Assembly (NCBI RefSeq): GCF_020883495.1
Contig: NZ_CP086610.1
Span: forward strand, 2,585,501-2,649,500
Source of the DNA: Shinella zoogloeoides
GTDB lineage: Bacteria; Pseudomonadota; Alphaproteobacteria; Rhizobiales; Rhizobiaceae
Direction: 5' to 3'
DNA length: 64,000 nucleotides
Positions within the stretch are counted from its first letter, which is position 1. Each line of letters begins with the position of its first letter. This document shows, in pieces, positions 1 to 64,000 of this stretch. The notes beneath the pieces are model-generated. The model was not told the DNA's origin. It did not search any database and saw nothing but the letters and a program-made list of their open reading frames with translations. A program made the translations under genes and the position numbers.

Positions 1-431
1 ACGTCTCGGAGGCGGATGCGCTGGATTATGTCGCCGGCTACTGCGTCTGCAACGACGTGTCGGAACGCGCCTACCAGATCGAGCGCGGAGGCCAGTGGAC
101 CAAGGGCAAGGGCTGCCCGACCTTCGGCCCCATCGGCCCCTGGCTGGTTACGACGGACGAGGTGGACACCGGCGACCTCGCCATGAAGCTCAGCGTCAAC
201 GGCGAACTGGTGCAGAACGGCTCATCGAGCACCATGGTCTTCAAGGTGCCCTTCCTCATCCACTACATCTCCCAGTTCATGATTCTCGAGCCCGGCGACG
301 TCATCACGACCGGCACCCCGCCCGGCGTCGGCATGGGCATGAAGCCGCCGCGTTACCTGAAGCCCGGCGACCGGATGGAAGTCTCCATCGCCGGCCTCGG
401 CGTGCAGCGGCAGGCCGTGGCGGCAGGCTGA
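1..431 (+). CDS. Fumarylacetoacetate hydrolase family protein, 3' end (partial)
   Basis: Only the C-terminal ~142 residues are present; the gene begins left of the window and is read in frame from base 3. The visible part has the core of the FAH fold: an NDVSER segment, GGQWTKGK followed by a GPWLVT stretch, and the PGDVITTGTPPGVG loop. Family members are metal-dependent C-C hydrolases, isomerases or decarboxylases acting on 2-keto acids such as acylpyruvates and 2-hydroxyhepta-2,4-diene-1,7-dioate. Substrate cannot be told from this fragment. A strong hairpin follows the stop codon, so it is probably the last gene of its operon. Confidence 0.9.
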   Translation, partial: VSEADALDYVAGYCVCNDVSERAYQIERGGQWTKGKGCPTFGPIGPWLVTTDEVDTGDLAMKLSVNGELVQNGSSSTMVFKVPFLIHYISQFMILEPGDVITTGTPPGVGMGMKPPRYLKPGDRMEVSIAGLGVQRQAVAAG

Positions 432-455
432 GGATCGTCAATCGCCCGAAAAGCG

Positions 456-478
456 AGAGGGGCCTCGAAGGCCCCTCT
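456..478. terminator. Bidirectional hairpin terminator between convergent genes
   Basis: A perfect 9-bp stem (AGAGGGGCC / GGCCCCTCT, 456-464 with 470-478) with a 5-nt loop is followed by TTTCGTT on the plus strand. It lies 24 nt after the FAH-family stop and just beyond the stop of the convergent small gene, so it can serve both. Confidence 0.75.
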
Positions 479-490
479 TTCGTTCAGCGC

Positions 491-652
491 TCAGTGGACG
501 GTCGCAGGCGATGCTTCGCCCTCAAGGATGCGGAAAGCCTCATCCAGCGCGGCCACCAGAATGTCCGTCAGCTCGTCCGCGTCGTTTTCGAGAAGGTAGA
601 GAGCGACCGTTGCATTGTCCGGATCGCTGTAGCGCTCGAGGTCGTTCGACAT
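491..652 (-). CDS. Small acidic hypothetical protein (53 aa)
   Basis: A 53-residue acidic protein of unknown function, starting MSNDLERYSDPDN and predicted largely helical (the LYLLENDADELTDILVAALDEAF segment, written here as its approximate residues 17-39). A longer in-frame reading with an upstream start exists, but its first 52 codons are Cys/Pro/Arg rich and look non-coding. The ATG at 652 has an AAAGGGA ribosome binding site about 8 nt upstream. No domain is recognised. It sits alone between a convergent FAH-family gene and the SNase-like gene upstream. Confidence 0.55.
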   Translation of the reverse strand: MSNDLERYSDPDNATVALYLLENDADELTDILVAALDEAFRILEGEASPATVH

Positions 653-764
653 GTCATTGTCCCTTTCCAGCCGGCACCATCCCGGTAAAGGAAAGCTTAG
701 GGACGAAGGCTTGCGTCTGGCTTGTGCCGGAAAGACACAGCGCGCGCAAGGCAAAAAGCATGCG

Positions 765-1403
765 TTAACCGCACCAGGATCGATGCCGCCCGGTCCAGGG
801 TTTCGCAAAGCCCTCGCGCACCAGCCGGGGGCCGATGGACTGCCCGTCGCGCAGCACGAGATGCGGCGAGGCTCCCGCCTTTGCGGCAGCGCTGTCCTTC
901 GCCGCGACGAGCGTGATATCGCCCTCGTTCAGGATTTCGCGCAGCCGCAGCTTGGCGTCGCCGCCGCGCGAGCGCTCGGCTTCGCAGCGCGCGCCGGATA
1001 TCGACGGCGCATCGATATCCGCAAGCCGCACCTTGCGACCGGCATAGAGGATCGTGCTACCGTCGAGCACGCAATAATCGGTCTGCGTCGTGCAGATGAA
1101 CCACTTGCCCGAAAAGGCCGGCAGCTTTTCCGGCGCGGGCAGCGCCTGCTCGACCCGCGCGGCGGGCTTCGGCTTAGGCCGCACCGCCGCCGCATCGCGC
1201 TCGGCCTTCGCCTCCCGGCGCTCGATGGAAGCCGTGCGGATGCCCGTGGCCGCGCTCTCCGGCCCCGGCGTCCGGTGATCCATATAGAGGACGCCGCCGA
1301 TAATGGCCGCGCCCAGCACATACCAGTGCGCCATGCCACCCCGCCGGGCCGAACCGCGCTTCGCGCCGCCGCTCTTCTTCCGTCTCGCCGTCTTCTTCGC
1401 CAT
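765..1403 (-). CDS. Membrane-anchored thermonuclease (SNase)-like protein
   Basis: 212 residues. The first 25 are very basic, followed by one membrane segment (about 26-43), a Pro/Ala/Lys-rich linker, and an SNase-like OB fold at about 98-205. The RLADIDAP segment matches the RLxGIDTP signature of staphylococcal nuclease, but the Glu that normally follows Pro is missing and the usual second Arg is not obvious. Nuclease activity is therefore uncertain. Such short anchored SNase-like proteins are common in rhizobia and lack a known role. ATG at 1403 is chosen over the GTG one codon upstream because GGAGA lies at normal spacing. Confidence 0.7.
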   Translation of the reverse strand: MAKKTARRKKSGGAKRGSARRGGMAHWYVLGAAIIGGVLYMDHRTPGPESAATGIRTASIERREAKAERDAAAVRPKPKPAARVEQALPAPEKLPAFSGKWFICTTQTDYCVLDGSTILYAGRKVRLADIDAPSISGARCEAERSRGGDAKLRLREILNEGDITLVAAKDSAAAKAGASPHLVLRDGQSIGPRLVREGFAKPWTGRHRSWCG

Positions 1404-1484
1404 CACCGGTCTCCTGCCCGGGACAGTGCAGCGATCTCTTGAATATATGGTTACCGGCCCCCGGGGAGCGCCACCGATGAGCCT

Positions 1485-2534
1485 TCAGCCGCGAAGGGAT
1501 GCCTTGAAAAGCGAGAGCGCAAGATCGATGCGCTTCGGCTTCCAGCGCGCAATCTCGCCCGCCGCTTCCTTCTCGACCAGTTCGGTCACGATCCGCTTCG
1601 GATCCGACCAGTGGGGAGGCAGGTCGATGTAGTTGAAATCCCACCATCTCGTCTCCAGCAGGAGATCGACCAGACCGGCATCGAAACGCTTGCGGATGGG
1701 CTTTGCCGGCACGCCCCCGACAATCGTGTAGGGCGGCACATCCTTCGTGACCACCGACCGCGCCGCCACGACCGCCCCGTCGCCGATCGTCACGCCCTGC
1801 GCGATCAGAACGCCCTCCCCGATCCACACATCGTTTCCGATCGTGACCGGCGCATCGTTGATGCTGTACGGTTCCGGCAGAAAGCCGCGACCGTAATCAT
1901 CGCGGGCGATATCCACGAAATCCTGGTGGTAGGTGAACGGATGTGTCGTGAGCCGCTCCATCGGATGGCTGTCTCCCATGAGCTGGAGATTGCCGGCGAT
2001 GCTGCAATACCGCCCGATGGAGAGATTGCCGCGGACAGGCCCGACGACATAGCTATAGGCGCCCATCTCGATGAAGGAGCGGAATGGCAGCGTCACGTAA
2101 GGCTCGACGAAGACCGGCGCCATGAACGGGATGAATTCGCCCGGCGCATAGACATTGTCATGTTGCCCGCCAACGCGCAGATAGATGCGATTGCGCTTGA
2201 GAAACGCCGTGCAGCCCTCCGTCCAGGCAAAGCCCGTCGGATAGTTCAGCCCGGTCTTCTCCAGAATATGCACCAGCCCCGGCCGCCAGCCCAGCGCCGC
2301 GGGCAGGACCGGCCCTTCGTACCGGCTGTCCGATACGCGGCTGAGCACGGAGGTCGGTTGCCGGTCGCCGTTCATCAGCACGATGGCATCGTCGTGCCGC
2401 AACCAGAACGTCTCGTTATGATGCCGGTGATTGAGGACAAGGCCCCCTTCGTCCAGCACCAGGGCGTCGGCGATCGGGCCGCCGGAACTGCTGAACCGCC
2501 AGAGATGGTCGCCAGGATCGTCGTCATGCACCAA
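1485..2534 (-). CDS. CatB-related O-acetyltransferase (hexapeptide repeat)
   Basis: The C-terminal ~200 residues form a left-handed parallel beta-helix of the xenobiotic acyltransferase/CatB type: repeated [LIV]G-x4 hexads, an IGNDVWIG turn, [12 protein letters not shown], and the terminal [13 protein letters not shown] signature. The active-site His is probably in GDSHPMERL. Expected activity is acetyl transfer from acetyl-CoA to a hydroxyl acceptor. The ~140-residue N-terminal extension is unusual for CatB enzymes (about 210 aa) and suggests a saccharide acceptor rather than chloramphenicol. There is no in-frame ATG near the start; translation must begin at TTG (2534) or GTG (2531), and a stop at 2547-2549 rules out anything longer. 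Confidence 0.8.
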
Positions 2535-2651
2535 GATGAACTGCCTTCAGGATCGCGCGTATCGCCACTCCCGGCACCGTGTCGCGGGTAGGTTGCGTGA
2601 GGCTGACCCGCAGGAGAGCCGTGGGGGCCTCATGAAGACCCGGATGCCCGG

Positions 2652-3341
2652 TCAGGGAAGCGGTATGGCGTTGCGCGCCTTCCAGTCCCGCAGCAGGTCG
2701 CGCCGGGAGGATGGATAGGTCGAATCCGTCGGCGATATGCGCTGCAGGCGGTCCGTCCGGAAATGGCGATAGTCCTGCCGGGCCTCGCACCAAGCCGCGA
2801 CGATGCGGACCGCATCCATATAGGCGATGAAAATCGGCCAGATGACCCGTTCGCTCACCGCGCCCTGCGCATCGACATAGGTGATGGCGACCTTCCGCCG
2901 GTCGCGAATGGCATGGCGCAGCTCCGCAAGGTCGATGGTCTCGACCGGCTGCCGCGTCATGCTGACAGGTTTCAGGCCCGCATCGAGCACGATCGGCCGC
3001 AACGCCGCAGGCACGACCGCGGTCAATTTGACGATCAGGTCGCGCGCACCTTGCGCCAGTTGGGCATCGCCCCGCGCCGCCACCCAGCTTGCGCCGAGAA
3101 CGGCGGCCTCGAGTTCGTCCGGCGTCAGCATCAGCGGAGGCAGGTCATATCCCTTGTCGAGGACATAGCCGGTGCCGGCCTCGCCGCGCACGGGCACGCG
3201 CTGGGCCATCAGTTCCGCGATATCGCGGTAGAGGGTGCGCAGCGAAACCTCAAGCTCGCCCGCCAGTTCGCGGCCGGTCATCGCCCGCCGCGCGCCGCGC
3301 AATGTCTGGATGATGCGGAAAAGCCGCTCGGTTCGCCTCAT
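2652..3341 (-). CDS. YafY-family WYL-domain transcriptional regulator
   Basis: 229 residues with an N-terminal HTH_11 winged helix (about 5-60; the MTGRELAGELEVSLRTLYRD helix pair at 21-40) and a WYL effector domain (about 135-215, with the YxxFRTDRL stretch). YafY-type proteins are usually local repressors of an adjacent gene. The ATG at 3341 is preceded by GGCGAGG; an 18-codon upstream extension runs into the operator and is not used. It is transcribed divergently from the GFA-family gene, with an 86-bp shared control region containing a perfect palindrome. Confidence 0.85.
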   Translation of the reverse strand: MRRTERLFRIIQTLRGARRAMTGRELAGELEVSLRTLYRDIAELMAQRVPVRGEAGTGYVLDKGYDLPPLMLTPDELEAAVLGASWVAARGDAQLAQGARDLIVKLTAVVPAALRPIVLDAGLKPVSMTRQPVETIDLAELRHAIRDRRKVAITYVDAQGAVSERVIWPIFIAYMDAVRIVAAWCEARQDYRHFRTDRLQRISPTDSTYPSSRRDLLRDWKARNAIPLP

Positions 3342-3360
3342 GACCTCGCCTCCTGCCATG

Positions 3361-3384
3361 CTGCTGCCATAACGGTGGCAGCAG
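3361..3384. promoter_or_regulatory. Palindromic operator between YafY and GFA genes
   Basis: CTGCTGCCA (3361-3369) and TGGCAGCAG (3376-3384) form a perfect 9-bp inverted repeat with a 6-bp spacer. It lies 20 bp from the regulator start and 44 bp from the GFA start, placed to control both. Binding by the YafY protein is inferred. Confidence 0.6.
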
Positions 3385-3427
3385 GCCTGTGACAAGAGGC
3401 AGGCTCCACCAGCAAGGAGAGATTGCC

Positions 3428-3850
3428 ATGAATCGCGAAGGAGGGTGCGCCTGCGGCGCCATCCGCTTTACCACCGGGGCCGCGCCGCTCGGCACGGGCG
3501 CCTGCCACTGCACCAACTGCCAGAAATTCTCGGGCGGCGGGCCGAACTACGTCGCGCTTCTGCCGAAGGGCGCGCTCAGCGTCGCGCGTGGCGCGCCAAA
3601 ACTGTTCTGCGACCGGGGAGACAGCGGCGGCGCGGTGCAGCGCGCCTTCTGCCCCGATTGCGGAACCCCGCTCTGGAGCATCCCCGAGAGCGCGCCCTTC
3701 ATGACCGTCAAGGTCGGGGCCTTCGACGACAGCGCGGATCTGGGGCCCATGCTCCACATCTATTGCGTATCGGCGCCCGCCTGGCATCCCATTCCCGAGG
3801 GGATGGCACGGTTCGATAAAATGCCGCCGCCGCATACAGCGCCGGCCTGA
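3428..3850 (+). CDS. GFA family (CENP-V/GFA domain) zinc-binding protein
   Basis: 140 residues covering a whole GFA domain, the fold of glutathione-dependent formaldehyde-activating enzyme. Zinc ligands are visible as CAC (C7, C9), CHCTNC (C26, C28, C31) and FCPDCG (two Cys about residue 76-80). Most small GFA-family proteins have no proven formaldehyde activity, so only the fold and metal sites are assigned. The ATG at 3428 has GGAGAG upstream; a longer in-frame start at 3389 would run through the promoter. The gene is probably repressed by the divergent YafY protein. Confidence 0.85.
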   Translation: MNREGGCACGAIRFTTGAAPLGTGACHCTNCQKFSGGGPNYVALLPKGALSVARGAPKLFCDRGDSGGAVQRAFCPDCGTPLWSIPESAPFMTVKVGAFDDSADLGPMLHIYCVSAPAWHPIPEGMARFDKMPPPHTAPA

Positions 3851-3860
3851 TCGCTCGGCC

Positions 3861-3883
3861 CGGGCGGACGGTACATCCGCCCG
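3861..3883 (+). terminator. Hairpin after the GFA gene
   Basis: A perfect 8-bp stem, CGGGCGGA (3861-3868) with TCCGCCCG (3876-3883), and a 7-nt loop, 10 nt after the stop codon. No T tract follows, so it may act as a weak or factor-dependent terminator. Confidence 0.5.
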
Positions 3884-4016
3884 CCCGCCACAGCGTCTGG
3901 GCGGCCCCCACGAAATGAACACAACCCTTAATTATATATTTCTAATTTTAATCGGTACTTAAATAAAATCCTCTTACCCTCGTCCTGTCCAGATCTCCAG
4001 AACGGCAGGCCTCTCC

Positions 4017-5891
4017 ATGCAGATATCGACGAAACTCGGTGCAGTGACGCTCTTCCTGACGCTGCTGCTCGCCGGCGCCATCTCCTCGACCTACCTGGTC
4101 CTCAACACCATGTCCGCCTCGATGAACACGATTGTCATCGACCGGCTGATCCCCGCCGCGCATCTGAAGAAGGTGGGCGATCTCTACGCGGTGAACATCG
4201 TCGATACGGCCCACAAGGTGCGGAGCGGCGCGCTCTCCTGGGAAGAAGGGCACCGGCTGAACACGGAGGCGGTGGCGACGATCCAAAAGCTCTGGAGCGA
4301 TTATACCGCAACCTACCTTACCGATGAGGAGCGCGCGCTCGCCAGCCAGATGACCGCCGAGATGCAGAAGCAGGCCGACAGCATCGGCCAACTGCTGGCC
4401 ATCATGAAGGCGCAGGACAAGGCCGCGCTCGACACCTATGTGGAAACGCGGCTCTACCCCACCATCGACCCGATCGGGACCTATGTGGCGTCGCTGATCG
4501 ACCTGCAGACCCGCGTCGGCGAAGAGGAATTCGCCAAGGCGAGCGCCAGCAAGCAGTTCAACCTCGTTTTGCTCGCGGTCTTCGGTATCGTCGCACTCGC
4601 CGTCTCGGCCCTCTCCTTCTGGATCATCATCGCCGGTGTCTCGCGCCCGCTGACCGCCATCACGACGATCATGCAGTCGCTTGCCGGTGGCATGACGGAT
4701 TTCACGGTGCCGTTCCGCACCCGCAAGGACGAGATCGGCAGCATTGCCGGCGCGGTGGAGATATTCCGCCAGTCGGCCATCGAAAAGCGCATGCTGGAAA
4801 AGGAAGCCGAAGCTGCCCGCCTTCAGGCCGAAGCCGACCGGGTACGCCTGCAGGAAGAGGCGGAGGCGGCCGCGCAGCAGCGCCTGCGGGAGGCGACCTC
4901 CGGGCTGGCCGGGGGCCTGCGCCGGCTCGCGGCCGGCGACCTGACCTTCCAGCTCACCGAACCCTTCGCACCGGATTTCGAGGAATTGCGCAACGACCTC
5001 AATGCCGCGGTCGACCAGCTCGGCGAGGCGCTACGCGCCGTCGCCCAGTCCGTCGACGAGATGGACACCGGGACGCGCGAAATCAGCACCGGGGCCGATT
5101 CCCTCTCCAGGCGCACGGAACAACAGGCGGCATCGCTTGAGCAGACCGCCGCCGCGCTGGACGAGATTACCGCCAATGTGACGAACTCGACGCGCCGGGC
5201 CGAGGAAGCCCGCGCCGTAGCGGCGGAAGCGAACGGCGCGGCGACCCATTCCGGCGGGGTCGTCGCGGACGCCGTCAACGCCATGCAGCGGATCGAGCAA
5301 TCCTCGCAACAGATTTCCAGCATCATCGGCGTCATCGACGAAATCGCCTTCCAGACCAACCTGCTCGCCCTCAATGCGGGCGTGGAAGCAGCACGCGCCG
5401 GGGAAGCCGGCAAGGGCTTCGCCGTCGTGGCGCAGGAGGTGCGCGAGCTTGCCCAGCGTTCGGCGCAGGCGGCGAAGGAAATCAAGGGACTGATCCGCAA
5501 CTCGGAGGCAGAGGTGAAGAGCGGCGTGACGCTGGTCAGCGAGACCGGCGATGCGCTGCAGGCAATCGGCAGCCATGTGGCGACGATCAACCAGCATATG
5601 GAGGCCATCGCCGTCTCGGCCCGCGAGCAGTCCGTTGGACTTTCGGAAATCAACACCGCCGTCAACCAGATGGACCAGACAACCCAGCAGAACGCGGCCA
5701 TGGTGGAGGAAACCAACGCCGCCTCCGCCACGCTTGTCGCGCAAGCCGAGAAGCTGCGCAGCCTGATCGGCCGCTTCACCCTCGGCCATCAGGCCCGCCA
5801 GGCGCAGCCCGCCCCGCAGCGCATGGGTCTAAGCCGACCGCGCATCGCCGGCAACACGGCGCTGAAGGCGGAGAGCTGGGAAGAATTCTGA
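4017..5891 (+). CDS. Methyl-accepting chemotaxis protein
   Basis: A 624-residue transmembrane chemoreceptor. TM1 is about 8-29, a helical 4HB-type periplasmic ligand domain spans 30-182, and TM2 about 183-206. HAMP 1 follows at about 207-260 and a second HAMP-like unit at about 300-350. The methyl-accepting signalling domain has the conserved hairpin tip (IDEIAFQTNLLALNAGVEAA, then AGEAGKGFAVVAQEVR). The extreme C-terminus is SWEEF, resembling the xWxxF tether that recruits CheR/CheB. It would report an unknown ligand to CheA/CheW. No che genes are nearby. An AT-rich promoter region precedes it (about 3915-3975). Confidence 0.93.
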   Translation: MQISTKLGAVTLFLTLLLAGAISSTYLVLNTMSASMNTIVIDRLIPAAHLKKVGDLYAVNIVDTAHKVRSGALSWEEGHRLNTEAVATIQKLWSDYTATYLTDEERALASQMTAEMQKQADSIGQLLAIMKAQDKAALDTYVETRLYPTIDPIGTYVASLIDLQTRVGEEEFAKASASKQFNLVLLAVFGIVALAVSALSFWIIIAGVSRPLTAITTIMQSLAGGMTDFTVPFRTRKDEIGSIAGAVEIFRQSAIEKRMLEKEAEAARLQAEADRVRLQEEAEAAAQQRLREATSGLAGGLRRLAAGDLTFQLTEPFAPDFEELRNDLNAAVDQLGEALRAVAQSVDEMDTGTREISTGADSLSRRTEQQAASLEQTAAALDEITANVTNSTRRAEEARAVAAEANGAATHSGGVVADAVNAMQRIEQSSQQISSIIGVIDEIAFQTNLLALNAGVEAARAGEAGKGFAVVAQEVRELAQRSAQAAKEIKGLIRNSEAEVKSGVTLVSETGDALQAIGSHVATINQHMEAIAVSAREQSVGLSEINTAVNQMDQTTQQNAAMVEETNAASATLVAQAEKLRSLIGRFTLGHQARQAQPAPQRMGLSRPRIAGNTALKAESWEEF

Positions 5892-5920
5892 TAACAAAGC
5901 GCCCTCCTCAGGAGCGCACG

Positions 5921-5945
5921 GCCTCCGCTTCGACAGCGGAGGCCA
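5921..5945. terminator. Bidirectional hairpin terminator after the chemoreceptor
   Basis: A perfect 10-bp stem, GGCCTCCGCT (5921-5930) with AGCGGAGGCC (5936-5945), and loop TCGAC. It sits between the chemoreceptor stop and the convergent decarboxylase stop. No long T tract is seen on either strand. Confidence 0.65.
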
Positions 5946-5980
5946 GATCAGGAAGGCTCGCCTCTCAAAATCGATGGATC

Positions 5981-7603
5981 CTATGCCGCAAGCGACTCGG
6001 CGAACGGCGAACCGGCACGAATCTCGATAACGGTCGGCACCTTGCGGATGACCGACGCCTTCAGTTCGCTTTCGAACTCCGCAAGCGACGCCGGGCGCGA
6101 GGCTTCGCAGCCGAGTGCCCTGGCAAGGCCGAGGAAATCGGGCGTGAAGATATCCACGCCGATCTGCGGAATGTCCCGCTCGGCCATGAAGGTCTTGATC
6201 TCGCCATAGCTGCTATTGTTCCAGATGATGACGGCCACCGCGATGCCCGCCTCCACGGCACTTGCAAGCTCCTGCACCGAGAATTGCAGCCCACCATCGC
6301 CGATCAGGCAGACGGAGGGGCGGTCCGGCGCGCCCAGCTTGGCACCGAAGGCAGCAGGCAAGCCATAACCGAGCGTGCCGTAGCCGGTGGAGGAATTGAA
6401 GAACGAGCGCACCTGCGGCGCCTGGTAGATCTGGTTCACCGCATAGACCGGCTCGGTCTGGTCGCCTGCGACGATCGCATCGGGCAGCGCTCTGGCGACG
6501 ATCTCCATCAGCTTGCCATGCGTGCGGCAGGCCGGCCAGAGACCGGCGGCCACCGCCTCGCGCACGGCTCGGGCGCGCGCTGCGCCATCGCCGGCCTTGC
6601 GGGTTTCGCTGAGCGCGGCAAGAAGGCTCGCGGCGGCGAGCGTCGCATCGGCGACAATCGGCACATCGGCGCGAAGCCCGGTGACGATCTGCGCCGGGTC
6701 GATGTCGATGCGGATGAGCGGGCCACCGAAGGAAAGCGGCTTCGGCTCGGGATACATCTCCGTCTCGCCGAATTCGGTGCCGATGGCGAGGATGGCGTCG
6801 CTGGCGGCAAGTGCGTCGAGCAGCGGTGGCATGCCGAGATTGCCGGTCATGGTCAGCGCATGGCCGGGCTTGAGGATACCGCGGCCGTTGATGGTCATGA
6901 AGACGAGGGCATCGAGCCTTTCGGCGATGGCGGTGATCTCCGCGGCGGCATCGGCAGCGCCGCCGCCGGCGACGATCATCGGGCGCTTCGCTCCCTTGAG
7001 GATCGTTGCGGCCCTCGCGATGGCGGCGGGATCGGCCGCGGCGCGGCACGGCAGCGGCCAGGCATCGGTGGAGAGATGCTGCGCCTCGGCAACGATGATG
7101 TCGAGCGGGATTTCGATATGGACGGGGCGCGGGCGCGCCGAATTGAACACGGTGAAGGCGCGCGCCATCACCTCGGGAAGCTGGGCAGGATCGAGCAGCG
7201 TGTGGCTGAAGGCCGCGACGCCGGCGACGAGGTTGCGTTGGGCGGGCAGCTCGTGCAGGCGGCCCTGCCCCATGGCGAGTTGATCACGGGAATTGACCGC
7301 CGAGATGACCAGCATCGGCACCGAATCCGCATAGGCCTGCCCCATGGCGGTGGCGATATTGGTCATGCCGGGGCCGGTGACGATGAAGCAGACACCCGGC
7401 TTGCCGGTCACGCGCGCATAGCCATCGGCCATGAAGCCCGCGCCCTGCTCATGGCGCGGCGTGACGTGGCGAATCTTCGTGGCCGGCAGGCCGCGGTAAA
7501 GCTCGACCGTATGGACGCCGGGAATGCCGAAGATGAGTTCGACACCATAGGATTCCAGAAGGCGGACAAGGTATTCGCCGGTGGTAAGACGGGTATCTGG
7601 CAT
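5981..7603 (-). CDS. Thiamine diphosphate-dependent 5-guanidino-2-oxopentanoate decarboxylase-like enzyme (AruI type)
   Basis: 540 residues with the three ThDP-enzyme domains: N-terminal pyrimidine domain with the catalytic Glu in RHEQGAGFMADGYARV, a central domain (~195-330), and a C-terminal diphosphate domain with GDGGLQFS followed about 25 residues later by the WNN Mg/ThDP motif. The opening (FGIPGVHTVELYRGL, then IRHVTPRHEQG) resembles AruI of the arginine transaminase pathway, which decarboxylates 2-ketoarginine to 4-guanidinobutanal. An acetolactate-synthase-like 2-oxoacid decarboxylase with another substrate remains possible. It is the last gene of an operon behind an amino acid ABC transporter, which fits amino acid catabolism. 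Confidence 0.78.
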   Translation of the reverse strand: MPDTRLTTGEYLVRLLESYGVELIFGIPGVHTVELYRGLPATKIRHVTPRHEQGAGFMADGYARVTGKPGVCFIVTGPGMTNIATAMGQAYADSVPMLVISAVNSRDQLAMGQGRLHELPAQRNLVAGVAAFSHTLLDPAQLPEVMARAFTVFNSARPRPVHIEIPLDIIVAEAQHLSTDAWPLPCRAAADPAAIARAATILKGAKRPMIVAGGGAADAAAEITAIAERLDALVFMTINGRGILKPGHALTMTGNLGMPPLLDALAASDAILAIGTEFGETEMYPEPKPLSFGGPLIRIDIDPAQIVTGLRADVPIVADATLAAASLLAALSETRKAGDGAARARAVREAVAAGLWPACRTHGKLMEIVARALPDAIVAGDQTEPVYAVNQIYQAPQVRSFFNSSTGYGTLGYGLPAAFGAKLGAPDRPSVCLIGDGGLQFSVQELASAVEAGIAVAVIIWNNSSYGEIKTFMAERDIPQIGVDIFTPDFLGLARALGCEASRPASLAEFESELKASVIRKVPTVIEIRAGSPFAESLAA

Positions 7604-7760
7604 GGTTCATCGCCTCTCAGCGCCCGCAGGGGCGCAAAGCCTGTGTTTCGTTCAGTGGTATCGGCCGCCCTCTAGCCATGAAAACGGCACGGCATCGTCG
7701 TCCGTTTCACCTGGGCCCGGTTGGCCATTCGTGTTGTCTCTCCTTCAAGCCGAACGCCAA

Positions 7761-8408
7761 TCAGCGAAAGGCGGTCTTTCCCTCGAGCATCCGCGCATAT
7801 TGCGTGAGCGGGTAGCAGAGGAGGAAAAAGATAACCGCAACAAGGCCATAGACCTTGAAGGGCTCGAAGGTGGCATTGTTGATCGCGTTCGCCGTCTTCA
7901 GCAGTTCCTCGAAGCCGAGGATGGAGGCGAGCGCCGTGCTCTTGATAAGCTGCACCAGGAAGCCGACGACGGGTGCGCGCGTAATGCGGAAGGCCTGCGG
8001 CAGGATGACGAGACGCAGCTCCTGCAGCCGGTGCAGGCCGAGGCTCGCCGCAGCCTCCGATTGCCCGCGCGGCAGCGCCTCGACACCGGCGCGCCAGATT
8101 TCGGCGAGATAGGCGCTGGCATAGAAGGTCAGCCCGCAGACGGCGGCGGTCCACGGCTCGATACGCAGCCCGAGCATCGGCAGCCCGAAGAACATCAGGA
8201 AGAGCTGCATGAGCAGCGGCGTGCCCTGGAAGAGCGCGATATAGCCCGCGCCGAAGCGCCGTGCCCACCGCGCCACAGAAATGCGCGCAAAGAGAATCGC
8301 AACGCCCACGACCGCCCCGCCGACGAACGCCGCCACGGATAGCAGCACCGTCCAGCGCGTGGCGAACAGCAGGTTGCGCAGGATATCCCAGAAGGTGAAC
8401 TCGATCAT
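7761..8408 (-). CDS. Polar amino acid ABC transporter permease (second subunit)
   Basis: 215 residues with about five membrane helices and the EAA loop of the HisMQ/GlnP family (GQSEAAASLGLHRLQELR, then LPQAF). The true start is the ATG at 8408, which overlaps the stop of the preceding permease in an ATGA arrangement; a longer in-frame reading to 8921 is only a shadow of the upstream gene. With the partner permease it would form the heterodimeric channel for an amino acid, probably arginine or a related guanidino compound given the neighbouring decarboxylase. No ATPase gene follows; a 157-bp gap leads directly to the decarboxylase. Confidence 0.9.
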   Translation of the reverse strand: MIEFTFWDILRNLLFATRWTVLLSVAAFVGGAVVGVAILFARISVARWARRFGAGYIALFQGTPLLMQLFLMFFGLPMLGLRIEPWTAAVCGLTFYASAYLAEIWRAGVEALPRGQSEAAASLGLHRLQELRLVILPQAFRITRAPVVGFLVQLIKSTALASILGFEELLKTANAINNATFEPFKVYGLVAVIFFLLCYPLTQYARMLEGKTAFR

Positions 8409-9073
8409 TTTACGCCGGCTCCCAGCATGCGCTGCCCGAACAGGATCATTCCACGGCGAACCGCGGCCGACAGGGCGAGATAGATGAGGGTCACGACCAG
8501 ATAGGTTTCGAAGGAGCGGAACGTGCGCGCCTGGAGCAGGTCGGCCTCCTGGGCGAGTTCCCGCACCGAGATCTGCGAGACGACGGCCGATTCCAGCATC
8601 ATGATGATGATCTGGCTGGTCAGCGCGGGGTAGATGATGGCCAGCGCCTGCGGGAGGACGACCTTGAGGAAGGCGAGTCTCGGCCGCATGCCGAGCGCCG
8701 TCGCCGCTTCCCTCTGCCCCTTGGGGACGGCATCGAGACCGGCACCCACCACTTCGATCGTATAGGCGGCCATGTTGAGGGTCATGGCGAGGATCGCCGC
8801 GACCATCGGATCCAGCCGCACGCCGATGCTCGGCAGGCCGAAGAAGATGAAGAAGAGCTGCACGAGGAAGGGCGTGTTGCGGATGACTTCCACATAGACG
8901 CCCACCAGTTTGCGCAGCCACGGATAGCGTCCCCGGCGCGCGGCGGCGCCGAGAATGCTGATCGTCAGGCCGAAAACCGTGGTGCAGGCAATCAGCAACA
9001 GCGTCATCGCCGCACCCGAAGCCAAGGCCCCCAGGCTGCCCCAGAGCCAGGTGAAATCCAGAGCGTATTTCAT
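8405..9073 (-). CDS. Polar amino acid ABC transporter permease (first subunit)
   Basis: 222 residues, HisM/HisQ type, with the N-terminal RNTPFLVQLFFIFFGLP segment and the EAA loop GQREAATALGMRPRLAFLK followed by LPQAL. It starts 37 bp after the binding-protein gene and shares four bases with the next permease, so the two are translationally coupled. It belongs to the inner-membrane part of a PAAT-family importer. Confidence 0.92.
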   Translation of the reverse strand: MKYALDFTWLWGSLGALASGAAMTLLLIACTTVFGLTISILGAAARRGRYPWLRKLVGVYVEVIRNTPFLVQLFFIFFGLPSIGVRLDPMVAAILAMTLNMAAYTIEVVGAGLDAVPKGQREAATALGMRPRLAFLKVVLPQALAIIYPALTSQIIIMMLESAVVSQISVRELAQEADLLQARTFRSFETYLVVTLIYLALSAAVRRGMILFGQRMLGAGVK

Positions 9074-9110
9074 GGCGACCTCTCCAAGCCGATGGGTGCG
9101 AAAGGCCGCG

Positions 9111-9908
9111 TCAGTCCTTCAGGTTCTCGGGGTTGAGCGGCGTCTTGAGCCATTCCTTGGAGCTTGCATCGAGCGTGCCGTCGCTGACCATCTTGGCGAT
9201 GGCGTCGTCGACCGCCTTCTTCAGCCCCTCTTCGCCCTTGCGCACTGCGATATGCGACGGCGAGGTCAGAAGCTGGAACTTCTGCTCGGGCTTCAACTGG
9301 TCCTGGCGGGCGAGCACCTGCGCGCCGACATCGTTGCCGACGACCATCAACTGGGTCTGGCCCGAGATGAAGGCCTGGATGACGGCATTGTAGTTCTCGA
9401 ACCGCTGGATCGTGGCCGATGCGGGGGCAGCCTCGGTCAGCGAGGTGTCCTCGAGCGTGCCGCGATTGACGGCGATCGTCTTGTCGGCGAGGTCTTCCTT
9501 GCCGGCAACCTTGAGATCGGCAGGGCCGATGACCGCGATGTAGTAGGGCGCGTAGGCCGCAGCGAAATCGATCGCTTCCGCGCGCTCCTTGGAGTAGCCG
9601 ACGCTCATCAGGATATCGACGCGGTCGTCGTTGAGATAGGCGATGCGGTTCTGGCCGGTGATCCCGACGAGATTGAGCTTCACGCCGAGGGCGTCGGCGA
9701 TCTTCTGCGCCACATCCACGTCATAGCCCTTGATGCTCATATCCGCGCTGGCGGAGGAGAACGGCGGGAAGTCGGAGAAGATACCGACATCGAGCGTTCC
9801 CGCGCTCTTGATATCCTCCAGCGCGTCCGCCGAGGCAGCGCCGGCGAAGATACCGACGGCGGCAACCGCAACGGTGAGCACGGATGTCAGTTTGCGTGTG
9901 ATGTTCAT
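9111..9908 (-). CDS. Polar amino acid ABC transporter substrate-binding protein
   Basis: 265 residues with a Sec signal peptide (about 1-27; cleavage near ASA-DALED). The mature protein is a bacterial SBP_bac_3 domain, with DFPPFSS and GYDVDVAQKIADALG near the N-terminus and a KTIAVNRGT segment in the middle. It captures an amino acid in the periplasm for the two permeases downstream. The ATG at 9908 has an excellent GGAGGAAAG site. A longer in-frame reading to 10103 has no signal peptide and is not credible. Confidence 0.92.
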   Translation of the reverse strand: MNITRKLTSVLTVAVAAVGIFAGAASADALEDIKSAGTLDVGIFSDFPPFSSASADMSIKGYDVDVAQKIADALGVKLNLVGITGQNRIAYLNDDRVDILMSVGYSKERAEAIDFAAAYAPYYIAVIGPADLKVAGKEDLADKTIAVNRGTLEDTSLTEAAPASATIQRFENYNAVIQAFISGQTQLMVVGNDVGAQVLARQDQLKPEQKFQLLTSPSHIAVRKGEEGLKKAVDDAIAKMVSDGTLDASSKEWLKTPLNPENLKD

Positions 9909-9965
9909 GGCTTTCCTCCCTTTTGAGCCTGTCACCGCGCCCGCAGGCCCGGTACGGCGTAAAAA

Positions 9966-9981
9966 GCACCCTCCCCGGTGC
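9966..9981. promoter_or_regulatory. Dyad GCACC-N6-GGTGC upstream of the amino acid transporter operon
   Basis: A perfect 5-bp dyad 58 bp upstream of the binding-protein start. The same half-sites occur in the control region of the neighbouring LysR gene (11059-11079). A shared LysR binding site is an inference. Confidence 0.35.
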
Positions 9982-10129
9982 CGTTCTGTCGCTGCATCAT
10001 TGGCGGCGATGGCGGAACGCGGAAGCCCGAAAATCTGGAGGCGTATATAAGGATTCGTGATAGTGGGCTGCGGCCCCCGGCACGGCAGGGCACCTGGAAC
10101 CATCCGGCCCCACAGGTTGGCACGCCGCG

Positions 10130-10987
10130 TCAGGCAGGCAGCATGGCGGCATGGCGCGTAATGAAGTCAACGAGATAGCGGGCGCCTTCCGCCATGTCCG
10201 GCTGGTTGTAGAGGCCGATCTCGATGCGCACCGGCCCCGGCAGATCGGACGATTTGTCCAGCGTCCGGCACCCTTCCGGCTGTGTGTTGGCGATCATCGG
10301 CGCAATACCGACACCGACGCGCACGGCCGCCGCCACGGCGACAAGCGTCGACGCGACGCAGGCCGTTTTCCACTTGATGCCCCGTTGAGACAGGGCGCCC
10401 GTCACCGGAATCGTCCAGGGACACCCCTCGTCGAACATGATGATCGGCAACGGTTCTCCCGCATCGACGACGAAGTCGGACCGGACGGTCCACATCATGT
10501 ACTCGGTCCAGACCAGCGCCGGCTTTCGCGACAGGCAGGTCACGTCGCACACCGCCAGATCGAGCAGGCCGTCATTGAAAAGCGCGGCAAGCCGGCGATT
10601 CGGCTCGATGATGATATCGATCTCGATATCCGGGTTCTGGTCGCGGAAATTGCGCAGGATCCGGATGAGATGGCCCGCAGCGAAATCCTCGACGACGCCA
10701 AGGCGGATGCGGTCCCGGATGGTTTTTCCGCTCAGCCTCTTGCCCGCCTCATCGCCGAGCCGGACAATCTCACGGGCATAGGGCAGCATGATCTGCCCCT
10801 GCGCGGTGAGCGAAAGCCCCTTCTGCGACCGAGAAAACAACCTGACGCCGACAAGATCCTCCAGCTTGCGAAGCTGCATGCTGACGGCCGCCTGCGTCCG
10901 GTTGAGCGTCGCTGCGGCACCGCTGACGGTGCCTATTTCAGCAACGGCCAGAAACGCTCTGAGCAGGTAGGGATCGAGATCAAGCAT
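10130..10987 (-). CDS. LysR family transcriptional regulator
   Basis: 285 residues: an N-terminal LysR winged helix (about 4-62, with TVSGAAATLNRTQAAVSMQLRK, shown at 20-41) and a periplasmic-binding-protein-like effector domain. The HTH has the usual A-x-LN-x-TQ-x-AVS pattern. It is upstream of, and on the same strand as, the amino acid transporter/decarboxylase operon, separated by 221 bp, and is the probable local regulator. Its own upstream region holds a T-N11-A-like dyad. Confidence 0.9.
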   Translation of the reverse strand: MLDLDPYLLRAFLAVAEIGTVSGAAATLNRTQAAVSMQLRKLEDLVGVRLFSRSQKGLSLTAQGQIMLPYAREIVRLGDEAGKRLSGKTIRDRIRLGVVEDFAAGHLIRILRNFRDQNPDIEIDIIIEPNRRLAALFNDGLLDLAVCDVTCLSRKPALVWTEYMMWTVRSDFVVDAGEPLPIIMFDEGCPWTIPVTGALSQRGIKWKTACVASTLVAVAAAVRVGVGIAPMIANTQPEGCRTLDKSSDLPGPVRIEIGLYNQPDMAEGARYLVDFITRHAAMLPA

Positions 10988-11294
10988 TCAGACTCGGTTT
11001 CATGACGGGGTTGGTTACGGGCTGAGCGATGCTGCGCGCACCGCAACGCAAGATCGCCGCACCATAGCAAATACGGTGCAGCGAATGGCCAGAATAATGA
11101 AGCTTCCGGAACGGTGTGTCCAAATTCCGAAAAATCGCAGCGAGCTATGGGGATTGTGAGGGGACCGTAGCGACATACACCGCCGCGTTAGCCCACGACG
11201 AGGTCTTCATAGGAGACGGCTGATGTTCAACGGTTTTCTGCTCCGCCCGCGCCGCAATCGTCACGCTCCGGCTGCAATCAACGGATTCTGCCCC
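10988..11294. other. Intergenic region upstream of the LysR gene
   Basis: This 307-bp stretch separates the pta stop from the LysR start. It contains the dyad GCACC-N11-GGTGC (11059-11079), whose geometry fits a LysR autoregulatory site 72 bp before the gene. A short plus-strand reading frame at 11223 has a plausible ribosome site but runs antisense into pta and is not called. Nothing else is recognised. Confidence 0.45.
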
Positions 11295-12293
11295 CTAGGC
11301 ACTACCGGCCTGGACCACCGTAACGGCGATCATGTGGAAGACGTCGTCGGCGCTGCAACCACGGGACAGGTCGTTGGCCGGCTTTGCGAGTCCCTGCAGG
11401 ATCGGGCCGATCGCCGTTGCACCGCCGATGCGCTGGGCGATCTTGTAGCCGATATTGGCCGCGTCGAGATTGGGGAAAATGAAGACATTCGCGGCCCCGT
11501 GTAGCACGGACTGCGGCGCCTTGGCCGTGCTGACGGCCTCCACGAAGGCGCTGTCGAACTGCAATTCGCCGTCGATGACGAGGCCGGGTTCCGTAGCCCG
11601 GGCGAGCCGCGTCGCCTCCACCACCTTGGAGACCCGCTCATGCGCGGCGCTGCCCGCCGTCGAGAAGGAGAGCATGGCCACCTTCGCCGGTATGCCGGAC
11701 AGCGCCTCGTAGGAGCGCGCGGAGCTGACCGCGATATCGGCAAGACCCGCCGCGTCGGGATCGACCACGAGGCCGCAGTCGGAAAAGAGGTAGAGGCCCT
11801 TCTTCACGTGATGCGGCGCGCAGAGCATCATCAGGAAGAAGCTGGACACGAGGCCGACGCCGGGTGCGCGGCCGATCGTCTGAAGCGCGGCGCGAACCGT
11901 GTCGGCGGTCGTCGCCACCGCCCCGCCGATCGTGCCGTCCGCCTCGCCCTCACGCACCATCATGGCGGCGAAGACGAGCGGGGAGCGCAGCGCCTCCGCC
12001 GCCATCGCCGCATCGACGCCCTTGCCGGCGCGAAGCGCGTGATAGGCTTGCACAAGGCGCGGGGCGAGCGCCGAGGAAGCGGGGTCCTCGATGCGCACAG
12101 CGCCGGGCGAAGCGCCCGCCGCGGCAAGGCGCGCCTCGACGGTCGATCGGTTGCCGACCAGAACGATCTCGGCAAGACCTTCACGCAGGGCGCGGACCGC
12201 CCCCTCGACGATGCGCGGATCCTCGCCTTCGGCAAGGACAATGCGACGCGGCGCGGCTTTCGCGGCTTCAAGGATACGGTCGAGCGGTTTCAT
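11295..12293 (-). CDS. pta: Phosphate acetyltransferase of the taurine pathway
   Basis: 332 residues, the short PTA_PTB form made of the catalytic domain only, without the N-terminal DRTGG region of enterobacterial Pta. Typical stretches are VLAEGEDPRIVEGA, ADGTIGGAVATTADTVRAAL and the C-terminal NVFIFPNLDAANIGYK. It converts acetyl phosphate, made by Xsc, to acetyl-CoA. Its start overlaps the stop of the exporter gene by one base (TGATG), so it is translated in the same operon as xsc. It is the last gene of the taurine cluster. Confidence 0.95.
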   Translation of the reverse strand: MKPLDRILEAAKAAPRRIVLAEGEDPRIVEGAVRALREGLAEIVLVGNRSTVEARLAAAGASPGAVRIEDPASSALAPRLVQAYHALRAGKGVDAAMAAEALRSPLVFAAMMVREGEADGTIGGAVATTADTVRAALQTIGRAPGVGLVSSFFLMMLCAPHHVKKGLYLFSDCGLVVDPDAAGLADIAVSSARSYEALSGIPAKVAMLSFSTAGSAAHERVSKVVEATRLARATEPGLVIDGELQFDSAFVEAVSTAKAPQSVLHGAANVFIFPNLDAANIGYKIAQRIGGATAIGPILQGLAKPANDLSRGCSADDVFHMIAVTVVQAGSA

Positions 12294-13330
12294 CAGGCGT
12301 GCCCCAGATAGTGGATGCCGACGAGGATGAAGGCGGCGATGAAGAGGGTTTCGGCGACGATGAGCGCCACCGCGTCTCCCCCGACATCGAGCACGCGGCG
12401 CAGCGATGTGCGCATGCCGACCGCGACGATCCCGGCGAGCAGCGCCCAGCGCGAGGCTTCCGAACCCGCCTTCGCCACCGCCTCCGGAATCACTCCGAAG
12501 GAATTGAGGGCGGCAAGAACGAGGAAGGCGACCACGAAGCCCGGCAGCAGCGGCGGGCGTTTGCCCGTCTCGCCCTCGCCCTGCGGCACATTGCGCAGCA
12601 CGACGGAATAGGTGAGCACGACCGGCGCCAGCATGGTGACGCGGATGAGCTTGACCAGCGTCGCGGTCTCGCCCGCCTCCGGCGAAACGGAAAAGCCCGC
12701 GCCGACGACCTGCGCCACGTCATGGATGGTGCCGCCGAAGAAGATGCCCGTGGCCCGCGCGTCCAGCCCCATGCTCTGTGCGAGGATCGGATAGGCGATC
12801 ATGGCGAGGGTGGACAGCACCGTGACCGACAGCACGGTGAAGATGAGGTTACGCTCGGAGAATTCATTTTTCGGCAGCACGGCGGCGATCGCCATGGCGG
12901 CCGATGCGCCGCAGATGGCGACGGAACCGCTGGTCAGCAGCGCCAGCCGCCAGCCGCGCCCGAGCAGCTTGGCGGCCAGGAGGCCGAAGCCGATGGTCGC
13001 GACGATCGCCGAGACCAGCAGCAGGATGGTGCTCGCGCCGAGCCCGATCAGGAGATCGACGCTGATGCGCATGCCGAGCAGCGCGACGCCGACGCGCAGC
13101 ACCTTCTTCGAACAGAAATCGATGCCGGCGACGCACCGCCCCTCCTCCGAGAGGAAATGGAAGGCGATGCCGAGCAGCAGCGCCATCAGCATGGCCGGCG
13201 CGCCGTAATGATCGGAAAGGAACTGGGCGGCGACGGCCACCGCGGCGGTGACGGCAAATCCCGGCCAGTATTTGGAAAATCCCGAGGGCATGCCCCGGAA
13301 ACGGTCTTGGACGGAGGCGGCAAGGCTCAT
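12293..13330 (-). CDS. Putative sulfate/sulfite exporter, COG2855/UPF0324 family (TauZ/SuyZ-like)
   Basis: 345 residues with about 10 membrane helices. Family hallmarks are LRVGVALLGMRIS, SGSVAICGASAAMA and GTIHDVAQVVGAG. COG2855 proteins next to xsc, suyAB or cuyA genes have been proposed to export the sulfate or sulfite released from C2/C3 sulfonates; direct transport evidence is thin. Its place between xsc and pta supports removal of the inorganic sulfur made by Xsc. A 12-bp-stem hairpin separates it from xsc, and it overlaps pta by one base. Confidence 0.82.
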   Translation of the reverse strand: MSLAASVQDRFRGMPSGFSKYWPGFAVTAAVAVAAQFLSDHYGAPAMLMALLLGIAFHFLSEEGRCVAGIDFCSKKVLRVGVALLGMRISVDLLIGLGASTILLLVSAIVATIGFGLLAAKLLGRGWRLALLTSGSVAICGASAAMAIAAVLPKNEFSERNLIFTVLSVTVLSTLAMIAYPILAQSMGLDARATGIFFGGTIHDVAQVVGAGFSVSPEAGETATLVKLIRVTMLAPVVLTYSVVLRNVPQGEGETGKRPPLLPGFVVAFLVLAALNSFGVIPEAVAKAGSEASRWALLAGIVAVGMRTSLRRVLDVGGDAVALIVAETLFIAAFILVGIHYLGHA

Positions 13331-13359
13331 GAGGTCGTTCCGTTCGCTGGCGTGAGACC

Positions 13360-13388
13360 TGTCCCGCCCGGCGGGGCCGGGCGGGACA
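13360..13388 (-). terminator. Strong hairpin between xsc and the exporter/pta pair
   Basis: A perfect 12-bp stem (TGTCCCGCCCGG at 13360-13371, CCGGGCGGGACA at 13377-13388) with a 5-nt loop, 12 nt after the xsc stop. No T tract follows on the minus strand, so it may attenuate or protect the xsc message rather than end it. Confidence 0.6.
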
Positions 13389-13400
13389 TTGCGATGGGCG

Positions 13401-15176
13401 TCAGGCCCGCGTCTGCGGACGCATGTCGGCGCGGTCGATGCCGGCGACCGGCACAGGCTTCTTCATGGCGTCGCGGCGGAAGGGTTCGCCCAGTTCCTGG
13501 TTGAGGATGACTTCCACGAAGGTCGTGACGCCGTTCATCTGGTCCTCGATCGCTTTCGCAAGCACCTCGGTCAGCGCCGCCGGGCTATCGACGGCGACGC
13601 CCTTCAGGCCGCAGCCTTCCGCCACCTTGGCGTAGCTGAGATTGGGGTTCAGCTCCGTGCCGACGAAGTTGTTGGCGTACCAGAGCGTCGTGTTGCGCTT
13701 TTCCGCGCCCCACTGGTAGTTGCGGAAGATCACCATGGTGATCGCCGGCCAGCCTTGACGGCCGATGGACCCCATCTCGTTCATCGAGATACCGAAGGCG
13801 CCGTCGCCGGCAAAGCCGACCACCGGCACGTCCGGGCAACCGATCTTCGCGCCGACGATCGAGGGGAAGCCGTAGCCGCAGGGGCCGAACATGCCGGGCG
13901 CCAGATATTTGCGGCCGTGCTCGAAGGTCGGATAGGCGTTGCCGATGGCGCAGTTGTTGCCGATATCGGTCGAGACGATGGCTTCCTTCGGCAGAGCCGC
14001 CTGGATCGCACGCCAGGCCTGGCGCGGCGACATGCGGTCCGGCTCGCGGTTACGGGCGCCTTCGTTCCATTCCGTGCCCGGATCGTCGTCCTCGTGATCC
14101 ATCGAGGAAAGCTGCTGCTGCCAGGCCGAACGGGTCTGGTGGATCGTCGCCTTGCGCTCCTCGCGGCCGGCATTACCTGCCGAAGGCGAAAGCTGCTCAA
14201 GTATCTGCCGGGCGACCTGTTTGGCGTCGCCGCAGATACCGACACCGACCTTCTTGGTAAGGCCGATGCGGTCGGCATTGATGTCGACCTGGATGATCGC
14301 GGCGTTCTTCGGCCAGTAGTCGATGCCGTAGCCCGGCAGCGTCGAGAACGGATTGAGACGGGTGCCGAGCGCCAGCACGACGTCGGCCTTGGAGATCAAC
14401 TCCATCGCCGCCTTCGAGCCATTATAGCCGAGCGGGCCGACCGACAGGCGATGGCTGCCCGGGAAAGCATCATTGTGCTGGTAGCCGCAGCAGACCGGCG
14501 CATCAAGCCGTTCGGCCAGCGCCATGGATTCACCGATGGCGCCGCCGATGACGACGCCTGCGCCGTTGAGGATGACCGGGAACTTCGCCTCGGAGAGAAG
14601 CTTGGCCGCCTCCGTGATCGCCTGCGGGCCACCGGCCGGGCGCTCGAAGCGCACGATAGCCGGCAGGTCGACGTCGATCACCTGGGTCCAGTAGTCGCGC
14701 GGGATGTTGATCTGCGCCGGGGCGCAGCCGCGCCATGCCTTCTCGATGACCCGGTTCAGCACTTCGGGAATGCGCGAGGGGTCACGCACCTCCTCCTGGT
14801 AGCACACCATTTCCTCGAACATCGCCATCTGGTCGACTTCCTGGAAGCCGCCCTGGCCGATGGTCTTGTTGGCCGCCTGGGGCGTGACCATCAGGAGCGG
14901 CGTATGGTTCCAGTAGGCGGTCTTGATAGCGGTGATGAAGCCCGTCACGCCGGGGCCGTTCTGGCCGATGGCGATGGACATGGTGCCCGTCGCGCGGCTG
15001 AAGCCGTCGGCCATGATGCCCGCATTGGTCTCGTGGGCGCAGTCCCAGAACTTGATGCCGGCCTTCGGAAACAGGTCCGACACCGGCATCATGGCCGAGC
15101 CGATAATGCCGAAGGCATGTTCAAGGCCATGCATCTGGAGAACTTTGACGAAGGCTTCCTCGGTGGTCATTTTCAT
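13401..15176 (-). CDS. xsc: Sulfoacetaldehyde acetyltransferase
   Basis: 591 residues, a ThDP-dependent enzyme that converts sulfoacetaldehyde plus phosphate to acetyl phosphate plus sulfite. Xsc-specific stretches include the N-terminal HGLEHAFGIIGSAMMPVSDL, CAHETNAGIMADGFSRATG with an IGQNGPGVT loop, and the C-terminal NYQWGAEKRNTTLWY with FVGTELNPNLSYAKVAE. The ThDP motif is GDGAFGISMNE followed by the FRN segment. Length matches known Xsc (about 590 aa). It follows tauY by 38 bp and is the central enzyme of the cluster. Confidence 0.97.
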   Translation of the reverse strand: MKMTTEEAFVKVLQMHGLEHAFGIIGSAMMPVSDLFPKAGIKFWDCAHETNAGIMADGFSRATGTMSIAIGQNGPGVTGFITAIKTAYWNHTPLLMVTPQAANKTIGQGGFQEVDQMAMFEEMVCYQEEVRDPSRIPEVLNRVIEKAWRGCAPAQINIPRDYWTQVIDVDLPAIVRFERPAGGPQAITEAAKLLSEAKFPVILNGAGVVIGGAIGESMALAERLDAPVCCGYQHNDAFPGSHRLSVGPLGYNGSKAAMELISKADVVLALGTRLNPFSTLPGYGIDYWPKNAAIIQVDINADRIGLTKKVGVGICGDAKQVARQILEQLSPSAGNAGREERKATIHQTRSAWQQQLSSMDHEDDDPGTEWNEGARNREPDRMSPRQAWRAIQAALPKEAIVSTDIGNNCAIGNAYPTFEHGRKYLAPGMFGPCGYGFPSIVGAKIGCPDVPVVGFAGDGAFGISMNEMGSIGRQGWPAITMVIFRNYQWGAEKRNTTLWYANNFVGTELNPNLSYAKVAEGCGLKGVAVDSPAALTEVLAKAIEDQMNGVTTFVEVILNQELGEPFRRDAMKKPVPVAGIDRADMRPQTRA

Positions 15177-15214
15177 GGCGGGTTCCTTTCCTTGGGGGAA
15201 TTGATTTCAATGGG

Positions 15215-16615
15215 TTAGAGGATTTCGTCGCGCAGGTAGTACCAGCGGTACATGCCCCACTGGCCAAGCCGCCGGAACGGCGTCAGCAGTCCGTGGCTCG
15301 GCAGGGGGGAGGTGAAGATGGGCAGGTCGAGGCCGCCGCCCTTGCCGGCGACCATCTGGGCCATGCGGCGGCCCGCCTGGGCCGAATACATGACGCCGTT
15401 GCCGCCATAGCCCAAGGCGTAGAAGAGCTTCTGCGACGGGTCCGGCTGGAAGATGCGCGGCATCATGTCGTGGCTGACATCCACCCAGCCCCACCAGGAG
15501 TAGTCGATCTCGATGCCGCGCAGGATCGGGAACTTGCGGTAAAGCCCTTCCAGCAGCAGGTTGAGGTGCTTGGGATTGGCGGCGTCGCGTCCGGTGATGG
15601 CGCTGCGGCTGCCGATCTGCACGCGTCCGTCCGGCAGCATGCGGTAGTAGTGCCGCAGCGTGCGTGTATCGGTGAGCGGAATGCGCGCCCTGAAGTTCAG
15701 CGCCTCCCGCTCGCCGTCCGTCAGCGGCCGCGTCACGACCGAGTTGGACAGGATCGGCATCAGGCGATGCTTCGTCAGCGTGTTCATGCCGGGCGAGGTA
15801 TAGCCGGCCGTGGCGATGCAGACCGCGCGGGCGCGCACCGTGCCGCCGGGCGTGCGCAGATAGTGCATGCCGCCCCTGGCCGTGCAGTCGAGCACGGGGC
15901 TTGCCGTATGCACCTTCGCGCCGAGCTTGCGGGCAAGACGCAGGTAGCCGAAGGCGAGCTTGGCGGCGTGGATGCCCATGCCGTCGGGTTCGTACATCGC
16001 GCCGCGCGCCTCCGAGTCGCGCACGAAATCACGGTGGATTTCGTCGCGCGAGACCATGCGGGCGCGATAACCGAAGGTCTCGTTCAGCACGCGCACCTCG
16101 CTTTGGAGGTTCGGCAGCACCTTGTCGCGGTGGGCAATGTAGAGATGGCCTCCGTCCTGCGGGTCGCAGTCGATCTCCGGCTCGCGGACCAGCGCGCGAA
16201 ACAGGTCGAAGCCCTCGGATACTTCCGCATGCATCTTGCGCGCGATATCGACGCCCCAGCGGGCGATCCATTGCGAGCGCTTCAGCCGGCCGGCGGAAAT
16301 CTGCGCCTGCCCGCCATTGCGGGTGCTGCACCCCCAAGCGACGCCGTTGGCCTCCAGCACCGTCGCCTTGATGCCGTGCTCGCGCGCCAGATGGATGGCG
16401 CAGGAAAGGCCGGTATAGCCCGAGCCGATGATGGCGACATCGACATCCATGTCGGCGGTGATGGGGCCGTCGTCCTCCGGTTCCGGGCCGGCGGTGCCGA
16501 TCCAGTAGGTCGGGGCATAGTCCTTGCCCGTGCCGGGGATGTGGTCGTGGTTGGGGTCGTAGGCCGGATCGAAGGGCTGCCGTTCGGCCTTCAGGGGAGT
16601 GGCGTGCAGTTGCAT
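15215..16615 (-). CDS. tauY: Taurine dehydrogenase, large FAD subunit
   Basis: 466 residues, a DadA/glycine-oxidase type FAD-dependent amine oxidoreductase. The dinucleotide-binding motif VAIIGSGYTGLSCAIHLA is at about 59-76, preceded by the ~55-residue extension typical of TauY. GSRSAITGRDAANPKH and a C-terminal ALGYGGNGVMYSAQAGRRMA complete the FAD domain. With TauX it oxidises taurine to sulfoacetaldehyde and ammonium, passing electrons to a cytochrome-type acceptor. The start at 16615 is 16 bp after the tauX stop; the longer reading to 16858 lies over tauX and is rejected. Assignment rests on adjacency to tauX and xsc as well as on resemblance. Confidence 0.88.
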   Translation of the reverse strand: MQLHATPLKAERQPFDPAYDPNHDHIPGTGKDYAPTYWIGTAGPEPEDDGPITADMDVDVAIIGSGYTGLSCAIHLAREHGIKATVLEANGVAWGCSTRNGGQAQISAGRLKRSQWIARWGVDIARKMHAEVSEGFDLFRALVREPEIDCDPQDGGHLYIAHRDKVLPNLQSEVRVLNETFGYRARMVSRDEIHRDFVRDSEARGAMYEPDGMGIHAAKLAFGYLRLARKLGAKVHTASPVLDCTARGGMHYLRTPGGTVRARAVCIATAGYTSPGMNTLTKHRLMPILSNSVVTRPLTDGEREALNFRARIPLTDTRTLRHYYRMLPDGRVQIGSRSAITGRDAANPKHLNLLLEGLYRKFPILRGIEIDYSWWGWVDVSHDMMPRIFQPDPSQKLFYALGYGGNGVMYSAQAGRRMAQMVAGKGGGLDLPIFTSPLPSHGLLTPFRRLGQWGMYRWYYLRDEIL

Positions 16616-16631
16616 GGCGTTGCTCCGGCCA

Positions 16632-17018
16632 TCAGTAGCGGGGTTGCAGGACCGGGCGGTTCTTGCGGAACGCCTGCTTGCGCACGATCTTGCCGCCCTT
16701 GAAGGTGAAGAGGTCGCAGCCTTCCGCCTCGATACGGCTGCCGTCGGCGGCCGTGCCGGAGAAGGTCCATTCGGAAACGCCGCGATCGCCGCTGGCGAAG
16801 TGGCTGTGGTTGCCCCATTCGGCATCCGGCATCGCCTTCCACACGCCGCTGAAGGCATCGGCGATGGCCTGCCGTCCCTCGAAGCGGACGCCGTAGACCT
16901 CGGGACCGCCGACCGCGTTGAAGACGCAGTCCTCGGCGAAGAAATGCATGATCCCGTCGATATCGTGCCGGTTGAAGGCGTCGAACAGGGATTTCAGGTC
17001 GGTTGCGGTCAAAGTCAT
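16632..17018 (-). CDS. tauX: Taurine dehydrogenase, small subunit (NTF2/SnoaL-like)
   Basis: 128 residues with a single SnoaL/NTF2-like fold: the LFDAFNRHDIDGIMHFFAED helix-and-cup entry, the VRFEGRQAIADAF segment and the final CDLFTFKGGKIVRKQAF strand. Proteins of this kind occur next to TauY in Paracoccus and Rhodobacter relatives and are named the small subunit of taurine dehydrogenase. Three ATGs are possible; 17018 is chosen because AGAGGA lies about 8 nt upstream, whereas for 17024 the spacing would be too short. An SnoaL-like protein with an unrelated role is the alternative, but the context argues against it. Confidence 0.8.
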   Translation of the reverse strand: MTLTATDLKSLFDAFNRHDIDGIMHFFAEDCVFNAVGGPEVYGVRFEGRQAIADAFSGVWKAMPDAEWGNHSHFASGDRGVSEWTFSGTAADGSRIEAEGCDLFTFKGGKIVRKQAFRKNRPVLQPRY

Positions 17019-17059
17019 CGTCATGTCCTCTGGCGTATCGGAAGGCATGGCTCTGCCGG

Positions 17060-17078
17060 GGACGGCAATCCGCCGTCC
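17060..17078 (-). other. Hairpin between tauC and tauX
   Basis: GGACGGC (17060-17066) and GCCGTCC (17072-17078) form a 7-bp stem with a 5-nt loop. It lies in the 101-bp gap where transport genes give way to catabolic genes and could set their relative expression. Confidence 0.4.
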
Positions 17079-17119
17079 TCATGGGCCGCCATGGCCGGGG
17101 TCGAATGGGAGTGGAGGGG

Positions 17120-17947
17120 CTAGATGCGCCCCTTCCAGGGGATCAGCACCTTTTCGAGGTAGCGGATCAGAAGGTCGAAGGCGAAAGCGAAGATGCCGAT
17201 GATGAGGATGCCCATGATCACGGTATCGCTTTCGAGGTTTTCGGCCGCGTTGAGCACCATGAAACCGAGACCGCGGTTGGCCGCCACCATTTCGGCCGCC
17301 ACCAGGGTCGTCCAGCCGACACCGATGCCGATGCGCATGCCGGTGAAGATTTCCGGCAGCGCGGCTTTCATGATCACCTGGCTGATGACCTGTCCGCGGG
17401 TCGCGCCCATGGCGTAGGCGGCGTGGATCTGCTCCGTCGAGACCGAGCGCACCCCGGCCCTTGCCGCGATCGCCATCGGTGCGAAGATCGCCAGGAAGAT
17501 GAGGAACACCTTCGGGAATTCGCCGATGCCGAGCCAGATGATGACCAGCGGCAGGTAGGCGAGCGGCGGCAGCGGGCGGTAGAATTCGATGATCGGATCG
17601 AACAGGCCGCGCACGAAGCGGTTGACGCCCATCAGGATACCGATCGGCACCGCCGTCACCAGCGCCAGCGTGAAGGCGCCGAAGACGCGGGCAAGGCTGG
17701 CGAACGTGTGCTGCACGAGCGTGGAATTCGAGACGCCCTCGGTCAGCGCCAGCACGAACTTGTCCCAGACTGCCAGCGGCGAAGGCAGGAACAGCGGCTT
17801 GACCCAGCCCGATTCCGTGACGAGGAACCAGAGCGCGATGAGCACGGCGGCCGTCGTGAAGCTGATCAGTCCGCTGGCGCCGTCGCCGGGAGCGCCGAAG
17901 ATCTTGCCCGCCTTGGCGGGCTTGGCACGGGTCACACGGTCAAGCAT
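17120..17947 (-). CDS. tauC: Taurine ABC transporter permease
   Basis: 275 residues of the SsuC/TauC family with about six membrane helices. The FYRPLPPLAYLPLVIIWLGIGE segment (spanning roughly residues 128-149) and the EAA-like loop AYAMGATRGQVISQV are characteristic. It forms the homodimeric channel for TauA-delivered taurine. The ATG at 17947 overlaps the end of tauB by 8 bp; a longer in-frame reading to 18052 lies over tauB and is rejected. Confidence 0.95.
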   Translation of the reverse strand: MLDRVTRAKPAKAGKIFGAPGDGASGLISFTTAAVLIALWFLVTESGWVKPLFLPSPLAVWDKFVLALTEGVSNSTLVQHTFASLARVFGAFTLALVTAVPIGILMGVNRFVRGLFDPIIEFYRPLPPLAYLPLVIIWLGIGEFPKVFLIFLAIFAPMAIAARAGVRSVSTEQIHAAYAMGATRGQVISQVIMKAALPEIFTGMRIGIGVGWTTLVAAEMVAANRGLGFMVLNAAENLESDTVIMGILIIGIFAFAFDLLIRYLEKVLIPWKGRI

Positions 17948-18752
17948 GGGCCACCTCCGGATTGCCGGACGCTCGCTCGTCGCCATAGATGATGCCCAGC
18001 ACTTCCTCGCGCATGCGGATGAATTCGGGGCTGGACTTGATGGCGCGGGCATTGCCCTCCGCGAGGAACCGGCGGTTGAAGTCGAGTTCGTAGGTATGGG
18101 TGATGCGCCCGGGGCGCGGCGACATGACGATCAGCCGCGAGCCGAGGAAAAGCGCTTCTTCCACGCTATGCGTGATGAAGAAGAACATCTTGTTGGTGAG
18201 CTGCCAGACCTTGAGCAGCAGTTCCTGGATGGTTTCACGCGTCAGCGCGTCGAGCGCGGCCATCGGCTCGTCCATCAGCAGCATGGCAGGGTCGCAGGTC
18301 AGCGCCCGGGCGATGCCCACACGCTGCTGCATGCCACCCGAAAGATGGTAGATCATGTGGCGGTGGAAATCCTGAAGGCCGACGAGGGCGAGGTTTTTGG
18401 TCGCCAACTCCCGGCGCTTGGCCTTGTCGACGCCGCGCAGCTTGAGGCCGAATTCAGTGTTCTCGATGACGTTCAGCCACGGCAGGAGCGCGTGCTTCTG
18501 GAACACCACGCCGCGCTCGGCGCCCGGACCGTTGACCCGGTGATTGCCGAGCGAGATATCGCCGTCCGACGGCGCCATGAAGCCCGCCATCAGGTTGAGC
18601 AGCGTCGTCTTCCCACAGCCCGACGCCCCGAGTGCGACGACGAAATCGCCGCTGTTGATGGTGAGATTGACACCCTTGAGGGCAACCACCGCCTGATCCG
18701 AATAGAGGCCCGGATAGGTTAGACTGATATTCCTGACGCTAAGCGTTTCCAT
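17940..18752 (-). CDS. tauB: Taurine ABC transporter ATP-binding protein
   Basis: 270 residues, single ABC domain. Walker A is GASGCGKTT, the Q loop is in VVFQKHALLPWLNV, the signature is LSGGMQQRVGIARAL, Walker B is MLLMDEP, and the switch His is in FFITHSVEEA. The family is SsuB/TauB. It powers taurine uptake with TauA and TauC. It begins 150 bp after tauA across a stable hairpin, and its end overlaps tauC. Confidence 0.95.
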   Translation of the reverse strand: METLSVRNISLTYPGLYSDQAVVALKGVNLTINSGDFVVALGASGCGKTTLLNLMAGFMAPSDGDISLGNHRVNGPGAERGVVFQKHALLPWLNVIENTEFGLKLRGVDKAKRRELATKNLALVGLQDFHRHMIYHLSGGMQQRVGIARALTCDPAMLLMDEPMAALDALTRETIQELLLKVWQLTNKMFFFITHSVEEALFLGSRLIVMSPRPGRITHTYELDFNRRFLAEGNARAIKSSPEFIRMREEVLGIIYGDERASGNPEVAHA

Positions 18753-18859
18753 GCGATATGCCTCCCTGCACCTCGGTCACGGTCGTATGGATCTTCATGC
18801 AATCCGGACGCGGAACCGCGCAAGGCGGATCGCCGGAACTGCTCTTTGCGATGAAGGTG

Positions 18860-18886
18860 GCACCGGCCGGCCGAAGCGGCCGGTGC
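18860..18886 (-). other. Stable hairpin between tauA and tauB
   Basis: A perfect 10-bp stem, GCACCGGCCG (18860-18869) with CGGCCGGTGC (18877-18886), and a 7-nt loop, 16 nt after the tauA stop. There is no T tract. Its position fits an element that favours tauA mRNA over tauBC mRNA. Confidence 0.55.
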
Positions 18887-18902
18887 AAGAGCGGCGGGTG
18901 CG

Positions 18903-19919
18903 TTACTTCGCAGCCGCCTTTGCGAAATCGGCGTTCACGAAGGGCGCGTAATCATCGAGCGCGTTGCCGATCTGCTTCTGTTCGACGAGGAACTTGGCGC
19001 TTTCGTTGAGCGCGCGCACCGCACCGCCGCCAAGCCAGGTGTCGGATGCCTGTTCGTCCGCATTGGGGAAGGCCAGCAGTCCCAACGCCTCAACCGTACT
19101 CGGGCCGTCGCCGCCGATCAGCTTGACGATGCCCTTGACCGGCTCGGAGTCCGCCGTCCATGCCGCTTTGTTGGCATTGTAGTCGGCATAGGACTGGGCC
19201 AGAACCTTGGTGAAGGCTTCCATGAACTTCGGGTTCTCCGCAGCCCAGGCCTTGTCGACCACCAGGCCGTCGAAGGTGGGTACGCTCGCCGCGCCGATGA
19301 TCTCGCTGTCGGAAATCGTCTTGCCGGTCTTCTGGATTTCCGACAGGGCCGGCGGCCAGACATAGGCGGCGTCGATGTCGCCGCGCTGCCAGGCAGCGAC
19401 GATCTGCGGCGGCTTCAGGTTGAGAATCTCGACTTCCTTCGGATCGACCTTCCACACCTGGTTCAACCCGACGAGCAGGTGGAAATGCGAGGTCGAGACG
19501 AAGGGCACCGCGACTTTCTTGCCCTTGAGGTCTTCCGGCTTCTCGATGCCCGAACCGTCACGGGCGACCAGCGCCTCGGACTTGCCGATATTGTCGAGGA
19601 TCCAGAAAAGCTGCAGGTCGACGCCACGCGTGGCAGCGGCGGCCGTGCCGGTGGAGCCGATCACGCCGATCGGCACGTCGCCCGAGGCAAGCGCCGTCGT
19701 GATGTCGCCGGCCGAAGAGAACTGGCGCCAGTCGATGGCGTAGCCCGCTTCCTTGGCGGCGGCATCGAAGCGGCCGTCAGCGATGGCGGCGACGAACGGG
19801 CCGACGATCTGCTGGTAGCCGACGACGAGCCGGGTCTCCGCATAAGCGAAGCCCGATGCAAAAAGCCCCGCCACGATGGTCGTCGTGGCCGCCAGGCCAT
19901 GGATTGTCCTGAAACGCAT
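18903..19919 (-). CDS. tauA: Taurine ABC transporter substrate-binding protein
   Basis: 338 residues with a signal peptide (about 1-27, cleavage near AYA-ETRL). The mature protein shows the TauA pattern: VVGYQQIVGPFVAA at the start, VPIGVIGSTGTAAAATRGVDL, and a KKVAVPFVSTSHFHLL stretch. It binds taurine in the periplasm. It is the first gene of the minus-strand cluster and is transcribed divergently from tauR across a 128-bp region containing two TauR-like boxes. Confidence 0.95.
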   Translation of the reverse strand: MRFRTIHGLAATTTIVAGLFASGFAYAETRLVVGYQQIVGPFVAAIADGRFDAAAKEAGYAIDWRQFSSAGDITTALASGDVPIGVIGSTGTAAAATRGVDLQLFWILDNIGKSEALVARDGSGIEKPEDLKGKKVAVPFVSTSHFHLLVGLNQVWKVDPKEVEILNLKPPQIVAAWQRGDIDAAYVWPPALSEIQKTGKTISDSEIIGAASVPTFDGLVVDKAWAAENPKFMEAFTKVLAQSYADYNANKAAWTADSEPVKGIVKLIGGDGPSTVEALGLLAFPNADEQASDTWLGGGAVRALNESAKFLVEQKQIGNALDDYAPFVNADFAKAAAK

Positions 19920-19971
19920 GCTCTTCCTCCTCTTGGTGATCCCCGCCAGCTCTTGCCGGTCTTGTGGGAGT

Positions 19972-19992
19972 AGAGATAAAGCGGGTATCTCT
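19972..19992. promoter_or_regulatory. Inverted repeat in the tauA-tauR control region
   Basis: AGAGATA (19972-19978) and TATCTCT (19986-19992) form a perfect 7-bp inverted repeat with a 7-bp spacer. It lies between the TauR-like boxes and tauA, about where the tauA promoter or leader should be. Confidence 0.4.
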
Positions 19993-19998
19993 CTTGCG

Positions 19999-20030
19999 TT
20001 ATATCCAGTTTGGAAGTTGAATAAGTCCAG
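19999..20030 (-). promoter_or_regulatory. Two direct-repeat TauR boxes upstream of tauA
   Basis: On the minus strand CTGGACTTAT (20030-20021) and CTGGATATAA (20008-19999) are direct repeats 22 bp apart, two helical turns. They match the consensus CTGGACYTAA that I recall for TauR of Rhodobacter capsulatus. Position just upstream of both divergent genes fits activation of tauA and control of tauR. Confidence 0.7.
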
Positions 20031-20047
20031 ATTGAGGGAGACGTGCA

Positions 20048-21544
20048 GTGCAGATCCACGTCTCCGAGACGATTTTCTTCATCGACCGGGAAAGCGGGCT
20101 GGGCCTGCAGGCACAACTTCGTGAAACGGTGGCTTCGGCCGTCGTCGCCGGCCGCATCCAGCCGGGCGCGCAGCTTCCCTCGACGCGCCGGCTCGCCGCC
20201 TATCTCAACATCTCGCGCATCACCGTCACGCTTGCCTATCAAGAACTTCTCTCGCAGGGCTACGTGGAGGCGGTGGACCGCAGCGCCTACCGTATCGCCC
20301 GCAATCCGCCGGGCCGGCGCCTGGAGGGCGACCGCCCCTCCTCCAGCGCCAAGCCGGTGGACTGGGACAGCAAGGTGGCGATGGACTTCTCCGTGGTCCG
20401 CCAGGTGGGAAAGCCGCTCGACTGGCGGCGCTATCCCTATCCGTTCCTCTACGGCCAGCTCGACCCCTCGCTCTTCGACCTCAACGCCTGGCGCGACTGC
20501 GCGCGGCGGGCGCTCGCCCGCGAGGACTTCATCCTGATGGCGAGCGACTTTGCCGCGGCCGACGACGTGCGGCTCGTCAACTACATCTGCTCGCGCACGC
20601 TGCCCCGGCGCGGCATCCACGCCACGCCGGACGAAATCCTCGTCACCGTCGGCGCGCAGAACGCGCTGTGGATCGCCACGCGGCTGATCCTCGAAAACGG
20701 CTCCAGCGCCGTCTGCGAGAACCCGTGCCACCCCGATATCAGCGCCTCGCTCCTGCTGAGCGGAGCCAAGGTCACGGCTCTGGACGTGGATGCGGAGGGC
20801 CTGCCGCCGGACAGTCTGCCGGACGATGTCGACGTGGTCGTCGTCACGCCCAGCCACCATTCTCCGACCGGCGCAACCATGCCGATCGACCGCCGCGTCC
20901 GGCTGCTGCAGGCGGCGACGGAGCGAGATTTCGTCATCGTGGAGGATGACTACGAATTCGAGATCAGCTTCCTCGCCCCGCCCTCCCCGGCCCTCAAGGC
21001 TTTCGATACGACAGGCCGGGTCCTCTATATCGGCAGTTTCTCCAAGTCGCTATTTCCCGGCCTGCGGCTCGGCTATCTCGTCGCACCCGCGCCGTTCATC
21101 CGCAAGGCGCGCGCGCTGCGCTCGCTGATGCTGCGCCATCCGCCCGGCCACCTGCAGCGCACGGCTGCCTATTTCCTCGCGCTCGGCCACTACGACGCCG
21201 TACTGCATCGCATGCGCACCGAATATCACGCGCGCCATATCGTCATGGCCGAGGCTTTCCAGCGGGAGGGCCTGACGGTCGCAGGCGCCTCCGCCTTCGG
21301 CGGCACCTCATTCTGGATGAAGGGCCCCGAATGGCTGGATGCAGACCGGCTGGTCGAGATTCTGCGGCAGAAAGGCGTGCTCGTCGAGTCCGGGTCGTCC
21401 TTCTTCCCGAAAAGCGACGCCCCTTGCCGCTTCTTCCGCATGGGCTATTCCTCCATACCGAAGAGCAACATTGCCGAGGGCGTCGCACGCGTGCGCGCCG
21501 CCCTGGATACCTTCTCCCAGCGACCGGGAGGCGAGACCGCATAA
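20048..21544 (+). CDS. tauR: TauR, MocR/GntR-type regulator of taurine genes
   Basis: 498 residues. A GntR winged helix (about 15-85; LPSTRRLAAYLNISRITVTLAYQEL within 42-67) is joined to a class I aminotransferase-like domain. Lys333 in SFSKSLFPG is the expected PLP lysine, and DDYEFE carries the conserved Asp. TauR-type MocR proteins sense taurine with PLP and activate the divergent tau operon. The start ATG follows the TauR boxes by only 17 bp, so binding there should also affect tauR itself. Confidence 0.93.
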   Translation: MQIHVSETIFFIDRESGLGLQAQLRETVASAVVAGRIQPGAQLPSTRRLAAYLNISRITVTLAYQELLSQGYVEAVDRSAYRIARNPPGRRLEGDRPSSSAKPVDWDSKVAMDFSVVRQVGKPLDWRRYPYPFLYGQLDPSLFDLNAWRDCARRALAREDFILMASDFAAADDVRLVNYICSRTLPRRGIHATPDEILVTVGAQNALWIATRLILENGSSAVCENPCHPDISASLLLSGAKVTALDVDAEGLPPDSLPDDVDVVVVTPSHHSPTGATMPIDRRVRLLQAATERDFVIVEDDYEFEISFLAPPSPALKAFDTTGRVLYIGSFSKSLFPGLRLGYLVAPAPFIRKARALRSLMLRHPPGHLQRTAAYFLALGHYDAVLHRMRTEYHARHIVMAEAFQREGLTVAGASAFGGTSFWMKGPEWLDADRLVEILRQKGVLVESGSSFFPKSDAPCRFFRMGYSSIPKSNIAEGVARVRAALDTFSQRPGGETA

Positions 21545-21630
21545 TCAAGCCCGGCTTCTATTAGAGCCGCACTGCTTGGAATCGGCATACCGCCCCCCGC
21601 TCTGACAGGCCTGCTTGACCTTTCAGGGAC

Positions 21631-23682
21631 TTACCGCATCATCGCGGACACATTGCCGCCGTCGACCGTGATGACGGCACCGGTGGAAGCGCGCGCCGTG
21701 GTAAGATGAAGGACCGCATTGGCGACGTCGACCGCGGTGACTTCGCGCCGAAGCAGGTTGCCACGCATATAGGCCTCGGGGGTGACGCCGCGCGCCCGCG
21801 CGCGCTCCTCGACCATGGCATCGGTCATAAGCCGCGTTCTGATCCGGTCGGGATTGACGGCATTGACCGTGATCCCGTCCGCGGCATGCTCCAGTGCATA
21901 CTGGCGCATCAGCGCCATCAGGGCCGCCTTGGGGGTGCCGTAAGGGCCAAAGTCTGCCCCCGGATTAACGGCCTGCTTGCTGACATTGAAGATGATCGAA
22001 CCGCCGGTCTTCTGCTTGCGCATCACCTTGACGGCTTCGCGGGCAATATAATGATGGCTCCAGAAATTGAGCTCGAACGCAGCCTTGAACATGTTATCCT
22101 CGACGTCGAGGAGCGCGCCCTGGAATGCCGCCCCGGCATTGGAAACCAGAATATCAATACCGCCATAGGTCTCGGCAACCTTGGCGATCGCGCTGGCCGC
22201 CGCTTTCTCGTCCGTCAGATCACAGGAAACGGCAAGTCCGCCGAGACGCCTGGCTTCGTCCTCTGCACGCTTGACGTCGACATCGACCAGGACGACTTCG
22301 GCCCCCTGCGCCCGAAGGACTTCCGCGACCGCGAGACCGAGGCCACCGGCACCGCCGGTAACGACAGCGACCTGACGCGTCAGCGGCTTCTCGATCTGTT
22401 TGGTGAGCTTCACCTGCTCCAGCGACCAATATTCGATATCGAAGAGGTCCTCTTCGGAGAGTGCCTCGAACGTATCGATACCCTCCGCGCCGCGGATAAC
22501 CTCGATGGTGGCTTCGGCGACGTCGGCGCATATGCGCGCCGCCTTCTGGGTCGGGCCGGCGGCAAACAGGCCGACACCCTCGATATAGAAGACCCGCGGC
22601 ATCGGATCGAGCATCGTCTTCTCGCCGCCGCAGCGGAGATTGTTACGTTCGAAATAGGCTTTGTAGTCGGAGACATAAGAGGCCACCGCATCGGCCACCT
22701 TTTCGCTCCAAGCCGCAAGGTCCTGCTCCAGCGGCGCCGGAAGCGCGATGCCGAAGCGTTTGATGTGGATGACATGCTCGGGCGTCGCATTCCCGCGCCG
22801 CACGAGATCGGCGACATTGGGAGCGCCGCAGAAGTCCAGGATACGGTCATTGACGCGGTGCTCGATGATGAAGCGGCGGAAGCGTCCCTCTTCCTGCCCC
22901 GGCAAGGCAAGCGCACCGCGCAGGATCGGCGCGATCGCGGCAACGGATGCTAGCGGCTCCGCCTTCGCAACGAAGCGGCCAAACGGCGAGGCCTCACCCT
23001 CGGCAATGCGTTTTTCTGCCCGGTCTATGGCGGCAATCATGTTCTCGTAGGCTTCGCGCGGATCATCGGACCATGTGAAGATACCGTGCTTCAACAGAAT
23101 CATACCCGGTGCGTCGGGCCGCCTGGAAAACGCGTCGAGGCAGGCTTTCGAAAGGTCGAAGCCCGGCATCACATAGGGCACGACGATCATTTCCGGGAAC
23201 AGTTCCCGGATAATCGCCTCGCCGTTCGGCTGGTTGGTCAGGGCGACGATCGCATTGGCGTGTGTGTGGTCGACATGCTTGAACGGCAGGATGGCGTGAA
23301 GGATCGCCTCTACCGACGGATTCGGCGCAGCGGGATCGAGCAGAAGGCGGCGCTGGAGCATAACCATGTCGTCATCGCTCAGCGTCTCGTATTCGACCAT
23401 CGCCTTCAGCGGCGCAAGGCGAAGCGCGGGAAGGCCGGCGGGCTCGATCTTGCCCATGTCCCACCCGCTACCCTTGACGCAAAGTGCCTCGACCGGCGTA
23501 CCATCATGGTCGATCAGCGTCGTCTTCACAGACGTATTGCCGCCACCGTGCAGCACCAGTTGCGGCACTGAGCCGAGCAGGCGCGTCGTGTAGGTGCGGA
23601 TTGCAACATCACGGTTCACACCTGCCTGCTCATAGGCGCCAACCACCGCGTCAAACTCCGCTTGCGACCATTTCGACTGCAT
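21631..23682 (-). CDS. Bifunctional class II aldolase / short-chain dehydrogenase (rhamnulose-phosphate aldolase/SDR type)
   Basis: 683 residues. Residues 1-390 form a class II (zinc) aldolase/adducin domain with HTHANA and the KHGIFTW segment as likely metal and catalytic sites. Residues ~425-683 form an SDR domain with TGGAGGLG, NAGAA and the YGTPK catalytic pair. In rhizobia and bacilli such fusions cleave a ketose 1-phosphate and oxidise the released aldehyde (rhamnulose-1-P to DHAP and lactaldehyde, then lactate). The ATG at 23682 follows a perfect AAAGGAG site; the ATG six codons upstream does not. Neighbouring kinases and transporter suggest a sugar or polyol, but none identifies it as rhamnose. 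Confidence 0.85.
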   Translation of the reverse strand: MQSKWSQAEFDAVVGAYEQAGVNRDVAIRTYTTRLLGSVPQLVLHGGGNTSVKTTLIDHDGTPVEALCVKGSGWDMGKIEPAGLPALRLAPLKAMVEYETLSDDDMVMLQRRLLLDPAAPNPSVEAILHAILPFKHVDHTHANAIVALTNQPNGEAIIRELFPEMIVVPYVMPGFDLSKACLDAFSRRPDAPGMILLKHGIFTWSDDPREAYENMIAAIDRAEKRIAEGEASPFGRFVAKAEPLASVAAIAPILRGALALPGQEEGRFRRFIIEHRVNDRILDFCGAPNVADLVRRGNATPEHVIHIKRFGIALPAPLEQDLAAWSEKVADAVASYVSDYKAYFERNNLRCGGEKTMLDPMPRVFYIEGVGLFAAGPTQKAARICADVAEATIEVIRGAEGIDTFEALSEEDLFDIEYWSLEQVKLTKQIEKPLTRQVAVVTGGAGGLGLAVAEVLRAQGAEVVLVDVDVKRAEDEARRLGGLAVSCDLTDEKAAASAIAKVAETYGGIDILVSNAGAAFQGALLDVEDNMFKAAFELNFWSHHYIAREAVKVMRKQKTGGSIIFNVSKQAVNPGADFGPYGTPKAALMALMRQYALEHAADGITVNAVNPDRIRTRLMTDAMVEERARARGVTPEAYMRGNLLRREVTAVDVANAVLHLTTARASTGAVITVDGGNVSAMMR

Positions 23683-23781
23683 AAGAACTCCTTTGCGCAT
23701 GGCATGCGCGCCCTATCGCGGGGCAAGGCCGCAACCGCGCCATCCCCAAATCACACTCGAATTACAATTGCCATTATATAC

Positions 23782-23793
23782 TGACATTAGTCA
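23782..23793. promoter_or_regulatory. Candidate SorC operator TGACATTAGTCA
   Basis: A partly palindromic 12-mer (TGAC-N4-GTCA) lies midway between the divergent aldolase/SDR (100 bp) and SorC regulator (76 bp) genes. Near-identical copies are at 30723-30734 and 30915-30926 in the other control region of the same cluster. Confidence 0.55.
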
Positions 23794-23868
23794 ATACGTT
23801 ACGTCGCATGGTTGATCGAAGCCGCAATTCGTGTCAGTCAATCGCGGAGACTTCACTGGAAACGCTTC

Positions 23869-24849
23869 ATGAAACGGGACGACCTCGCGCCGACTGCGCA
23901 ACCAACTCCGGCGGAATTCGAAGACGCAGTCGTGTGGGCGACATGGCTCTACTACGAGGATCAGCTCACCCAGAACGAGATCGCGAAGCTTCTCGGCGTC
24001 TCGCGCGCGACCATCGTCAATTACCTCCAGGATGCACGCAAACGCGGGATCGTCCGCATCCTGATGAATGCGGAAATCGCCACCCGCACGGACATTTCCC
24101 GCAGGCTCGCGGAGAAATACGGCCTGGAGCAGGTCATGGTGCTTCCGGGCCAGAACGACGACAATCAGGCCGCGCTGCTCAAGGCGCTCGGCGCAGGCGG
24201 CGCCCGCCTGATCGAGCGCATGACGAAGCCCGGCGATACGATCTGCGTTTCCTGGGGACAGACGGTTCTCGCCATTGCTGAAGCACTGGACCTGCCGCGT
24301 CCGCTCGATGGGCTGAGCGTGGTGCAGGTGACCGGCGCCTCGACCGGCAACAAGGCGTTCTCCGCTGAATTCTGCACCGCCATCATGGCGCGCAATCTTG
24401 GGGCCGTCAGCGTCAACATGGTCGCGCCGGCTGTATTGAGCTCGGCAGGACTGCGGGATGCGCTGATGGCCGAACCGGTGCTGCGCCGCCAGTTCGACAG
24501 GATCAGCCAGGCCGATCTGATCGTCTTCGGCGTCGGCGCGCTCGGGCCTGACAGCACGATGCGCATCGCCGATGTTACCGACAATGCCGAGATCGACGAA
24601 TATGCCGCAGAGGGCGCGGTCGCCGTGCTCATCTGCCGGTTCCTCGACAGTGCGGGCCGGCAGATCGTCCGCGACTTCGACAGCCGGGTCATCGGTATCG
24701 AGCTGAACGAACTGCGCAGGCTGCCGAGACGGCTGTGCGTGGCCGGCGGCGCCAACAAGACGGATGCCATCCGCGCCGTGCTCAAGGGCGGCTACGCCAC
24801 GCATCTCGTCACCGACATGGCGACTGCCGAACAACTGCTTCAGGGCTAG
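23869..24849 (+). CDS. SorC/DeoR-family sugar-binding transcriptional regulator
   Basis: 326 residues. The helix-turn-helix is about 33-60 (LTQNEIAKLLGVSRATIVNY), followed by the SorC sugar-phosphate-sensing domain related to NagB/RpiA (about 75-326, with CVSWGQTVLAIAEAL and VTGASTGN). Such regulators usually respond to a phosphorylated sugar of the pathway they control. It is divergent from the aldolase/SDR gene and convergent with the PfkB kinase. Its HTH is closely similar to that of the SorC-DhaK fusion at 32988. The ATG at 23869 is preferred to the one at 23812, which lies in the control region. Confidence 0.9.
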   Translation: MKRDDLAPTAQPTPAEFEDAVVWATWLYYEDQLTQNEIAKLLGVSRATIVNYLQDARKRGIVRILMNAEIATRTDISRRLAEKYGLEQVMVLPGQNDDNQAALLKALGAGGARLIERMTKPGDTICVSWGQTVLAIAEALDLPRPLDGLSVVQVTGASTGNKAFSAEFCTAIMARNLGAVSVNMVAPAVLSSAGLRDALMAEPVLRRQFDRISQADLIVFGVGALGPDSTMRIADVTDNAEIDEYAAEGAVAVLICRFLDSAGRQIVRDFDSRVIGIELNELRRLPRRLCVAGGANKTDAIRAVLKGGYATHLVTDMATAEQLLQG

Positions 24850-24869
24850 GGCGGCGACAAGCGCCGCCC
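24849..24869. terminator. Hairpin between convergent regulator and kinase
   Basis: GGGCGGCG (24849-24856) with CGCCGCCC (24862-24869), loop ACAAG. The stem begins at the last base of the regulator stop and ends 13 nt before the kinase stop, so it can terminate both. Confidence 0.6.
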
Positions 24870-24881
24870 CATGCTCCTTTA

Positions 24882-25829
24882 TCAGGCAGCCTTGCGCGGC
24901 GCGCTGTTCATGAAGGCCAGCGTTTCCTCGAACGAGCGAATGCCCGCGTCCGACCCCAGGCCGGTGGCCACAAGGGCCGCGCTCGCCTGCGCGAAATTCA
25001 GTGCGGTGGTCAGGTCCATCTTGTGATGAAGCGCCGTGATATAGCCGGCATCGAACGCGTCGCCGCATCCGGTCGTGTCGACCACCTGGATTTCGAAAGC
25101 CCGCTCGCGCACGACCGAGCCCGAGGCATCCATGAAGCAGACGCCGTCCTCCCCGAGCGTGAAGACGCAGTGCTTCACGCCGCGGTCAAGAAAGAACCGC
25201 CCTGCACTTTCGACATCGCCGGCACCGGAAATCTGCTTGGCCTCCTCGATGGAGGGCATGAAGTAATCGATATACGGGAACAGCGGCTCGATGAGGCCGA
25301 GCGTACCGTCATTGGCGCCCAGCAGATCGAAAGTCGTGATGCGGCCCCGCTCCTTGGCGGCGGCCAGCAGCTTGCGGCTCGGCTCGCCGTCGAGTTTCGC
25401 CAGAAGACCCGTGCCACCGAGATGTACGATGGGGGCTGCAAGCACCGCGTCGAGGTGGTCGGCGGGAACGTCGAAATGGTCGGAGGCTCCACGCGCATGG
25501 AGTGCGGGACGATCGCCGTTGCGGCGGATATTCAAGATGGTCGCCGAGGTCGCCACCCCCTTGAGGCGTTGCATCTGCGCGGTGTCGACGCCGAAACGCT
25601 GTAAGGTGGCCAGAACAAAATCAGCTTTTTCGTCGTCGCCGACGGCGCCGACCGCCAGGCAACTGAGCCCGAGCTTTGCCAGGTCGACGACGGTTCCCCC
25701 TGCCGTGCCGGCAACCGTCAGACGGATCTCGTCGATGAACTCGACATTGCCGCCCTCCGGTATCGCATCGACCGGCCGGCCGAGCACGTCCAGAATGTAA
25801 AGCCCGACGACAGAAACATCATGAGCCAC
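24882..25829 (-). CDS. PfkB-family carbohydrate kinase
   Basis: 315 residues, ribokinase fold. The N-terminal GGTVVDLAKLG pair and the C-terminal DTTGCGDAFDAGYI (a GCGD form of the GAGD anion-hole motif with its catalytic Asp) mark the family. It would phosphorylate the sugar or ketose brought in by the CUT2 transporter encoded immediately upstream (25 bp gap), giving the substrate for the aldolase/SDR. The phosphorylated sugar cannot be named from the sequence. Confidence 0.88.
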   Translation of the reverse strand: MAHDVSVVGLYILDVLGRPVDAIPEGGNVEFIDEIRLTVAGTAGGTVVDLAKLGLSCLAVGAVGDDEKADFVLATLQRFGVDTAQMQRLKGVATSATILNIRRNGDRPALHARGASDHFDVPADHLDAVLAAPIVHLGGTGLLAKLDGEPSRKLLAAAKERGRITTFDLLGANDGTLGLIEPLFPYIDYFMPSIEEAKQISGAGDVESAGRFFLDRGVKHCVFTLGEDGVCFMDASGSVVRERAFEIQVVDTTGCGDAFDAGYITALHHKMDLTTALNFAQASAALVATGLGSDAGIRSFEETLAFMNSAPRKAA

Positions 25830-25854
25830 GAAACCCTCCCATTTTTGAATGCGT

Positions 25855-26886
25855 TCACCCGCGGTTGCGCAGCGTGAAGATGGTGCCGGCGATCAGGATG
25901 AACAGGCCGACGATAAAGAGCTGCAACGTGCTGGGAATTCCAACGAAGATCAGAACGTTGCTGACAAGAGTGATGAGGAGCACGCCGAGAAGCGTCCCGA
26001 TCACCGAGCCGGATCCCCCCGTAATACGCGCGCCGCCGAGCACGACGGCTGCGATGATCTCCAGCTCCATACCCGCAAGATCGAAAGGGTTTGCCAGCCG
26101 GTTGCTCGCCACATGGACGACGCCGGCGATACCGGCGAGCAGCCCCGCATAGGCGAAGACAAAGACGCGCACGGTGAATAGCTTGATGCCAAGCCGCTCA
26201 GCGATCTGCGGGTTGCCGCCTGCCGCGAAGATGGCACGGCCCATCAAGGTCCGCTCGAGGATGAACCACGTCACGAACGCGGCGACAGCCAAAACCAGCA
26301 CCGTTGCCGGCAGCGCCGAGGCGACGCCGCTCGGCGAGATATGTGTGTAAAGCGACGCCTTGCCCAGGCCGTCCATCGCGGCTGGAATGTTCATGAATAG
26401 CGCGGTGCCGACGAATGTCAGCAGGAAGCTGCGATAGACATATTGCGTGCCGATCGTCACGATGAGCGAGGGTGCGCTGAGCTTGTGCACCAGAAGGCCA
26501 TTCACCGCGCCGAGCGCGGCGCCGCCGGCAGCCGCGATGACGAGGATGGCCACGAGCGGCATATCCGGCACAACATTAATGACGAGCATCGTCAGCGCAT
26601 ACATGACGAACGCGGCAATGGCGGTGAAGGAAACATCGATGCCGCCGGCTGCGAGAACCACGAGGACGCCCATTGCAAACAACCCGCGCACGACGGAGGC
26701 CCGCAGGATGTCCACCAGATTGCTCATCTGCAGGAAATCGGGGTTGGCGATGATGACGACGAGGCACGTCGCCACCACGAGCAGGAGCGTGAACAATTCC
26801 GGGCGCGCACCCAGAATATCCCACAGCCGCCGACCGAGGCCCCGCTGCTGATCGCTCGCACCGGATACGGAAATCGCGTCGCTCAT
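25855..26886 (-). CDS. CUT2 sugar ABC transporter permease (first of two)
   Basis: 343 residues, RbsC/AraH-type permease with about 9-10 membrane helices. GGIDVSFTAIAAF, the NGLLVHKLSAPSLIVTIGT stretch and the late GGARITGGSGSVIGTLLG are family hallmarks. It pairs with the product of 29658-30644 in what looks like a heteromeric channel. Its first base overlaps the last base of the ATPase gene (26886), giving tight coupling. Confidence 0.92.
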   Translation of the reverse strand: MSDAISVSGASDQQRGLGRRLWDILGARPELFTLLLVVATCLVVIIANPDFLQMSNLVDILRASVVRGLFAMGVLVVLAAGGIDVSFTAIAAFVMYALTMLVINVVPDMPLVAILVIAAAGGAALGAVNGLLVHKLSAPSLIVTIGTQYVYRSFLLTFVGTALFMNIPAAMDGLGKASLYTHISPSGVASALPATVLVLAVAAFVTWFILERTLMGRAIFAAGGNPQIAERLGIKLFTVRVFVFAYAGLLAGIAGVVHVASNRLANPFDLAGMELEIIAAVVLGGARITGGSGSVIGTLLGVLLITLVSNVLIFVGIPSTLQLFIVGLFILIAGTIFTLRNRG

Positions 26887-28454
26887 CAGATGTTTTCCTT
26901 CGTATGTCCGGCCATGGCGCGGTAGATGCTGTCCTCGCTGAGGGACACGGCGCTGTCATCGGAGATGATCCGGCCTTGACGCATGATGAGGATGCGGTCG
27001 CAGTTCTGCAACAATTCGGGCAGGTCGTCGCTGATGATGATGACCGACATGCCACCATCGGCGAGCCGCTGGATGATGCGGAAGATGGTATCCTTCGATC
27101 CAACATCCACACCGACCGTCGGGCCGTGCAAGATCAGAAGCCGCGGATTGATCGTCAGCCAGCGGCCGATGAGAACGCGCTGCTGGTTACCGCCGGAAAG
27201 GGACTGGACCGGCGCGGAGACATCCGGCGCGACGATCTGAAGGTCGCGTACGCTTTCCTCGGCGGTGCGTCGCGCCCTGCTGGCGCTGATGATGCCGAAG
27301 GCATTCTTCAGACGGCCCAGGATCGGGAGGGTGATGTTGTCCTGTATCGGCTTTTCCAGGAACAGACCTTCGGTCAGCCGGTCTTCCGGCACATAACCGA
27401 TGCCGTGACCGATCGCATCGGCCGCCGACTGCGGCGCAATCGCCTTGCCGTCCAGCCGGATTGTACCATGGGAGGCGGGGGAGACCCCCGCCAGAGCGAG
27501 TGCGAGCTCGTTCCGGCCGGAATCGAGCAGGCCCGTAATACCGAGAATTTCGCCGCGGCGAACATCGAAGCTCACATCCTTGAAGACCCCGCCCTTGGAA
27601 AGCCCCTCGACCTTAAGCAGCACATCACCCGGTTTCGGATTCGTGCGGTAACGCGTTTCACTGATTTCGCGTCCCGTCATCCAATGGCTGAACTCGGCCT
27701 TGCTGTGCGTGGCGACGTCGAGCTCCGTCACCTTCACGCCATCGCGCATGATGACGGCCCGCCCGCCGATCTGCTTGCACTCGTCAAGCTTGTGCGTGAC
27801 GAAGAGCACGGCGACGCCACGCTCCTGAAGGCGCGCGACGACCTTGATCAGGTTCTCGACTTCCTGCCGGGTAAGCGAGGTCGTCGGCTCATCCATGATG
27901 ACGAGCCGCGCATCGGACGCGATGGCGCGCGCGATGGCGACAAGCTGGCGGGTGGCAAGCGGAAGCGTATCCGTGCGACGGGTCAGGAAGCCCCGGTCCG
28001 TCGGCAGATGAACCTCCGCGAGCGCCCGGCGCGCCGTAGCGTGCAGCGCCACGAGATCAAGGCGCCGCGCAAGGCGTCCCGAGGACGCCACAAGCTGCTC
28101 CGTAAAGGCGACGTTTTCGGCGACGGAGAGATTGGGCAACAGGGAGAGGTCCTGATAGACCGTCTCGATGCCCGCGCCCAGAGCGCCAATGGCGCCGAGA
28201 TCCCCGGCAACCACGCCGGTCGGCTGGCCGTCTATCAGGACCTCCCCCTCGTCGGCTGTCTGCGCTCCCGAAAGAATCTTGATCAGCGTGCTCTTGCCGC
28301 AGCCGTTCTCTCCCATCAGGTGGTAGATCTTGCCGGCTTCGATGATCAGGCTGACCTCCTTGAGGGCGCGTACGCCGCCAAAGGACTTCCTGACGTTCCT
28401 GATCTCGAGGAAGGGCGGTTTTTCGGCCGGTGCTGATGGCGTGACGGCATTCAT
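26886..28454 (-). CDS. CUT2 sugar ABC transporter ATP-binding protein
   Basis: 522 residues with two ABC domains, as in RbsA. The first has Walker A GENGCGKST and Walker B VIMDEPTTSL. The second has the usual degenerate Walker A (GLLDSGRNE) and an intact LSGGNQQRVLIGRW signature, but its Walker B reads LLILHGPT, with His-Gly where Asp-Glu is expected, so that site is probably not hydrolytic. The ATG at 28454 follows AGGAT; a 20-codon upstream extension lies over the hairpin region and is rejected. Confidence 0.92.
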   Translation of the reverse strand: MNAVTPSAPAEKPPFLEIRNVRKSFGGVRALKEVSLIIEAGKIYHLMGENGCGKSTLIKILSGAQTADEGEVLIDGQPTGVVAGDLGAIGALGAGIETVYQDLSLLPNLSVAENVAFTEQLVASSGRLARRLDLVALHATARRALAEVHLPTDRGFLTRRTDTLPLATRQLVAIARAIASDARLVIMDEPTTSLTRQEVENLIKVVARLQERGVAVLFVTHKLDECKQIGGRAVIMRDGVKVTELDVATHSKAEFSHWMTGREISETRYRTNPKPGDVLLKVEGLSKGGVFKDVSFDVRRGEILGITGLLDSGRNELALALAGVSPASHGTIRLDGKAIAPQSAADAIGHGIGYVPEDRLTEGLFLEKPIQDNITLPILGRLKNAFGIISASRARRTAEESVRDLQIVAPDVSAPVQSLSGGNQQRVLIGRWLTINPRLLILHGPTVGVDVGSKDTIFRIIQRLADGGMSVIIISDDLPELLQNCDRILIMRQGRIISDDSAVSLSEDSIYRAMAGHTKENI

Positions 28455-28498
28455 CGAGAAATCCTGAACGGCTTTGACACTGGAAGGCGTGGACAGAC

Positions 28499-28528
28499 GG
28501 GCGCGCCGGCACACAGGCCGCCGCGCCC
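28499..28528 (-). other. Hairpin between sugar-binding protein and ATPase genes
   Basis: GGGCGCG (28499-28505) pairs with CGCGCCC (28522-28528), and inner CGGC (28507-28510) with GCCG (28517-28520), one mismatch between. It starts 10 nt after the binding-protein stop and has no T tract. Confidence 0.45.
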
Positions 28529-28538
28529 GCAGACGATC

Positions 28539-29537
28539 TTAGAACGGATAGTTCTTGTAGTTGGACTTATCGGCATCAACCCAGGCCTGGCCCTGGATGA
28601 TGATGCCCTTGCCGGGGCCCTTGGTGACCGTCATCTTGTTGTAGCCGGCCACGCCGAGATCCATGCCGTCCTTGATTTCCTCGCCCTTCAGAACCAGGTC
28701 GGCGACCTTGTTCATGACATAGCCGGCATCCTTCGGATCCCAGAAGAAGATCTGATCGACAGCACCGGTTTCGAGATACGGACCGGTGTCCTTCGGCAGG
28801 CCGAGACCGTAGACGCAGGTCTTGTCCTGCAGGCCGGCTTCCTCGACGGCACGGCCGATGCCGATGACGTCGATGGCGGACGAACCCTGGAAGCCCTTGA
28901 TGTCCGGATACTTGCGCAGGATTTCCTTCGCCTTTTCATAGGCGCGATTGGCGTCGTTGAAGGATTCGTTCTTCTCGGCAACCAGCTCCATGTCCGGGTA
29001 CTGCTTGGCATTCTCCGCGCCGGCATCGACCCACTGGTTGTGCGTGAGGCTGCCGAGCGAGCCGACGAAGCTCGACCACTTGCCGGATTTGCCCATGCAT
29101 TCGGCAAGCTTTTCATTGATGCGCGCGCCGAAAGCCTTGTTGTCGAAGGCCTCGATGTCGACGTCGGTGTTCACGAGGCTGTCGCCTTCATGGGTGATGA
29201 CCTTGATGCCGCGCTGGGAGGCACGGCGCAGAACGCCTTCAAGCGCCGACGGATCCATCGGAACGACGGCGATCGCCGAAACGTTCTTGGCGACCAGGTC
29301 CTCGATAATGCGGGTCTGCTGTGCGGCGTCGGCCTTCGCCGGGCCGATCTGGCTGGCATCGACGCCCGCATTGTCCTTGCCATAGGCATCGACGCCCTCG
29401 TTCATGCGGATGAACCAGTTTTCACCGGTCACCTTCACCACCGTCACGATGGACGGCTTGTCTTCAGCATGCGCCGCGCCGATTGCCATGAGGCCTGCCA
29501 GAACGGTGCCCGCTGCGAGTTTCGAAATCATGCTCAT
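28539..29537 (-). CDS. CUT2 sugar ABC transporter substrate-binding protein
   Basis: 332 residues with a signal peptide (about 1-24, cut near AHA-EDK). The mature part is a periplasmic-binding-protein type I sugar-binding fold resembling autoinducer-2/rhamnose binders: TVVKVTGENWFIRMNEG near the start, PMDPSALEGVLRRASQRGIKV and the GFQGSSAIDVIGIGRAVEEAG hinge segment (about 216-236). The ligand is unknown; members with this layout bind rhamnose, AI-2 or pentitols. GGAGGAGAC precedes the ATG. Confidence 0.9.
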   Translation of the reverse strand: MSMISKLAAGTVLAGLMAIGAAHAEDKPSIVTVVKVTGENWFIRMNEGVDAYGKDNAGVDASQIGPAKADAAQQTRIIEDLVAKNVSAIAVVPMDPSALEGVLRRASQRGIKVITHEGDSLVNTDVDIEAFDNKAFGARINEKLAECMGKSGKWSSFVGSLGSLTHNQWVDAGAENAKQYPDMELVAEKNESFNDANRAYEKAKEILRKYPDIKGFQGSSAIDVIGIGRAVEEAGLQDKTCVYGLGLPKDTGPYLETGAVDQIFFWDPKDAGYVMNKVADLVLKGEEIKDGMDLGVAGYNKMTVTKGPGKGIIIQGQAWVDADKSNYKNYPF

Positions 29538-29657
29538 ACGTCTCCTCCGTTTAATTGAGCAAATTAACGTCTCCCCTCCCCGTCTCGCCGATAGCAGATG
29601 CGGTTGTGGGATTTGGTATCGCGATCGCCCTTGGGAGCGGTCGCCATCGGGAACCGG

Positions 29658-30644
29658 CTAGCGTCCCGGCTTGAGCCAGATGCCGAGATTGATGCGTGCC
29701 GATGCGAGAAGCATGAGCAGCAGCAACCCCCAGGCCAGATCCCGGAAAAAGTTCGAGATGTTCATGAAGTTGAACAGGCTGGAGAGAATTTGCAGGGCGG
29801 TCGACGCCAGCAGCACGCAAATGACCTTGCCGTGACCGCCTTCGGGCCTCACGCCGCCGAGAACAGCGATCAGGATGGCGATCAATACATAGGAGCTGCC
29901 GTAGTCCCATTTCACCGACGACGTGCGCGCAGCGATAATGATGCCGGCGACCGAAGCCAGCACGCCGCAGATCGTGTAGGTGGCGAGCAGCATGCGCCGC
30001 TCATTGATGCCGCCATAGCGCGCCGCTTTCGCATTGCTGCCGAGCAGCATGAGCTGCACGCCGAAACGAGTATAGGCGAGGCTGAAGGCAAGGGCCGCAG
30101 CAACGACCAGAAACAGCGCGAAACAAAGCGGGACACCAAAGACTGGCAAATTGCCGAAGTCATCGAGCGGCTCGATATAGCCCATGCCGACGGCCGAGCC
30201 GTTGGTGAGATAGATTGCAAGCCCCGTGAACAGAAGCTGCGTACCCAGCGTGGCGATAAGCGGGGTCAGGCGCGCATACGCGATTATCAAGCCATTGAGA
30301 AAACCACCGGCAAGCCCGATCACAAGCGCAAGCCCGGCGAAAGTCCAGGAAAAGAGCAGCGGGTCGTCGGCCACCGGCACAAGCGTCTTGGCGACACCGA
30401 ACGCCACGATCCCGGCAAGATTGGCAAGCGCGATGCCGGAGAGATCGATACCACCGTTTCCGGAGATCATTGCCAGCATTACACCAAGCGCAAGAAGGCC
30501 AAGTTCGGGAACCTGCGCCGCCATCGACTGCAGATTATAGCTGTCGAGGAAGCCGCGCCCGGCCAGGATGGCACCCGCAATCAGGGCAAGACCATTGATG
30601 GCTGCCAGAAAAAGTGTCTGCCGATCCAGTCGCAAATTCACCAT
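29658..30644 (-). CDS. CUT2 sugar ABC transporter permease (second of two)
   Basis: 328 residues, RbsC-type, about 9 membrane helices, with GNGGIDLSGIALANLAG, NGLIIAYARLTPLIATLGT and ILIAVLGGVRPEGG. It is the first gene of the minus-strand transporter operon, 120 bp ahead of the binding-protein gene. The ATG at 30644 has a perfect GGAGGATCG site; a longer reading to 30728 would cross the operator at 30723. Confidence 0.92.
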   Translation of the reverse strand: MVNLRLDRQTLFLAAINGLALIAGAILAGRGFLDSYNLQSMAAQVPELGLLALGVMLAMISGNGGIDLSGIALANLAGIVAFGVAKTLVPVADDPLLFSWTFAGLALVIGLAGGFLNGLIIAYARLTPLIATLGTQLLFTGLAIYLTNGSAVGMGYIEPLDDFGNLPVFGVPLCFALFLVVAAALAFSLAYTRFGVQLMLLGSNAKAARYGGINERRMLLATYTICGVLASVAGIIIAARTSSVKWDYGSSYVLIAILIAVLGGVRPEGGHGKVICVLLASTALQILSSLFNFMNISNFFRDLAWGLLLLMLLASARINLGIWLKPGR

Positions 30645-30722
30645 CGATCCTCCTCCATGACCGTCCCGCCCGACTTGCAACACCACCAGGGCGTTCCTCG
30701 TGCTTGGGCGGCCACCACGATA

Positions 30723-30734
30723 TGACATTTGTCA
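30723..30734. promoter_or_regulatory. Candidate SorC operator TGACATTTGTCA (transporter side)
   Basis: A perfect dyad TGACA-TT-TGTCA, 79 bp upstream of the first permease start. It matches 23782-23793 in 11 of 12 positions. Confidence 0.6.
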
Positions 30735-30914
30735 GAGACTGTTAGCGCTTGTCAATAGAGCCGACAACACCGCCACCGAATATCCTCCGAGACCATCCAG
30801 AAAGGCTGGAAAACAAGCCTTTCCGGAAGAAGGCGCCCCTCATGCCTTTCTCACCACAAAACGTCGACAATTACATATGACAACTCAATTCCATCATATG
30901 TCACATTCTAATGT

Positions 30915-30926
30915 TGACATTTGTCT
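30915..30926. promoter_or_regulatory. Candidate SorC operator TGACATTTGTCT overlapping a -35-like TTGACA
   Basis: Second copy of the 11-mer TGACATTTGTC in this region, 278 bp before dhaK. The base before it makes TTGACA (30914-30919), a consensus -35 hexamer, so a bound regulator would block that promoter. A weak -10 (GTTATT) follows at 17 bp. Confidence 0.5.
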
Positions 30927-31203
30927 AACACTTTATGTTATTTGTAAACCTGAAATCAGAAAGTTTCGCCAGGCGCCAACGGAGGACACAGGTCGCCATG
31001 TCGATCGAGGACAATCCCACACGGCCGTTTCGGCGCGCTAGCCGCACCACACCATGCCAACCCGTCCGGCGACGCCCGGCGGGCGTCCATCACGGAATTC
31101 ACCGGTGGCGGGCATGAAAAGAGAATGCGCCGCGCCATCGGGCGCGCGTTCAAGGGTCGCAGATATTCGAGTTTCACTGGCTCGCAAAATTCAAGGAGTT
31201 CCC

Positions 31204-32196
31204 ATGCAGCGTTTCATCAACGATCCTGATCTGGTGGTGGAGGATACCGTCAAAGGCTTCGTCAAGGCGCATGCCGACATTGTACGCCTTGCGGAAAACC
31301 CGCGCGTCGTCGTCGCCAAGGATGCCCCCTTTGCCGGCAAGGTCGGCGTGGTGACTGGCGGCGGCTCCGGCCATGAACCGGCCTTCATCGGCTACACCGG
31401 CAAGAACATGCTGGATGCCGTCGCCATCGGCGAACTCTTCTCCTCTCCGACCGCGAAAAGCTTCCACGACGCCATCCGCGAGGCCAATGGCGGCAAGGGC
31501 GTCGTCGTGCTCTATGGCAACTATGCCGGCGACAACATGAACGTGAAGATGGCCACGAAGCTCGCTGCCAAGGACGGGATCGAGGTCGCGACCGTGGTCG
31601 CCAATGACGACGTCTGCTCCGCCCCGCCGCAGGAGCGCGAAAAGCGCCGCGGCGTCGCCGGCGAGATCTTCATGTGGAAGATGGGCGGCGCCAAGGCGGC
31701 AACCGGCGCAAGCCTCGAAGAAGTCCGCGCCACCGCGCAGAAGGCGATAGACAATTGCCGTTCGATCGGCGTCGGCCTCGGTCCCTGCACGCTGCCGGCC
31801 GTCGGCCATCCGAATTTCCAGATCGAGCCGGGAACGATGGAGGTCGGCATCGGCCATCACGGCGAGCCAGGCGTGCGCGTCGAAAAGCTGAAGACGGCCG
31901 AAGAGGTCGCCAGGGACATGGTGAAGATCGTGCTCGACGATCACAACCTGCCCGAGGGCGCCGAGGTCGCCGTGCTCGTCTCGGGCCTGGGCGCGACGCC
32001 GCTCAACGAACTCTACATCCTCAACGACACGATCGAGAGCGAGATTTCGGCCCGTGGCCTGAAAATCCGCAAGACCTGGATCGGCAACTATTTCACTTCG
32101 CTGGAAATGGTCGGCGCCACGTTGACTGTCATGGCGCTCGACGACGAACTGAAGACGCTGCTCGAGGTCGAGACGCGTTGCACGATCATTCTGTAA
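31204..32196 (+). CDS. dhaK: Dihydroxyacetone kinase-type subunit DhaK
   Basis: 330 residues, the full DhaK substrate-binding subunit. GGGSGHEPAF carries His57 (substrate-positioning) and IGHHGEPG carries His219, equivalent to the E. coli histidine that forms a covalent hemiaminal with dihydroxyacetone. It works with DhaL, which holds the nucleotide. Related split or fused kinases phosphorylate erythrulose or other short ketoses, so dihydroxyacetone is only the default substrate. An AAGGAG site precedes the ATG. dhaL follows after 13 bp. No DhaM phosphotransferase subunit is present, so ATP may be the direct donor or DhaM lies elsewhere. Confidence 0.93.
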   Translation: MQRFINDPDLVVEDTVKGFVKAHADIVRLAENPRVVVAKDAPFAGKVGVVTGGGSGHEPAFIGYTGKNMLDAVAIGELFSSPTAKSFHDAIREANGGKGVVVLYGNYAGDNMNVKMATKLAAKDGIEVATVVANDDVCSAPPQEREKRRGVAGEIFMWKMGGAKAATGASLEEVRATAQKAIDNCRSIGVGLGPCTLPAVGHPNFQIEPGTMEVGIGHHGEPGVRVEKLKTAEEVARDMVKIVLDDHNLPEGAEVAVLVSGLGATPLNELYILNDTIESEISARGLKIRKTWIGNYFTSLEMVGATLTVMALDDELKTLLEVETRCTIIL

Positions 32197-32209
32197 CGGA
32201 GGAAGACAC

Positions 32210-32851
32210 ATGCAGACTTTCGACAATGCTTCCTCTGGCGCCATCGTGCTGTCGATGGCCGAGCGGATCGTCGAGAACCGCGCCTATCTCAGCGAAATCG
32301 ACGGCAAGATCGGCGACGGCGACCATGGTGTGAACATGGCGAAGGGTTTCGCCATGGCCGCCGAGCGCCTGAAAGGCAAGAACGCCTCGCTCGCCCAGTC
32401 CCTCGACACGCTCGGCACCGTGCTGATGACGGAGATCGGCGGCTCGATGGGGCCGCTCTACGGCGTCATGTTCACGGAATTCGCCGAAACCATCGAAGGC
32501 GTCGAGAAGATCGACGCGCCAGCCTACAGCAGGATGCTGCATGCCGGCCTGGCGGGCATCCAATCGATCGGTTCGGCCAAGGTGGGCGACAAGACGCTGC
32601 TCGACACGCTCGTTCCCGCTGTGGAGGCCTTCGACACGGCCACGGCGACGGAAAAGCCCTTCGGCGATGCACTGGAAGCCCTCACCGCAGCGGCGGAAAC
32701 CGGCCGCGACTCGACCATAAATCTCGTGGCGAAAATCGGCCGTGCCAGCCGCCTTGGCGAACGCTCGCTCGGCGTGCTCGATGCGGGGGCCACCTCCTGC
32801 GCCATCATCCTCAAGGAATTGTCCGACGGCGCGCGCGCCCGACTTGCCTGA
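32210..32851 (+). CDS. dhaL: Dihydroxyacetone kinase-type subunit DhaL
   Basis: 213 residues, all-helical DhaL ADP/ATP-binding barrel. The Mg-nucleotide motif GDGDHG is at about 35-40 and the late loop IGRASRLGERSLGVLDAGA is typical. It pairs with the DhaK encoded 13 bp upstream to transfer phosphate to a short-chain ketose. A second DhaL of similar length lies at 35134. Confidence 0.93.
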   Translation: MQTFDNASSGAIVLSMAERIVENRAYLSEIDGKIGDGDHGVNMAKGFAMAAERLKGKNASLAQSLDTLGTVLMTEIGGSMGPLYGVMFTEFAETIEGVEKIDAPAYSRMLHAGLAGIQSIGSAKVGDKTLLDTLVPAVEAFDTATATEKPFGDALEALTAAAETGRDSTINLVAKIGRASRLGERSLGVLDAGATSCAIILKELSDGARARLA

Positions 32852-32987
32852 GACGGCGTAAAAGTTCCTCCCAGGATGCGCGGCCTGTCCTTCGTGAGAG
32901 GTCGCGCACCGCTTTTTTGCCAAGGCATGTTGCAAACCGGCGGCGTTGCTTTCATGGTCGCCGCCTGATGGAGGACCGGCGAGACCG

Positions 32988-35105
32988 ATGGCATCGAAGA
33001 CTTCCGCACCGCGCAAGGGCGGCCCTGGCCGGGGCAACGGGCCGGAAGGTATCGACATGATCCCGCTGCGCTACGGCGACGATCCCTATGTCTGGGCCTG
33101 CTGGCTCTATTATGAAGACGGCATGACGCAGGGCGAGATCGCCGAGGCGATGGGCGTCTCTCGCGCCACCGTCAACAGCTATCTCGCCGACGCCCGCGAG
33201 AAGGGCATCGTCAACGTCTCGATCGAACCCGCCCGCCTCGCCTCGCTCACCATCGCGCAGGAACTCAAGCGCCATTTCGGCCTCGCCGACTGTCTCGTCG
33301 TGCCGAACAGCGACGATTCCCGCCCGCTGATCGGTCGCCTGGGGGCCGCCGGCGCACAGGCGCTGTCCAGGATCATCAAGTCCGGCGACACGCTCGCCGT
33401 GGCCTGGGGGCGCACGATCCTCTCCGTCGGCGAGCACCTCGAAATGGGCGCGTTACAGGACGTCACCGTCGTGCAGGCAACCGGCGGCACCACCGCGAGC
33501 TTCGCCTATACGCCGGAGTTGACAGCCGCCGCCGTCGCCCGGGCGATTTCCGCGCGCTGCGTCAACATCACCGCACCCGCCATCGTCGCCTCCGCCCAGA
33601 TGCACGACATGCTGCTGGCCGAACCGTTGATCCGCGAACAGTTCGACACGCTCGCCCGCGCCAACCGCATCGTCTTCGGCATCTCGTCGCTGCGCCCCAA
33701 TTCGACGATCCATACCAGCGGCTTCTTCGAATCCGTGCCGCTGCAGCACTATCTCGCCAAGGGCGCCGCCGGCGTCCTCGCCGGCCGCTTCATCGATGAG
33801 CGGGGCCGTCCCGTCGCCGGCCCCCTCGACGACCGCACCATCGGCATCTCGCTCGAAATGCTGCGCGGCATCGGCACGCGCGTCGCCGTGGCCGGCGGCT
33901 TCGACAAGGTCCCGGCCCTGCTTGCGGCGCTGCGCGGCGGCTATGCCAATATCCTGGTGACGGATGCGGCGACGGGCGCCGGTATTCTGCGCGCCGATGG
34001 CGTCACCAGCCTCGACGGCAAGCCCTCACAGCGCCAGAGAAGTATGCCGGTCGCCAAGAGCTACCGCACCCATGTCAAAAAGTTCCTCAACAACCCCAAC
34101 GACGTGGTCGAGGAGATGCTGGACGGCCTGATCGCCGCGCACAGGCCCTATCTCCAGCCGATCGGCGCTTCGCGCCGCGCGCTCGTCGCACGCGACGGCC
34201 CACGCCCCGGCAAGGTCGGCCTCGTCATCGGCGGCGGCACGGGGCACGAACCCTGCTTCGTCGGCTATGTCGGCAAGGGGCTTGCGGATGCAGTAGCGCT
34301 TGGCAACATCTTCTCCTCTCCGCCACCGGACCCGATTGTCAAATGCGCCTTGGCCGCGTCGGGAGGCGCAGGCGTGCTCTTTGTCTACGGCAACTATGCC
34401 GGCGACGTGATGAATTTCGAAATGGCCGCCGAGCTGGCCGAGGAACAGGGCATCCCGATCCGCACCGTGCTGACGACGGACGACATCGCCTCCTCACCCG
34501 TCGAGGACAAGGAGGGGCGTCGCGGCGTTGCCGGCAATTTCTTCGTCTTCAAGGTGGCAGGCGCGGCCTGCGACATGGGCATGACGCTCGATGAGTGCGA
34601 GGCCGTTACGCGCAAGGCGAACGACCGCACCTATACCGTCGGCGTCGCGCTCGAATCCTGCTCCATGCCTCAAACGCGGCGGCATAACTTCGAGATCGGT
34701 CCCGACGACATGGAATTCGGCATGGGGATCCATGGCGAGCCCGGCGTGCTACGCGAGCGCGTACGCACCGCCGACGAGATCGTCGACACGGTCATGGACA
34801 ACATCTTCAAGGAGATGAAGGCCGAGCCCGGCGACAGGGTGGCGGTCTTGGTCAACTCCTTCGGCGCAACGCCGCTGATGGAGCTCTACATCCTCTATCG
34901 AAGAGTGGAGCAGCGGCTTGCTGCCAAGAATATCGCAATCGAGGCGAGCTGGGTGGGGCACTACTGCACATCGCTCGATATGGTGGGCGCTTCCATTTCG
35001 ATTCTGCATCTCGAGCGCCAGTTGACCGAACTGCTGCACCATCCGTGCCGGACGGCAATCCTGACCATCGGTGCGTCTGACGTGAACGGAGCGGCAAAAG
35101 GCTGA
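32988..35105 (+). CDS. SorC-family regulator fused to dihydroxyacetone kinase subunit DhaK
   Basis: One uninterrupted frame of 705 residues. Residues ~30-350 are a complete SorC regulator: HTH at about 44-71 (MTQGEIAEAMGVSRATVNSY), then a sugar-phosphate sensor with VAWGRTILSVGEHL and QATGGTTAS. Residues ~355-700 are a complete DhaK with GGGTGHEP (His420) and GMGIHGEPG (His582). Both halves keep their key residues, so neither looks decayed. An internal ATG at 34044 (residue 353) with a weak AGAGA site could also yield DhaK alone. A later start (33057) or an earlier one (32946) is possible; 32988 is a compromise. dhaL follows after 28 bp. Confidence 0.9.
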   Translation: MASKTSAPRKGGPGRGNGPEGIDMIPLRYGDDPYVWACWLYYEDGMTQGEIAEAMGVSRATVNSYLADAREKGIVNVSIEPARLASLTIAQELKRHFGLADCLVVPNSDDSRPLIGRLGAAGAQALSRIIKSGDTLAVAWGRTILSVGEHLEMGALQDVTVVQATGGTTASFAYTPELTAAAVARAISARCVNITAPAIVASAQMHDMLLAEPLIREQFDTLARANRIVFGISSLRPNSTIHTSGFFESVPLQHYLAKGAAGVLAGRFIDERGRPVAGPLDDRTIGISLEMLRGIGTRVAVAGGFDKVPALLAALRGGYANILVTDAATGAGILRADGVTSLDGKPSQRQRSMPVAKSYRTHVKKFLNNPNDVVEEMLDGLIAAHRPYLQPIGASRRALVARDGPRPGKVGLVIGGGTGHEPCFVGYVGKGLADAVALGNIFSSPPPDPIVKCALAASGGAGVLFVYGNYAGDVMNFEMAAELAEEQGIPIRTVLTTDDIASSPVEDKEGRRGVAGNFFVFKVAGAACDMGMTLDECEAVTRKANDRTYTVGVALESCSMPQTRRHNFEIGPDDMEFGMGIHGEPGVLRERVRTADEIVDTVMDNIFKEMKAEPGDRVAVLVNSFGATPLMELYILYRRVEQRLAAKNIAIEASWVGHYCTSLDMVGASISILHLERQLTELLHHPCRTAILTIGASDVNGAAKG

Positions 35106-35133
35106 GGCGGCCGGCGCCAAAGGGGAGAAAGAC

Positions 35134-35772
35134 ATGTCGGAAACTGCGGCACGCACTCTCGCCCGGATGTTCGAACGGATGTCCGAGGTGATCGAAGCGG
35201 AAAAGGACCATCTTTCCGAACTCGACGGCGCCGTCGGCGACGGAGACCACGGCATTACCATGTCGATCGGCTTCAAGGCAGTGACATCGGCCTTGGCCGG
35301 ACTCGATCTTGACGAGGCAAGCCTTTCCGACGTGATGTCGACGGCCGCCAGCGGCTTCCTCGACGCGGTCGGCGCCTCCACCGGCCCGCTTTACGCAACG
35401 GGCTTCCGCCGTGCAGCGCGGGTGCTTACGGGCCGCGACCGGCTCGACCTTGCCGCCTGCCGCGACATGCTGACCGCAATCGCCGAAGGCATACGCGAGC
35501 GCGGCAAGGCGCAACGCGGCGACAAGACCATGCTCGACGTCTGGCTACCGGCCGCCGAGGCCGCAACAGCGGCAGTGGCCCACAATCTTTCGAAGCAGGA
35601 TTTCTGGAAGGCCGTGGAGACCGCCGCCGAAAATGGCGCTGCGGCGACCGCCACAATGATCGCAACCAAGGGCCGCGCCGCCCGCCTGCGCGAACGCTCG
35701 CTCGGCCACCCCGACCCCGGCGCAGCATCCGCGGCTCTGCTGATCAAAACGATCGCAAGCCTTCAGTTCTAA
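35134..35772 (+). CDS. dhaL: Dihydroxyacetone kinase-type subunit DhaL (second copy)
   Basis: 212 residues with GDGDHGITMSIGF (Mg-nucleotide site) at about 35-47 and the RGDKTMLDVWLPA and RLRERSLGHPDPGA segments of DhaL. It should partner the DhaK half of the SorC-DhaK fusion just upstream. It is clearly diverged from the first DhaL, suggesting the two kinases differ in substrate rather than being a recent duplication. Confidence 0.92.
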   Translation: MSETAARTLARMFERMSEVIEAEKDHLSELDGAVGDGDHGITMSIGFKAVTSALAGLDLDEASLSDVMSTAASGFLDAVGASTGPLYATGFRRAARVLTGRDRLDLAACRDMLTAIAEGIRERGKAQRGDKTMLDVWLPAAEAATAAVAHNLSKQDFWKAVETAAENGAAATATMIATKGRAARLRERSLGHPDPGAASAALLIKTIASLQF

Positions 35773-36205
35773 CGGAATGCTTCCTGGCCGATGAATCTAG
35801 CCTTTCGGCCGCGACCTCTCCCGAAAAAAGATAAATATTTTCAACTAGTTGTAGATATTTCACAGCCAGTCGTTTGAATAAACCAGAGTTGTAAATGCCC
35901 TGCTTTCAAGTTTTGAGATAGAAGGCCCTTATGAGCGGGCGTAGTTTCGGCGACGAGTTCAAGCGCGACACGGTGCGTCAAATTCCCGAGCGAGGCTACC
36001 CGGTTGCGGAGATGCTCAACGCCTTGATCTGCCACTGATGGCACGCCGGTCATCCACCCGGGGGCGGTTGGCTCTTTGGCAGATGCGGCTCCAATGCAGC
36101 CCGGATTTCGTCTGAGCGAAAGAACAGACCGCGCCTGGCTCCCTCCAAAACCCAAGATCCACTCCGAAGCTGAATAGGTATTCCAACCAACCGGAAGTCC
36201 CGTTT
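35773..36205. other. Degenerate intergenic region with insertion-sequence debris
   Basis: 433 bp between the second dhaL and the ATPase gene. It contains the IS3-type remnant at 35931-36038. On the minus strand, 36199-36050 reads open as a short tail (LRSGSWVLEGARRGLFFRSD near its start) ending in TGA at 36050-36052; it looks protein-like, has no start, and is not recognised. Base composition between 35820 and 35930 is AT-rich compared with neighbours. Confidence 0.5.
35931..36038 (+). pseudogene. IS3-family transposase OrfA remnant
   Basis: A 35-codon frame beginning MSGRSFGDEFKRDTVRQIPE and continuing RGYPVAEMLNA before a stop. It matches the N-terminal helix-turn-helix of IS3-type OrfA (consensus F-x-DEFKRDAV-x-L-x-ERGYSVAEVA), then breaks off where the rest of OrfA should follow. 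No OrfB or terminal repeats were found nearby. It is a relic, not an active element. Confidence 0.65.
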
Positions 36206-37270
36206 TCAGTTCAGGCGCTGCTCCGTTTCCGCATCGAAGACATGGATGGCGGAGGGCTGGACGCGAAGGGAAATCTCCTCGCCCGCCTTGATGCCGGCCG
36301 CCGCCGGCAGGGCCGCGACGAGGCGCTGGCCGCCGACCGACGCCGTGACGACCAGTTCCGGCCCCGTCAGTTCCGCCACCTCGCAGCGCGCGTCGAGAGG
36401 CACACCATCGCCCGACGGGCCGAGCGCTTCGGGGCGGATACCGAGGACGAGCTTCAGCCCCTCGGCCATGGTTTCCAGTCCCGGCACGGCGAGCGCGATG
36501 CCGGTTCCCTCGATGACGGCCTTGCCGGCCTCCACGCGCGCCGCCAGAAGGTTCATCGGCGGCGCGCCGACGAAGGTCGCGACATAGAGCGTCGCCGGCC
36601 GATTGTAGATGTTTTCCGGCGTGTCGAGCTGCTCGATGCGGCCGCCGCGCATGACGGCGATGCGGGTGGCGAGCGTCATCGCCTCGATCTGGTCGTGCGT
36701 GACATAGACGACGGTCGTCCTCGTCATCTGGTGCAGGCGCTTCAACTCGGTGCGCATTTCCATGCGCAGCTTGGCGTCGAGGTTGGACAGCGGCTCGTCG
36801 AAGAGGAAGATTTTCGGATTGCGCACCAGCGCCCGGCCGATGGCGACGCGCTGGCGCTGGCCGCCGGAAAGCTGGCCGGGCTTGCGCTCTAACAGGTTCT
36901 CGATCTGCAGGAGCTTCGCCGTCTCGCGCACGGCGCGGTCGCGCTCGGCCTTGTCGACCTTGCGCATTTCGAGGCCGAAACCGATGTTCCGGTGGACCGT
37001 GAGGTTGGGATAGAGCGCGTAGGACTGGAAGACCATGGCGATATCCCGGTCCTTGGGATGCACGCCGACGATGGAGCGCCCGTCGATGCGGATATCGCCG
37101 CTCGTCGGCTCGCCGAGGCCGGCGATGATGTTGAGCAGGGTGGACTTGCCGCAGCCCGACGCGCCGAGCAGCACGAGGAATTCGCCGCTTTCCAGCGCGA
37201 TGTCGATGCCCTTCAGGGTCTCGACGGCGCCGTAGTTCTTGCGGATGGCTTCGATGGTCAGCGTGCTCAT
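36206..37270 (-). CDS. CUT1 sugar ABC transporter ATP-binding protein (UgpC/MalK family)
   Basis: 354 residues. ABC domain with Walker A GASGCGKST, signature LSGGQRQRVAIGRAL, Walker B IFLFDEPLSNLDA and switch His in VTHDQIEA, followed by a C-terminal TOBE/MalK regulatory part (about 235-354). It energises the CUT1 permeases encoded at 39210-40939. The ATG at 37270 overlaps the kinase stop by four bases (ATGA). A longer in-frame reading to 37510 lies over the kinase gene and is not used. Confidence 0.93.
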   Translation of the reverse strand: MSTLTIEAIRKNYGAVETLKGIDIALESGEFLVLLGASGCGKSTLLNIIAGLGEPTSGDIRIDGRSIVGVHPKDRDIAMVFQSYALYPNLTVHRNIGFGLEMRKVDKAERDRAVRETAKLLQIENLLERKPGQLSGGQRQRVAIGRALVRNPKIFLFDEPLSNLDAKLRMEMRTELKRLHQMTRTTVVYVTHDQIEAMTLATRIAVMRGGRIEQLDTPENIYNRPATLYVATFVGAPPMNLLAARVEAGKAVIEGTGIALAVPGLETMAEGLKLVLGIRPEALGPSGDGVPLDARCEVAELTGPELVVTASVGGQRLVAALPAAAGIKAGEEISLRVQPSAIHVFDAETEQRLN

Positions 37271-38190
37271 GCCGGGATTTCCTGCGGGATGGGGGCGTAG
37301 CGTCTCGGATGGGTGGAGATGGCGAGGGAAGCGACGGCCGTGCCGGCGGCAAGGCTGGCCGCAAGCCCCCTGCCCTCGGCATAGGCGGCGAGGAAGGCGG
37401 CGTTGAAGACGTCGCCCGCGCCGATGGTGTCGACGACCGCGACGGATGGAGCCTCGGCCCGGCAAAATGCGCCGTCCGCATCGATGGCGATCGCGCCCTT
37501 CGGCCCGCATTTCACGACGACGATGGCCTCTTTGGGCATGTCCTGCCGCAGGAGGCGGCCGGCCTCTTCAGGGTCCGGGACGCCGGCAAGGTTCGTTGTT
37601 TCGACCTCGTTGAACAGGGCTATACGGCAGCGCGACAGCCAGCCCTTCGCCGCCGCCCGGTTCTCCTCCGTCCAGCCGTGCAGCGGCCAGCCGGTGTCGA
37701 GTGCGACGGCAATGCCGTGCCGTTCCGCCCAGTCGAAGAAGCCGTCATATTCCGCCACCAGCCCATCGGTGAGGAAGGAGCCGCAGAGGAGCGCGATGCC
37801 GCCCTGAAGGCGCGGGCCGTCAAGCACGGCGAAGACGTCCTCCAGACTGAAGAGCGGCAGGTGGCCGCGCGTGGTGAAGAAGGTGCGCTCGCCATCGGGA
37901 TGGGTGATGCCGACGGAAAGGGTCGTGCTGTCGCCATGCACCGGCCAGCGCCGGGCGCGCTCGCCAAAACTTTCGGCAAGCCACGCGCCAAAACGGTCGC
38001 TGCCGATGCTGGCGGCGATCTCGAAGGGCGTGCCGAGCGCCATCCAGGCGAGCGCCGCATTGCCGGCGGAACCGCCGACGCGCAATTCGTCATGGTCGAC
38101 GATGATCTCGGTGCCGGGCTGCGGCCAGGGCGCGGCCGGGCCCATGATCAGGTCGACATTGACGTTTCCGATGACGGCAAGCGGTCTCAC
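37267..38190 (-). CDS. PfkB-family carbohydrate kinase (fructosamine-kinase-like context)
   Basis: 307 residues, ribokinase fold, with the N-terminal GNVNVDLIMG and GGSAGNAALAW and the C-terminal DTIGAGDVFNAAFLA (GAGD anion hole and catalytic Asp). It abuts the SIS-domain gene with no gap and overlaps the ATPase gene by four bases. A PfkB kinase plus SIS isomerase plus CUT1 transporter is the make-up of frl operons, in which FrlD phosphorylates a fructosyl-amino acid. An ordinary sugar kinase is equally possible from the sequence alone. Confidence 0.87.
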   Translation of the reverse strand: MRPLAVIGNVNVDLIMGPAAPWPQPGTEIIVDHDELRVGGSAGNAALAWMALGTPFEIAASIGSDRFGAWLAESFGERARRWPVHGDSTTLSVGITHPDGERTFFTTRGHLPLFSLEDVFAVLDGPRLQGGIALLCGSFLTDGLVAEYDGFFDWAERHGIAVALDTGWPLHGWTEENRAAAKGWLSRCRIALFNEVETTNLAGVPDPEEAGRLLRQDMPKEAIVVVKCGPKGAIAIDADGAFCRAEAPSVAVVDTIGAGDVFNAAFLAAYAEGRGLAASLAAGTAVASLAISTHPRRYAPIPQEIPA

Positions 38191-39207
38191 TCATTCGCTC
38201 CGGGTAATCTTGGTCGAACGCACCGGCGTTCCGGCATCAGGGACGCGGGCGGCGGCGAAGGCGATCATCAGGCGCTGCGCGGTCGGCAGCATGGAGAAGA
38301 CGGCGGCAAGGCCCGTCGATGGCGGGAAGACGATGGTCGCCGCGCCTTCGACGGGCGGGCGGCCGGAGGCGTCGAAGACGACCAGTTTCGCGCCGGCTTC
38401 CACCACGGAGACAGCCATGGCCGTCACGAGGTCGGCCGTCGCATCGTCGCTGCGGAAGAGCACGATGCCCACCTCCGGCGACAGCATCTCCATCGGCCCG
38501 TGGCGAAGCTGCCCGCCTTCCAGCGAGAAGCACGGCACGCGCGAAAGCTCCGTAAAGCCGAGCGCTATGGCTTCGGCGAGGCCCTGCAGGCGACGGCCGG
38601 ACGTCACCACAGAGCGGACAGTCGAAAGCGCGGCGAGCGCCGCCTCGATGGACGGCTCACTGAGGTTTTCCAGCGCGGCAACGGCGGAGGCAACATCCTC
38701 GCCCAGCGCGCCGAGGATCGCGAGATGAAGGGCGAAGCTTACCGTCAGGCTGCGCGTTGCGGCAAAGGCCTGTTCGGTGCCGCCGTGGCCGACGAGGCAG
38801 GGGGCGGTGCGGGCAAGGAAAGAGCCGCCCTCCAGCGTGAAGCCGAAGGTTTCGGCATTGCCGCCGGTTTCCTCGAACCAGCGCAGGACCTCGGCGCTTT
38901 CGCCGGATTGCGAGGTGATGAAGACGGTGCGGCCATCGAGCGAGAGCGGCGCACCGAGCTGTTCGGAGAGCGGCAGGGCGACGGCATCGATGCCGAGGGC
39001 GCGGTAGAGCGGCTCGACGGCGCGGCCGACGGCGTGCGAGCCGCCCATGCCGAGGAGGATGAGCCTCCCCGTGCGCTTCAGGCTGGCGGCGGCCCTTGCC
39101 GCCATGGCCGCATTGCTGCGGAAGGAGGCCAGTGCATCGGCGTGCTGGCGGGCCATTTCCCGGTCGATGGCCTGAAGCCCGGCCGGGCGTGTCGCGTTCG
39201 TTGTCAT
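38191..39207 (-). CDS. SIS-domain sugar isomerase/deglycase (GlmS/FrlB-like)
   Basis: 338 residues with two SIS domains (about 35-170 and 195-320). The first has the phosphosugar-binding ITSQSGESAEVL loop, the second the GGQLRHGPMEML motif comparable to the E-x-x-HGP of GlmS, NagB-II and FrlB. The likely reaction is isomerisation or deglycation of a 6-phosphorylated aminosugar or fructosamine. The ATG at 39207 has AAAGGA at good spacing and lies two bases after the permease stop (TGACCATG); the ATG two codons upstream would leave no spacing. Confidence 0.85.
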   Translation of the reverse strand: MTTNATRPAGLQAIDREMARQHADALASFRSNAAMAARAAASLKRTGRLILLGMGGSHAVGRAVEPLYRALGIDAVALPLSEQLGAPLSLDGRTVFITSQSGESAEVLRWFEETGGNAETFGFTLEGGSFLARTAPCLVGHGGTEQAFAATRSLTVSFALHLAILGALGEDVASAVAALENLSEPSIEAALAALSTVRSVVTSGRRLQGLAEAIALGFTELSRVPCFSLEGGQLRHGPMEMLSPEVGIVLFRSDDATADLVTAMAVSVVEAGAKLVVFDASGRPPVEGAATIVFPPSTGLAAVFSMLPTAQRLMIAFAAARVPDAGTPVRSTKITRSE

Positions 39208-39209
39208 GG

Positions 39210-40055
39210 TCATCCTTTCACACCGCCGCTGGTGAGGCCCGAGATCAGGGCCCGTTGCATGAGAAGGCCGACCAGCACCGGCGGCAGCGCGGCAAGCACG
39301 CCGGCCGTGGCGATCAGCCCGTAGTCGGAGACGCGTCCGCCCGCGAGATCGGCGATGGCGACGGTGAGCGTGCGCGCGCGCTGGTCGGAGGTGAAGAGCA
39401 GCGCATAGAAGAATTCGTCCCAGCCGAGCAGGAAGGCGAAGAGCGCCGAGGTCGCGACGATGGGCATGGCGAGCGGCAGGGTGACGATGCGCAGCGTCGC
39501 GAAAAGGCTTGCCCCGTCGATCATCGCGGCCTGCTCGATCTCGCGCGGGATGCCGTCGAAGCCGGACTTCATCAGCCATGTCGTGAAGGGCGCGAGGATG
39601 CTCAGATAGACGAGCGCGAGGCCGAAGACGGAATTGAGCAGGCCGAGCGCGGCGAGCAGCATATAGAGCGGCACGGCGAGCGCGACCGGCGGCAGCATGT
39701 AGGTGGCGATGACCAGCGACAGCGACCAGCCGACCGAGGGCGTGCGCGACACCGCCCAGCCGGCGGGAATGGCAAGCGCGATGGCCGCGAGCGTCGCCAT
39801 GCCGGCCACAAGGATGCTGTTGACCAGCGAGGCGACGAAGGTGGCCCCGGCGCTGTTGGGCACCGTCGAGAGCAGCATCGCATAGCGGGAGAAATCCACC
39901 GTGCTCGGCCACCAGCGCAGCGGCCGCGCCACGAGGTCGGCGGCCGGCGAGATGCTCATCACGAAGAGCCAGAGGATCGGCGCGAGGATGACGGCGGCGA
40001 GCAGGAGCGCGGCGGCGTGTATGAGGATCGAGGCAAGGAGGCTGCGGCGTTCCAT
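39210..40055 (-). CDS. CUT1 sugar ABC transporter permease (MalG type)
   Basis: 281 residues with about six membrane helices. The EAA loop EIEQAAMIDGASLFATLRIVTLPLAMP (roughly 170-196) is canonical for the MalG-like subunit. It forms a heterodimer with the MalF-like permease, whose gene ends at the base where this one starts (40055). It would carry the sugar bound by the SBP at 41008. Confidence 0.93.
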   Translation of the reverse strand: MERRSLLASILIHAAALLLAAVILAPILWLFVMSISPAADLVARPLRWWPSTVDFSRYAMLLSTVPNSAGATFVASLVNSILVAGMATLAAIALAIPAGWAVSRTPSVGWSLSLVIATYMLPPVALAVPLYMLLAALGLLNSVFGLALVYLSILAPFTTWLMKSGFDGIPREIEQAAMIDGASLFATLRIVTLPLAMPIVATSALFAFLLGWDEFFYALLFTSDQRARTLTVAIADLAGGRVSDYGLIATAGVLAALPPVLVGLLMQRALISGLTSGGVKG

Positions 40056-40939
40056 CAGGCGGCACTCCCTGCGGCGCGGCGCACCAGCATGCCGTAGCCG
40101 ATCGCCAGCACCGTCACGATGAGCGTGACGACGAGGGCGAGCGAGGCCCCGGAGCCGGCGCGCTGGAAGGAGAACGCCTCCTGATAGACGAGGATGGAGA
40201 GGGTGCGCGTGGAATTGGCCGGCCCGCCGCGCGTCATGACCCAGATGATGTCGAACACCTTGAAGGCCTCGATGGTGCGCAGCACCAGCGCCACCATCAG
40301 CGGCCCGGCAAGATAAGGCAGGATGACGAAGCGGAAGCGGGCGAAGGGACCCGCGCCATCGACCAGCGAGGCGGCGGTGATATCGCGCGGCACCGCCTGC
40401 AGCGCAGCGAGCGCGATGAGGGCGACGAGCGGAAAATTCTTCCAGCAGTCGGCGACAATCAGCGCCGTCATGGCGGTGGCCGGCTCGCCGAGCCAGGACC
40501 GGTAGGCGTCGAGCAGGCCGATCTGCGTCAGCGCCGAATTCAGCGCGCCGTATTCCGGGTTATAAATGAGACGCCACAGGGTCGCGTTGACCACCGTCGG
40601 CAGCGCCCAGGGCAGGATGAGCAGCGCGCGCAGCACCGTGCGGCCGTGGAACTGCTGGTTCAAAAGCAGGGCGGCAAGCACGCCGAGCACCATTTCCGCC
40701 GTTACCGAGGCGACGGCGAACCAAGTGGTGGCGTAGAGCGCCCGCAGGAAATTGCTGCTCGCCAGCATCTTCGCGTAATTGTCGAAGCCGACGAAATTGC
40801 CGCCGAGGCCCACCAGCTTGGCATCGGTGAAGGAGAGCCGCACGGTATCGACCATCGGCCAGCCGATGACGGCGACCATGATCACCAGAAGCGGCAGCAT
40901 GAGTAGCCATGCCCGGGTGGTCATCCAGGTGCTGGACAT
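40055..40939 (-). CDS. CUT1 sugar ABC transporter permease (MalF/UgpA type)
   Basis: 294 residues with about six membrane helices, including LLPLLVIMVAVIGWPMVDTV at the N-terminus and the EAA loop around ITAASLVDGAGPFARFRFVILPYLAGP. It follows the binding-protein gene after 68 bp containing a stable hairpin. Stop and start overlap by one base with the MalG-type gene. Confidence 0.93.
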   Translation of the reverse strand: MSSTWMTTRAWLLMLPLLVIMVAVIGWPMVDTVRLSFTDAKLVGLGGNFVGFDNYAKMLASSNFLRALYATTWFAVASVTAEMVLGVLAALLLNQQFHGRTVLRALLILPWALPTVVNATLWRLIYNPEYGALNSALTQIGLLDAYRSWLGEPATAMTALIVADCWKNFPLVALIALAALQAVPRDITAASLVDGAGPFARFRFVILPYLAGPLMVALVLRTIEAFKVFDIIWVMTRGGPANSTRTLSILVYQEAFSFQRAGSGASLALVVTLIVTVLAIGYGMLVRRAAGSAA

Positions 40940-40973
40940 AGCGTCCTCTTGTCTGTTTTCGGGAAGGAGAGTG

Positions 40974-40997
40974 TGCGGGCGACCGAAGCCGCCCGCA
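40974..40997 (-). other. Hairpin between sugar-binding protein and permease genes
   Basis: TGCGGGCG (40974-40981) with CGCCCGCA (40990-40997), 8-bp perfect stem, 8-nt loop, 10 nt after the binding-protein stop. No T tract. Confidence 0.5.
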
Positions 40998-41007
40998 AGT
41001 CAGGATA

Positions 41008-42246
41008 TCAGAGGCCGCTATTGTCGGCGGCGGACTTCAATGCGTCTTCCGGCGATGCCTGATCGAGCAGGGCTTCCTGAATGGCCTGCTGGAGCGCCGT
41101 GGAGAGTTCCTGATACTTCGGCGTCGTGGGGCGCGGATACATGGCGGCAAGACCGAGCTTGGCGGCGGCGATCAGCTCTTCCTGGCCGGCGGTGACGGCC
41201 GGGTCCTCATAGGAAGACGCCCAGATCGGCAGGCTGAGCTTCGCATAGGCGTTCTGCGTTTCCTGCGAGGTCATGTGGACGATGTATTTCCACGCCTCGT
41301 CGGGATGCTTGCTGGTCGAGGTGACGCCGAGGCCCATCGAGCCGTTGACGGCGGAAACCTCGCTCTTGCCTTCCACCCCCGGCGCAGGCACGACGCCCAC
41401 CTTGCCGGCGACCTTGCTGTCCTTGCCGGCATTGGCCATGTTGTACATGTAGGTCCAGTTCAGCGCGAAGGCCGCCTCGCCGTTCTGGAAGACGTTGCGC
41501 ACGTCTTCTTCAAGGAATTCCTTGGAGTTCGGGTTGGTGACACCGGACTTGTAGCTGTCCACCATGTATTTCAGCGCGTCGAGACCGCCGCCTTCGGTGA
41601 AGGCCGGCTTGCCGTCTTTCAGGAATTCGCCGCCATAGGCGCTGACCAGCGTGGTGTAGTCGCAGATCGCGGCCTCGGCCTGCGACCAGCTCCAGGCGAT
41701 AGGCGTTGCGAGCAGGCCCTTGTCCTTGATGATCTTGGCCTGATCGTTGAGTTCGGCCCAGGTCTTCGGCGGCGTCTTGATGCCGGCCTTTTCGAGGATT
41801 TCCTTGTTGTAGAACAGGTACTTGGTGTCGAGAATCCACGGCATGCCATAGGACTTGCCGTCATAATTCACCGTGGTCCATGCGCCGGGCAGCACGCCCT
41901 TCTTCATATCGTCGGTGACGCGCGAAGAGACGTCGACGAGGACGTTGTTGGCCGCATATTCGGCCGGCCAGATCACGTCGAACAGCACGACGTCGTAGCC
42001 GCCGCCGGAACCCTGCGCCAGCACCGTCTTGTCGTGCAGGCCCTCATAGGGCACGAATTCGAGGTTTACCTTGATATCCGGGTTCGCCTTGGTGAAGGCG
42101 TCGGTCATGGCGCGCACATCCGCCTCGCTATAGGCGGCCTGCGCCATGAAGAGCGCGTTGAGCGTCGTTTCCGCGAAGGCGTGCGGCGCGGAGACGGCGG
42201 CGATCAGCGTCGCCCCGATCAGGGTCTTCTTTATCGATTTCAACAT
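41008..42246 (-). CDS. CUT1 sugar ABC transporter substrate-binding protein
   Basis: 412 residues with a signal peptide (about 1-25, cut near AFA-ETTL). The mature protein is an SBP_bac_1 fold: TDAFTKANPDIKVNLEFVPY, a YDVVLFDVIWPAEYA segment and KYLFYNKEILEKAGI near the hinge. It is the first gene of the operon SBP-MalF-MalG-SIS-PfkB-ATPase and is divergent from the ROK regulator, with a perfect palindrome between them. Ligand is unknown; an aminosugar or Amadori compound is suggested only by context. Confidence 0.92.
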   Translation of the reverse strand: MLKSIKKTLIGATLIAAVSAPHAFAETTLNALFMAQAAYSEADVRAMTDAFTKANPDIKVNLEFVPYEGLHDKTVLAQGSGGGYDVVLFDVIWPAEYAANNVLVDVSSRVTDDMKKGVLPGAWTTVNYDGKSYGMPWILDTKYLFYNKEILEKAGIKTPPKTWAELNDQAKIIKDKGLLATPIAWSWSQAEAAICDYTTLVSAYGGEFLKDGKPAFTEGGGLDALKYMVDSYKSGVTNPNSKEFLEEDVRNVFQNGEAAFALNWTYMYNMANAGKDSKVAGKVGVVPAPGVEGKSEVSAVNGSMGLGVTSTSKHPDEAWKYIVHMTSQETQNAYAKLSLPIWASSYEDPAVTAGQEELIAAAKLGLAAMYPRPTTPKYQELSTALQQAIQEALLDQASPEDALKSAADNSGL

Positions 42247-42325
42247 GTCGTCCTCCAGTTTGCGTCGTGATCCCGGACCGTCCCCATGGACGTCCGTTCA
42301 TTCCCCGGAACTCTTTGGTTCCTTA

Positions 42326-42348
42326 TTAAGTCAAATATCTTGACTTAA
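42326..42348. promoter_or_regulatory. Palindromic operator between the CUT1 operon and ROK regulator
   Basis: TTAAGTCAA (42326-42334), 5-bp spacer, TTGACTTAA (42340-42348): a perfect 9-bp inverted repeat in an AT-rich patch. It is 79 bp from the binding-protein start and 41 bp from the ROK start, so it probably controls both. Confidence 0.7.
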
Positions 42349-42389
42349 GTGTTCTGTATTATTCAAATGGTGTCAAGAGGGAATTGCCG

Positions 42390-43595
42390 ATGAACGAATT
42401 GCGGACGATCCGCGCCAAGAGCGGAACCAACCAGGAAGGCACGAGCGCCCATAACCGGCGCGTCATCATCGAGGCCATCCGCCTGAACGGGCCGCTCTCG
42501 CGGGCCGATCTCGCCCGCGCGACGCGCCTGACGAAGCAGACCGTGTCGAACCTCATCGAGGGACTGGAGGTGGACGGCCTCGTCGCCTCGGAGGATGTGG
42601 TGCGCGGCGGGCGCGGCCAGCCATCGACGCCCTATCGGCTGGTCGCGGAGGGGGCTTTTGCCATCGGCGTGCAGATCGACCGCGAGTTCACCCGCGTCGT
42701 CGCCGTCGATCTTCTCGGCCGCGAAGCCGCGCGCGCGGTGGAGAACCTGCCGCCGGGCGATCCCGTCGAGGGAAGCCGCGTCATCCTGCGCCTGATCGGG
42801 CAGGTGCGCGCGGAGCTTGCGGCGCGCATCCCGCTCTCCGTCCACCGGCTCACCGGCCTCGGCGTCGCCATGCCCGGCCCCTTCGGGCTGGAAGCGCCGG
42901 GCGACGACCGCTGGATGATGGCGCGGTGGCAATCCTTTCCGCTCTTGGAAACGCTTTCCGCCGGCACCGGGCTGGAAACGAGCCTGCAGAACGACGCCAC
43001 CGCCTGCGCCACCGCCGAGCGCATGAACGGCGCGGCCGACGGTCTCGACCATGCCGTCTGCCTCTATCTCGGCTACGGCATCGGCGCGGGCCTCATCCTC
43101 GGCGGCGAACTTTATACCGGCAGCAACGGCAATGCGGGCGAGATCGGCATGGTGCTGTTTTCGCGCGGCGGTACGGTCTCGCCGCTTGAGCACCGCGCGT
43201 CGCTCGCCTCGCTCTTCCAGCATCTCGGCCTCGATTCGGCGACGACGGATGCCTACGACACGGTGGAGCGGCTGGCGGCGACGGACGATCCGCGCATCCG
43301 CGGCTGGCTCGAAGGCGCGGCCGCCGACTTGCGGCAGGCCATCCACATGGTCGAAACCGTCTTCGACCCGCAAACCGTCATCCTGACCGGCAGCGCGCCG
43401 CAGCCGCTGGCCGAACGGCTGTTTTCCGCGATCTTCCCGCTGCTGCCGTCCAATGCCGAGCGGCCGGGCCGCACCGTTCCGCGCTTCCGGCTCGGTACGA
43501 TGGACCCCTGGGCGGTGGCCCTCGGCGCGGCGGCGGATCCCATCCGCCGGGCTTTCGACCCGGTCTTCTCGGCCATCCTGAAGGAAGCGGTCTAG
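42390..43595 (+). CDS. ROK-family transcriptional regulator
   Basis: 401 residues. N-terminal winged helix (about 20-75; GPLSRADLARATRLTKQTVS) and a ROK sugar-kinase-like domain with LGVAMPGPF, YLGYGIGAGLILGGELYTG and GNAGEIG. The CxCGxxGC zinc motif of many ROK proteins is absent. It probably represses the divergent transporter operon and is released by the transported sugar or its phosphate. The ATG at 42390 has AGAGGGA upstream. Confidence 0.9.
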   Translation: MNELRTIRAKSGTNQEGTSAHNRRVIIEAIRLNGPLSRADLARATRLTKQTVSNLIEGLEVDGLVASEDVVRGGRGQPSTPYRLVAEGAFAIGVQIDREFTRVVAVDLLGREAARAVENLPPGDPVEGSRVILRLIGQVRAELAARIPLSVHRLTGLGVAMPGPFGLEAPGDDRWMMARWQSFPLLETLSAGTGLETSLQNDATACATAERMNGAADGLDHAVCLYLGYGIGAGLILGGELYTGSNGNAGEIGMVLFSRGGTVSPLEHRASLASLFQHLGLDSATTDAYDTVERLAATDDPRIRGWLEGAAADLRQAIHMVETVFDPQTVILTGSAPQPLAERLFSAIFPLLPSNAERPGRTVPRFRLGTMDPWAVALGAAADPIRRAFDPVFSAILKEAV

Positions 43596-44935
43596 ATTCC
43601 GGTGAGCATTCGCGCGATGCGCACAGCATAGCGGTCGGTCATGCCCGAGGTGAAGTCGGCAAGGGCGTGCAGCGCCTCTTCGGCATTCGTGACATCGCGC
43701 AGGTCGAGGTCGAGCGCCCGGACGAGTTGCCGGTTGTGGTCGGAGAGCCTGTCCCGATCCCAGCCCACGCGGGCGAGGTCCTCGAAGACGGGCAGGATGC
43801 CCGTCATCACATTGCCGATCACGCGCCGGCCGGACACTTCCAGCTCGGTCTTCCTGCGGGCGGTGAAGACCTCGTCCCGGGAAAGGGCCTTCATCTTCTC
43901 GAAGACGCCCGCCATGGGGCCTGCATCCGCCAGCGAATCGGAGAAGGTGCCGGCCATGATGGCATCGTAGTTTGCCTTGAACGCCTCCACGCAGCTTTCG
44001 ATCGCTGCACCGATACTCAGCGCGCGCAGCAAGGCGATATGTTCGGCCGGGCTGAGGTCGCCCATGACGCTGTCGGGCCTCTTCGCGGCCTCCTGCAAGA
44101 CATCCCTGACCGCCTCGTATCGCAGTTCGCCGGTCGTGAAGGCGTCTTCGAGGTCGACGATATTGTAGCAGATGTCGTCCGCCGCCTCGACGATGAAGAC
44201 CAGCGGATGGCGTCGCCACCAGCTTCCGGCCGCGCCCGTTTCCTCGGGCAGGCCAAGCGACTCCGCCGCCTTGCGGAACAGGTCGAGTTCGGAGCGGAAG
44301 AGGCCGAACTTCTTGAGGCCGACATAGGGCGCACGCCCTTCGCCGACGATATCTTCCCGCACGGCGGATGTGACCGGATATTTGGCGAAGGCCCCGAGGG
44401 TCGCCTTGGAAAGCTGCATGCCGCCGTCGTTGCGGTACATTTCGAGGCGGGCGATGATGCGGAAGCCCTGCGCATTGCCCTCGAATTTCACGAATTCGGA
44501 CCGCTGCGCCGTCTCGATCTCCGCCATCATGCCCCGGGCATCGTCGAACCTTTCGGCAAACCAGTCCCCCATCGCCGCCTCGCCGGAATGGCCGAAGGGC
44601 GGATTGCCGATATCGTGGGCGACGCTGGCGGCCTGGACGATGTTCGACAGGCTGTGCGATTCGCCGGCGGCGATCTGCCCGATCCCTTCCAGCCAGTCGC
44701 CGATGCGCATGGCCAGCGAACGCGCGACGCTGCTGACCTCGATGGAATGGATCAGGCGGTGATGGACGTGGTCGTGCTCGTAGAGCGGCTGCACCTGCGT
44801 CTTGTTGGCGAGCCGCCGGAACGGCGTGGAAAAGACGATGCGGTCATGGTCCTGGACGAAGATCGACCGGTTCGGCCTTGCCTCGTAGGGCCTGTTGCGA
44901 AGCCGCTCGCTGCAAAGCAGTCTGTCCCATTCCAT
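43592..44935 (-). CDS. dgt: Deoxyguanosinetriphosphate triphosphohydrolase (dGTPase)
   Basis: 447 residues, HD-superfamily dNTP triphosphohydrolase. The N-terminal RNRPYEARPNRSIFVQDHDR is followed by HRLIHSIEVSSVA (first metal His), SVAHDIGNPPFGHSGE (the HD pair) and VEAADDICYNIVDLED (later Asp). It converts dGTP to deoxyguanosine and triphosphate. It is housekeeping-like among accessory operons. ATG at 44935 is preferred to a TTG two codons upstream. Its stop shares the CTAG palindrome with the stop of the convergent ROK gene. Confidence 0.94.
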   Translation of the reverse strand: MEWDRLLCSERLRNRPYEARPNRSIFVQDHDRIVFSTPFRRLANKTQVQPLYEHDHVHHRLIHSIEVSSVARSLAMRIGDWLEGIGQIAAGESHSLSNIVQAASVAHDIGNPPFGHSGEAAMGDWFAERFDDARGMMAEIETAQRSEFVKFEGNAQGFRIIARLEMYRNDGGMQLSKATLGAFAKYPVTSAVREDIVGEGRAPYVGLKKFGLFRSELDLFRKAAESLGLPEETGAAGSWWRRHPLVFIVEAADDICYNIVDLEDAFTTGELRYEAVRDVLQEAAKRPDSVMGDLSPAEHIALLRALSIGAAIESCVEAFKANYDAIMAGTFSDSLADAGPMAGVFEKMKALSRDEVFTARRKTELEVSGRRVIGNVMTGILPVFEDLARVGWDRDRLSDHNRQLVRALDLDLRDVTNAEEALHALADFTSGMTDRYAVRIARMLTGI

Positions 44936-45029
44936 TCTCAAACCCCGAATTCCATCGCTTTCCGATGCCCATCAGTAGCCTCCGCGATCCACGGCGGCAA
45001 CCGGGGCGCGGTTTTCCCGGGAAAACCGC

Positions 45030-45806
45030 TCAGGGGTGATGGAGAACCGACATGCCGCCGTCGACGGTCAGACACGTGGCATTCATGAACGGGCACTCGT
45101 CCGAGACCATGAAAAGCGCGGCCCTGGCGATCTCTTCCGGCGTCGCGATGCGCCCGCCCGGATGCAGCCGCATCGTCGCGGCCTCGGCCTCGACGGGATC
45201 GGGGAAGCTGTTCCAGTAGTCGACGACCTTCTGCGTGCGCACATAACCGGGCGCCAGCGCGTTCACCCGCACGCCCTGTCCCGCATATTCGAGGCCGAGG
45301 GCCTTGGTCATGCCGAGCAGCGCATGCTTGGCGAGCGGATAGGGAAAACTGTGCGGGACGATGGTGAAGGCATGGGTGGAGGCGATGTTGAGGATGACGC
45401 CGCCGCCCGCCTCGATCATGCCCGGCAGCACGGCCCGGCTGCAATTCCACGCACCCTTGAGGTTGATGTCGAAGCAGCGCTGCCAGTCCGCCTCGGAAAG
45501 CGCCAGCGGTTCGGAAAAGACGTTGACGCCGGCATTGTTGACGAGGGCGTTCGGCCGGCCGATCCCGTCCGTCGCGGCCTGCATCGCCCGCTCGATGGCC
45601 GCAGCATCGGCGATATCCGCCGCCGCATGGCCGACCCGGCCGCCACCGGCCCCCAGTCGCCCGGCCTCCCGTGCGAGGAGGTCGCCGTCGCGGTCGATCA
45701 GGAAGAGGCTCGCCCCTTCCGCGAAGAAGGTATCGGCCATGGCAAGGCCGATGCCCTGTGCCGCACCCGTGACGACGATCCGCTTGCCTTCAAGACGTCC
45801 TGCCAT
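45030..45806 (-). CDS. Short-chain dehydrogenase, probable sugar 1-dehydrogenase
   Basis: 258 residues, classical SDR. TGAAQGIG (cofactor), NNAGVN, the catalytic Ser in NIASTHAF and Tyr/Lys in YPLAKHAL are all present. It is encoded right behind the GntR regulator (10 bp gap) and divergent from araFGH, so the best guess is oxidation of L-arabinose, or a related aldose such as D-galactose or L-fucose, to the lactone in an oxidative pathway. No dehydratase genes of that pathway are in the window. Confidence 0.82.
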   Translation of the reverse strand: MAGRLEGKRIVVTGAAQGIGLAMADTFFAEGASLFLIDRDGDLLAREAGRLGAGGGRVGHAAADIADAAAIERAMQAATDGIGRPNALVNNAGVNVFSEPLALSEADWQRCFDINLKGAWNCSRAVLPGMIEAGGGVILNIASTHAFTIVPHSFPYPLAKHALLGMTKALGLEYAGQGVRVNALAPGYVRTQKVVDYWNSFPDPVEAEAATMRLHPGGRIATPEEIARAALFMVSDECPFMNATCLTVDGGMSVLHHP

Positions 45807-45816
45807 GTCGCTCTCC

Positions 45817-46587
45817 TCAGCGTCCGGCGGGCGCCGGATGGTTGCGCACGGCGATGGCGATGTCGCGGGCGGCGACATCCAGCATGCGCTGCGAGCACTC
45901 GCGCGCCGCCGCCTTGTCGCGCATGCGCAGCGCCTCCACCAGCCGCTTGTGAATCTCCACCGCTTCGCCGCGGGTATCGGCCGCCTCGTTGGAGGCGTGC
46001 AGCGAGAATTCCAGCGCCGCCTGGATGATGCTGGCAAGCTGCATGAAGACCCGGTTATGGCTCGCCTTCAGAAGACCCGCATGGAATGCGACGTCCGCCT
46101 CGGTGAAGGCCTCGATATCGCCTTCCGCATCGCGCATGCGCTCCCAGGCCCGCTCGATCTCCGCCACCTCCTGCACCGTCGCCCGCTCGGCCGCGAATTC
46201 CGCGGCGAAGGGCTCGATGGCGCGGCGCGCGTCGAGAACGCAGGTCAGAAGGTCCAGTTCGAAGATGCGCGGGCCGATCCATTCCAGCACCTGCTGGTCG
46301 AGGATGTTCCACTCCTCCTTCGGGCAGACGACCGTGCCGACCCGCGAGCGGCTGCGCACCAGCCCCTTGGATTCGAGGATCTTCAGGGATTCGCGGATGA
46401 CGGTGCGACTGACGCCGTAGCGCAGGCACAGCTCCGCCTCCGTCGGCAGGAAGGCGCTGATCGGAAACACGTCCGCGCAGATATCCGAAGCGATCGCCCG
46501 CGTGACGTTCTTCTGCACGCGGGGCCGGCGCACCGTCCCCTCGCCTTCCGGCGCATCCACGCGCCCTGACTGTTCCTGCACGGCCAT
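45817..46587 (-). CDS. GntR/FadR-family transcriptional regulator
   Basis: 256 residues. GntR winged helix at about 25-95 (LPTEAELCLRYGVSRTVIRE) followed by an all-helical FCD effector domain (about 105-240) with the metal-binding His pattern (DVAFHAGLL and EIHKRLVEAL). It probably controls its own operon (with the SDR) and the divergent ara genes. Three evenly spaced ATCATA half-sites lie in the shared control region. Confidence 0.9.
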   Translation of the reverse strand: MAVQEQSGRVDAPEGEGTVRRPRVQKNVTRAIASDICADVFPISAFLPTEAELCLRYGVSRTVIRESLKILESKGLVRSRSRVGTVVCPKEEWNILDQQVLEWIGPRIFELDLLTCVLDARRAIEPFAAEFAAERATVQEVAEIERAWERMRDAEGDIEAFTEADVAFHAGLLKASHNRVFMQLASIIQAALEFSLHASNEAADTRGEAVEIHKRLVEALRMRDKAAARECSQRMLDVAARDIAIAVRNHPAPAGR

Positions 46588-46682
46588 TCTCCATCCCCTT
46601 GTCGCCGCCGACGCGACGCCAGCGATCCATATCCGGTTTCGCGCCCGATGGCGACGACCGGATTCGCCTTTGCGGCCACTCT

Positions 46683-46736
46683 ATCATACACAGATATTTA
46701 ATTCATCATACAAGATCAATTGACGAATATGATGAA
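46683..46736. promoter_or_regulatory. Three ATCATA half-sites in the GntR-araF control region
   Basis: ATCATACA occurs directly repeated at 46683-46690 and 46705-46712 (22 bp apart). TTCATCATA (46702-46710) also forms a perfect 9-bp inverted repeat with TATGATGAA (46728-46736), spacer 17 bp. The last half-site lies just after a TTGACG -35-like hexamer (46720-46725), so binding should affect araF transcription. Confidence 0.55.
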
Positions 46737-46787
46737 AGACACTACACCTTTCTCCACTGCTGGCGCAGTTAATTTGGGAGAGAGACA

Positions 46788-47771
46788 ATGGGCTTTATCA
46801 AGACAGCCATCCTGGCTGGCACCGTCGCCGTATTCGCAGCAACCTCCGCCTTCGCCGCCGACGTGAAGATCGGCTTCATCGTGAAGCAGGCCGAAGAGCC
46901 GTGGTTCCAGGATGAATGGAAGTTCGCCGAGGTCGCCGCCAAGGAAAAGGGCTTCACCCTCGTCAAGATCGGCGCGGAAGACGGCGAGAAGGTTCAGTCG
47001 GCCATCGACAATCTCGGCGCCCAGGGCGCGCAGGGCTTCGTCATCTGCACCCCGGACGTGAAGCTCGGCCCCGGCATCGTCGCCAAGGCGGCCGCCAACG
47101 ACCTCAAGCTGATGACCGTGGACGATCGCCTCGTCAATGCCGACGGCAGCCCCATCGAGGACGTGCCGCATATGGGCATCTCGGCCACCAAGATCGGCGA
47201 AGCCGTCGGCCAGACCATCGTCGACGAGATCAAGAAGCGCGGCTGGGACATGAAGGACGTCGGCGCGATCCGCGTTTCCTACGACCAGCTCCCGACCGCC
47301 GTCGACCGCGTCGAGGGCGCGCTTTCGGTGCTGAAGGCCGCCGGCTTCCCGGAAGCCAACATCTTCGACGCCCCGCAGGCCAAGACCGACACGGAAGCCG
47401 CCCTGAACGCCGCGACCGTCGTCCTCAACAAGAATGCCGGCATCAAGCACTGGGTCGCCGTCGGCCTCAATGATGAAGCCGTGCTCGGCGCGGTGCGCGC
47501 GACCGAAAGCGTCGGCATCGCCGCCGACAGCATGATCGGCGTCGGCATCGGCGGCGCGGATTCGGCGATCAACGAGTTCAAGAAACCCGCGGCCACCGGC
47601 TTCTTCGGCACCGTGATCATCTCGCCCAAGCGCCACGGCTACGAGACCGCGCTCAACATGTACGAGTGGGTCGCCAACGGCAAGGAGCCGGAAAAGCTGA
47701 TCCTGACGGCCGGCCAAGTCGCCCTGCGCGACAATTACGAAGCCGTCCGCAAGGATCTTGGCATCGAGTGA
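46788..47771 (+). CDS. araF: L-arabinose-type ABC transporter substrate-binding protein
   Basis: 327 residues with a signal peptide (about 1-23, cut near AFA-ADVK). The mature sequence follows E. coli AraF closely: KIGFIVKQAEEPWFQDEWKF, then EDGEKVQSAIDNL, GFVICTPDVKLG, ISATKIGEA and GWDMKDVGAI. It should bind L-arabinose, possibly also galactose or fucose. It is the first gene of the plus-strand operon araFGH-aldose epimerase. Confidence 0.9.
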   Translation: MGFIKTAILAGTVAVFAATSAFAADVKIGFIVKQAEEPWFQDEWKFAEVAAKEKGFTLVKIGAEDGEKVQSAIDNLGAQGAQGFVICTPDVKLGPGIVAKAAANDLKLMTVDDRLVNADGSPIEDVPHMGISATKIGEAVGQTIVDEIKKRGWDMKDVGAIRVSYDQLPTAVDRVEGALSVLKAAGFPEANIFDAPQAKTDTEAALNAATVVLNKNAGIKHWVAVGLNDEAVLGAVRATESVGIAADSMIGVGIGGADSAINEFKKPAATGFFGTVIISPKRHGYETALNMYEWVANGKEPEKLILTAGQVALRDNYEAVRKDLGIE

Positions 47772-47793
47772 TCATCCTCCCAGGATGACCTTC

Positions 47794-47816
47794 CCCGGCG
47801 GCGAAGAGCCGCCGGG
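47794..47816 (+). other. Hairpin between araF and araG
   Basis: A perfect 9-bp stem, CCCGGCGGC (47794-47802) with GCCGCCGGG (47808-47816), loop GAAGA. It lies 22 nt after the araF stop, has no T tract, and ends 19 nt before the araG start. Confidence 0.6.
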
Positions 47817-47835
47817 CTTCCCTCGGGGTGGCGAC

Positions 47836-49368
47836 ATGCAGGACTTTCTCGAATTCAAGGCGATATCCAAGGGATATCCCGGCGTGCAGGCGCTCGCCGA
47901 CGTCTCCTTCTCGGTAAAGAAGGGCGCCGTTCACGGCCTGATGGGCGAAAACGGCGCGGGCAAATCGACCCTCATCCGCGTGCTCTCGGGCGACCAGTCC
48001 GCCGACACCGGCGAAATCCGCATAGACGGCGCGTTGCAGCGCTACCGCTCCGTGCGCGACGCCTTCGAGGCCGGCGTCATCGTTATCCACCAGGAGCTCC
48101 AGCTCGTTCCCGAGCTGACGGTCGCCGAAAACCTCTGGCTCGGCCGCTTCCCCGGCAAGGCCGGCGTGATCGACCGCACCCGCCTCATCGGCGTGGTGAA
48201 GGAGAAGCTTGCCGAAATCGGCATCGACATCGATCCGGCCGCCAAGGTCGCGTCCCTCTCCATCGGCGAGCGCCAGATGGTCGAGATCGCCAAGGCCGTG
48301 ATGGCCGATGCGCGCGTCATCGCGCTCGACGAGCCGACCTCCTCGCTCTCCTCGCGCGAAAGCGAAATCCTCTTTGCGCTCATCGACCGCCTGCGCGCGC
48401 AGGGCAAGGTCATCCTCTACGTCTCGCACCGCCTCGACGAGATCTTCCGGCTCTGCGACAGCCTCACCGTGCTGCGCGACGGCAGGCTCGCCGCCCATCA
48501 TCCCGACATATCCGAGGTGACGCGCGACCAGATCATCGCCGAGATGGTCGGCCGCGAGATCGCCAATATCTGGGGTTTTCGCCCGCGCGAGCGCGGTGCG
48601 TTGCGGCTGGAGGTGAAAGACCTCGCCGGCCGCAAGCTGCGCAGCCCGATCGGCTTTACCGTGCGCCAGGGCGAAATCCTCGGCTTCTTCGGCCTCATCG
48701 GCGCCGGACGCAGCGAGATGGCGCGGCTGGTCTACGGCGCGGACAGCCGGTCGCAGGGCTCCGTCAGCGTCGACGGCCGGACGGTCGCCCCCGACAGCCC
48801 GCCGCAGTCCATCCGCGCCGGCATCGTGCTCTGCCCCGAGGACCGCAAGTTCGACGGCATCGTGCAGGGCCGCAACATCGAGGAGAACATGGCGATCTCC
48901 TCGCGCCGCCATTTCTCGCCCTTCGGTCTTCTCCAGCCGAAGAAGGAGGCCGAACTTGCCGAGCGCTTCATCGCCAAGCTGCGGGTGCGCACACCCTCGC
49001 GCAAGCAGGACATCATCAACCTGTCCGGCGGCAACCAGCAGAAGGTCATCCTCGGCCGCTGGCTTTCCGAACAGGGCGTGAAGGTCCTCATCATCGACGA
49101 GCCGACGCGCGGCATCGATGTCGGCGCCAAGTCGGAAATCTATGAAATCCTCTACGAGCTTGCGGGCCAGGGCATGGCCATCGTCGTCATCTCCAGCGAA
49201 TTGCCGGAGGTGATGGGCATCACCGACCGCATCATGGTCATGTGCGAGGGACGCGTCGCGGCCGATATCGAGCGTGCCGATTTCGACGAGCGGCGCATCC
49301 TCGCCGCCGCCCTCCCCGACGCAGACAAAACCAGCGAACGCACCAACCAGCAGGTCCAGCCGCGATGA
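47836..49368 (+). CDS. araG: L-arabinose-type ABC transporter ATP-binding protein
   Basis: 510 residues with two ABC domains. First domain: Walker A GENGAGKST, signature-like LSIGERQMVEIAKA, Walker B VIALDEPTSSLS. Second: degenerate Walker A (GLIGAGRSE), LSGGNQQKVILGRW and VLIIDEPTRGIDVG. The order and length match AraG. The ATG at 47836 is chosen because an earlier in-frame ATG (47785) would translate the hairpin; the protein then opens like E. coli AraG. Four-base ATGA overlap with araH. Confidence 0.92.
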   Translation: MQDFLEFKAISKGYPGVQALADVSFSVKKGAVHGLMGENGAGKSTLIRVLSGDQSADTGEIRIDGALQRYRSVRDAFEAGVIVIHQELQLVPELTVAENLWLGRFPGKAGVIDRTRLIGVVKEKLAEIGIDIDPAAKVASLSIGERQMVEIAKAVMADARVIALDEPTSSLSSRESEILFALIDRLRAQGKVILYVSHRLDEIFRLCDSLTVLRDGRLAAHHPDISEVTRDQIIAEMVGREIANIWGFRPRERGALRLEVKDLAGRKLRSPIGFTVRQGEILGFFGLIGAGRSEMARLVYGADSRSQGSVSVDGRTVAPDSPPQSIRAGIVLCPEDRKFDGIVQGRNIEENMAISSRRHFSPFGLLQPKKEAELAERFIAKLRVRTPSRKQDIINLSGGNQQKVILGRWLSEQGVKVLIIDEPTRGIDVGAKSEIYEILYELAGQGMAIVVISSELPEVMGITDRIMVMCEGRVAADIERADFDERRILAAALPDADKTSERTNQQVQPR

Positions 49369-50315
49369 CGTCCTTGAAAAAACTCCTCCTCGGCGAGCAG
49401 GGCCTCGTCGTCATCTTCGCCGTCGCCTTCGCCATCGTGGCGCTGACGGTTCCGAACTTCCTGACCGAGCGCAACATGCTGGGCCTGCTGCAATCGGTCG
49501 TGACCATCGGCATCGTCGCCTGCACGATGATGTTCTGCCTCGCCTCGCGCGATTTCGACCTGTCGGTCGGCTCCACCGTCGCCTTTTCCGGCATGGTCGC
49601 GGTCATGGCCTCGAACGCCTCCGGCTCGATCCTCGTCGGCCTCCTGGCCGCGCTCCTGTGCGGCGGGGCCGTCGGCCTCGTCAACGGCGTGGTGATCGCC
49701 CGCTTCCGCATCAACGCGCTGATCACGACGCTCGCCACCATGCAGATCGTGCGCGGTTTCGCGCTGATCGCCTCGGACGGCCGCGCCGTCGGCATCAACG
49801 ATCCGGGCTTCTACCAGCTCGCCCTGTCGAAGTTCCTCGGCATCCCGACGCCGATCTGGGTCATGGCCTTCTTCTTCGTCCTCTTCGGCTTCGTGCTGAA
49901 CCGCACGGTCTTCGGCAAGAACACGCTGGCGATCGGCGGCAATCCGGAAGCCTCGCGCCTCGCCGGCGTCAACGTCGCCAGCATGCGCATCTGGATCTTC
50001 ACGCTGCAGGGCCTCGTCTGCGCCGTCGCCGGCGTGCTCCTCGCCTCGCGCATCACCTCCGGCCAGCCGAATGCCGCAACGGGCCTCGAGCTTTCCGTCA
50101 TCTCGGCCTGCGTGCTCGGCGGCGTGTCGCTCGCCGGCGGGCGGGCGGCGATGACGGGCGTCATCGTCGGCGTGCTCATCATGGGCATCGCCGAGAACGT
50201 GATGAACCTCCTCAACATCCAGGCCTTCTACCAATATGTCGTGCGCGGCCTGATCCTGCTGCTCGCCGTGCTGCTCGATAACCTGCGCTCGGCCGCCGCC
50301 GGCCGGCGCGCCTGA
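49365..50315 (+). CDS. araH: L-arabinose-type ABC transporter permease
   Basis: 316 residues, about 9-10 membrane helices. MMFCLASRDFDLSVGS, RFRINALITTLATMQIVRG, GKNTLAIGGNPEASRLAGV and NAMNLL-like NVMNLLNIQAFYQYVVRG closely follow E. coli AraH. The longer reading to 49242 lies over araG and is rejected. The aldose epimerase gene starts 4 bp after the stop. Confidence 0.92.
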   Translation: MTSLKKLLLGEQGLVVIFAVAFAIVALTVPNFLTERNMLGLLQSVVTIGIVACTMMFCLASRDFDLSVGSTVAFSGMVAVMASNASGSILVGLLAALLCGGAVGLVNGVVIARFRINALITTLATMQIVRGFALIASDGRAVGINDPGFYQLALSKFLGIPTPIWVMAFFFVLFGFVLNRTVFGKNTLAIGGNPEASRLAGVNVASMRIWIFTLQGLVCAVAGVLLASRITSGQPNAATGLELSVISACVLGGVSLAGGRAAMTGVIVGVLIMGIAENVMNLLNIQAFYQYVVRGLILLLAVLLDNLRSAAAGRRA

Positions 50316-50319
50316 AACC

Positions 50320-51201
50320 GTGGCCGGGGACGTCATCCGCCTCGAAGCGGACGGGCTTGCGGTCGAGGCAAGCCCGCTCGGCGGAGCGATCCTCTCCGCC
50401 TACTGGCACGGCATTCCCGTCCTCGCGCCCACCCCGTCGCCCGGCCTCGCCTCGACGATGCTGGGCGCAGAAGCCTGCTTCCCGCTCGTTCCCTTCGGCA
50501 ACCGCATCGAAAACAACGGCTTCCGTTTCGAGGCCCGCGACCATGTCCTGCTGCCGAACACGGCCGACCCGCTCGTCCTGCACGGCGACGGCTGGCTCCG
50601 CCGCTGGACCCTTGCGGAACGGACGCCGCACCGCATCGTTTTCCATCACCGGCACGAGGCGGACGCCGCCTCTCCCTTCGACTACGAAGCCGCGCAGACC
50701 ATCGCGCTCGGCAAGGATTGCCTGACCCTCTCGCTCGACATCGTCAACCGCGCGGCCGGCACGCTCCCCTATGGCCTCGGCTTCCACCCGTATTTCCCCC
50801 GGACACCCGCCGTCCGCCTCTTCGCCAGCGCCGGACGCTACGCCCCCGAACGCGAGCTTCACCTGCCGGCCCAATCCGAGCCGGTCCCGCACGATCTCGA
50901 TTTCTCCGCCGGTGCGCCGCTGCCCGCGCGCTGGTTGAACAACGCCTTCGACGGCTGGGACAGCGCGGCAGACATCGAATACCCGGAAACCGGCCTCATC
51001 CTCTCGCTCGAGGCCGACGACACATTCCGCTTCTTCACCCTCTACGCCCCCGCGCCCGAGGCCGGCTTCTTCTGCTTCGAACCCATGACGCACCGGCCGA
51101 ACGCCCATAACGCCCCGGACACCGACGGCCTCGTCCCGCTCGCGCCGGGAGAACGGCTCGCGGGAACCTTGACCATCCGCTGCCGGCGCGGCGAAGCGTA
51201 G
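50320..51201 (+). CDS. Aldose 1-epimerase family protein
   Basis: 293 residues, galactose-mutarotase-like beta-sandwich. LVPFGNRIENNGFRF carries the conserved Arg/Asn, LHGDGWLRRW the first catalytic His, GLGFHPYFP the second His, and the acid is probably in FEPMTHRPNAHN. It interconverts alpha and beta anomers of the incoming sugar so that the dehydrogenase or kinase receives its preferred form. The start is GTG, four bases after araH. It is the last gene of the operon. Confidence 0.9.
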   Translation: MAGDVIRLEADGLAVEASPLGGAILSAYWHGIPVLAPTPSPGLASTMLGAEACFPLVPFGNRIENNGFRFEARDHVLLPNTADPLVLHGDGWLRRWTLAERTPHRIVFHHRHEADAASPFDYEAAQTIALGKDCLTLSLDIVNRAAGTLPYGLGFHPYFPRTPAVRLFASAGRYAPERELHLPAQSEPVPHDLDFSAGAPLPARWLNNAFDGWDSAADIEYPETGLILSLEADDTFRFFTLYAPAPEAGFFCFEPMTHRPNAHNAPDTDGLVPLAPGERLAGTLTIRCRRGEA

Positions 51202-51209
51202 TCGAACGC

Positions 51210-52106
51210 CTAATTCATTTGCGGCGAATGCGGAACGCGGCGGAAAAGCGCGCGGGTGCGCGCCGCCTGAAGCGGCCCCAGCGGGGCATTGGCCGCCGCG
51301 CACAGATAGAGCTTTTCCGAGAGGCGCCGGTTTTCCAGCTTGGCGAAGTGGAAGCGGCCCTCGGCAACGCCGGCCGCGGCATCCAGCCATGTCAGAAAGC
51401 TGATGCCCTTGCCCGCCGCGACATATTCCATGATGAGCGCGATAGAATTGCTGCGCAGCGCGATGCGCGGCTCGGCATGGATACGGTAGACCTCCGCATC
51501 GAGCCGTGGCCAGACCGAAAGGCTGGTGTCGGGCAGGCAGAGCGGGCGGCCAAGGCAGCTCTCGATGCGGAAGGGCGGCTCGCCCGAGGGCGCCAGCGCC
51601 GCCGCATAGACCACCCCGAGATCGTAGCTCCGCTCGTCATAGACCCGAAGCTCCGGCAGGCGCGGCACGTTGAAGGCGAGCAGCGCGTCGATCTCGTTGC
51701 GGCAGAGCTGGCCGACCAGCGTGCCCGTGTCCCCCACCGATATCCTCAGGGCGGACGGGCCGGCCTCTTCCTCCAGCCCCGGCAGGATATAGGGCACGAG
51801 GCACTCCATGATGCCCAGCCGGAGCGTACCGGCCCCGCCGCCGCCGGCCTGCTGCAACGCGGCGCGCAGCGCGCTCTCGTCGTCCAGCCAGCGCTCGGCC
51901 TGTGCCAGCAGCACCTGCCCCTGCTCCGTCAGTTGCACTCCCTGCGGCATGCGCACGAGGAGCCGGGCGCCGAAGGTCTGTTCCAGGATCTGCATCTGGC
52001 GGCTGAGGGCGGAGGCGGAGAGGTTGAGCTTTTCCGCCGCGCGGCGGATCGAGCGCTCGCGCGCCACTTCCACGAAGGTGAAGAACTCCCGCGAGAATGC
52101 CGACAC
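51210..52106 (-). CDS. LysR family transcriptional regulator
   Basis: 298 residues. HTH about 5-65 (SIRRAAEKLNLSASALSRQM) and a LysR substrate-binding domain with the LRISVGDTGTLVGQL segment. The gene is divergent from the nucleoside deaminase/permease pair and likely controls it. It converges on the aldose epimerase gene with only 8 bp between stops. Confidence 0.9.
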   Translation of the reverse strand: MSAFSREFFTFVEVARERSIRRAAEKLNLSASALSRQMQILEQTFGARLLVRMPQGVQLTEQGQVLLAQAERWLDDESALRAALQQAGGGGAGTLRLGIMECLVPYILPGLEEEAGPSALRISVGDTGTLVGQLCRNEIDALLAFNVPRLPELRVYDERSYDLGVVYAAALAPSGEPPFRIESCLGRPLCLPDTSLSVWPRLDAEVYRIHAEPRIALRSNSIALIMEYVAAGKGISFLTWLDAAAGVAEGRFHFAKLENRRLSEKLYLCAAANAPLGPLQAARTRALFRRVPHSPQMN

Positions 52107-52139
52107 AGCCGCCTCCGTGTGCAGTTTTATCGCACACTA

Positions 52140-52164
52140 TGCGCAATTCATTCTAATTGGCGCA
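52140..52164. promoter_or_regulatory. Imperfect dyad in the LysR-deaminase control region
   Basis: TGCGCAATT (52140-52148) and AATTGGCGCA (52155-52164) form an inverted repeat with one extra G in the right arm. It is 34 bp from the LysR start, the usual place for a LysR autoregulatory site. Confidence 0.4.
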
Positions 52165-52222
52165 AGCCCCCTTCTCGCGCACTCTGAATGCGGGAGTTCC
52201 AAGCGTTCAGGAGGAGTGACGA

Positions 52223-52723
52223 ATGCTCGACAAACAGAATAAAGGACAGGCAACGGACAACGACTTGCGCAACCTGCGCGAGACGATGAAGATCGCGGAG
52301 GAAAGCCGGGCGGCGGGCAACCACCCGTTCGGCGCGCTACTGGCTGGGCCGGACGGCGCGGTGCTCATCACCTCCGGCAACACGTTCAAGGACGACAAGG
52401 GCGTCGGCCACGCCGAGATGAACGTGGCGCGGGACGCAGCAAAAACCTACTCGGCCGAGTTCCTTGCAGAATGCACGCTCGTCACCTCGGTGGAACCGTG
52501 CTGCATGTGCTCGGGCGGCACCTATTGGGCCGGCATCGGCCGCGTCGTCTACGGCATGACGGAAAAACGCCTGGCCGAACTGACCGGCGACAACCCGGAA
52601 AACCTGACCATGGACATGCCCTGCGAACACATCTTCGACGCCGGGCAGCGCAAGGTCGAGGTCGTCGGCCCCGTCCCGGCGCTCGAAGGGGAGATTGCGA
52701 AAGCGCATGAGGGCTTCTGGTGA
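52223..52723 (+). CDS. Nucleoside/nucleobase deaminase (cytidine deaminase superfamily)
   Basis: 166 residues. The zinc site is complete: HAE with His63 and Glu65, and PCCMC with Cys93 and Cys96. GNHPFGALLAGPDG near the N-terminus resembles guanine deaminase (GuaD)/TadA-type enzymes. The following gene is a purine/uracil permease, so a role in nucleobase salvage or nitrogen scavenging, such as guanine to xanthine, is likely but the substrate is not proven. GGAGGA precedes the ATG. Confidence 0.88.
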   Translation: MLDKQNKGQATDNDLRNLRETMKIAEESRAAGNHPFGALLAGPDGAVLITSGNTFKDDKGVGHAEMNVARDAAKTYSAEFLAECTLVTSVEPCCMCSGGTYWAGIGRVVYGMTEKRLAELTGDNPENLTMDMPCEHIFDAGQRKVEVVGPVPALEGEIAKAHEGFW

Positions 52724-52771
52724 AAACCGGAAGCCGCCGCCCTTTCCATTTTCCTTTCAGGAGTTCAGCCC

Positions 52772-54163
52772 ATGTCCCGACAAGCGGACCATGGCGCGGC
52801 TGCGGCCGGCGCCAACCAGACTGCACGGCATGTTCATCCCGTCGATGAGATCCTGCCGCCCGCCCGCATGGCGGTGCTCGCGCTTCAGCACGTGCTCGTC
52901 ATGTATACCGGCGCCATCGCCGTACCCTTCATCATCGGCAGCGCCCTTCACCTCACCCAAGCGCAGATCGCCTACCTGATCCAGGCCGACCTCATCACCT
53001 GCGGCCTCGCCACGCTGATCCAGACGATCGGCTTCTGGCGCTTCGGGGTGCGCATGCCCCTGATGCAGGGCATCACCTTCGCCGCGATCTCTCCGGTCAT
53101 CGCCATCGGCAGCAACCCGGCGATCCTGGCGAACGGACCGAATGCCGGCCTGCAGGCGGTCTATGGCGCGGTCATCGCGGCGGGGCTGTTCGCCATCTTC
53201 ATGGCTCCGCTCGGCCGCTACATCGTCAGGGCCTTCCCGCCCGTCGTCGTCGGTGCGGTGCTGACCGTCATGGGCCTCAGCCTGCTGCCGGTGGCGATCC
53301 AGTACGCCCAGGGCGGCTTCGTCGAAGATGCGGGCAGGCCGGCCTATATCGGCCTCGCCTTCCTCGTGCTCGCCGTCATCGTCCTGCTCAATGTGTTCGG
53401 TCGCGGCTTCGTGAAGAACATCGCTGTCTTCCTCGGGCTGGTCGTCGGCGTCGTCTTCGCCGCCGTCATGGGCATGCTGGATTTCAGCGCGGTCAGGGAC
53501 GCGGCCCCGCTCGCCATCGTCACGCCGTTTCATTTCGGCCTGCCGACTTTCCATCTGGTGCCGGTGCTGACCATGTGCCTCGTCGTCGCCATCACCTGGG
53601 TGGAATCGGTCGGCGACACGATCGTCGTCGGCGAGATGGTCGGCCGCCCCGCGACGGAACGCACCATCGCCGATCTCCTGCGGGCCGACGGCCTGTCGAC
53701 CATGCTCGGCGGCATGCTCAACTCGTTCCCCTACACGGCCTTCTCCGAGAATGTCGCGCTGGTGAACATCACGGGCGTGCGCAGCCGCTGGACGGTGGCG
53801 CTTGCAGGGGGCTTCCTCGTGGTGCTCGGCCTTTCGCCGGTGCTGGCGACCGCCATCGCCTCGCTGCCGAAGCCCGTGGTCGGCGGCGCCGGGTTCGTCA
53901 TGTTCGGCACGCTCGTCGTCGTCGGCATGAAGACCCTGCAGAAGATCGACTTCGACACGACCTTCAACAACTTCATGGTGGTGGGCCTCAGCATCGCCAT
54001 GGCGATGATCACCATCGTCAAGCCGGACTTCTTCCAGTTCATGCCGGATTGGTCCCAGGTGGTCTTCCATTCCCCCGTGATCATGGGTGCGATCACCGCC
54101 ATCGTCATGAACGCCGCCCTTAACGGGCTGCGCAGCCAGGGGCACGTCGTCATGGCCCACTAG
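52772..54163 (+). CDS. Nucleobase:cation symporter-2 family (uracil-xanthine) permease
   Basis: 463 residues, 14-segment NCS2/NAT transporter. LALQHVLVMYTGAIAVPFIIG at the N-terminus (roughly 36-56), MPLMQGITFAAISP, and the motif region around TWVESVGDTIVVGEM and NSFPYTAFSENVALVNITGV mark the family. It probably imports xanthine, uric acid, guanine or uracil for the deaminase encoded 48 bp upstream. Confidence 0.92.
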   Translation: MSRQADHGAAAAGANQTARHVHPVDEILPPARMAVLALQHVLVMYTGAIAVPFIIGSALHLTQAQIAYLIQADLITCGLATLIQTIGFWRFGVRMPLMQGITFAAISPVIAIGSNPAILANGPNAGLQAVYGAVIAAGLFAIFMAPLGRYIVRAFPPVVVGAVLTVMGLSLLPVAIQYAQGGFVEDAGRPAYIGLAFLVLAVIVLLNVFGRGFVKNIAVFLGLVVGVVFAAVMGMLDFSAVRDAAPLAIVTPFHFGLPTFHLVPVLTMCLVVAITWVESVGDTIVVGEMVGRPATERTIADLLRADGLSTMLGGMLNSFPYTAFSENVALVNITGVRSRWTVALAGGFLVVLGLSPVLATAIASLPKPVVGGAGFVMFGTLVVVGMKTLQKIDFDTTFNNFMVVGLSIAMAMITIVKPDFFQFMPDWSQVVFHSPVIMGAITAIVMNAALNGLRSQGHVVMAH

Positions 54164-54192
54164 GCTCCCCCTTAGTGCCCGGACGACACCTG

Positions 54193-54228
54193 CCCGAGGG
54201 CCGGAACCGTAAGGTCCCGGCCCTCGGG
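54193..54228. terminator. Long hairpin between convergent permease and hydrolase genes
   Basis: A perfect 12-bp stem, CCCGAGGGCCGG (54193-54204) with CCGGCCCTCGGG (54217-54228), loop 12 nt, 29 nt after the permease stop. No T tract is evident, but the position between convergent genes supports a terminator role. Confidence 0.6.
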
Positions 54229-54341
54229 TCCGTCTATCCGGAAACGCCAAATGCAGAAAACGACGCCCCTCATGCCAACCATGGAGCCTGAACCGATTCG
54301 TGGCTGGCGCCGCCTCATATCCGCGCCAGCCTGTATTTCGA

Positions 54342-55253
54342 TCAAGCCGCGAGGTGGGCCTTGTAGAAGGGCCCAAGTTTGGACATCGCCTCTCCCATCT
54401 GGTCCGGCGTGTCGTAGAGCGACATGTGGGTAGCGCCCTCGACGACATGCAGGTCTTTCACGCTGCTCGCCGCCTTGCCGAAGATGGTCTCGCTGTACCA
54501 GAACGAACCCGCCTCACGTCCCGCCACGAGTTGCAACGGCTGCGTGAGAAGCTGGTCGGCAAGGTGGAAGGCGTCATAGGTCACAAGCTGCGGCAGGCTT
54601 GCCACCGTAAACTTGCTTTCCGTGTTGCAATGCTGGGCGCGCTGCGTCCGGTAGTAATCATAGGCTTCGCGCATATCCGGGTCTTCCACACCTTCGAGGC
54701 TCGGCGGCGAGAAGGGAATGAAGGCGGCCTCGCCACCATTCGCCTCGGCCGTGCGCTGGGCCGTGCCCATTTCCAGAAGGCCGATGGCCTGCGCCACATC
54801 GCTATCGCCGGTCCAGCCCTGGCGGAACATCTCGCCGATATTGACCGAGCTGACGCCGCCCACCGCCTTGATGCGGCGATCGGTCATGGTCGCGTGAATG
54901 GCATAGCCGCCACCGGCGCAGATGCCGAGCGCGCCGATGCGGGCGTTGTCGACATAGCCGAGCGTCGTCAGGTGATCGACCGCTGCCCGCACATCGTTGA
55001 CTCGGGCATAGGGGTCTTCCGCATGGCGCGGCTCGCCGCCGCTCTCACCTTGGTGGGAGGCGTCGAAGGCGAGTGCAACAAAACCTTCGGCAGCGAGCCT
55101 GGCGGCATACCCGCCGGCGGTCTGCTCCTTCACGCCGCCACCGGGGTGCACCACGACGATACCCGCATAGGTCTCGGCGTCGTCGAAGCCTTCCGGCAGG
55201 TAGAGGTTGCCGGCCATTTCAAGGTCGCCGTTTGGGAATTTCACAGGCTTCAT
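54342..55253 (-). CDS. Dienelactone-hydrolase-like alpha/beta hydrolase, paralogue 1
   Basis: 303 residues, alpha/beta-hydrolase fold. The nucleophile elbow GICAGGG has Cys112 in place of Ser, as in dienelactone hydrolase, and GATHMSLYD near the C-terminus supplies the His. An oxyanion-loop segment HPGGGVKEQTAGGY is shared with paralogue 2. Substrate unknown. It is divergent from an intact LysR gene. ATG at 55253 follows CGGAGTGACG; the upstream in-frame ATG is inside the promoter region. Confidence 0.8.
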   Translation of the reverse strand: MKPVKFPNGDLEMAGNLYLPEGFDDAETYAGIVVVHPGGGVKEQTAGGYAARLAAEGFVALAFDASHQGESGGEPRHAEDPYARVNDVRAAVDHLTTLGYVDNARIGALGICAGGGYAIHATMTDRRIKAVGGVSSVNIGEMFRQGWTGDSDVAQAIGLLEMGTAQRTAEANGGEAAFIPFSPPSLEGVEDPDMREAYDYYRTQRAQHCNTESKFTVASLPQLVTYDAFHLADQLLTQPLQLVAGREAGSFWYSETIFGKAASSVKDLHVVEGATHMSLYDTPDQMGEAMSKLGPFYKAHLAA

Positions 55254-55340
55254 CTTCGTCACTCCGGTTTGTCTCGTTTGCAATGAAAGGAATATAGCCC
55301 CGCCTCGGCTTTTCGATTATTGGTGGCAAACGGGATACCA

Positions 55341-55359
55341 TCATTAGACAGGCTAATGA
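55341..55359. promoter_or_regulatory. Palindrome abutting the LysR start codon
   Basis: TCATTAG (55341-55347), spacer ACAGG, CTAATGA (55353-55359): a perfect 7-bp inverted repeat ending one base before the LysR ATG and covering its only possible ribosome site. Likely an autoregulatory operator that also serves the divergent hydrolase. Confidence 0.5.
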
Positions 55360-56277
55360 ATGTCGAACGAGAATCTCCGAGATCTGAACGCCTTCGTCAC
55401 CGTGGCGCGCGAGGGGAGTTTCACCCGCGCGGCAGCCCGGCTCGGCGTGTCGCAATCCGCGCTCAGCCAGACGTTGCGCAATCTTGAGGAGCGGGTCGGC
55501 ATCCGCCTGCTCAACCGCACCACCCGCAACGTCTCTCCAACCGAGGCGGGGGAGCGGCTGCTGGCCCATGTGACGCCGGCACTGGAGGAGATCGAGCACG
55601 GGTTTGCGCAAATCGGCACGCTGCTCGACCGCCCCTCGGGCACGATCCGCATCTCGGCGGATGAATATGCCATCGAGACGGTTCTCTGGCCTCGGCTGTC
55701 GCTATTCATGAGCGACTATCCCGAAATCAATATCGAGCTCGTCACCGACTATGGCCGCAACGACATCGTGCGCGAACGGTTCGATGCCGGCGTACGGCGG
55801 GGGAAGCTCGTTTCCAAGGACATGATCGCCATGCGCATCGGGCCGGATATCCCGATGGCAGTGGTCGCGGCCCCCTCTTTCCTTGCCGGCCGGAAGAAAC
55901 CCCGTACACCGCAGGACCTGTCGAGTGCTCCTTGCATCAATCTGCGCCTGCCCACGCATGGCGAACTGATGGCCTGGACCTTCAGCAAGGGCGGCAAGGA
56001 TCTGCGCATCACCACCGAAGGAAGGCTGGTGCTGACCAGCGTGCGCCAGATACGGCAAGCGTCGCTAGCGGGCTTCGGGTTTGCCTATCTGCCGATGGAT
56101 TATGTCGCAGGCGAGATCGCCGCAGGCCACCTCGTCGAAGTGTTGGCCGACTGGCGCAAGACCTTCGAAGGCTATCACCTCTACTACCCGAACCGCCGAC
56201 AACAATCCCCGGCGCTCGCCGCTCTGGTCAGGGCGCTGCACTATCGGGTTGGGGCTTCCCCGGAGACGAACCGGTAA
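55360..56277 (+). CDS. LysR family transcriptional regulator
   Basis: 305 residues with LysR HTH at about 5-64 (FTRAAARLGVSQSALSQTLR) and a CrgA-type substrate-binding domain (SGTIRISADEYAIETVLWPR). It is divergent from hydrolase paralogue 1 with 106 bp between. A truncated homologous HTH is encoded at 56406-56281 on the other strand, beside hydrolase paralogue 2. Confidence 0.9.
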   Translation: MSNENLRDLNAFVTVAREGSFTRAAARLGVSQSALSQTLRNLEERVGIRLLNRTTRNVSPTEAGERLLAHVTPALEEIEHGFAQIGTLLDRPSGTIRISADEYAIETVLWPRLSLFMSDYPEINIELVTDYGRNDIVRERFDAGVRRGKLVSKDMIAMRIGPDIPMAVVAAPSFLAGRKKPRTPQDLSSAPCINLRLPTHGELMAWTFSKGGKDLRITTEGRLVLTSVRQIRQASLAGFGFAYLPMDYVAGEIAAGHLVEVLADWRKTFEGYHLYYPNRRQQSPALAALVRALHYRVGASPETNR

Positions 56278-56280
56278 CCC

Positions 56281-56406
56281 CTAAAGACACCACGGCGCGC
56301 TCAAGGCGGACTGGGAGAGCCCGAGCTTAGCGGCTGCGCGGGTAAAATTCCGCTCCTCCGCCACCACCACGAAGGCGGTCAGGTCCGCCATCTCCTCGCG
56401 CCGCAT
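56281..56406 (-). pseudogene. Truncated LysR-type regulator (HTH fragment)
   Basis: A 41-codon frame from the ATG at 56406: MRREEMADLTAFVVVAEERN continues FTRAAAKLGLSQSALSAPW and then stops. It is the first two-thirds of a LysR helix-turn-helix, strongly similar to the intact LysR at 55360 (NAFVTVAREGSFTRAAARLG), and then ends in sequence next to that gene's stop codon. It is too short to fold as a regulator. It stands where the divergent regulator of hydrolase paralogue 2 would be expected. Confidence 0.8.
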
Positions 56407-56529
56407 TCATCACCTCACTGATAGGTTCAAACAGTTTGCCGCCATAGAGTGATAGGCGAGATCGACCTATATTTCCAGTCATTCAAGCCGGAACACATTT
56501 CCAACCCCGGCCAACCCGAGGAAACCACC

Positions 56530-57474
56530 ATGGGCAAGATCAGCTTCACCAACACCAACAACCCGGCCATCACGCTCTCGGCCGTCATCAACTTCCCGGA
56601 AGGTTTCAGCGAAGCCGGCAGCTATCCGGCCATCGTCGTCTCCCATCCCGGCGGCGGCGTGAAGGAGCAGACGGCCGGCACCTATGCCCGCGAACTTGCC
56701 AAGGCCGGCTTCGTCACCATCGCCTATGACGCTTCCTATCAGGGTGAATCCACCGGTGAGCCGCGCCAGTTGGAAAACCCCTATATCCGTACCGAGGACG
56801 TCAGCGCCGTCATCGATTACCTGACCACGCTTCCCTACATCGACCAGGAGCGCATCGGCGCCATGGGCATCTGCGCCGGCGCGGGCTACACGGCCAACGC
56901 CGCCATCCAGGATCGCCGCATCAAGGCGGTCGGCACGGTCAGCGCCGTCAATATCGGCTCGATGTTCCGCAACGGCTGGGAGAACAATGTCGCCTCCATC
57001 GACGCGCTGCCCTATGTCGTCGCCGGCTCGAACGCCCGCACGGCGGATGCCAAGGGTGGCGCTGCCGCCATCATGCCGCTCGCCCCGATGAAGGAAGAGG
57101 ATGCGCCGAACGCCGAACTGCGCGAGGCCTGGGAATACTACCACACGCCCCGCGCCGAATGCACCACGGCACCCGGCTTCGCCACGCTGCGCAGCCTCAA
57201 CCAGATCATCACCTACGACGCCTACCACATGGCCGACGTCTACCTCACCCAGCCGATCCTCTCGGTCGTCGGCTCGGTCGCCGGCAGCAAGTGGATGAGC
57301 GACGACCTCCTCGCCCGCGCCGCCAGCACGGACAAGGCGATGCACATCGTCGAGAGTGCGAACCACATGTCGCTCTATGACGGCAAGTCTTACGTCGATG
57401 AAGCCGTCTCCGTCCTCGCCCCCTTCTTCCGCGCAAAGCTTGCCGGCGAAGCCGCCCGCCAGGCCGCCGAATAA
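56530..57474 (+). CDS. Dienelactone-hydrolase-like alpha/beta hydrolase, paralogue 2
   Basis: 314 residues. Nucleophile elbow GICAGAG with Cys115, HPGGGVKEQTAGTY loop and C-terminal SANHMSLYD (catalytic His). It is the closest relative in the window of paralogue 1, and heads a small operon with paralogue 3 and an NAD(P)-binding protein. ATG at 56530 is preceded by CGAGGAAACC. An upstream in-frame ATG (56449) lies within the control region and is not used. Confidence 0.8.
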   Translation: MGKISFTNTNNPAITLSAVINFPEGFSEAGSYPAIVVSHPGGGVKEQTAGTYARELAKAGFVTIAYDASYQGESTGEPRQLENPYIRTEDVSAVIDYLTTLPYIDQERIGAMGICAGAGYTANAAIQDRRIKAVGTVSAVNIGSMFRNGWENNVASIDALPYVVAGSNARTADAKGGAAAIMPLAPMKEEDAPNAELREAWEYYHTPRAECTTAPGFATLRSLNQIITYDAYHMADVYLTQPILSVVGSVAGSKWMSDDLLARAASTDKAMHIVESANHMSLYDGKSYVDEAVSVLAPFFRAKLAGEAARQAAE

Positions 57475-57536
57475 CCCATCCCCGCAGCCGGGCGTCGCAC
57501 GATGCAGCGCCGGCACCTATCTCTCGGAGAAAAGAC

Positions 57537-58469
57537 ATGAAAAGCGTCAAATTCCAGAACCCGGACATGGCCTGGCCGATCGCCGCGAACATCCAGTTCC
57601 CGCCGGGCTTTGACGAAACGAAGGCCTATCCCGCCATCGTCAGCATCCATCCCTTCGGCAGCTGCAAGGAGCAGACCTCAGGCAATGTCTACGGCAAGGC
57701 GCTTGCCGCGGAAGGCTTCGTCGTCATCGCCTATGATGCCAGCTTCCAGGGCCAGTCGGGCGGCACGCCGCGCTGGGTCGAGGACCCGACGCAGCGGGTT
57801 GAGGATATCAGCCGTGTCATCGATTATCTCGTGACCCTGCCCTATGTCGACGAGAACCGCATCGGCATTCTCGGCGTGTGCGGCGGTGGCGGCTATGCCG
57901 TCAACGCGACCCTGACCGAAAAGCGCATCAAGGCCGTCGTTTCGATCACCGGCGTCAATATCGGCCGTCTCTTCCGCGAAGGTTTCAGCGGCTACAATCC
58001 GCTCGGTGCGCTTGCCGCCATAGCCGCCCAGCGCACGAAGGAAGCGCGCGGCGGCGAACTTCAGGTCAACGAACTGCTGCCTGCCAGCCTCGACGTGGCG
58101 AGACAGGCCGGCCTCACCGAACGCGACGTGTTCGAGGCGACGGACTATTACAAGACCCCGCGCGGTCAAGAGGAAGGCGGCGCGACGCGCATGCTCTTCT
58201 CCCACGCACAGAAGACGCTCGCCTGGGATGCCTTCGCCTTTGCCGAAACCCTCCTCACGCAGCCCGTGATGGTGGTGGTCGGCCAGAAGATCGGCGCGTT
58301 CGGCGCCTTCCGCGACGGCATGGAGATCTACGGCCGCGCCACCGCGTCGAAGGATCGCCAGCTGGTCTCGCTCGAGGACTGGTCGCACTACGACCTCTAC
58401 GACAAGCCGGAGCCGGTCGGCCTCGCGCTCGATAAGGTAACGCCCTTCTTCAAGCAGCACCTCGCCTGA
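57537..58469 (+). CDS. Dienelactone-hydrolase-like alpha/beta hydrolase, paralogue 3
   Basis: 310 residues. Nucleophile elbow GVCGGGG with Cys115; the oxyanion loop is HPFGSCKEQTSGN rather than HPGGGVKEQTAG; the C-terminal His is in LEDWSHYDLYD. It is more diverged than paralogues 1 and 2, so its substrate may differ. It follows paralogue 2 by 62 bp and precedes the NAD(P)-binding gene by 76 bp. Confidence 0.8.
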   Translation: MKSVKFQNPDMAWPIAANIQFPPGFDETKAYPAIVSIHPFGSCKEQTSGNVYGKALAAEGFVVIAYDASFQGQSGGTPRWVEDPTQRVEDISRVIDYLVTLPYVDENRIGILGVCGGGGYAVNATLTEKRIKAVVSITGVNIGRLFREGFSGYNPLGALAAIAAQRTKEARGGELQVNELLPASLDVARQAGLTERDVFEATDYYKTPRGQEEGGATRMLFSHAQKTLAWDAFAFAETLLTQPVMVVVGQKIGAFGAFRDGMEIYGRATASKDRQLVSLEDWSHYDLYDKPEPVGLALDKVTPFFKQHLA

Positions 58470-58545
58470 CCAACGCATGCATCCGTCGCTCTCGCACCGG
58501 GAGCGGCGGCCATGGACCCGCAATGTGAGACACAGAGAGAAGACA

Positions 58546-59181
58546 ATGAGCAATGTACTCGTTCTCGGCGCAGGCGGACAGATCGCGCGCCATGTCATCG
58601 GCATGCTGGGCGGCGAACAGGGTATGGCCCTGACGCTGTTTGCCCGCAACACCGCCCGGCTCGCCCGCGTGCCAGCCAATACCACGCTCGTCCAGGGCGA
58701 CGTGCTTGACCCCGCCCGTCTGGCGGAGGCCGTCAAGGGACAGGACATCGTCTACGCCAACCTGACGGGCGAAGACCTCGACGATCAGGCCAAGGCCGTG
58801 ATCGACGCCATGCAGGCGGAAGGCGTGCAGCGCCTCGTCTTCGTGCTGTCGCTCGGCATCTACCAGGAAGTTCCCGGCAAGTTCGGCGAATGGAACGAGG
58901 CGATCATCGGCGAGGACCTGAAGCCCTTCCGCCGCGCCGCCGACGCCATCGAAGCCTCCGGCCTCGACTATACCATACTGCGCCCCGCATGGCTGATGGA
59001 CGAGGACGAGGTGGACTACGAGACCACCGGCCGCAACGAGCCCTTCAAGGGCACCGTCGTCTCGCGCAAAAGCGTCGCCGACCTGATCGCCAGGACCATC
59101 CGCGCGCCAAAACTCCACAGCCGCGCCAATTTCGGCGTCAACAAGCCCAACACGGATGCCGACAAGCCTTACTTCATGTAA
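58546..59181 (+). CDS. NAD(P)-binding (NmrA/SDR-like) protein
   Basis: 211 residues, atypical SDR with the Rossmann motif GAGGQIARHV at the N-terminus and the DYTILRPAWLMDE segment typical of NmrA/YwnB-type proteins. No complete catalytic Tyr-x3-Lys is obvious, so it may be a flavin/NAD(P)-dependent reductase or a redox sensor. It is the last gene of the hydrolase operon. ATG 58546 has GAGAGAAG upstream; the upstream in-frame extension to 58477 looks non-coding. Confidence 0.78.
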   Translation: MSNVLVLGAGGQIARHVIGMLGGEQGMALTLFARNTARLARVPANTTLVQGDVLDPARLAEAVKGQDIVYANLTGEDLDDQAKAVIDAMQAEGVQRLVFVLSLGIYQEVPGKFGEWNEAIIGEDLKPFRRAADAIEASGLDYTILRPAWLMDEDEVDYETTGRNEPFKGTVVSRKSVADLIARTIRAPKLHSRANFGVNKPNTDADKPYFM

Positions 59182-59363
59182 CGCCCAGCCCCACCGCCAT
59201 GAGAAAATCCATGTCATCTCGCAATGGATCGCCGCCGCACTGGCGCTCATTGCACTCGCCATCGCCTGCGTGCCGTTCCCGTCACCTGGATCGAAAGCCG
59301 GCAGGCCCGCACCGTGGCATCCATGAAACCCTAAAGACGCGGCAAGCCGGCAACGCATCCTGC
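59182..59363. other. Possible decayed membrane-protein remnant
   Basis: On the plus strand 59200-59290 reads as a start-less stretch with a hydrophobic segment (WIAAALALIALAIACVPF). A different frame downstream gives VPVTWIESRQARTVASMKP ending in TAA at 59332-59334. Together they look like one small protein broken by a frameshift. No family is recognised. Confidence 0.3.
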
Positions 59364-60125
59364 TCAGCTCTGCTGCAGGCCAGTGATCATCGCGATGATC
59401 TCGTTCTTGTCGGTCGCCTTCGTCTCGCGCACGCCGATCTGCCGGCCGCGGCGCAGGACGCAGATGCGGTCGGAGAGCTTGAAGACCTGATCGAGGCTGT
59501 GGCTGATGATGAGGATGCCGATATTGCGGCTCTTCAGCGATTGCACGATCTCCTCCACCTTCGCGGTCTCGGCGACGCCAAGGGCGGCCGTCGGCTCGTC
59601 GAGCAGGATCAGCTTGCTCGCCCAATGGGTCGCACGGGCGATGGCGACGCCCTGGCGCTGGCCGCCCGAGAGGTCGCGGATCGTCGCATGCGCCGAGGGA
59701 ATGCGCACGTCGAGTTCCTTCACCAGCTTCTCCGTTTCATCGATCATCCGGCGGCGGTCGAGAAGGCCGAAGGCCTTGGTCGGCTCGCGGCCGAGGAACA
59801 TGTTCATGTAAACGGTTTGCTGATCTGCCAGCGCGAGATCCTGATAGACGACCTCGATGCCGTGGGCGCGCGCCATGGTGGCGTTGGCCATGGTGACGGG
59901 TCCGCCCTCGATGGAGATGGAGCCCGAGGTCGGGGCATAGACGCCGGAGATGATCTTGATCAAGGTCGACTTGCCGGCACCGTTGTCGCCAACCAGCGCG
60001 ACGATCTCGCCGGGCTGGATCTCCAGCGAGAAGTTCTCGATGGCGACGACGCCACCGAAGGTCTTGCGGATATCCTTCAGCGCCAGGACGGGCTGGCCGG
60101 CAGCGGCGACAGCGTTCGTGGTCAT
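59364..60125 (-). CDS. Sugar ABC transporter ATP-binding protein, single-domain (FrcA-like)
   Basis: 253 residues, one ABC domain only, unlike the ~500-residue RbsA type. Walker A GDNGAGKST, signature LSGGQRQGVAIARA, Walker B LILLDEPTAALG, switch His in IISHSLDQV. It resembles FrcA of the rhizobial fructose transporter. It is the last gene of the operon, 11 bp after the YhfX-type gene, and should act as a homodimer on the permease at 61347. Confidence 0.92.
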   Translation of the reverse strand: MTTNAVAAAGQPVLALKDIRKTFGGVVAIENFSLEIQPGEIVALVGDNGAGKSTLIKIISGVYAPTSGSISIEGGPVTMANATMARAHGIEVVYQDLALADQQTVYMNMFLGREPTKAFGLLDRRRMIDETEKLVKELDVRIPSAHATIRDLSGGQRQGVAIARATHWASKLILLDEPTAALGVAETAKVEEIVQSLKSRNIGILIISHSLDQVFKLSDRICVLRRGRQIGVRETKATDKNEIIAMITGLQQS

Positions 60126-60136
60126 ATCCTGTCCTC

Positions 60137-61336
60137 CTAGACCGGCCAGGCGGCCGTTTCGCCCGCCGTATTCTCGATGGTCTCCACTTTCGGCGCGTCA
60201 GCCGAAATGCCGGAGACGCCGACGACATAGGCCCGTGTGACGAAGGCCTGCCCGCGGAAACCGAAGATAGCGGTATCGCCGGGTCTGGGAGCAGCGGGGC
60301 CGGTGGCGTCGATCATGGCGTAATAGTCAATGGCCGAGGGCGGCGGGACTTCGACGCTGCGCAAGGCGCTCGCCGCCACGGTCGGCTCGGCCGAGACGAT
60401 GGCCTTGACGTCGTAGTCGGGGAAGATCGGATCGATATAGAAACCGCCACCGAAGCAATAGGCCTTGCCGCCCGAGAGATGCGAGACTTCCGTGAGGTAG
60501 AGCATGGCGGGTAGTTCCGGCAGGTCTTCCACCACATGCAGCGCCGTGGTGCCGTGCAGACCGTTGCCGGGTTCGCATTGCGTGGCCCCCGCCTCGGCGA
60601 GTGCGGCGAGCAGCACGCTGGATGTCGTGCCGGGGGCGTTGATCTCGATGTCGCTGCGGCCCGCTTTGGCGAGGGCCTCCGCCGTCTTCGTCAGCGTCGC
60701 GAGGTTGGGCGTGGGCAGGACCTTGCGCGCCTGATGGTCGAAGAGCAGCGCGGGGAAGGTCGTGATGCCGGCGAACCGACCGCCATCGAGGCTGTCCAGC
60801 CAATTGGCGACGGTAACAATATCGGCGGCGGCGAAACCGCCCTCATGGCCGCGATAGAAAGTGTCTCCCTCGGCGTGGATGCGGGCAAGCAGGTTCTGCA
60901 CGCGGCCGGCCGCCTTGGCCCCGGCCGCCGCTTCCTGCGCCTTGGTCTCGTTGAAGACGGTCCAGTAATCCGGCTTGAGCACGCTTGCCGCGCCATCGGC
61001 CTCAGCGCGGGCAACCTGCTGGAGATGGCCGAGATGGCCGACCTTCATGCCGGCCCGGTGGGTCGCCTTGGCGCAGGCCATGTCGACGGCGACCGCGCTG
61101 TCGATGCCGCCGCGCATGATCGCCCGGCAGGCCGACCTCGACCGGCCGAACTGCTTGGTCATGGCGAAGGTTTTCAGCCCGAGCCGCGTCGCCTCGTCCT
61201 TGAGGATGCGGGCATTGCCCTCGATGGCGTCGAGATCGATCACATAGGCATTGGCCGGAATCCGGCCCTCGCGGTGAAGCGCCTGGGCGGCTTCGATGAA
61301 GCGGGGATTGCGACGGCGCAGAACGTCGAGAAACAT
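60137..61336 (-). CDS. YhfX-family PLP-dependent enzyme (alanine racemase-like fold)
   Basis: 399 residues. The opening MFLDVLRRRNPRFIEAA, YVIDLDAIEGNARIL, AMTKQFGR (Lys61, expected PLP lysine), KVLPTPNL and EPGNGLHGTT parallel E. coli YhfX along its length. The fold is the N-terminal barrel plus C-terminal beta domain of alanine racemase/D-threonine aldolase enzymes. The reaction of YhfX is not established to my knowledge. Here it lies inside a sugar transporter operon, between permease (10 bp) and ATPase (11 bp), so its substrate is probably what the transporter brings in. GGAGGATCG precedes the ATG at 61336. Confidence 0.85.
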   Translation of the reverse strand: MFLDVLRRRNPRFIEAAQALHREGRIPANAYVIDLDAIEGNARILKDEATRLGLKTFAMTKQFGRSRSACRAIMRGGIDSAVAVDMACAKATHRAGMKVGHLGHLQQVARAEADGAASVLKPDYWTVFNETKAQEAAAGAKAAGRVQNLLARIHAEGDTFYRGHEGGFAAADIVTVANWLDSLDGGRFAGITTFPALLFDHQARKVLPTPNLATLTKTAEALAKAGRSDIEINAPGTTSSVLLAALAEAGATQCEPGNGLHGTTALHVVEDLPELPAMLYLTEVSHLSGGKAYCFGGGFYIDPIFPDYDVKAIVSAEPTVAASALRSVEVPPPSAIDYYAMIDATGPAAPRPGDTAIFGFRGQAFVTRAYVVGVSGISADAPKVETIENTAGETAAWPV

Positions 61337-61346
61337 TCGATCCTCC

Positions 61347-62324
61347 TCAGCGGGACTTTTCGCGCAGCGACACGGCGACTGCGGCAAGGATGATGAGACC
61401 GCGAACGATCATCTGGTCGGAAACGGAAAGGCCCATCAGGATGAGGCCGTTGTTGAGCATGCCCATCATCAGCGAGCCGACGAGCGCACCGATGATAGAG
61501 CCCTTGCCGCCGTTGAGCAGCGTGCCGCCGACGATGACAGCGGCGATGACCGTCATGAGATCGGTTTCGCCAAGCGTGTATTTCGCAGCCTGCAGGCGGC
61601 CGGCATAGAGCAGGCCCGCAAGCCCGGCGAGGCCGCCGGAGATCATCAGCACCGCAAGGCGCAGCTTCGGCACGGAAATGCCGGATACGCTTGCCGCCCG
61701 CGCATTGTCGCCGACAGCCAGCACATGGGCGCCGAAGCGGGTCTCACGGTAGATGATGTGGCCGAAGGCGACGGCGATGGCCGTCCACCAGATGAGCGAG
61801 GGAATACCGAGGAAAGCGCCCGAACCGAAGAAGCCGGTGAAGGTGCTGTCGGTGACGGGAATGCTGCGCAGGTTCGTCATCGAGCGCGAGACGCCGGCGA
61901 ACAACCCCATCGTCGCCAGCGTGACGAGGAAGGACGGCAGGCGCACATAGGCGACGAGAACGCCGTTGACGAGGCCGATCAGGAGGCCGCAGCCGAGCCC
62001 GGCGACGATACCGGGCACCATGCCGTAGCCCTGCATCGTCACGGCGGCGGCCAGCGCCGCCACGGCCACCGTCGAGCCGATGGAAAGGTCGATCTCGCCC
62101 GCCGACATGACGAAGACGAGGCCGATGGCCATGATGGTGACGGGCGCCGTCTGCAACACGATATTGGAGAGGTTGCGGACCGTGAGGAAGCCGCTGTCCT
62201 TCAGCACGATGGCGAAGAACAGGAAGATCGCCAGGAAGCCGAAATAGACGACATATTGCTGCAGGTTGATGCGGCCGGCCAGCCCCGCCGCACGGACCGC
62301 GGCATCCTGATTGGTACTGGACAT
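61347..62324 (-). CDS. Sugar ABC transporter permease (CUT2, FrcC/RbsC-like)
   Basis: 325 residues with about 9 membrane helices; SAGEIDLSIGSTVAVAALAA, NGVLVAYVRLPSFLVTLATM and the late VGGTLLNGGKGSIIGALVGS are typical. It is encoded 37 bp after the binding protein gene. The likely partner proteins are the two tandem binding proteins upstream and the single-domain ATPase at 59364. Confidence 0.93.
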   Translation of the reverse strand: MSSTNQDAAVRAAGLAGRINLQQYVVYFGFLAIFLFFAIVLKDSGFLTVRNLSNIVLQTAPVTIMAIGLVFVMSAGEIDLSIGSTVAVAALAAAVTMQGYGMVPGIVAGLGCGLLIGLVNGVLVAYVRLPSFLVTLATMGLFAGVSRSMTNLRSIPVTDSTFTGFFGSGAFLGIPSLIWWTAIAVAFGHIIYRETRFGAHVLAVGDNARAASVSGISVPKLRLAVLMISGGLAGLAGLLYAGRLQAAKYTLGETDLMTVIAAVIVGGTLLNGGKGSIIGALVGSLMMGMLNNGLILMGLSVSDQMIVRGLIILAAVAVSLREKSR

Positions 62325-62361
62325 GATTTACCTCCGTGAATGAAAGCCGACCGGACGTCGC

Positions 62362-63420
62362 TTACTTCAATGCATCGGTGATCGACTGCGGGACGTCCTT
62401 GTTGAGCGACGTCTTCCAGCCTTCCTTCACCGTATCCTTCGTGACGGCGAGGGAATCCACGACGAGGAAGGGCGCAGCCTCCTTGCCGAGCATCGCGCCT
62501 GCCGCCGAACGGGCCGCCGTGACGCCAATGTCATAGGCCTCGTCCGCCACCAGCGCCGCGACGCTGCCGCCCTTGACCATGTCGAGCGCCGCCGGCTCGT
62601 TAAGGTCGAGCGTGACGATCTTCGTATGCGTGTTGCCGGCCGAGCGCAGGGCGGCGAGCACGCTCAGCGCCGGTTCCGCCCAGGTGACATAGATGCCGTC
62701 GAGATCGGGATGCTGCGTGACCATCGCCTGCGCAATCTCCTCGCTGCGGGCGGGATCGGCCATGCCCTGCTCGGCGACGATCTTCATGTCGGGATAGTCC
62801 TGCTCGATGGTCTTCTTGAAGGCCTGGTCGCGCTGGTTGGTCACGTAGAAATCGGCATCGTGGAAGATGTAGCCGACCTTGCCCTTCTTGCCCAAGGCAT
62901 CGGCCATGGCGACGGCGGCCTTGCTGCCCATCTGGAAGAGATCGTCGGAAACGATGGTCACATAATCCTTGCCATGCGCGTAGCCAGCCGGCGAATTGTC
63001 GACGAAGGCAAGCTTGACGCCCGCCGCGCGGGCCGGATCGTAGACCGGCGCGGCGCTTGCCGGGTCGACCGGCAGGGAAACGATGATCGACGGTTTCTTC
63101 GCCAGCACAGTCTCGACATCGGCCTTTTGGCGCGCGGCGTCGAAGCCCGCATCGGTCTGCGCGACCACCTCGATGCCGAGGCGCTTGAATTCGTCCTGCG
63201 CGCCGGCATTCACCGCATTGGTATATTCGCTCATCTCGTGCCAGACGAGGGCGGCTGTGAATTTGCCGTCCTTGATCTTCTGCTCTTCCTCGGCGGTAAG
63301 CGTGACGGTGCCTGCGGCCGTCGGGGTCTCGCCGTTCGGGCCGGTCGTCACACCGTCGGCGGCAAGGGCGTAGCCGGCGATGAGGCCGGTCATCAGGGCG
63401 AGTGTCGTTGCAAAACGCAT
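62362..63420 (-). CDS. Sugar ABC transporter substrate-binding protein (tandem copy 1)
   Basis: 352 residues with a signal peptide (about 1-21, cut near ALA-ADGV). Mature part is a periplasmic-binding type I fold: ALVWHEMSEYTNAVNAGAQDEF, then VSLPVDPASAAPVYDPARAAGVKLAFVDN (approximate span 122-150) and GIYVTWAEPALSVLAAL. An extra ~30 residues rich in Thr/Gly precede the domain. It is very similar to the partial gene immediately upstream. ATG 63420 has GGGAGGAAA upstream. Confidence 0.92.
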   Translation of the reverse strand: MRFATTLALMTGLIAGYALAADGVTTGPNGETPTAAGTVTLTAEEEQKIKDGKFTAALVWHEMSEYTNAVNAGAQDEFKRLGIEVVAQTDAGFDAARQKADVETVLAKKPSIIVSLPVDPASAAPVYDPARAAGVKLAFVDNSPAGYAHGKDYVTIVSDDLFQMGSKAAVAMADALGKKGKVGYIFHDADFYVTNQRDQAFKKTIEQDYPDMKIVAEQGMADPARSEEIAQAMVTQHPDLDGIYVTWAEPALSVLAALRSAGNTHTKIVTLDLNEPAALDMVKGGSVAALVADEAYDIGVTAARSAAGAMLGKEAAPFLVVDSLAVTKDTVKEGWKTSLNKDVPQSITDALK

Positions 63421-63471
63421 GGGTTTCCTCCCGTGGAACACGAATGCTTCTGGCTCTTCTGGTATTGGGGG

Positions 63472-63500
63472 GACTGCGGCGGCGGATGGCCGCCACAGTC
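63472..63500 (-). other. Hairpin between the tandem binding-protein genes
   Basis: GACTG (63472-63476) with CAGTC (63496-63500) and GGCGGC (63478-63483) with GCCGCC (63489-63494), one C/A mismatch, 5-nt loop. It lies 6 nt after the stop of the upstream copy. Confidence 0.5.
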
Positions 63501-63506
63501 GGGCGG

Positions 63507-64000
63507 TCACTTCGCGGCGTCGAGCACCGATTGCGGCGCATCGCGATTCAGCGAGTCTTTCCAGCCCTGGGAGACGTTTTCCTTGGTGACGGTCAGCGCC
63601 GGGGCGACGACAAAGGCCGGCGTCTCCTGCCCGAGCAGCGACTTCATGCCGGCGGCGGCCATGGCACGGCCGAGCTCATAGGCCTTGTCGGCGACGAGCG
63701 CGGTCACATTGCCGCCCTTGACCATGTCGAGCGCAACCGGCTCGGCAAGGTCCAGCGTCACGATCTTCGTCTTGGTGTTGCCTGCGCTGCGCAGCGCGGC
63801 GAGCACGCCGTCCGCCGGCTCGGCCCAGGTCACGTAGATGCCGTCGAGATCGGGGTTCTGCAGCAGCATGGCGCTGGCGAGCTCTTCCGCGCGTGCCGGG
63901 TCGGAAATGCCCTGCTCGGCGACGATCTTGATCTCGGGATAGTCCTTCTCGATGGTCGTCTTGAAGGCCTGGTCGCGCTGATTGGTGACGTAGTAGGTCG
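63507..64000 (-). CDS. Sugar ABC transporter substrate-binding protein (tandem copy 2), 3' end (partial)
   Basis: The C-terminal ~163 residues; the gene runs past the right edge. It begins in the window at YYVTNQRDQAFKTTIEKDYP and contains GIYVTWAEPADGVLAALRSAGN and KIVTLDLAEPVALDMVKGG, aligning without gaps to copy 1 and roughly two-thirds identical by eye. It ends 86 bp before copy 1. Tandem duplication within one operon is clear; whether ligand specificity differs cannot be judged. Confidence 0.92.
   Translation of the reverse strand, partial: TYYVTNQRDQAFKTTIEKDYPEIKIVAEQGISDPARAEELASAMLLQNPDLDGIYVTWAEPADGVLAALRSAGNTKTKIVTLDLAEPVALDMVKGGNVTALVADKAYELGRAMAAAGMKSLLGQETPAFVVAPALTVTKENVSQGWKDSLNRDAPQSVLDAAK

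Follow-up and report, generated by a model that had tools for sequence, protein, structure and literature searches.

A SorC-type regulator fused to a dihydroxyacetone kinase subunit in Shinella zoogloeoides and related bacteria, with a putative operator and a probable ketotetrose context

Our analysis reveals that a regulator of the SorC family and a DhaK kinase subunit form one protein in Shinella zoogloeoides, and that this fusion is widespread in soil and plant-associated bacteria, where it apparently controls the use of small, probably four-carbon, sugars. The gene lies in a 64-kb stretch of contig NZ_CP086610.1, which was analysed as a whole and is called the window here. Its frame is open from 32946 to 35105 and encodes 705 amino acids from the ATG at 32988; the first-pass annotation was right in reading it as a frame of about 705 codons that unites a complete SorC with a complete DhaK. 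Relatives such as L045, L010, L011 and L013, among others, open at that methionine or two codons earlier, and the homologue of Shinella sp. H4-D48, annotated as one protein, has its NCBI start at the same ATG. The architecture is already present in databases under the pipeline-assigned NCBI name 'bifunctional sugar-binding transcriptional regulator/dihydroxyacetone kinase subunit DhaK' (e.g. WP_241949702.1), with the same operon place in Shinella sp. H4-D48; new here are the operator, the constancy of the DhaL partner, the ketotetrose context and an unfused relative. A search of the open-access literature, with most subscription journals outside its reach and some weak queries, found no functional study of a SorC-DhaK fusion.

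Both halves lie in one frame in 67 of the 71 fetched loci that were scanned, a count that illustrates the stability of the fusion and not that every relative is fused, given that the loci were retrieved with the fusion as query. The loci set aside are three with contig-edge ends (L040, L044, L049) and one (L105) in which the front of SorC is lost. After removal of 8 duplicates from the fused loci, 59 distinct sequences and that of the window make up 60 full-length sequences, none of which has a stop codon in the linker; L142, L143 and L144 are unfused relatives. In samples drawn by the search tool, which overlap, full-length fusions, counted by rows, occur in 22 of 199 genomes of the family, in 14 of 297 genomes of the order, where a fifteenth (G299) has the genes unfused, and in 5 of 398 genomes of the phylum, all five of which belong to the class. 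Among matching plasmid records, 102 of 459 span at least 80% of the fusion query, and pSymB of S. meliloti 1021 carries a match over residues 23-694 (82%).

A domain search detects three regions of the protein above Pfam cut-offs: Sugar-bind (PF04198) at residues 86-334 with 199 bits against a cut-off of 27, Dak1 (PF02733) at residues 380-690 with 388 bits against 31.4, and a helix-turn-helix (HTH) at about residues 40-75 through Sigma70_r4_2, HTH_24 and Sigma70_r4. An N-terminal HTH followed by a sugar-binding domain of about 250 residues places the fusion in the SorC family, DeoR subfamily, as defined in PMC11229326. The C-terminal half, a Dak1 domain with catalytic His, Asp and His, belongs to the DhaK subunits of DAK-type kinases. 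Its alignment with E. coli DhaK pairs His56, Asp109, His218, Ser80 and Lys104 with His420, Asp473, His582, Ser444 and Gly468, respectively; the first three are the catalytic residues, and both histidines earlier singled out as key are retained. With 379.4 bits in the NCBIfam DhaK equivalog model TIGR02363 (cut-off 406.25), the fusion ranks as a relative rather than an E. coli-type DhaK equivalog; in the DhaQ model TIGR02362 it scores 199.2 bits (cut-off 413.25).

Judged by dN/dS against seven relatives, both halves of the fusion are under purifying selection, with the domain values given in Table 1 and 0.122-0.338 in the linker; the last 12 residues yield 0.67-2.83 in five computable cases and are too short to judge. 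Among the 60 sequences, which were picked as full-length hits so that invariance holds for fusions only, His420, Asp473 and His582 as well as the SorC residues Trp140, Gly141, Arg142, Arg236, Gly303, Gly304 and Lys307 are invariant, position 444 is occupied by Ser in 53 sequences and by Ala in the other 7, and the position of E. coli Lys104 is Gly in all. The free dhaK1 of the window carries the same Gly (YGNYAGD), hence the replacement of Lys104 by itself is no sign of lost catalysis. The AlphaFold2 model of the fusion (mean pLDDT 82.6, pTM 0.74) has a low-confidence linker and displays no interface between the domains. Foldseek matches listed for the SorC half include DeoR-DNA, SorC, LsrR and CggR, and those listed for the DhaK half include E. 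coli DhaK, by itself or in complex with DhaL or DhaR, both DhaK and DhaQ of L. lactis, and a C. freundii kinase; among the best 50 rows none covers both halves (query TM-score at most 0.45). The effector-binding Lys of DeoR aligns with Thr165 of the fusion, a position held by Thr in 59 of the 60 sequences and by Ala in one, and a DeoR-like covalent Lys in the sensor was rejected on this ground.

The genes in the window are arranged as dhaK1-dhaL1-fusion-dhaL2, with a sugar ABC transporter and a PfkB-type kinase encoded divergently (Table 1). The earlier reading had correctly placed a dhaL 28 bp past the stop of the fusion; the upstream dhaK1-dhaL1 pair, the divergent transporter operon and the putative operator were absent from it. 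Two further loci were noticed nearby: a bifunctional class II aldolase/short-chain dehydrogenase gene (21631-23700, minus strand; above two NCBIfam cut-offs) beside a second SorC gene, and a separate, convergent sugar locus with a maltose-type ABC transporter, a PfkB kinase and a SIS-domain protein (36206-42246, minus strand).

Table 1. Features of the fusion gene and its surroundings; positions are those of the window
Feature	Position	Strand	Basis
SorC-DhaK fusion gene, 705 aa	32988..35105	+	Single frame also in 59 other distinct sequences
HTH DNA-binding domain, residues 31-80	33078..33227	+	Pfam; dN/dS 0.011-0.058; pLDDT about 50-70
SorC effector-binding domain, residues 81-335	33228..33992	+	PF04198; dN/dS 0.042-0.125; Foldseek DeoR, LsrR, SorC, CggR
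Linker, variable, probably flexible, residues 336-362	33993..34073	+	No stop in 60 sequences; pLDDT <50 at 343-358
DhaK domain with His420, Asp473, His582, residues 363-693	34074..35066	+	PF02733; E. coli DhaK alignment; dN/dS 0.050-0.071
dhaL2, nucleotide-binding kinase subunit	35134..35772	+	PF02734 (DAK2); TIGR02365, 184.9 bits (cut-off 138.3)
dhaK1, separate DhaK	31204..32196	+	PF02733; start at MQRF set from relatives' 330-aa frames
dhaL1	32210..32851	+	PF02734; TIGR02365, 174.6 bits (cut-off 138.3)
ABC sugar permease	29658..30644	-	PF02653; start set by us
Sugar-binding protein, RhaS/LsrB-like but below their cut-offs	28539..29537	-	Profile searches
ABC sugar transporter ATPase	26886..28514	-	PF00005
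Second ABC permease	25855..26886	-	Position and clustering with relatives' transporter genes only
PfkB-type sugar kinase	24882..25829	-	Below every curated family cut-off
Putative operator palindrome GTTGACATTTGTCTAA between the divergent operons	30913..30928		EM search; score 22.6, best in the 64-kb window
Place of possible second half-operator (+21 bp)	30934..30949		Position recurs in relatives; window score -0.5, too weak to call

All 69 loci examined have a dhaL2-type gene next to the fusion, in 55 of them on its downstream and in 14 on its upstream side. In L098 and L099 this gene stands behind a separate DhaK as well, with which the fusion may share it. DhaL2 itself exceeds the TIGR02365 cut-off. 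The genome has no match to DhaM (TIGR02364) at E 0.001; ATP rather than a PTS chain is therefore the likely phosphate donor, and a PTS-type donor, as in DhaKLM systems, was rejected.

Neighbourhoods were counted in 46 loci of 18 kb with complete fusions. A homologue of the DthD/GolD-type (threitol-type) dehydrogenase lies near 36 of them, that of L010 scoring 402.8 against a cut-off of 286, and one of the erythrulose-phosphate isomerase DerI near 7, that of L019 scoring 256 against 240. In the Shinella genome a DerI that passes its cut-off is encoded on another contig, and no DthD passes. No DthD homologue above 45% was found in the stretch examined around L024, L027, L036, L039, L044 and L050, the six relatives that share the window's type of binding protein. 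One operon type would thus import a polyol and oxidise it, the other would import the ketose. The relatives' neighbour genes suggest that the substrate is a ketose with four carbons and not dihydroxyacetone, and these are probably ketotetrose operons; we slightly favour this substrate class for the fusion operons in general, and put it at just under an even chance for the present strain. According to a 2025 paper (PMC12780249), no tetrose-specific transporters or kinases have been reported; the fusion loci offer candidates for tetrulose kinases. A dhaK1 homologue is present in 41 of the 46 loci and absent from five (L023, L026, L029, L042, L047); the first three of these carry another free DhaK, and L042 has no DhaKL set within the 18-kb stretch other than the fusion and its DhaL.

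The published operators of SorC-family regulators are two-part and bound by tetramers, that of B. subtilis DeoR comprising a palindrome and a second half that overlaps the promoter (PMC11229326). A palindromic EM search in 28 regions, which we chose from 41 extracted, returned the motif nTTGACA-nn-TGTCAAn with a site scoring above 8 in 25 of the 28 regions and a total score of 563.7, compared to 279.8, 280.6 and 285.9 in three single-base shuffles; exact-dyad counting, carried out before, had displayed weak sharing (at most 4 loci; shuffles 1-2). A matrix built from 23 sites (the window and 22 relatives) reaches at least 17 in all 23 training loci and in 17 of the 24 held-out ones, together 40 of 47, and in none of 30 control loci with a free DhaK (peak 15.5), figures that are flattered by held-out loci being kin of the training loci and controls coming from other lineages. 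The held-out loci without a site of at least 17 are L023, L026, L029, L030, L032, L039 and L042. A second copy of the palindrome (score at least 8) lies 20-23 bp away in 25 of 41 sites and in none of the 41 in each of seven control offset windows, and the mean score at +21 lies 6.5 standard deviations above other offsets. Most best sites precede the transporter, dhaK1 or fusion gene, those of L007, L020 and L035 lying inside over-extended ORF calls; in S. meliloti a site scoring 24.0 lies about 190 bp before dhaK1, and where the fusion is placed elsewhere, as in L027, L133, L145, L100 and L101, a site can stand immediately in front of it.

Within the window, scores above 11 are found at 30913 (22.6), 23780 (15.5) and 30721 (13.5), and the only perfect match to the pattern in the Shinella genome is 30914-30927. 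With at most one mismatch the pattern is not enriched genome-wide (7 strand-wise matches versus 9 for the reversed control), and it is the position of the perfect match, not the genome count, that would matter for an operator. TTGACA is also a -35 consensus, and part of the conservation of the palindrome may for this reason reflect a promoter. A promoter scan of 30600-31230 gave one weak minus-strand match against 0.3 expected and was not used as evidence. The hit at 30721-30736 is a weaker operator-like palindrome near the start of the divergent permease gene, and the one at 23780-23795 lies about 75 bp before the second SorC regulator (23869-24849, plus strand), which is 44% identical to the fused SorC domain. 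A further palindrome, TTGACGGCTGTCAA (10.4; L153, contig 3, 112681), some 100 bp upstream of the genome's third Dak1 gene, may be due to chance.

We propose that the fusion would act as a SorC/DeoR-subfamily repressor whose C-terminal domain is the subunit that binds the ketose in an ATP-dependent DAK-type kinase. As a tetramer it would bind the two half-operators of the putative operator and, when bound, would block its own divergent promoter; a ketose phosphate, probably an erythrulose phosphate, would enter the SorC pocket and the repressor would let go. This effector would be made by the adjacent DhaKL kinases, including the fusion's own DhaK domain with DhaL2. From sequence comparison, we consider autoregulation through DNA binding at the putative operator very probable, and a working kinase of DhaK domain and DhaL2 probable; that the effector is a phosphorylated product has a small balance in its favour. 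Repressor, working kinase subunit and phosphorylated effector would all hold together with somewhat less than an even chance, and we suggest with equal reserve that one chain couples the two halves beyond co-expression. Dihydroxyacetone phosphate frees CggR, a repressor of the SorC family, from its DNA (PMC11229326), which makes it plausible by analogy that kinase occupancy or product may alter DNA binding of the fusion. A sensor that feeds itself, in which the DhaK domain and DhaL2 phosphorylate the ketose and the product is passed to the SorC pocket within the operator-bound tetramer, is rather unlikely; if true, the switch would read kinase turnover (ketose and ATP) and not the bulk sugar-phosphate pool. 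With dhaK1-dhaL1 present in 41 of 46 loci, the pathway may well do without the fused kinase.

Among known systems, B. subtilis DeoR, E. coli LsrR and K. pneumoniae SorC resemble the fusion in HTH, sugar-phosphate-binding domain and the plan of its putative operator, but are without a kinase domain, and DeoR has Lys where the fusion has Thr165. E. coli DhaK shares the fold and the catalytic His/Asp/His, whereas the fusion differs by the attached SorC, the change of Lys104 to Gly and a score below the DhaK equivalog cut-off. In L. lactis DhaQ-DhaS and E. coli DhaK/DhaL-DhaR a DhaK-like protein acts on a transcription factor, which is TetR-like in DhaS and of the enhancer-binding type in DhaR; kinase-like protein and regulator are separate there and the regulator families are others, in contrast to the single chain with SorC. 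NadR and the archaeal RbkR are regulator-kinase trigger enzymes that combine a DNA-binding domain and a small-molecule kinase in one protein, but with other folds and substrates. If the halves of the fusion are coupled, an enzyme that makes a metabolic signal would be joined to the protein that reads this signal, in a lineage that includes S. meliloti 1021. The predicted operator, the likely sugar class, the constant DhaL partner and the unfused relative render the benefit of such a regulator-enzyme fusion directly testable.

The joining of the two halves can have other explanations. On the one hand, repressor and kinase subunit may work independently, their union only fixing stoichiometry and co-expression. 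The variable linker of low model confidence agrees with this, as do L142 with SorC and DhaK as adjacent separate genes and L105, which kept DhaK without the SorC part; however, the halves are joined in 60 of 60 full-length sequences across a wide group (a biased figure, fetched with the fusion as query), though as operon neighbours they would be co-expressed anyway, and we give this explanation a real chance, roughly one in three. Alternatively, the DhaK domain might be mainly a sensor whose binding of ketose or DhaL sets the SorC domain, with minor catalysis, comparable to DhaQ of L. lactis or to the action of E. coli DhaK on DhaR. DhaQ and the DhaR-DhaK complexes among the listed Foldseek matches, the Gly in place of Lys104 and the dhaK1-dhaL1 pair, which could provide the kinase activity in 41 of 46 loci, are consistent with a sensor. 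Yet the DhaQ model is missed by a wide score (199.2 against 413.25), the catalytic residues do not vary in the alignment, every one of the 69 loci has a dhaL2-type gene adjoining the fusion, a dhaK1 homologue is missing from five 18-kb loci (though L023, L026 and L029 have another free DhaK), and the Gly shared with free dhaK1 is no proof of lost catalysis, all of which leaves a mainly sensory DhaK domain improbable. Finally, a sequencing error hiding a stop near 34000-34040 is already refuted for the frame by the 59 other distinct sequences with the same single frame and stop-free linkers, and a second protein from an internal start, suggested by the ATG at 34044 in the window, is hardly credible either, with NCBI annotating one protein and that ATG confined to the window (GTG in L004 and L005; in other relatives ATG, GTG or TTG at scattered positions of the linker, or none). 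Of the first-pass reading, the fusion is supported as real, widespread and conserved, and the free DhaK is not supported, its start codon not being conserved.

As to the origin of the preferred repressor-kinase fusion, the sequences suggest that a neighbouring regulator and kinase subunit were likely joined once. In the SorC tree, built with 32 of the 73 fused rows and without two contig-edge rows, the fusions group together to the exclusion of L142 and the window's second SorC (89/96); a larger SorC tree, in which these two contig-edge rows are counted as free, needs three changes. In the DhaK tree, 13 free DhaKs stand beside 6 fusions (92/85), and the best tree lacks a single clade of all fusions. 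Several independent fusions were considered, but such a clade is compatible with the data (p-AU 0.155; 33 of 72 fused rows used). G390 and G280 (L143, L144) hold a distant SorC (26%) directly before an unfused gene, itself a DhaK-DhaL fusion, and likewise possess a true SorC-DhaK fusion. In L105 (G122), SorC is cut to about its last 70 residues and linker and DhaK remain, for which later loss of the SorC part is the likeliest explanation. In L142 (G299), a stop codon closes SorC (43% to the window), with two further in-frame stops behind it, and DhaK (62%) begins at an ATG of its own that is preceded by GGGAGG. The operator-like site at 1416-1431 (19.7) precedes the SorC similarity, which begins at 1501.
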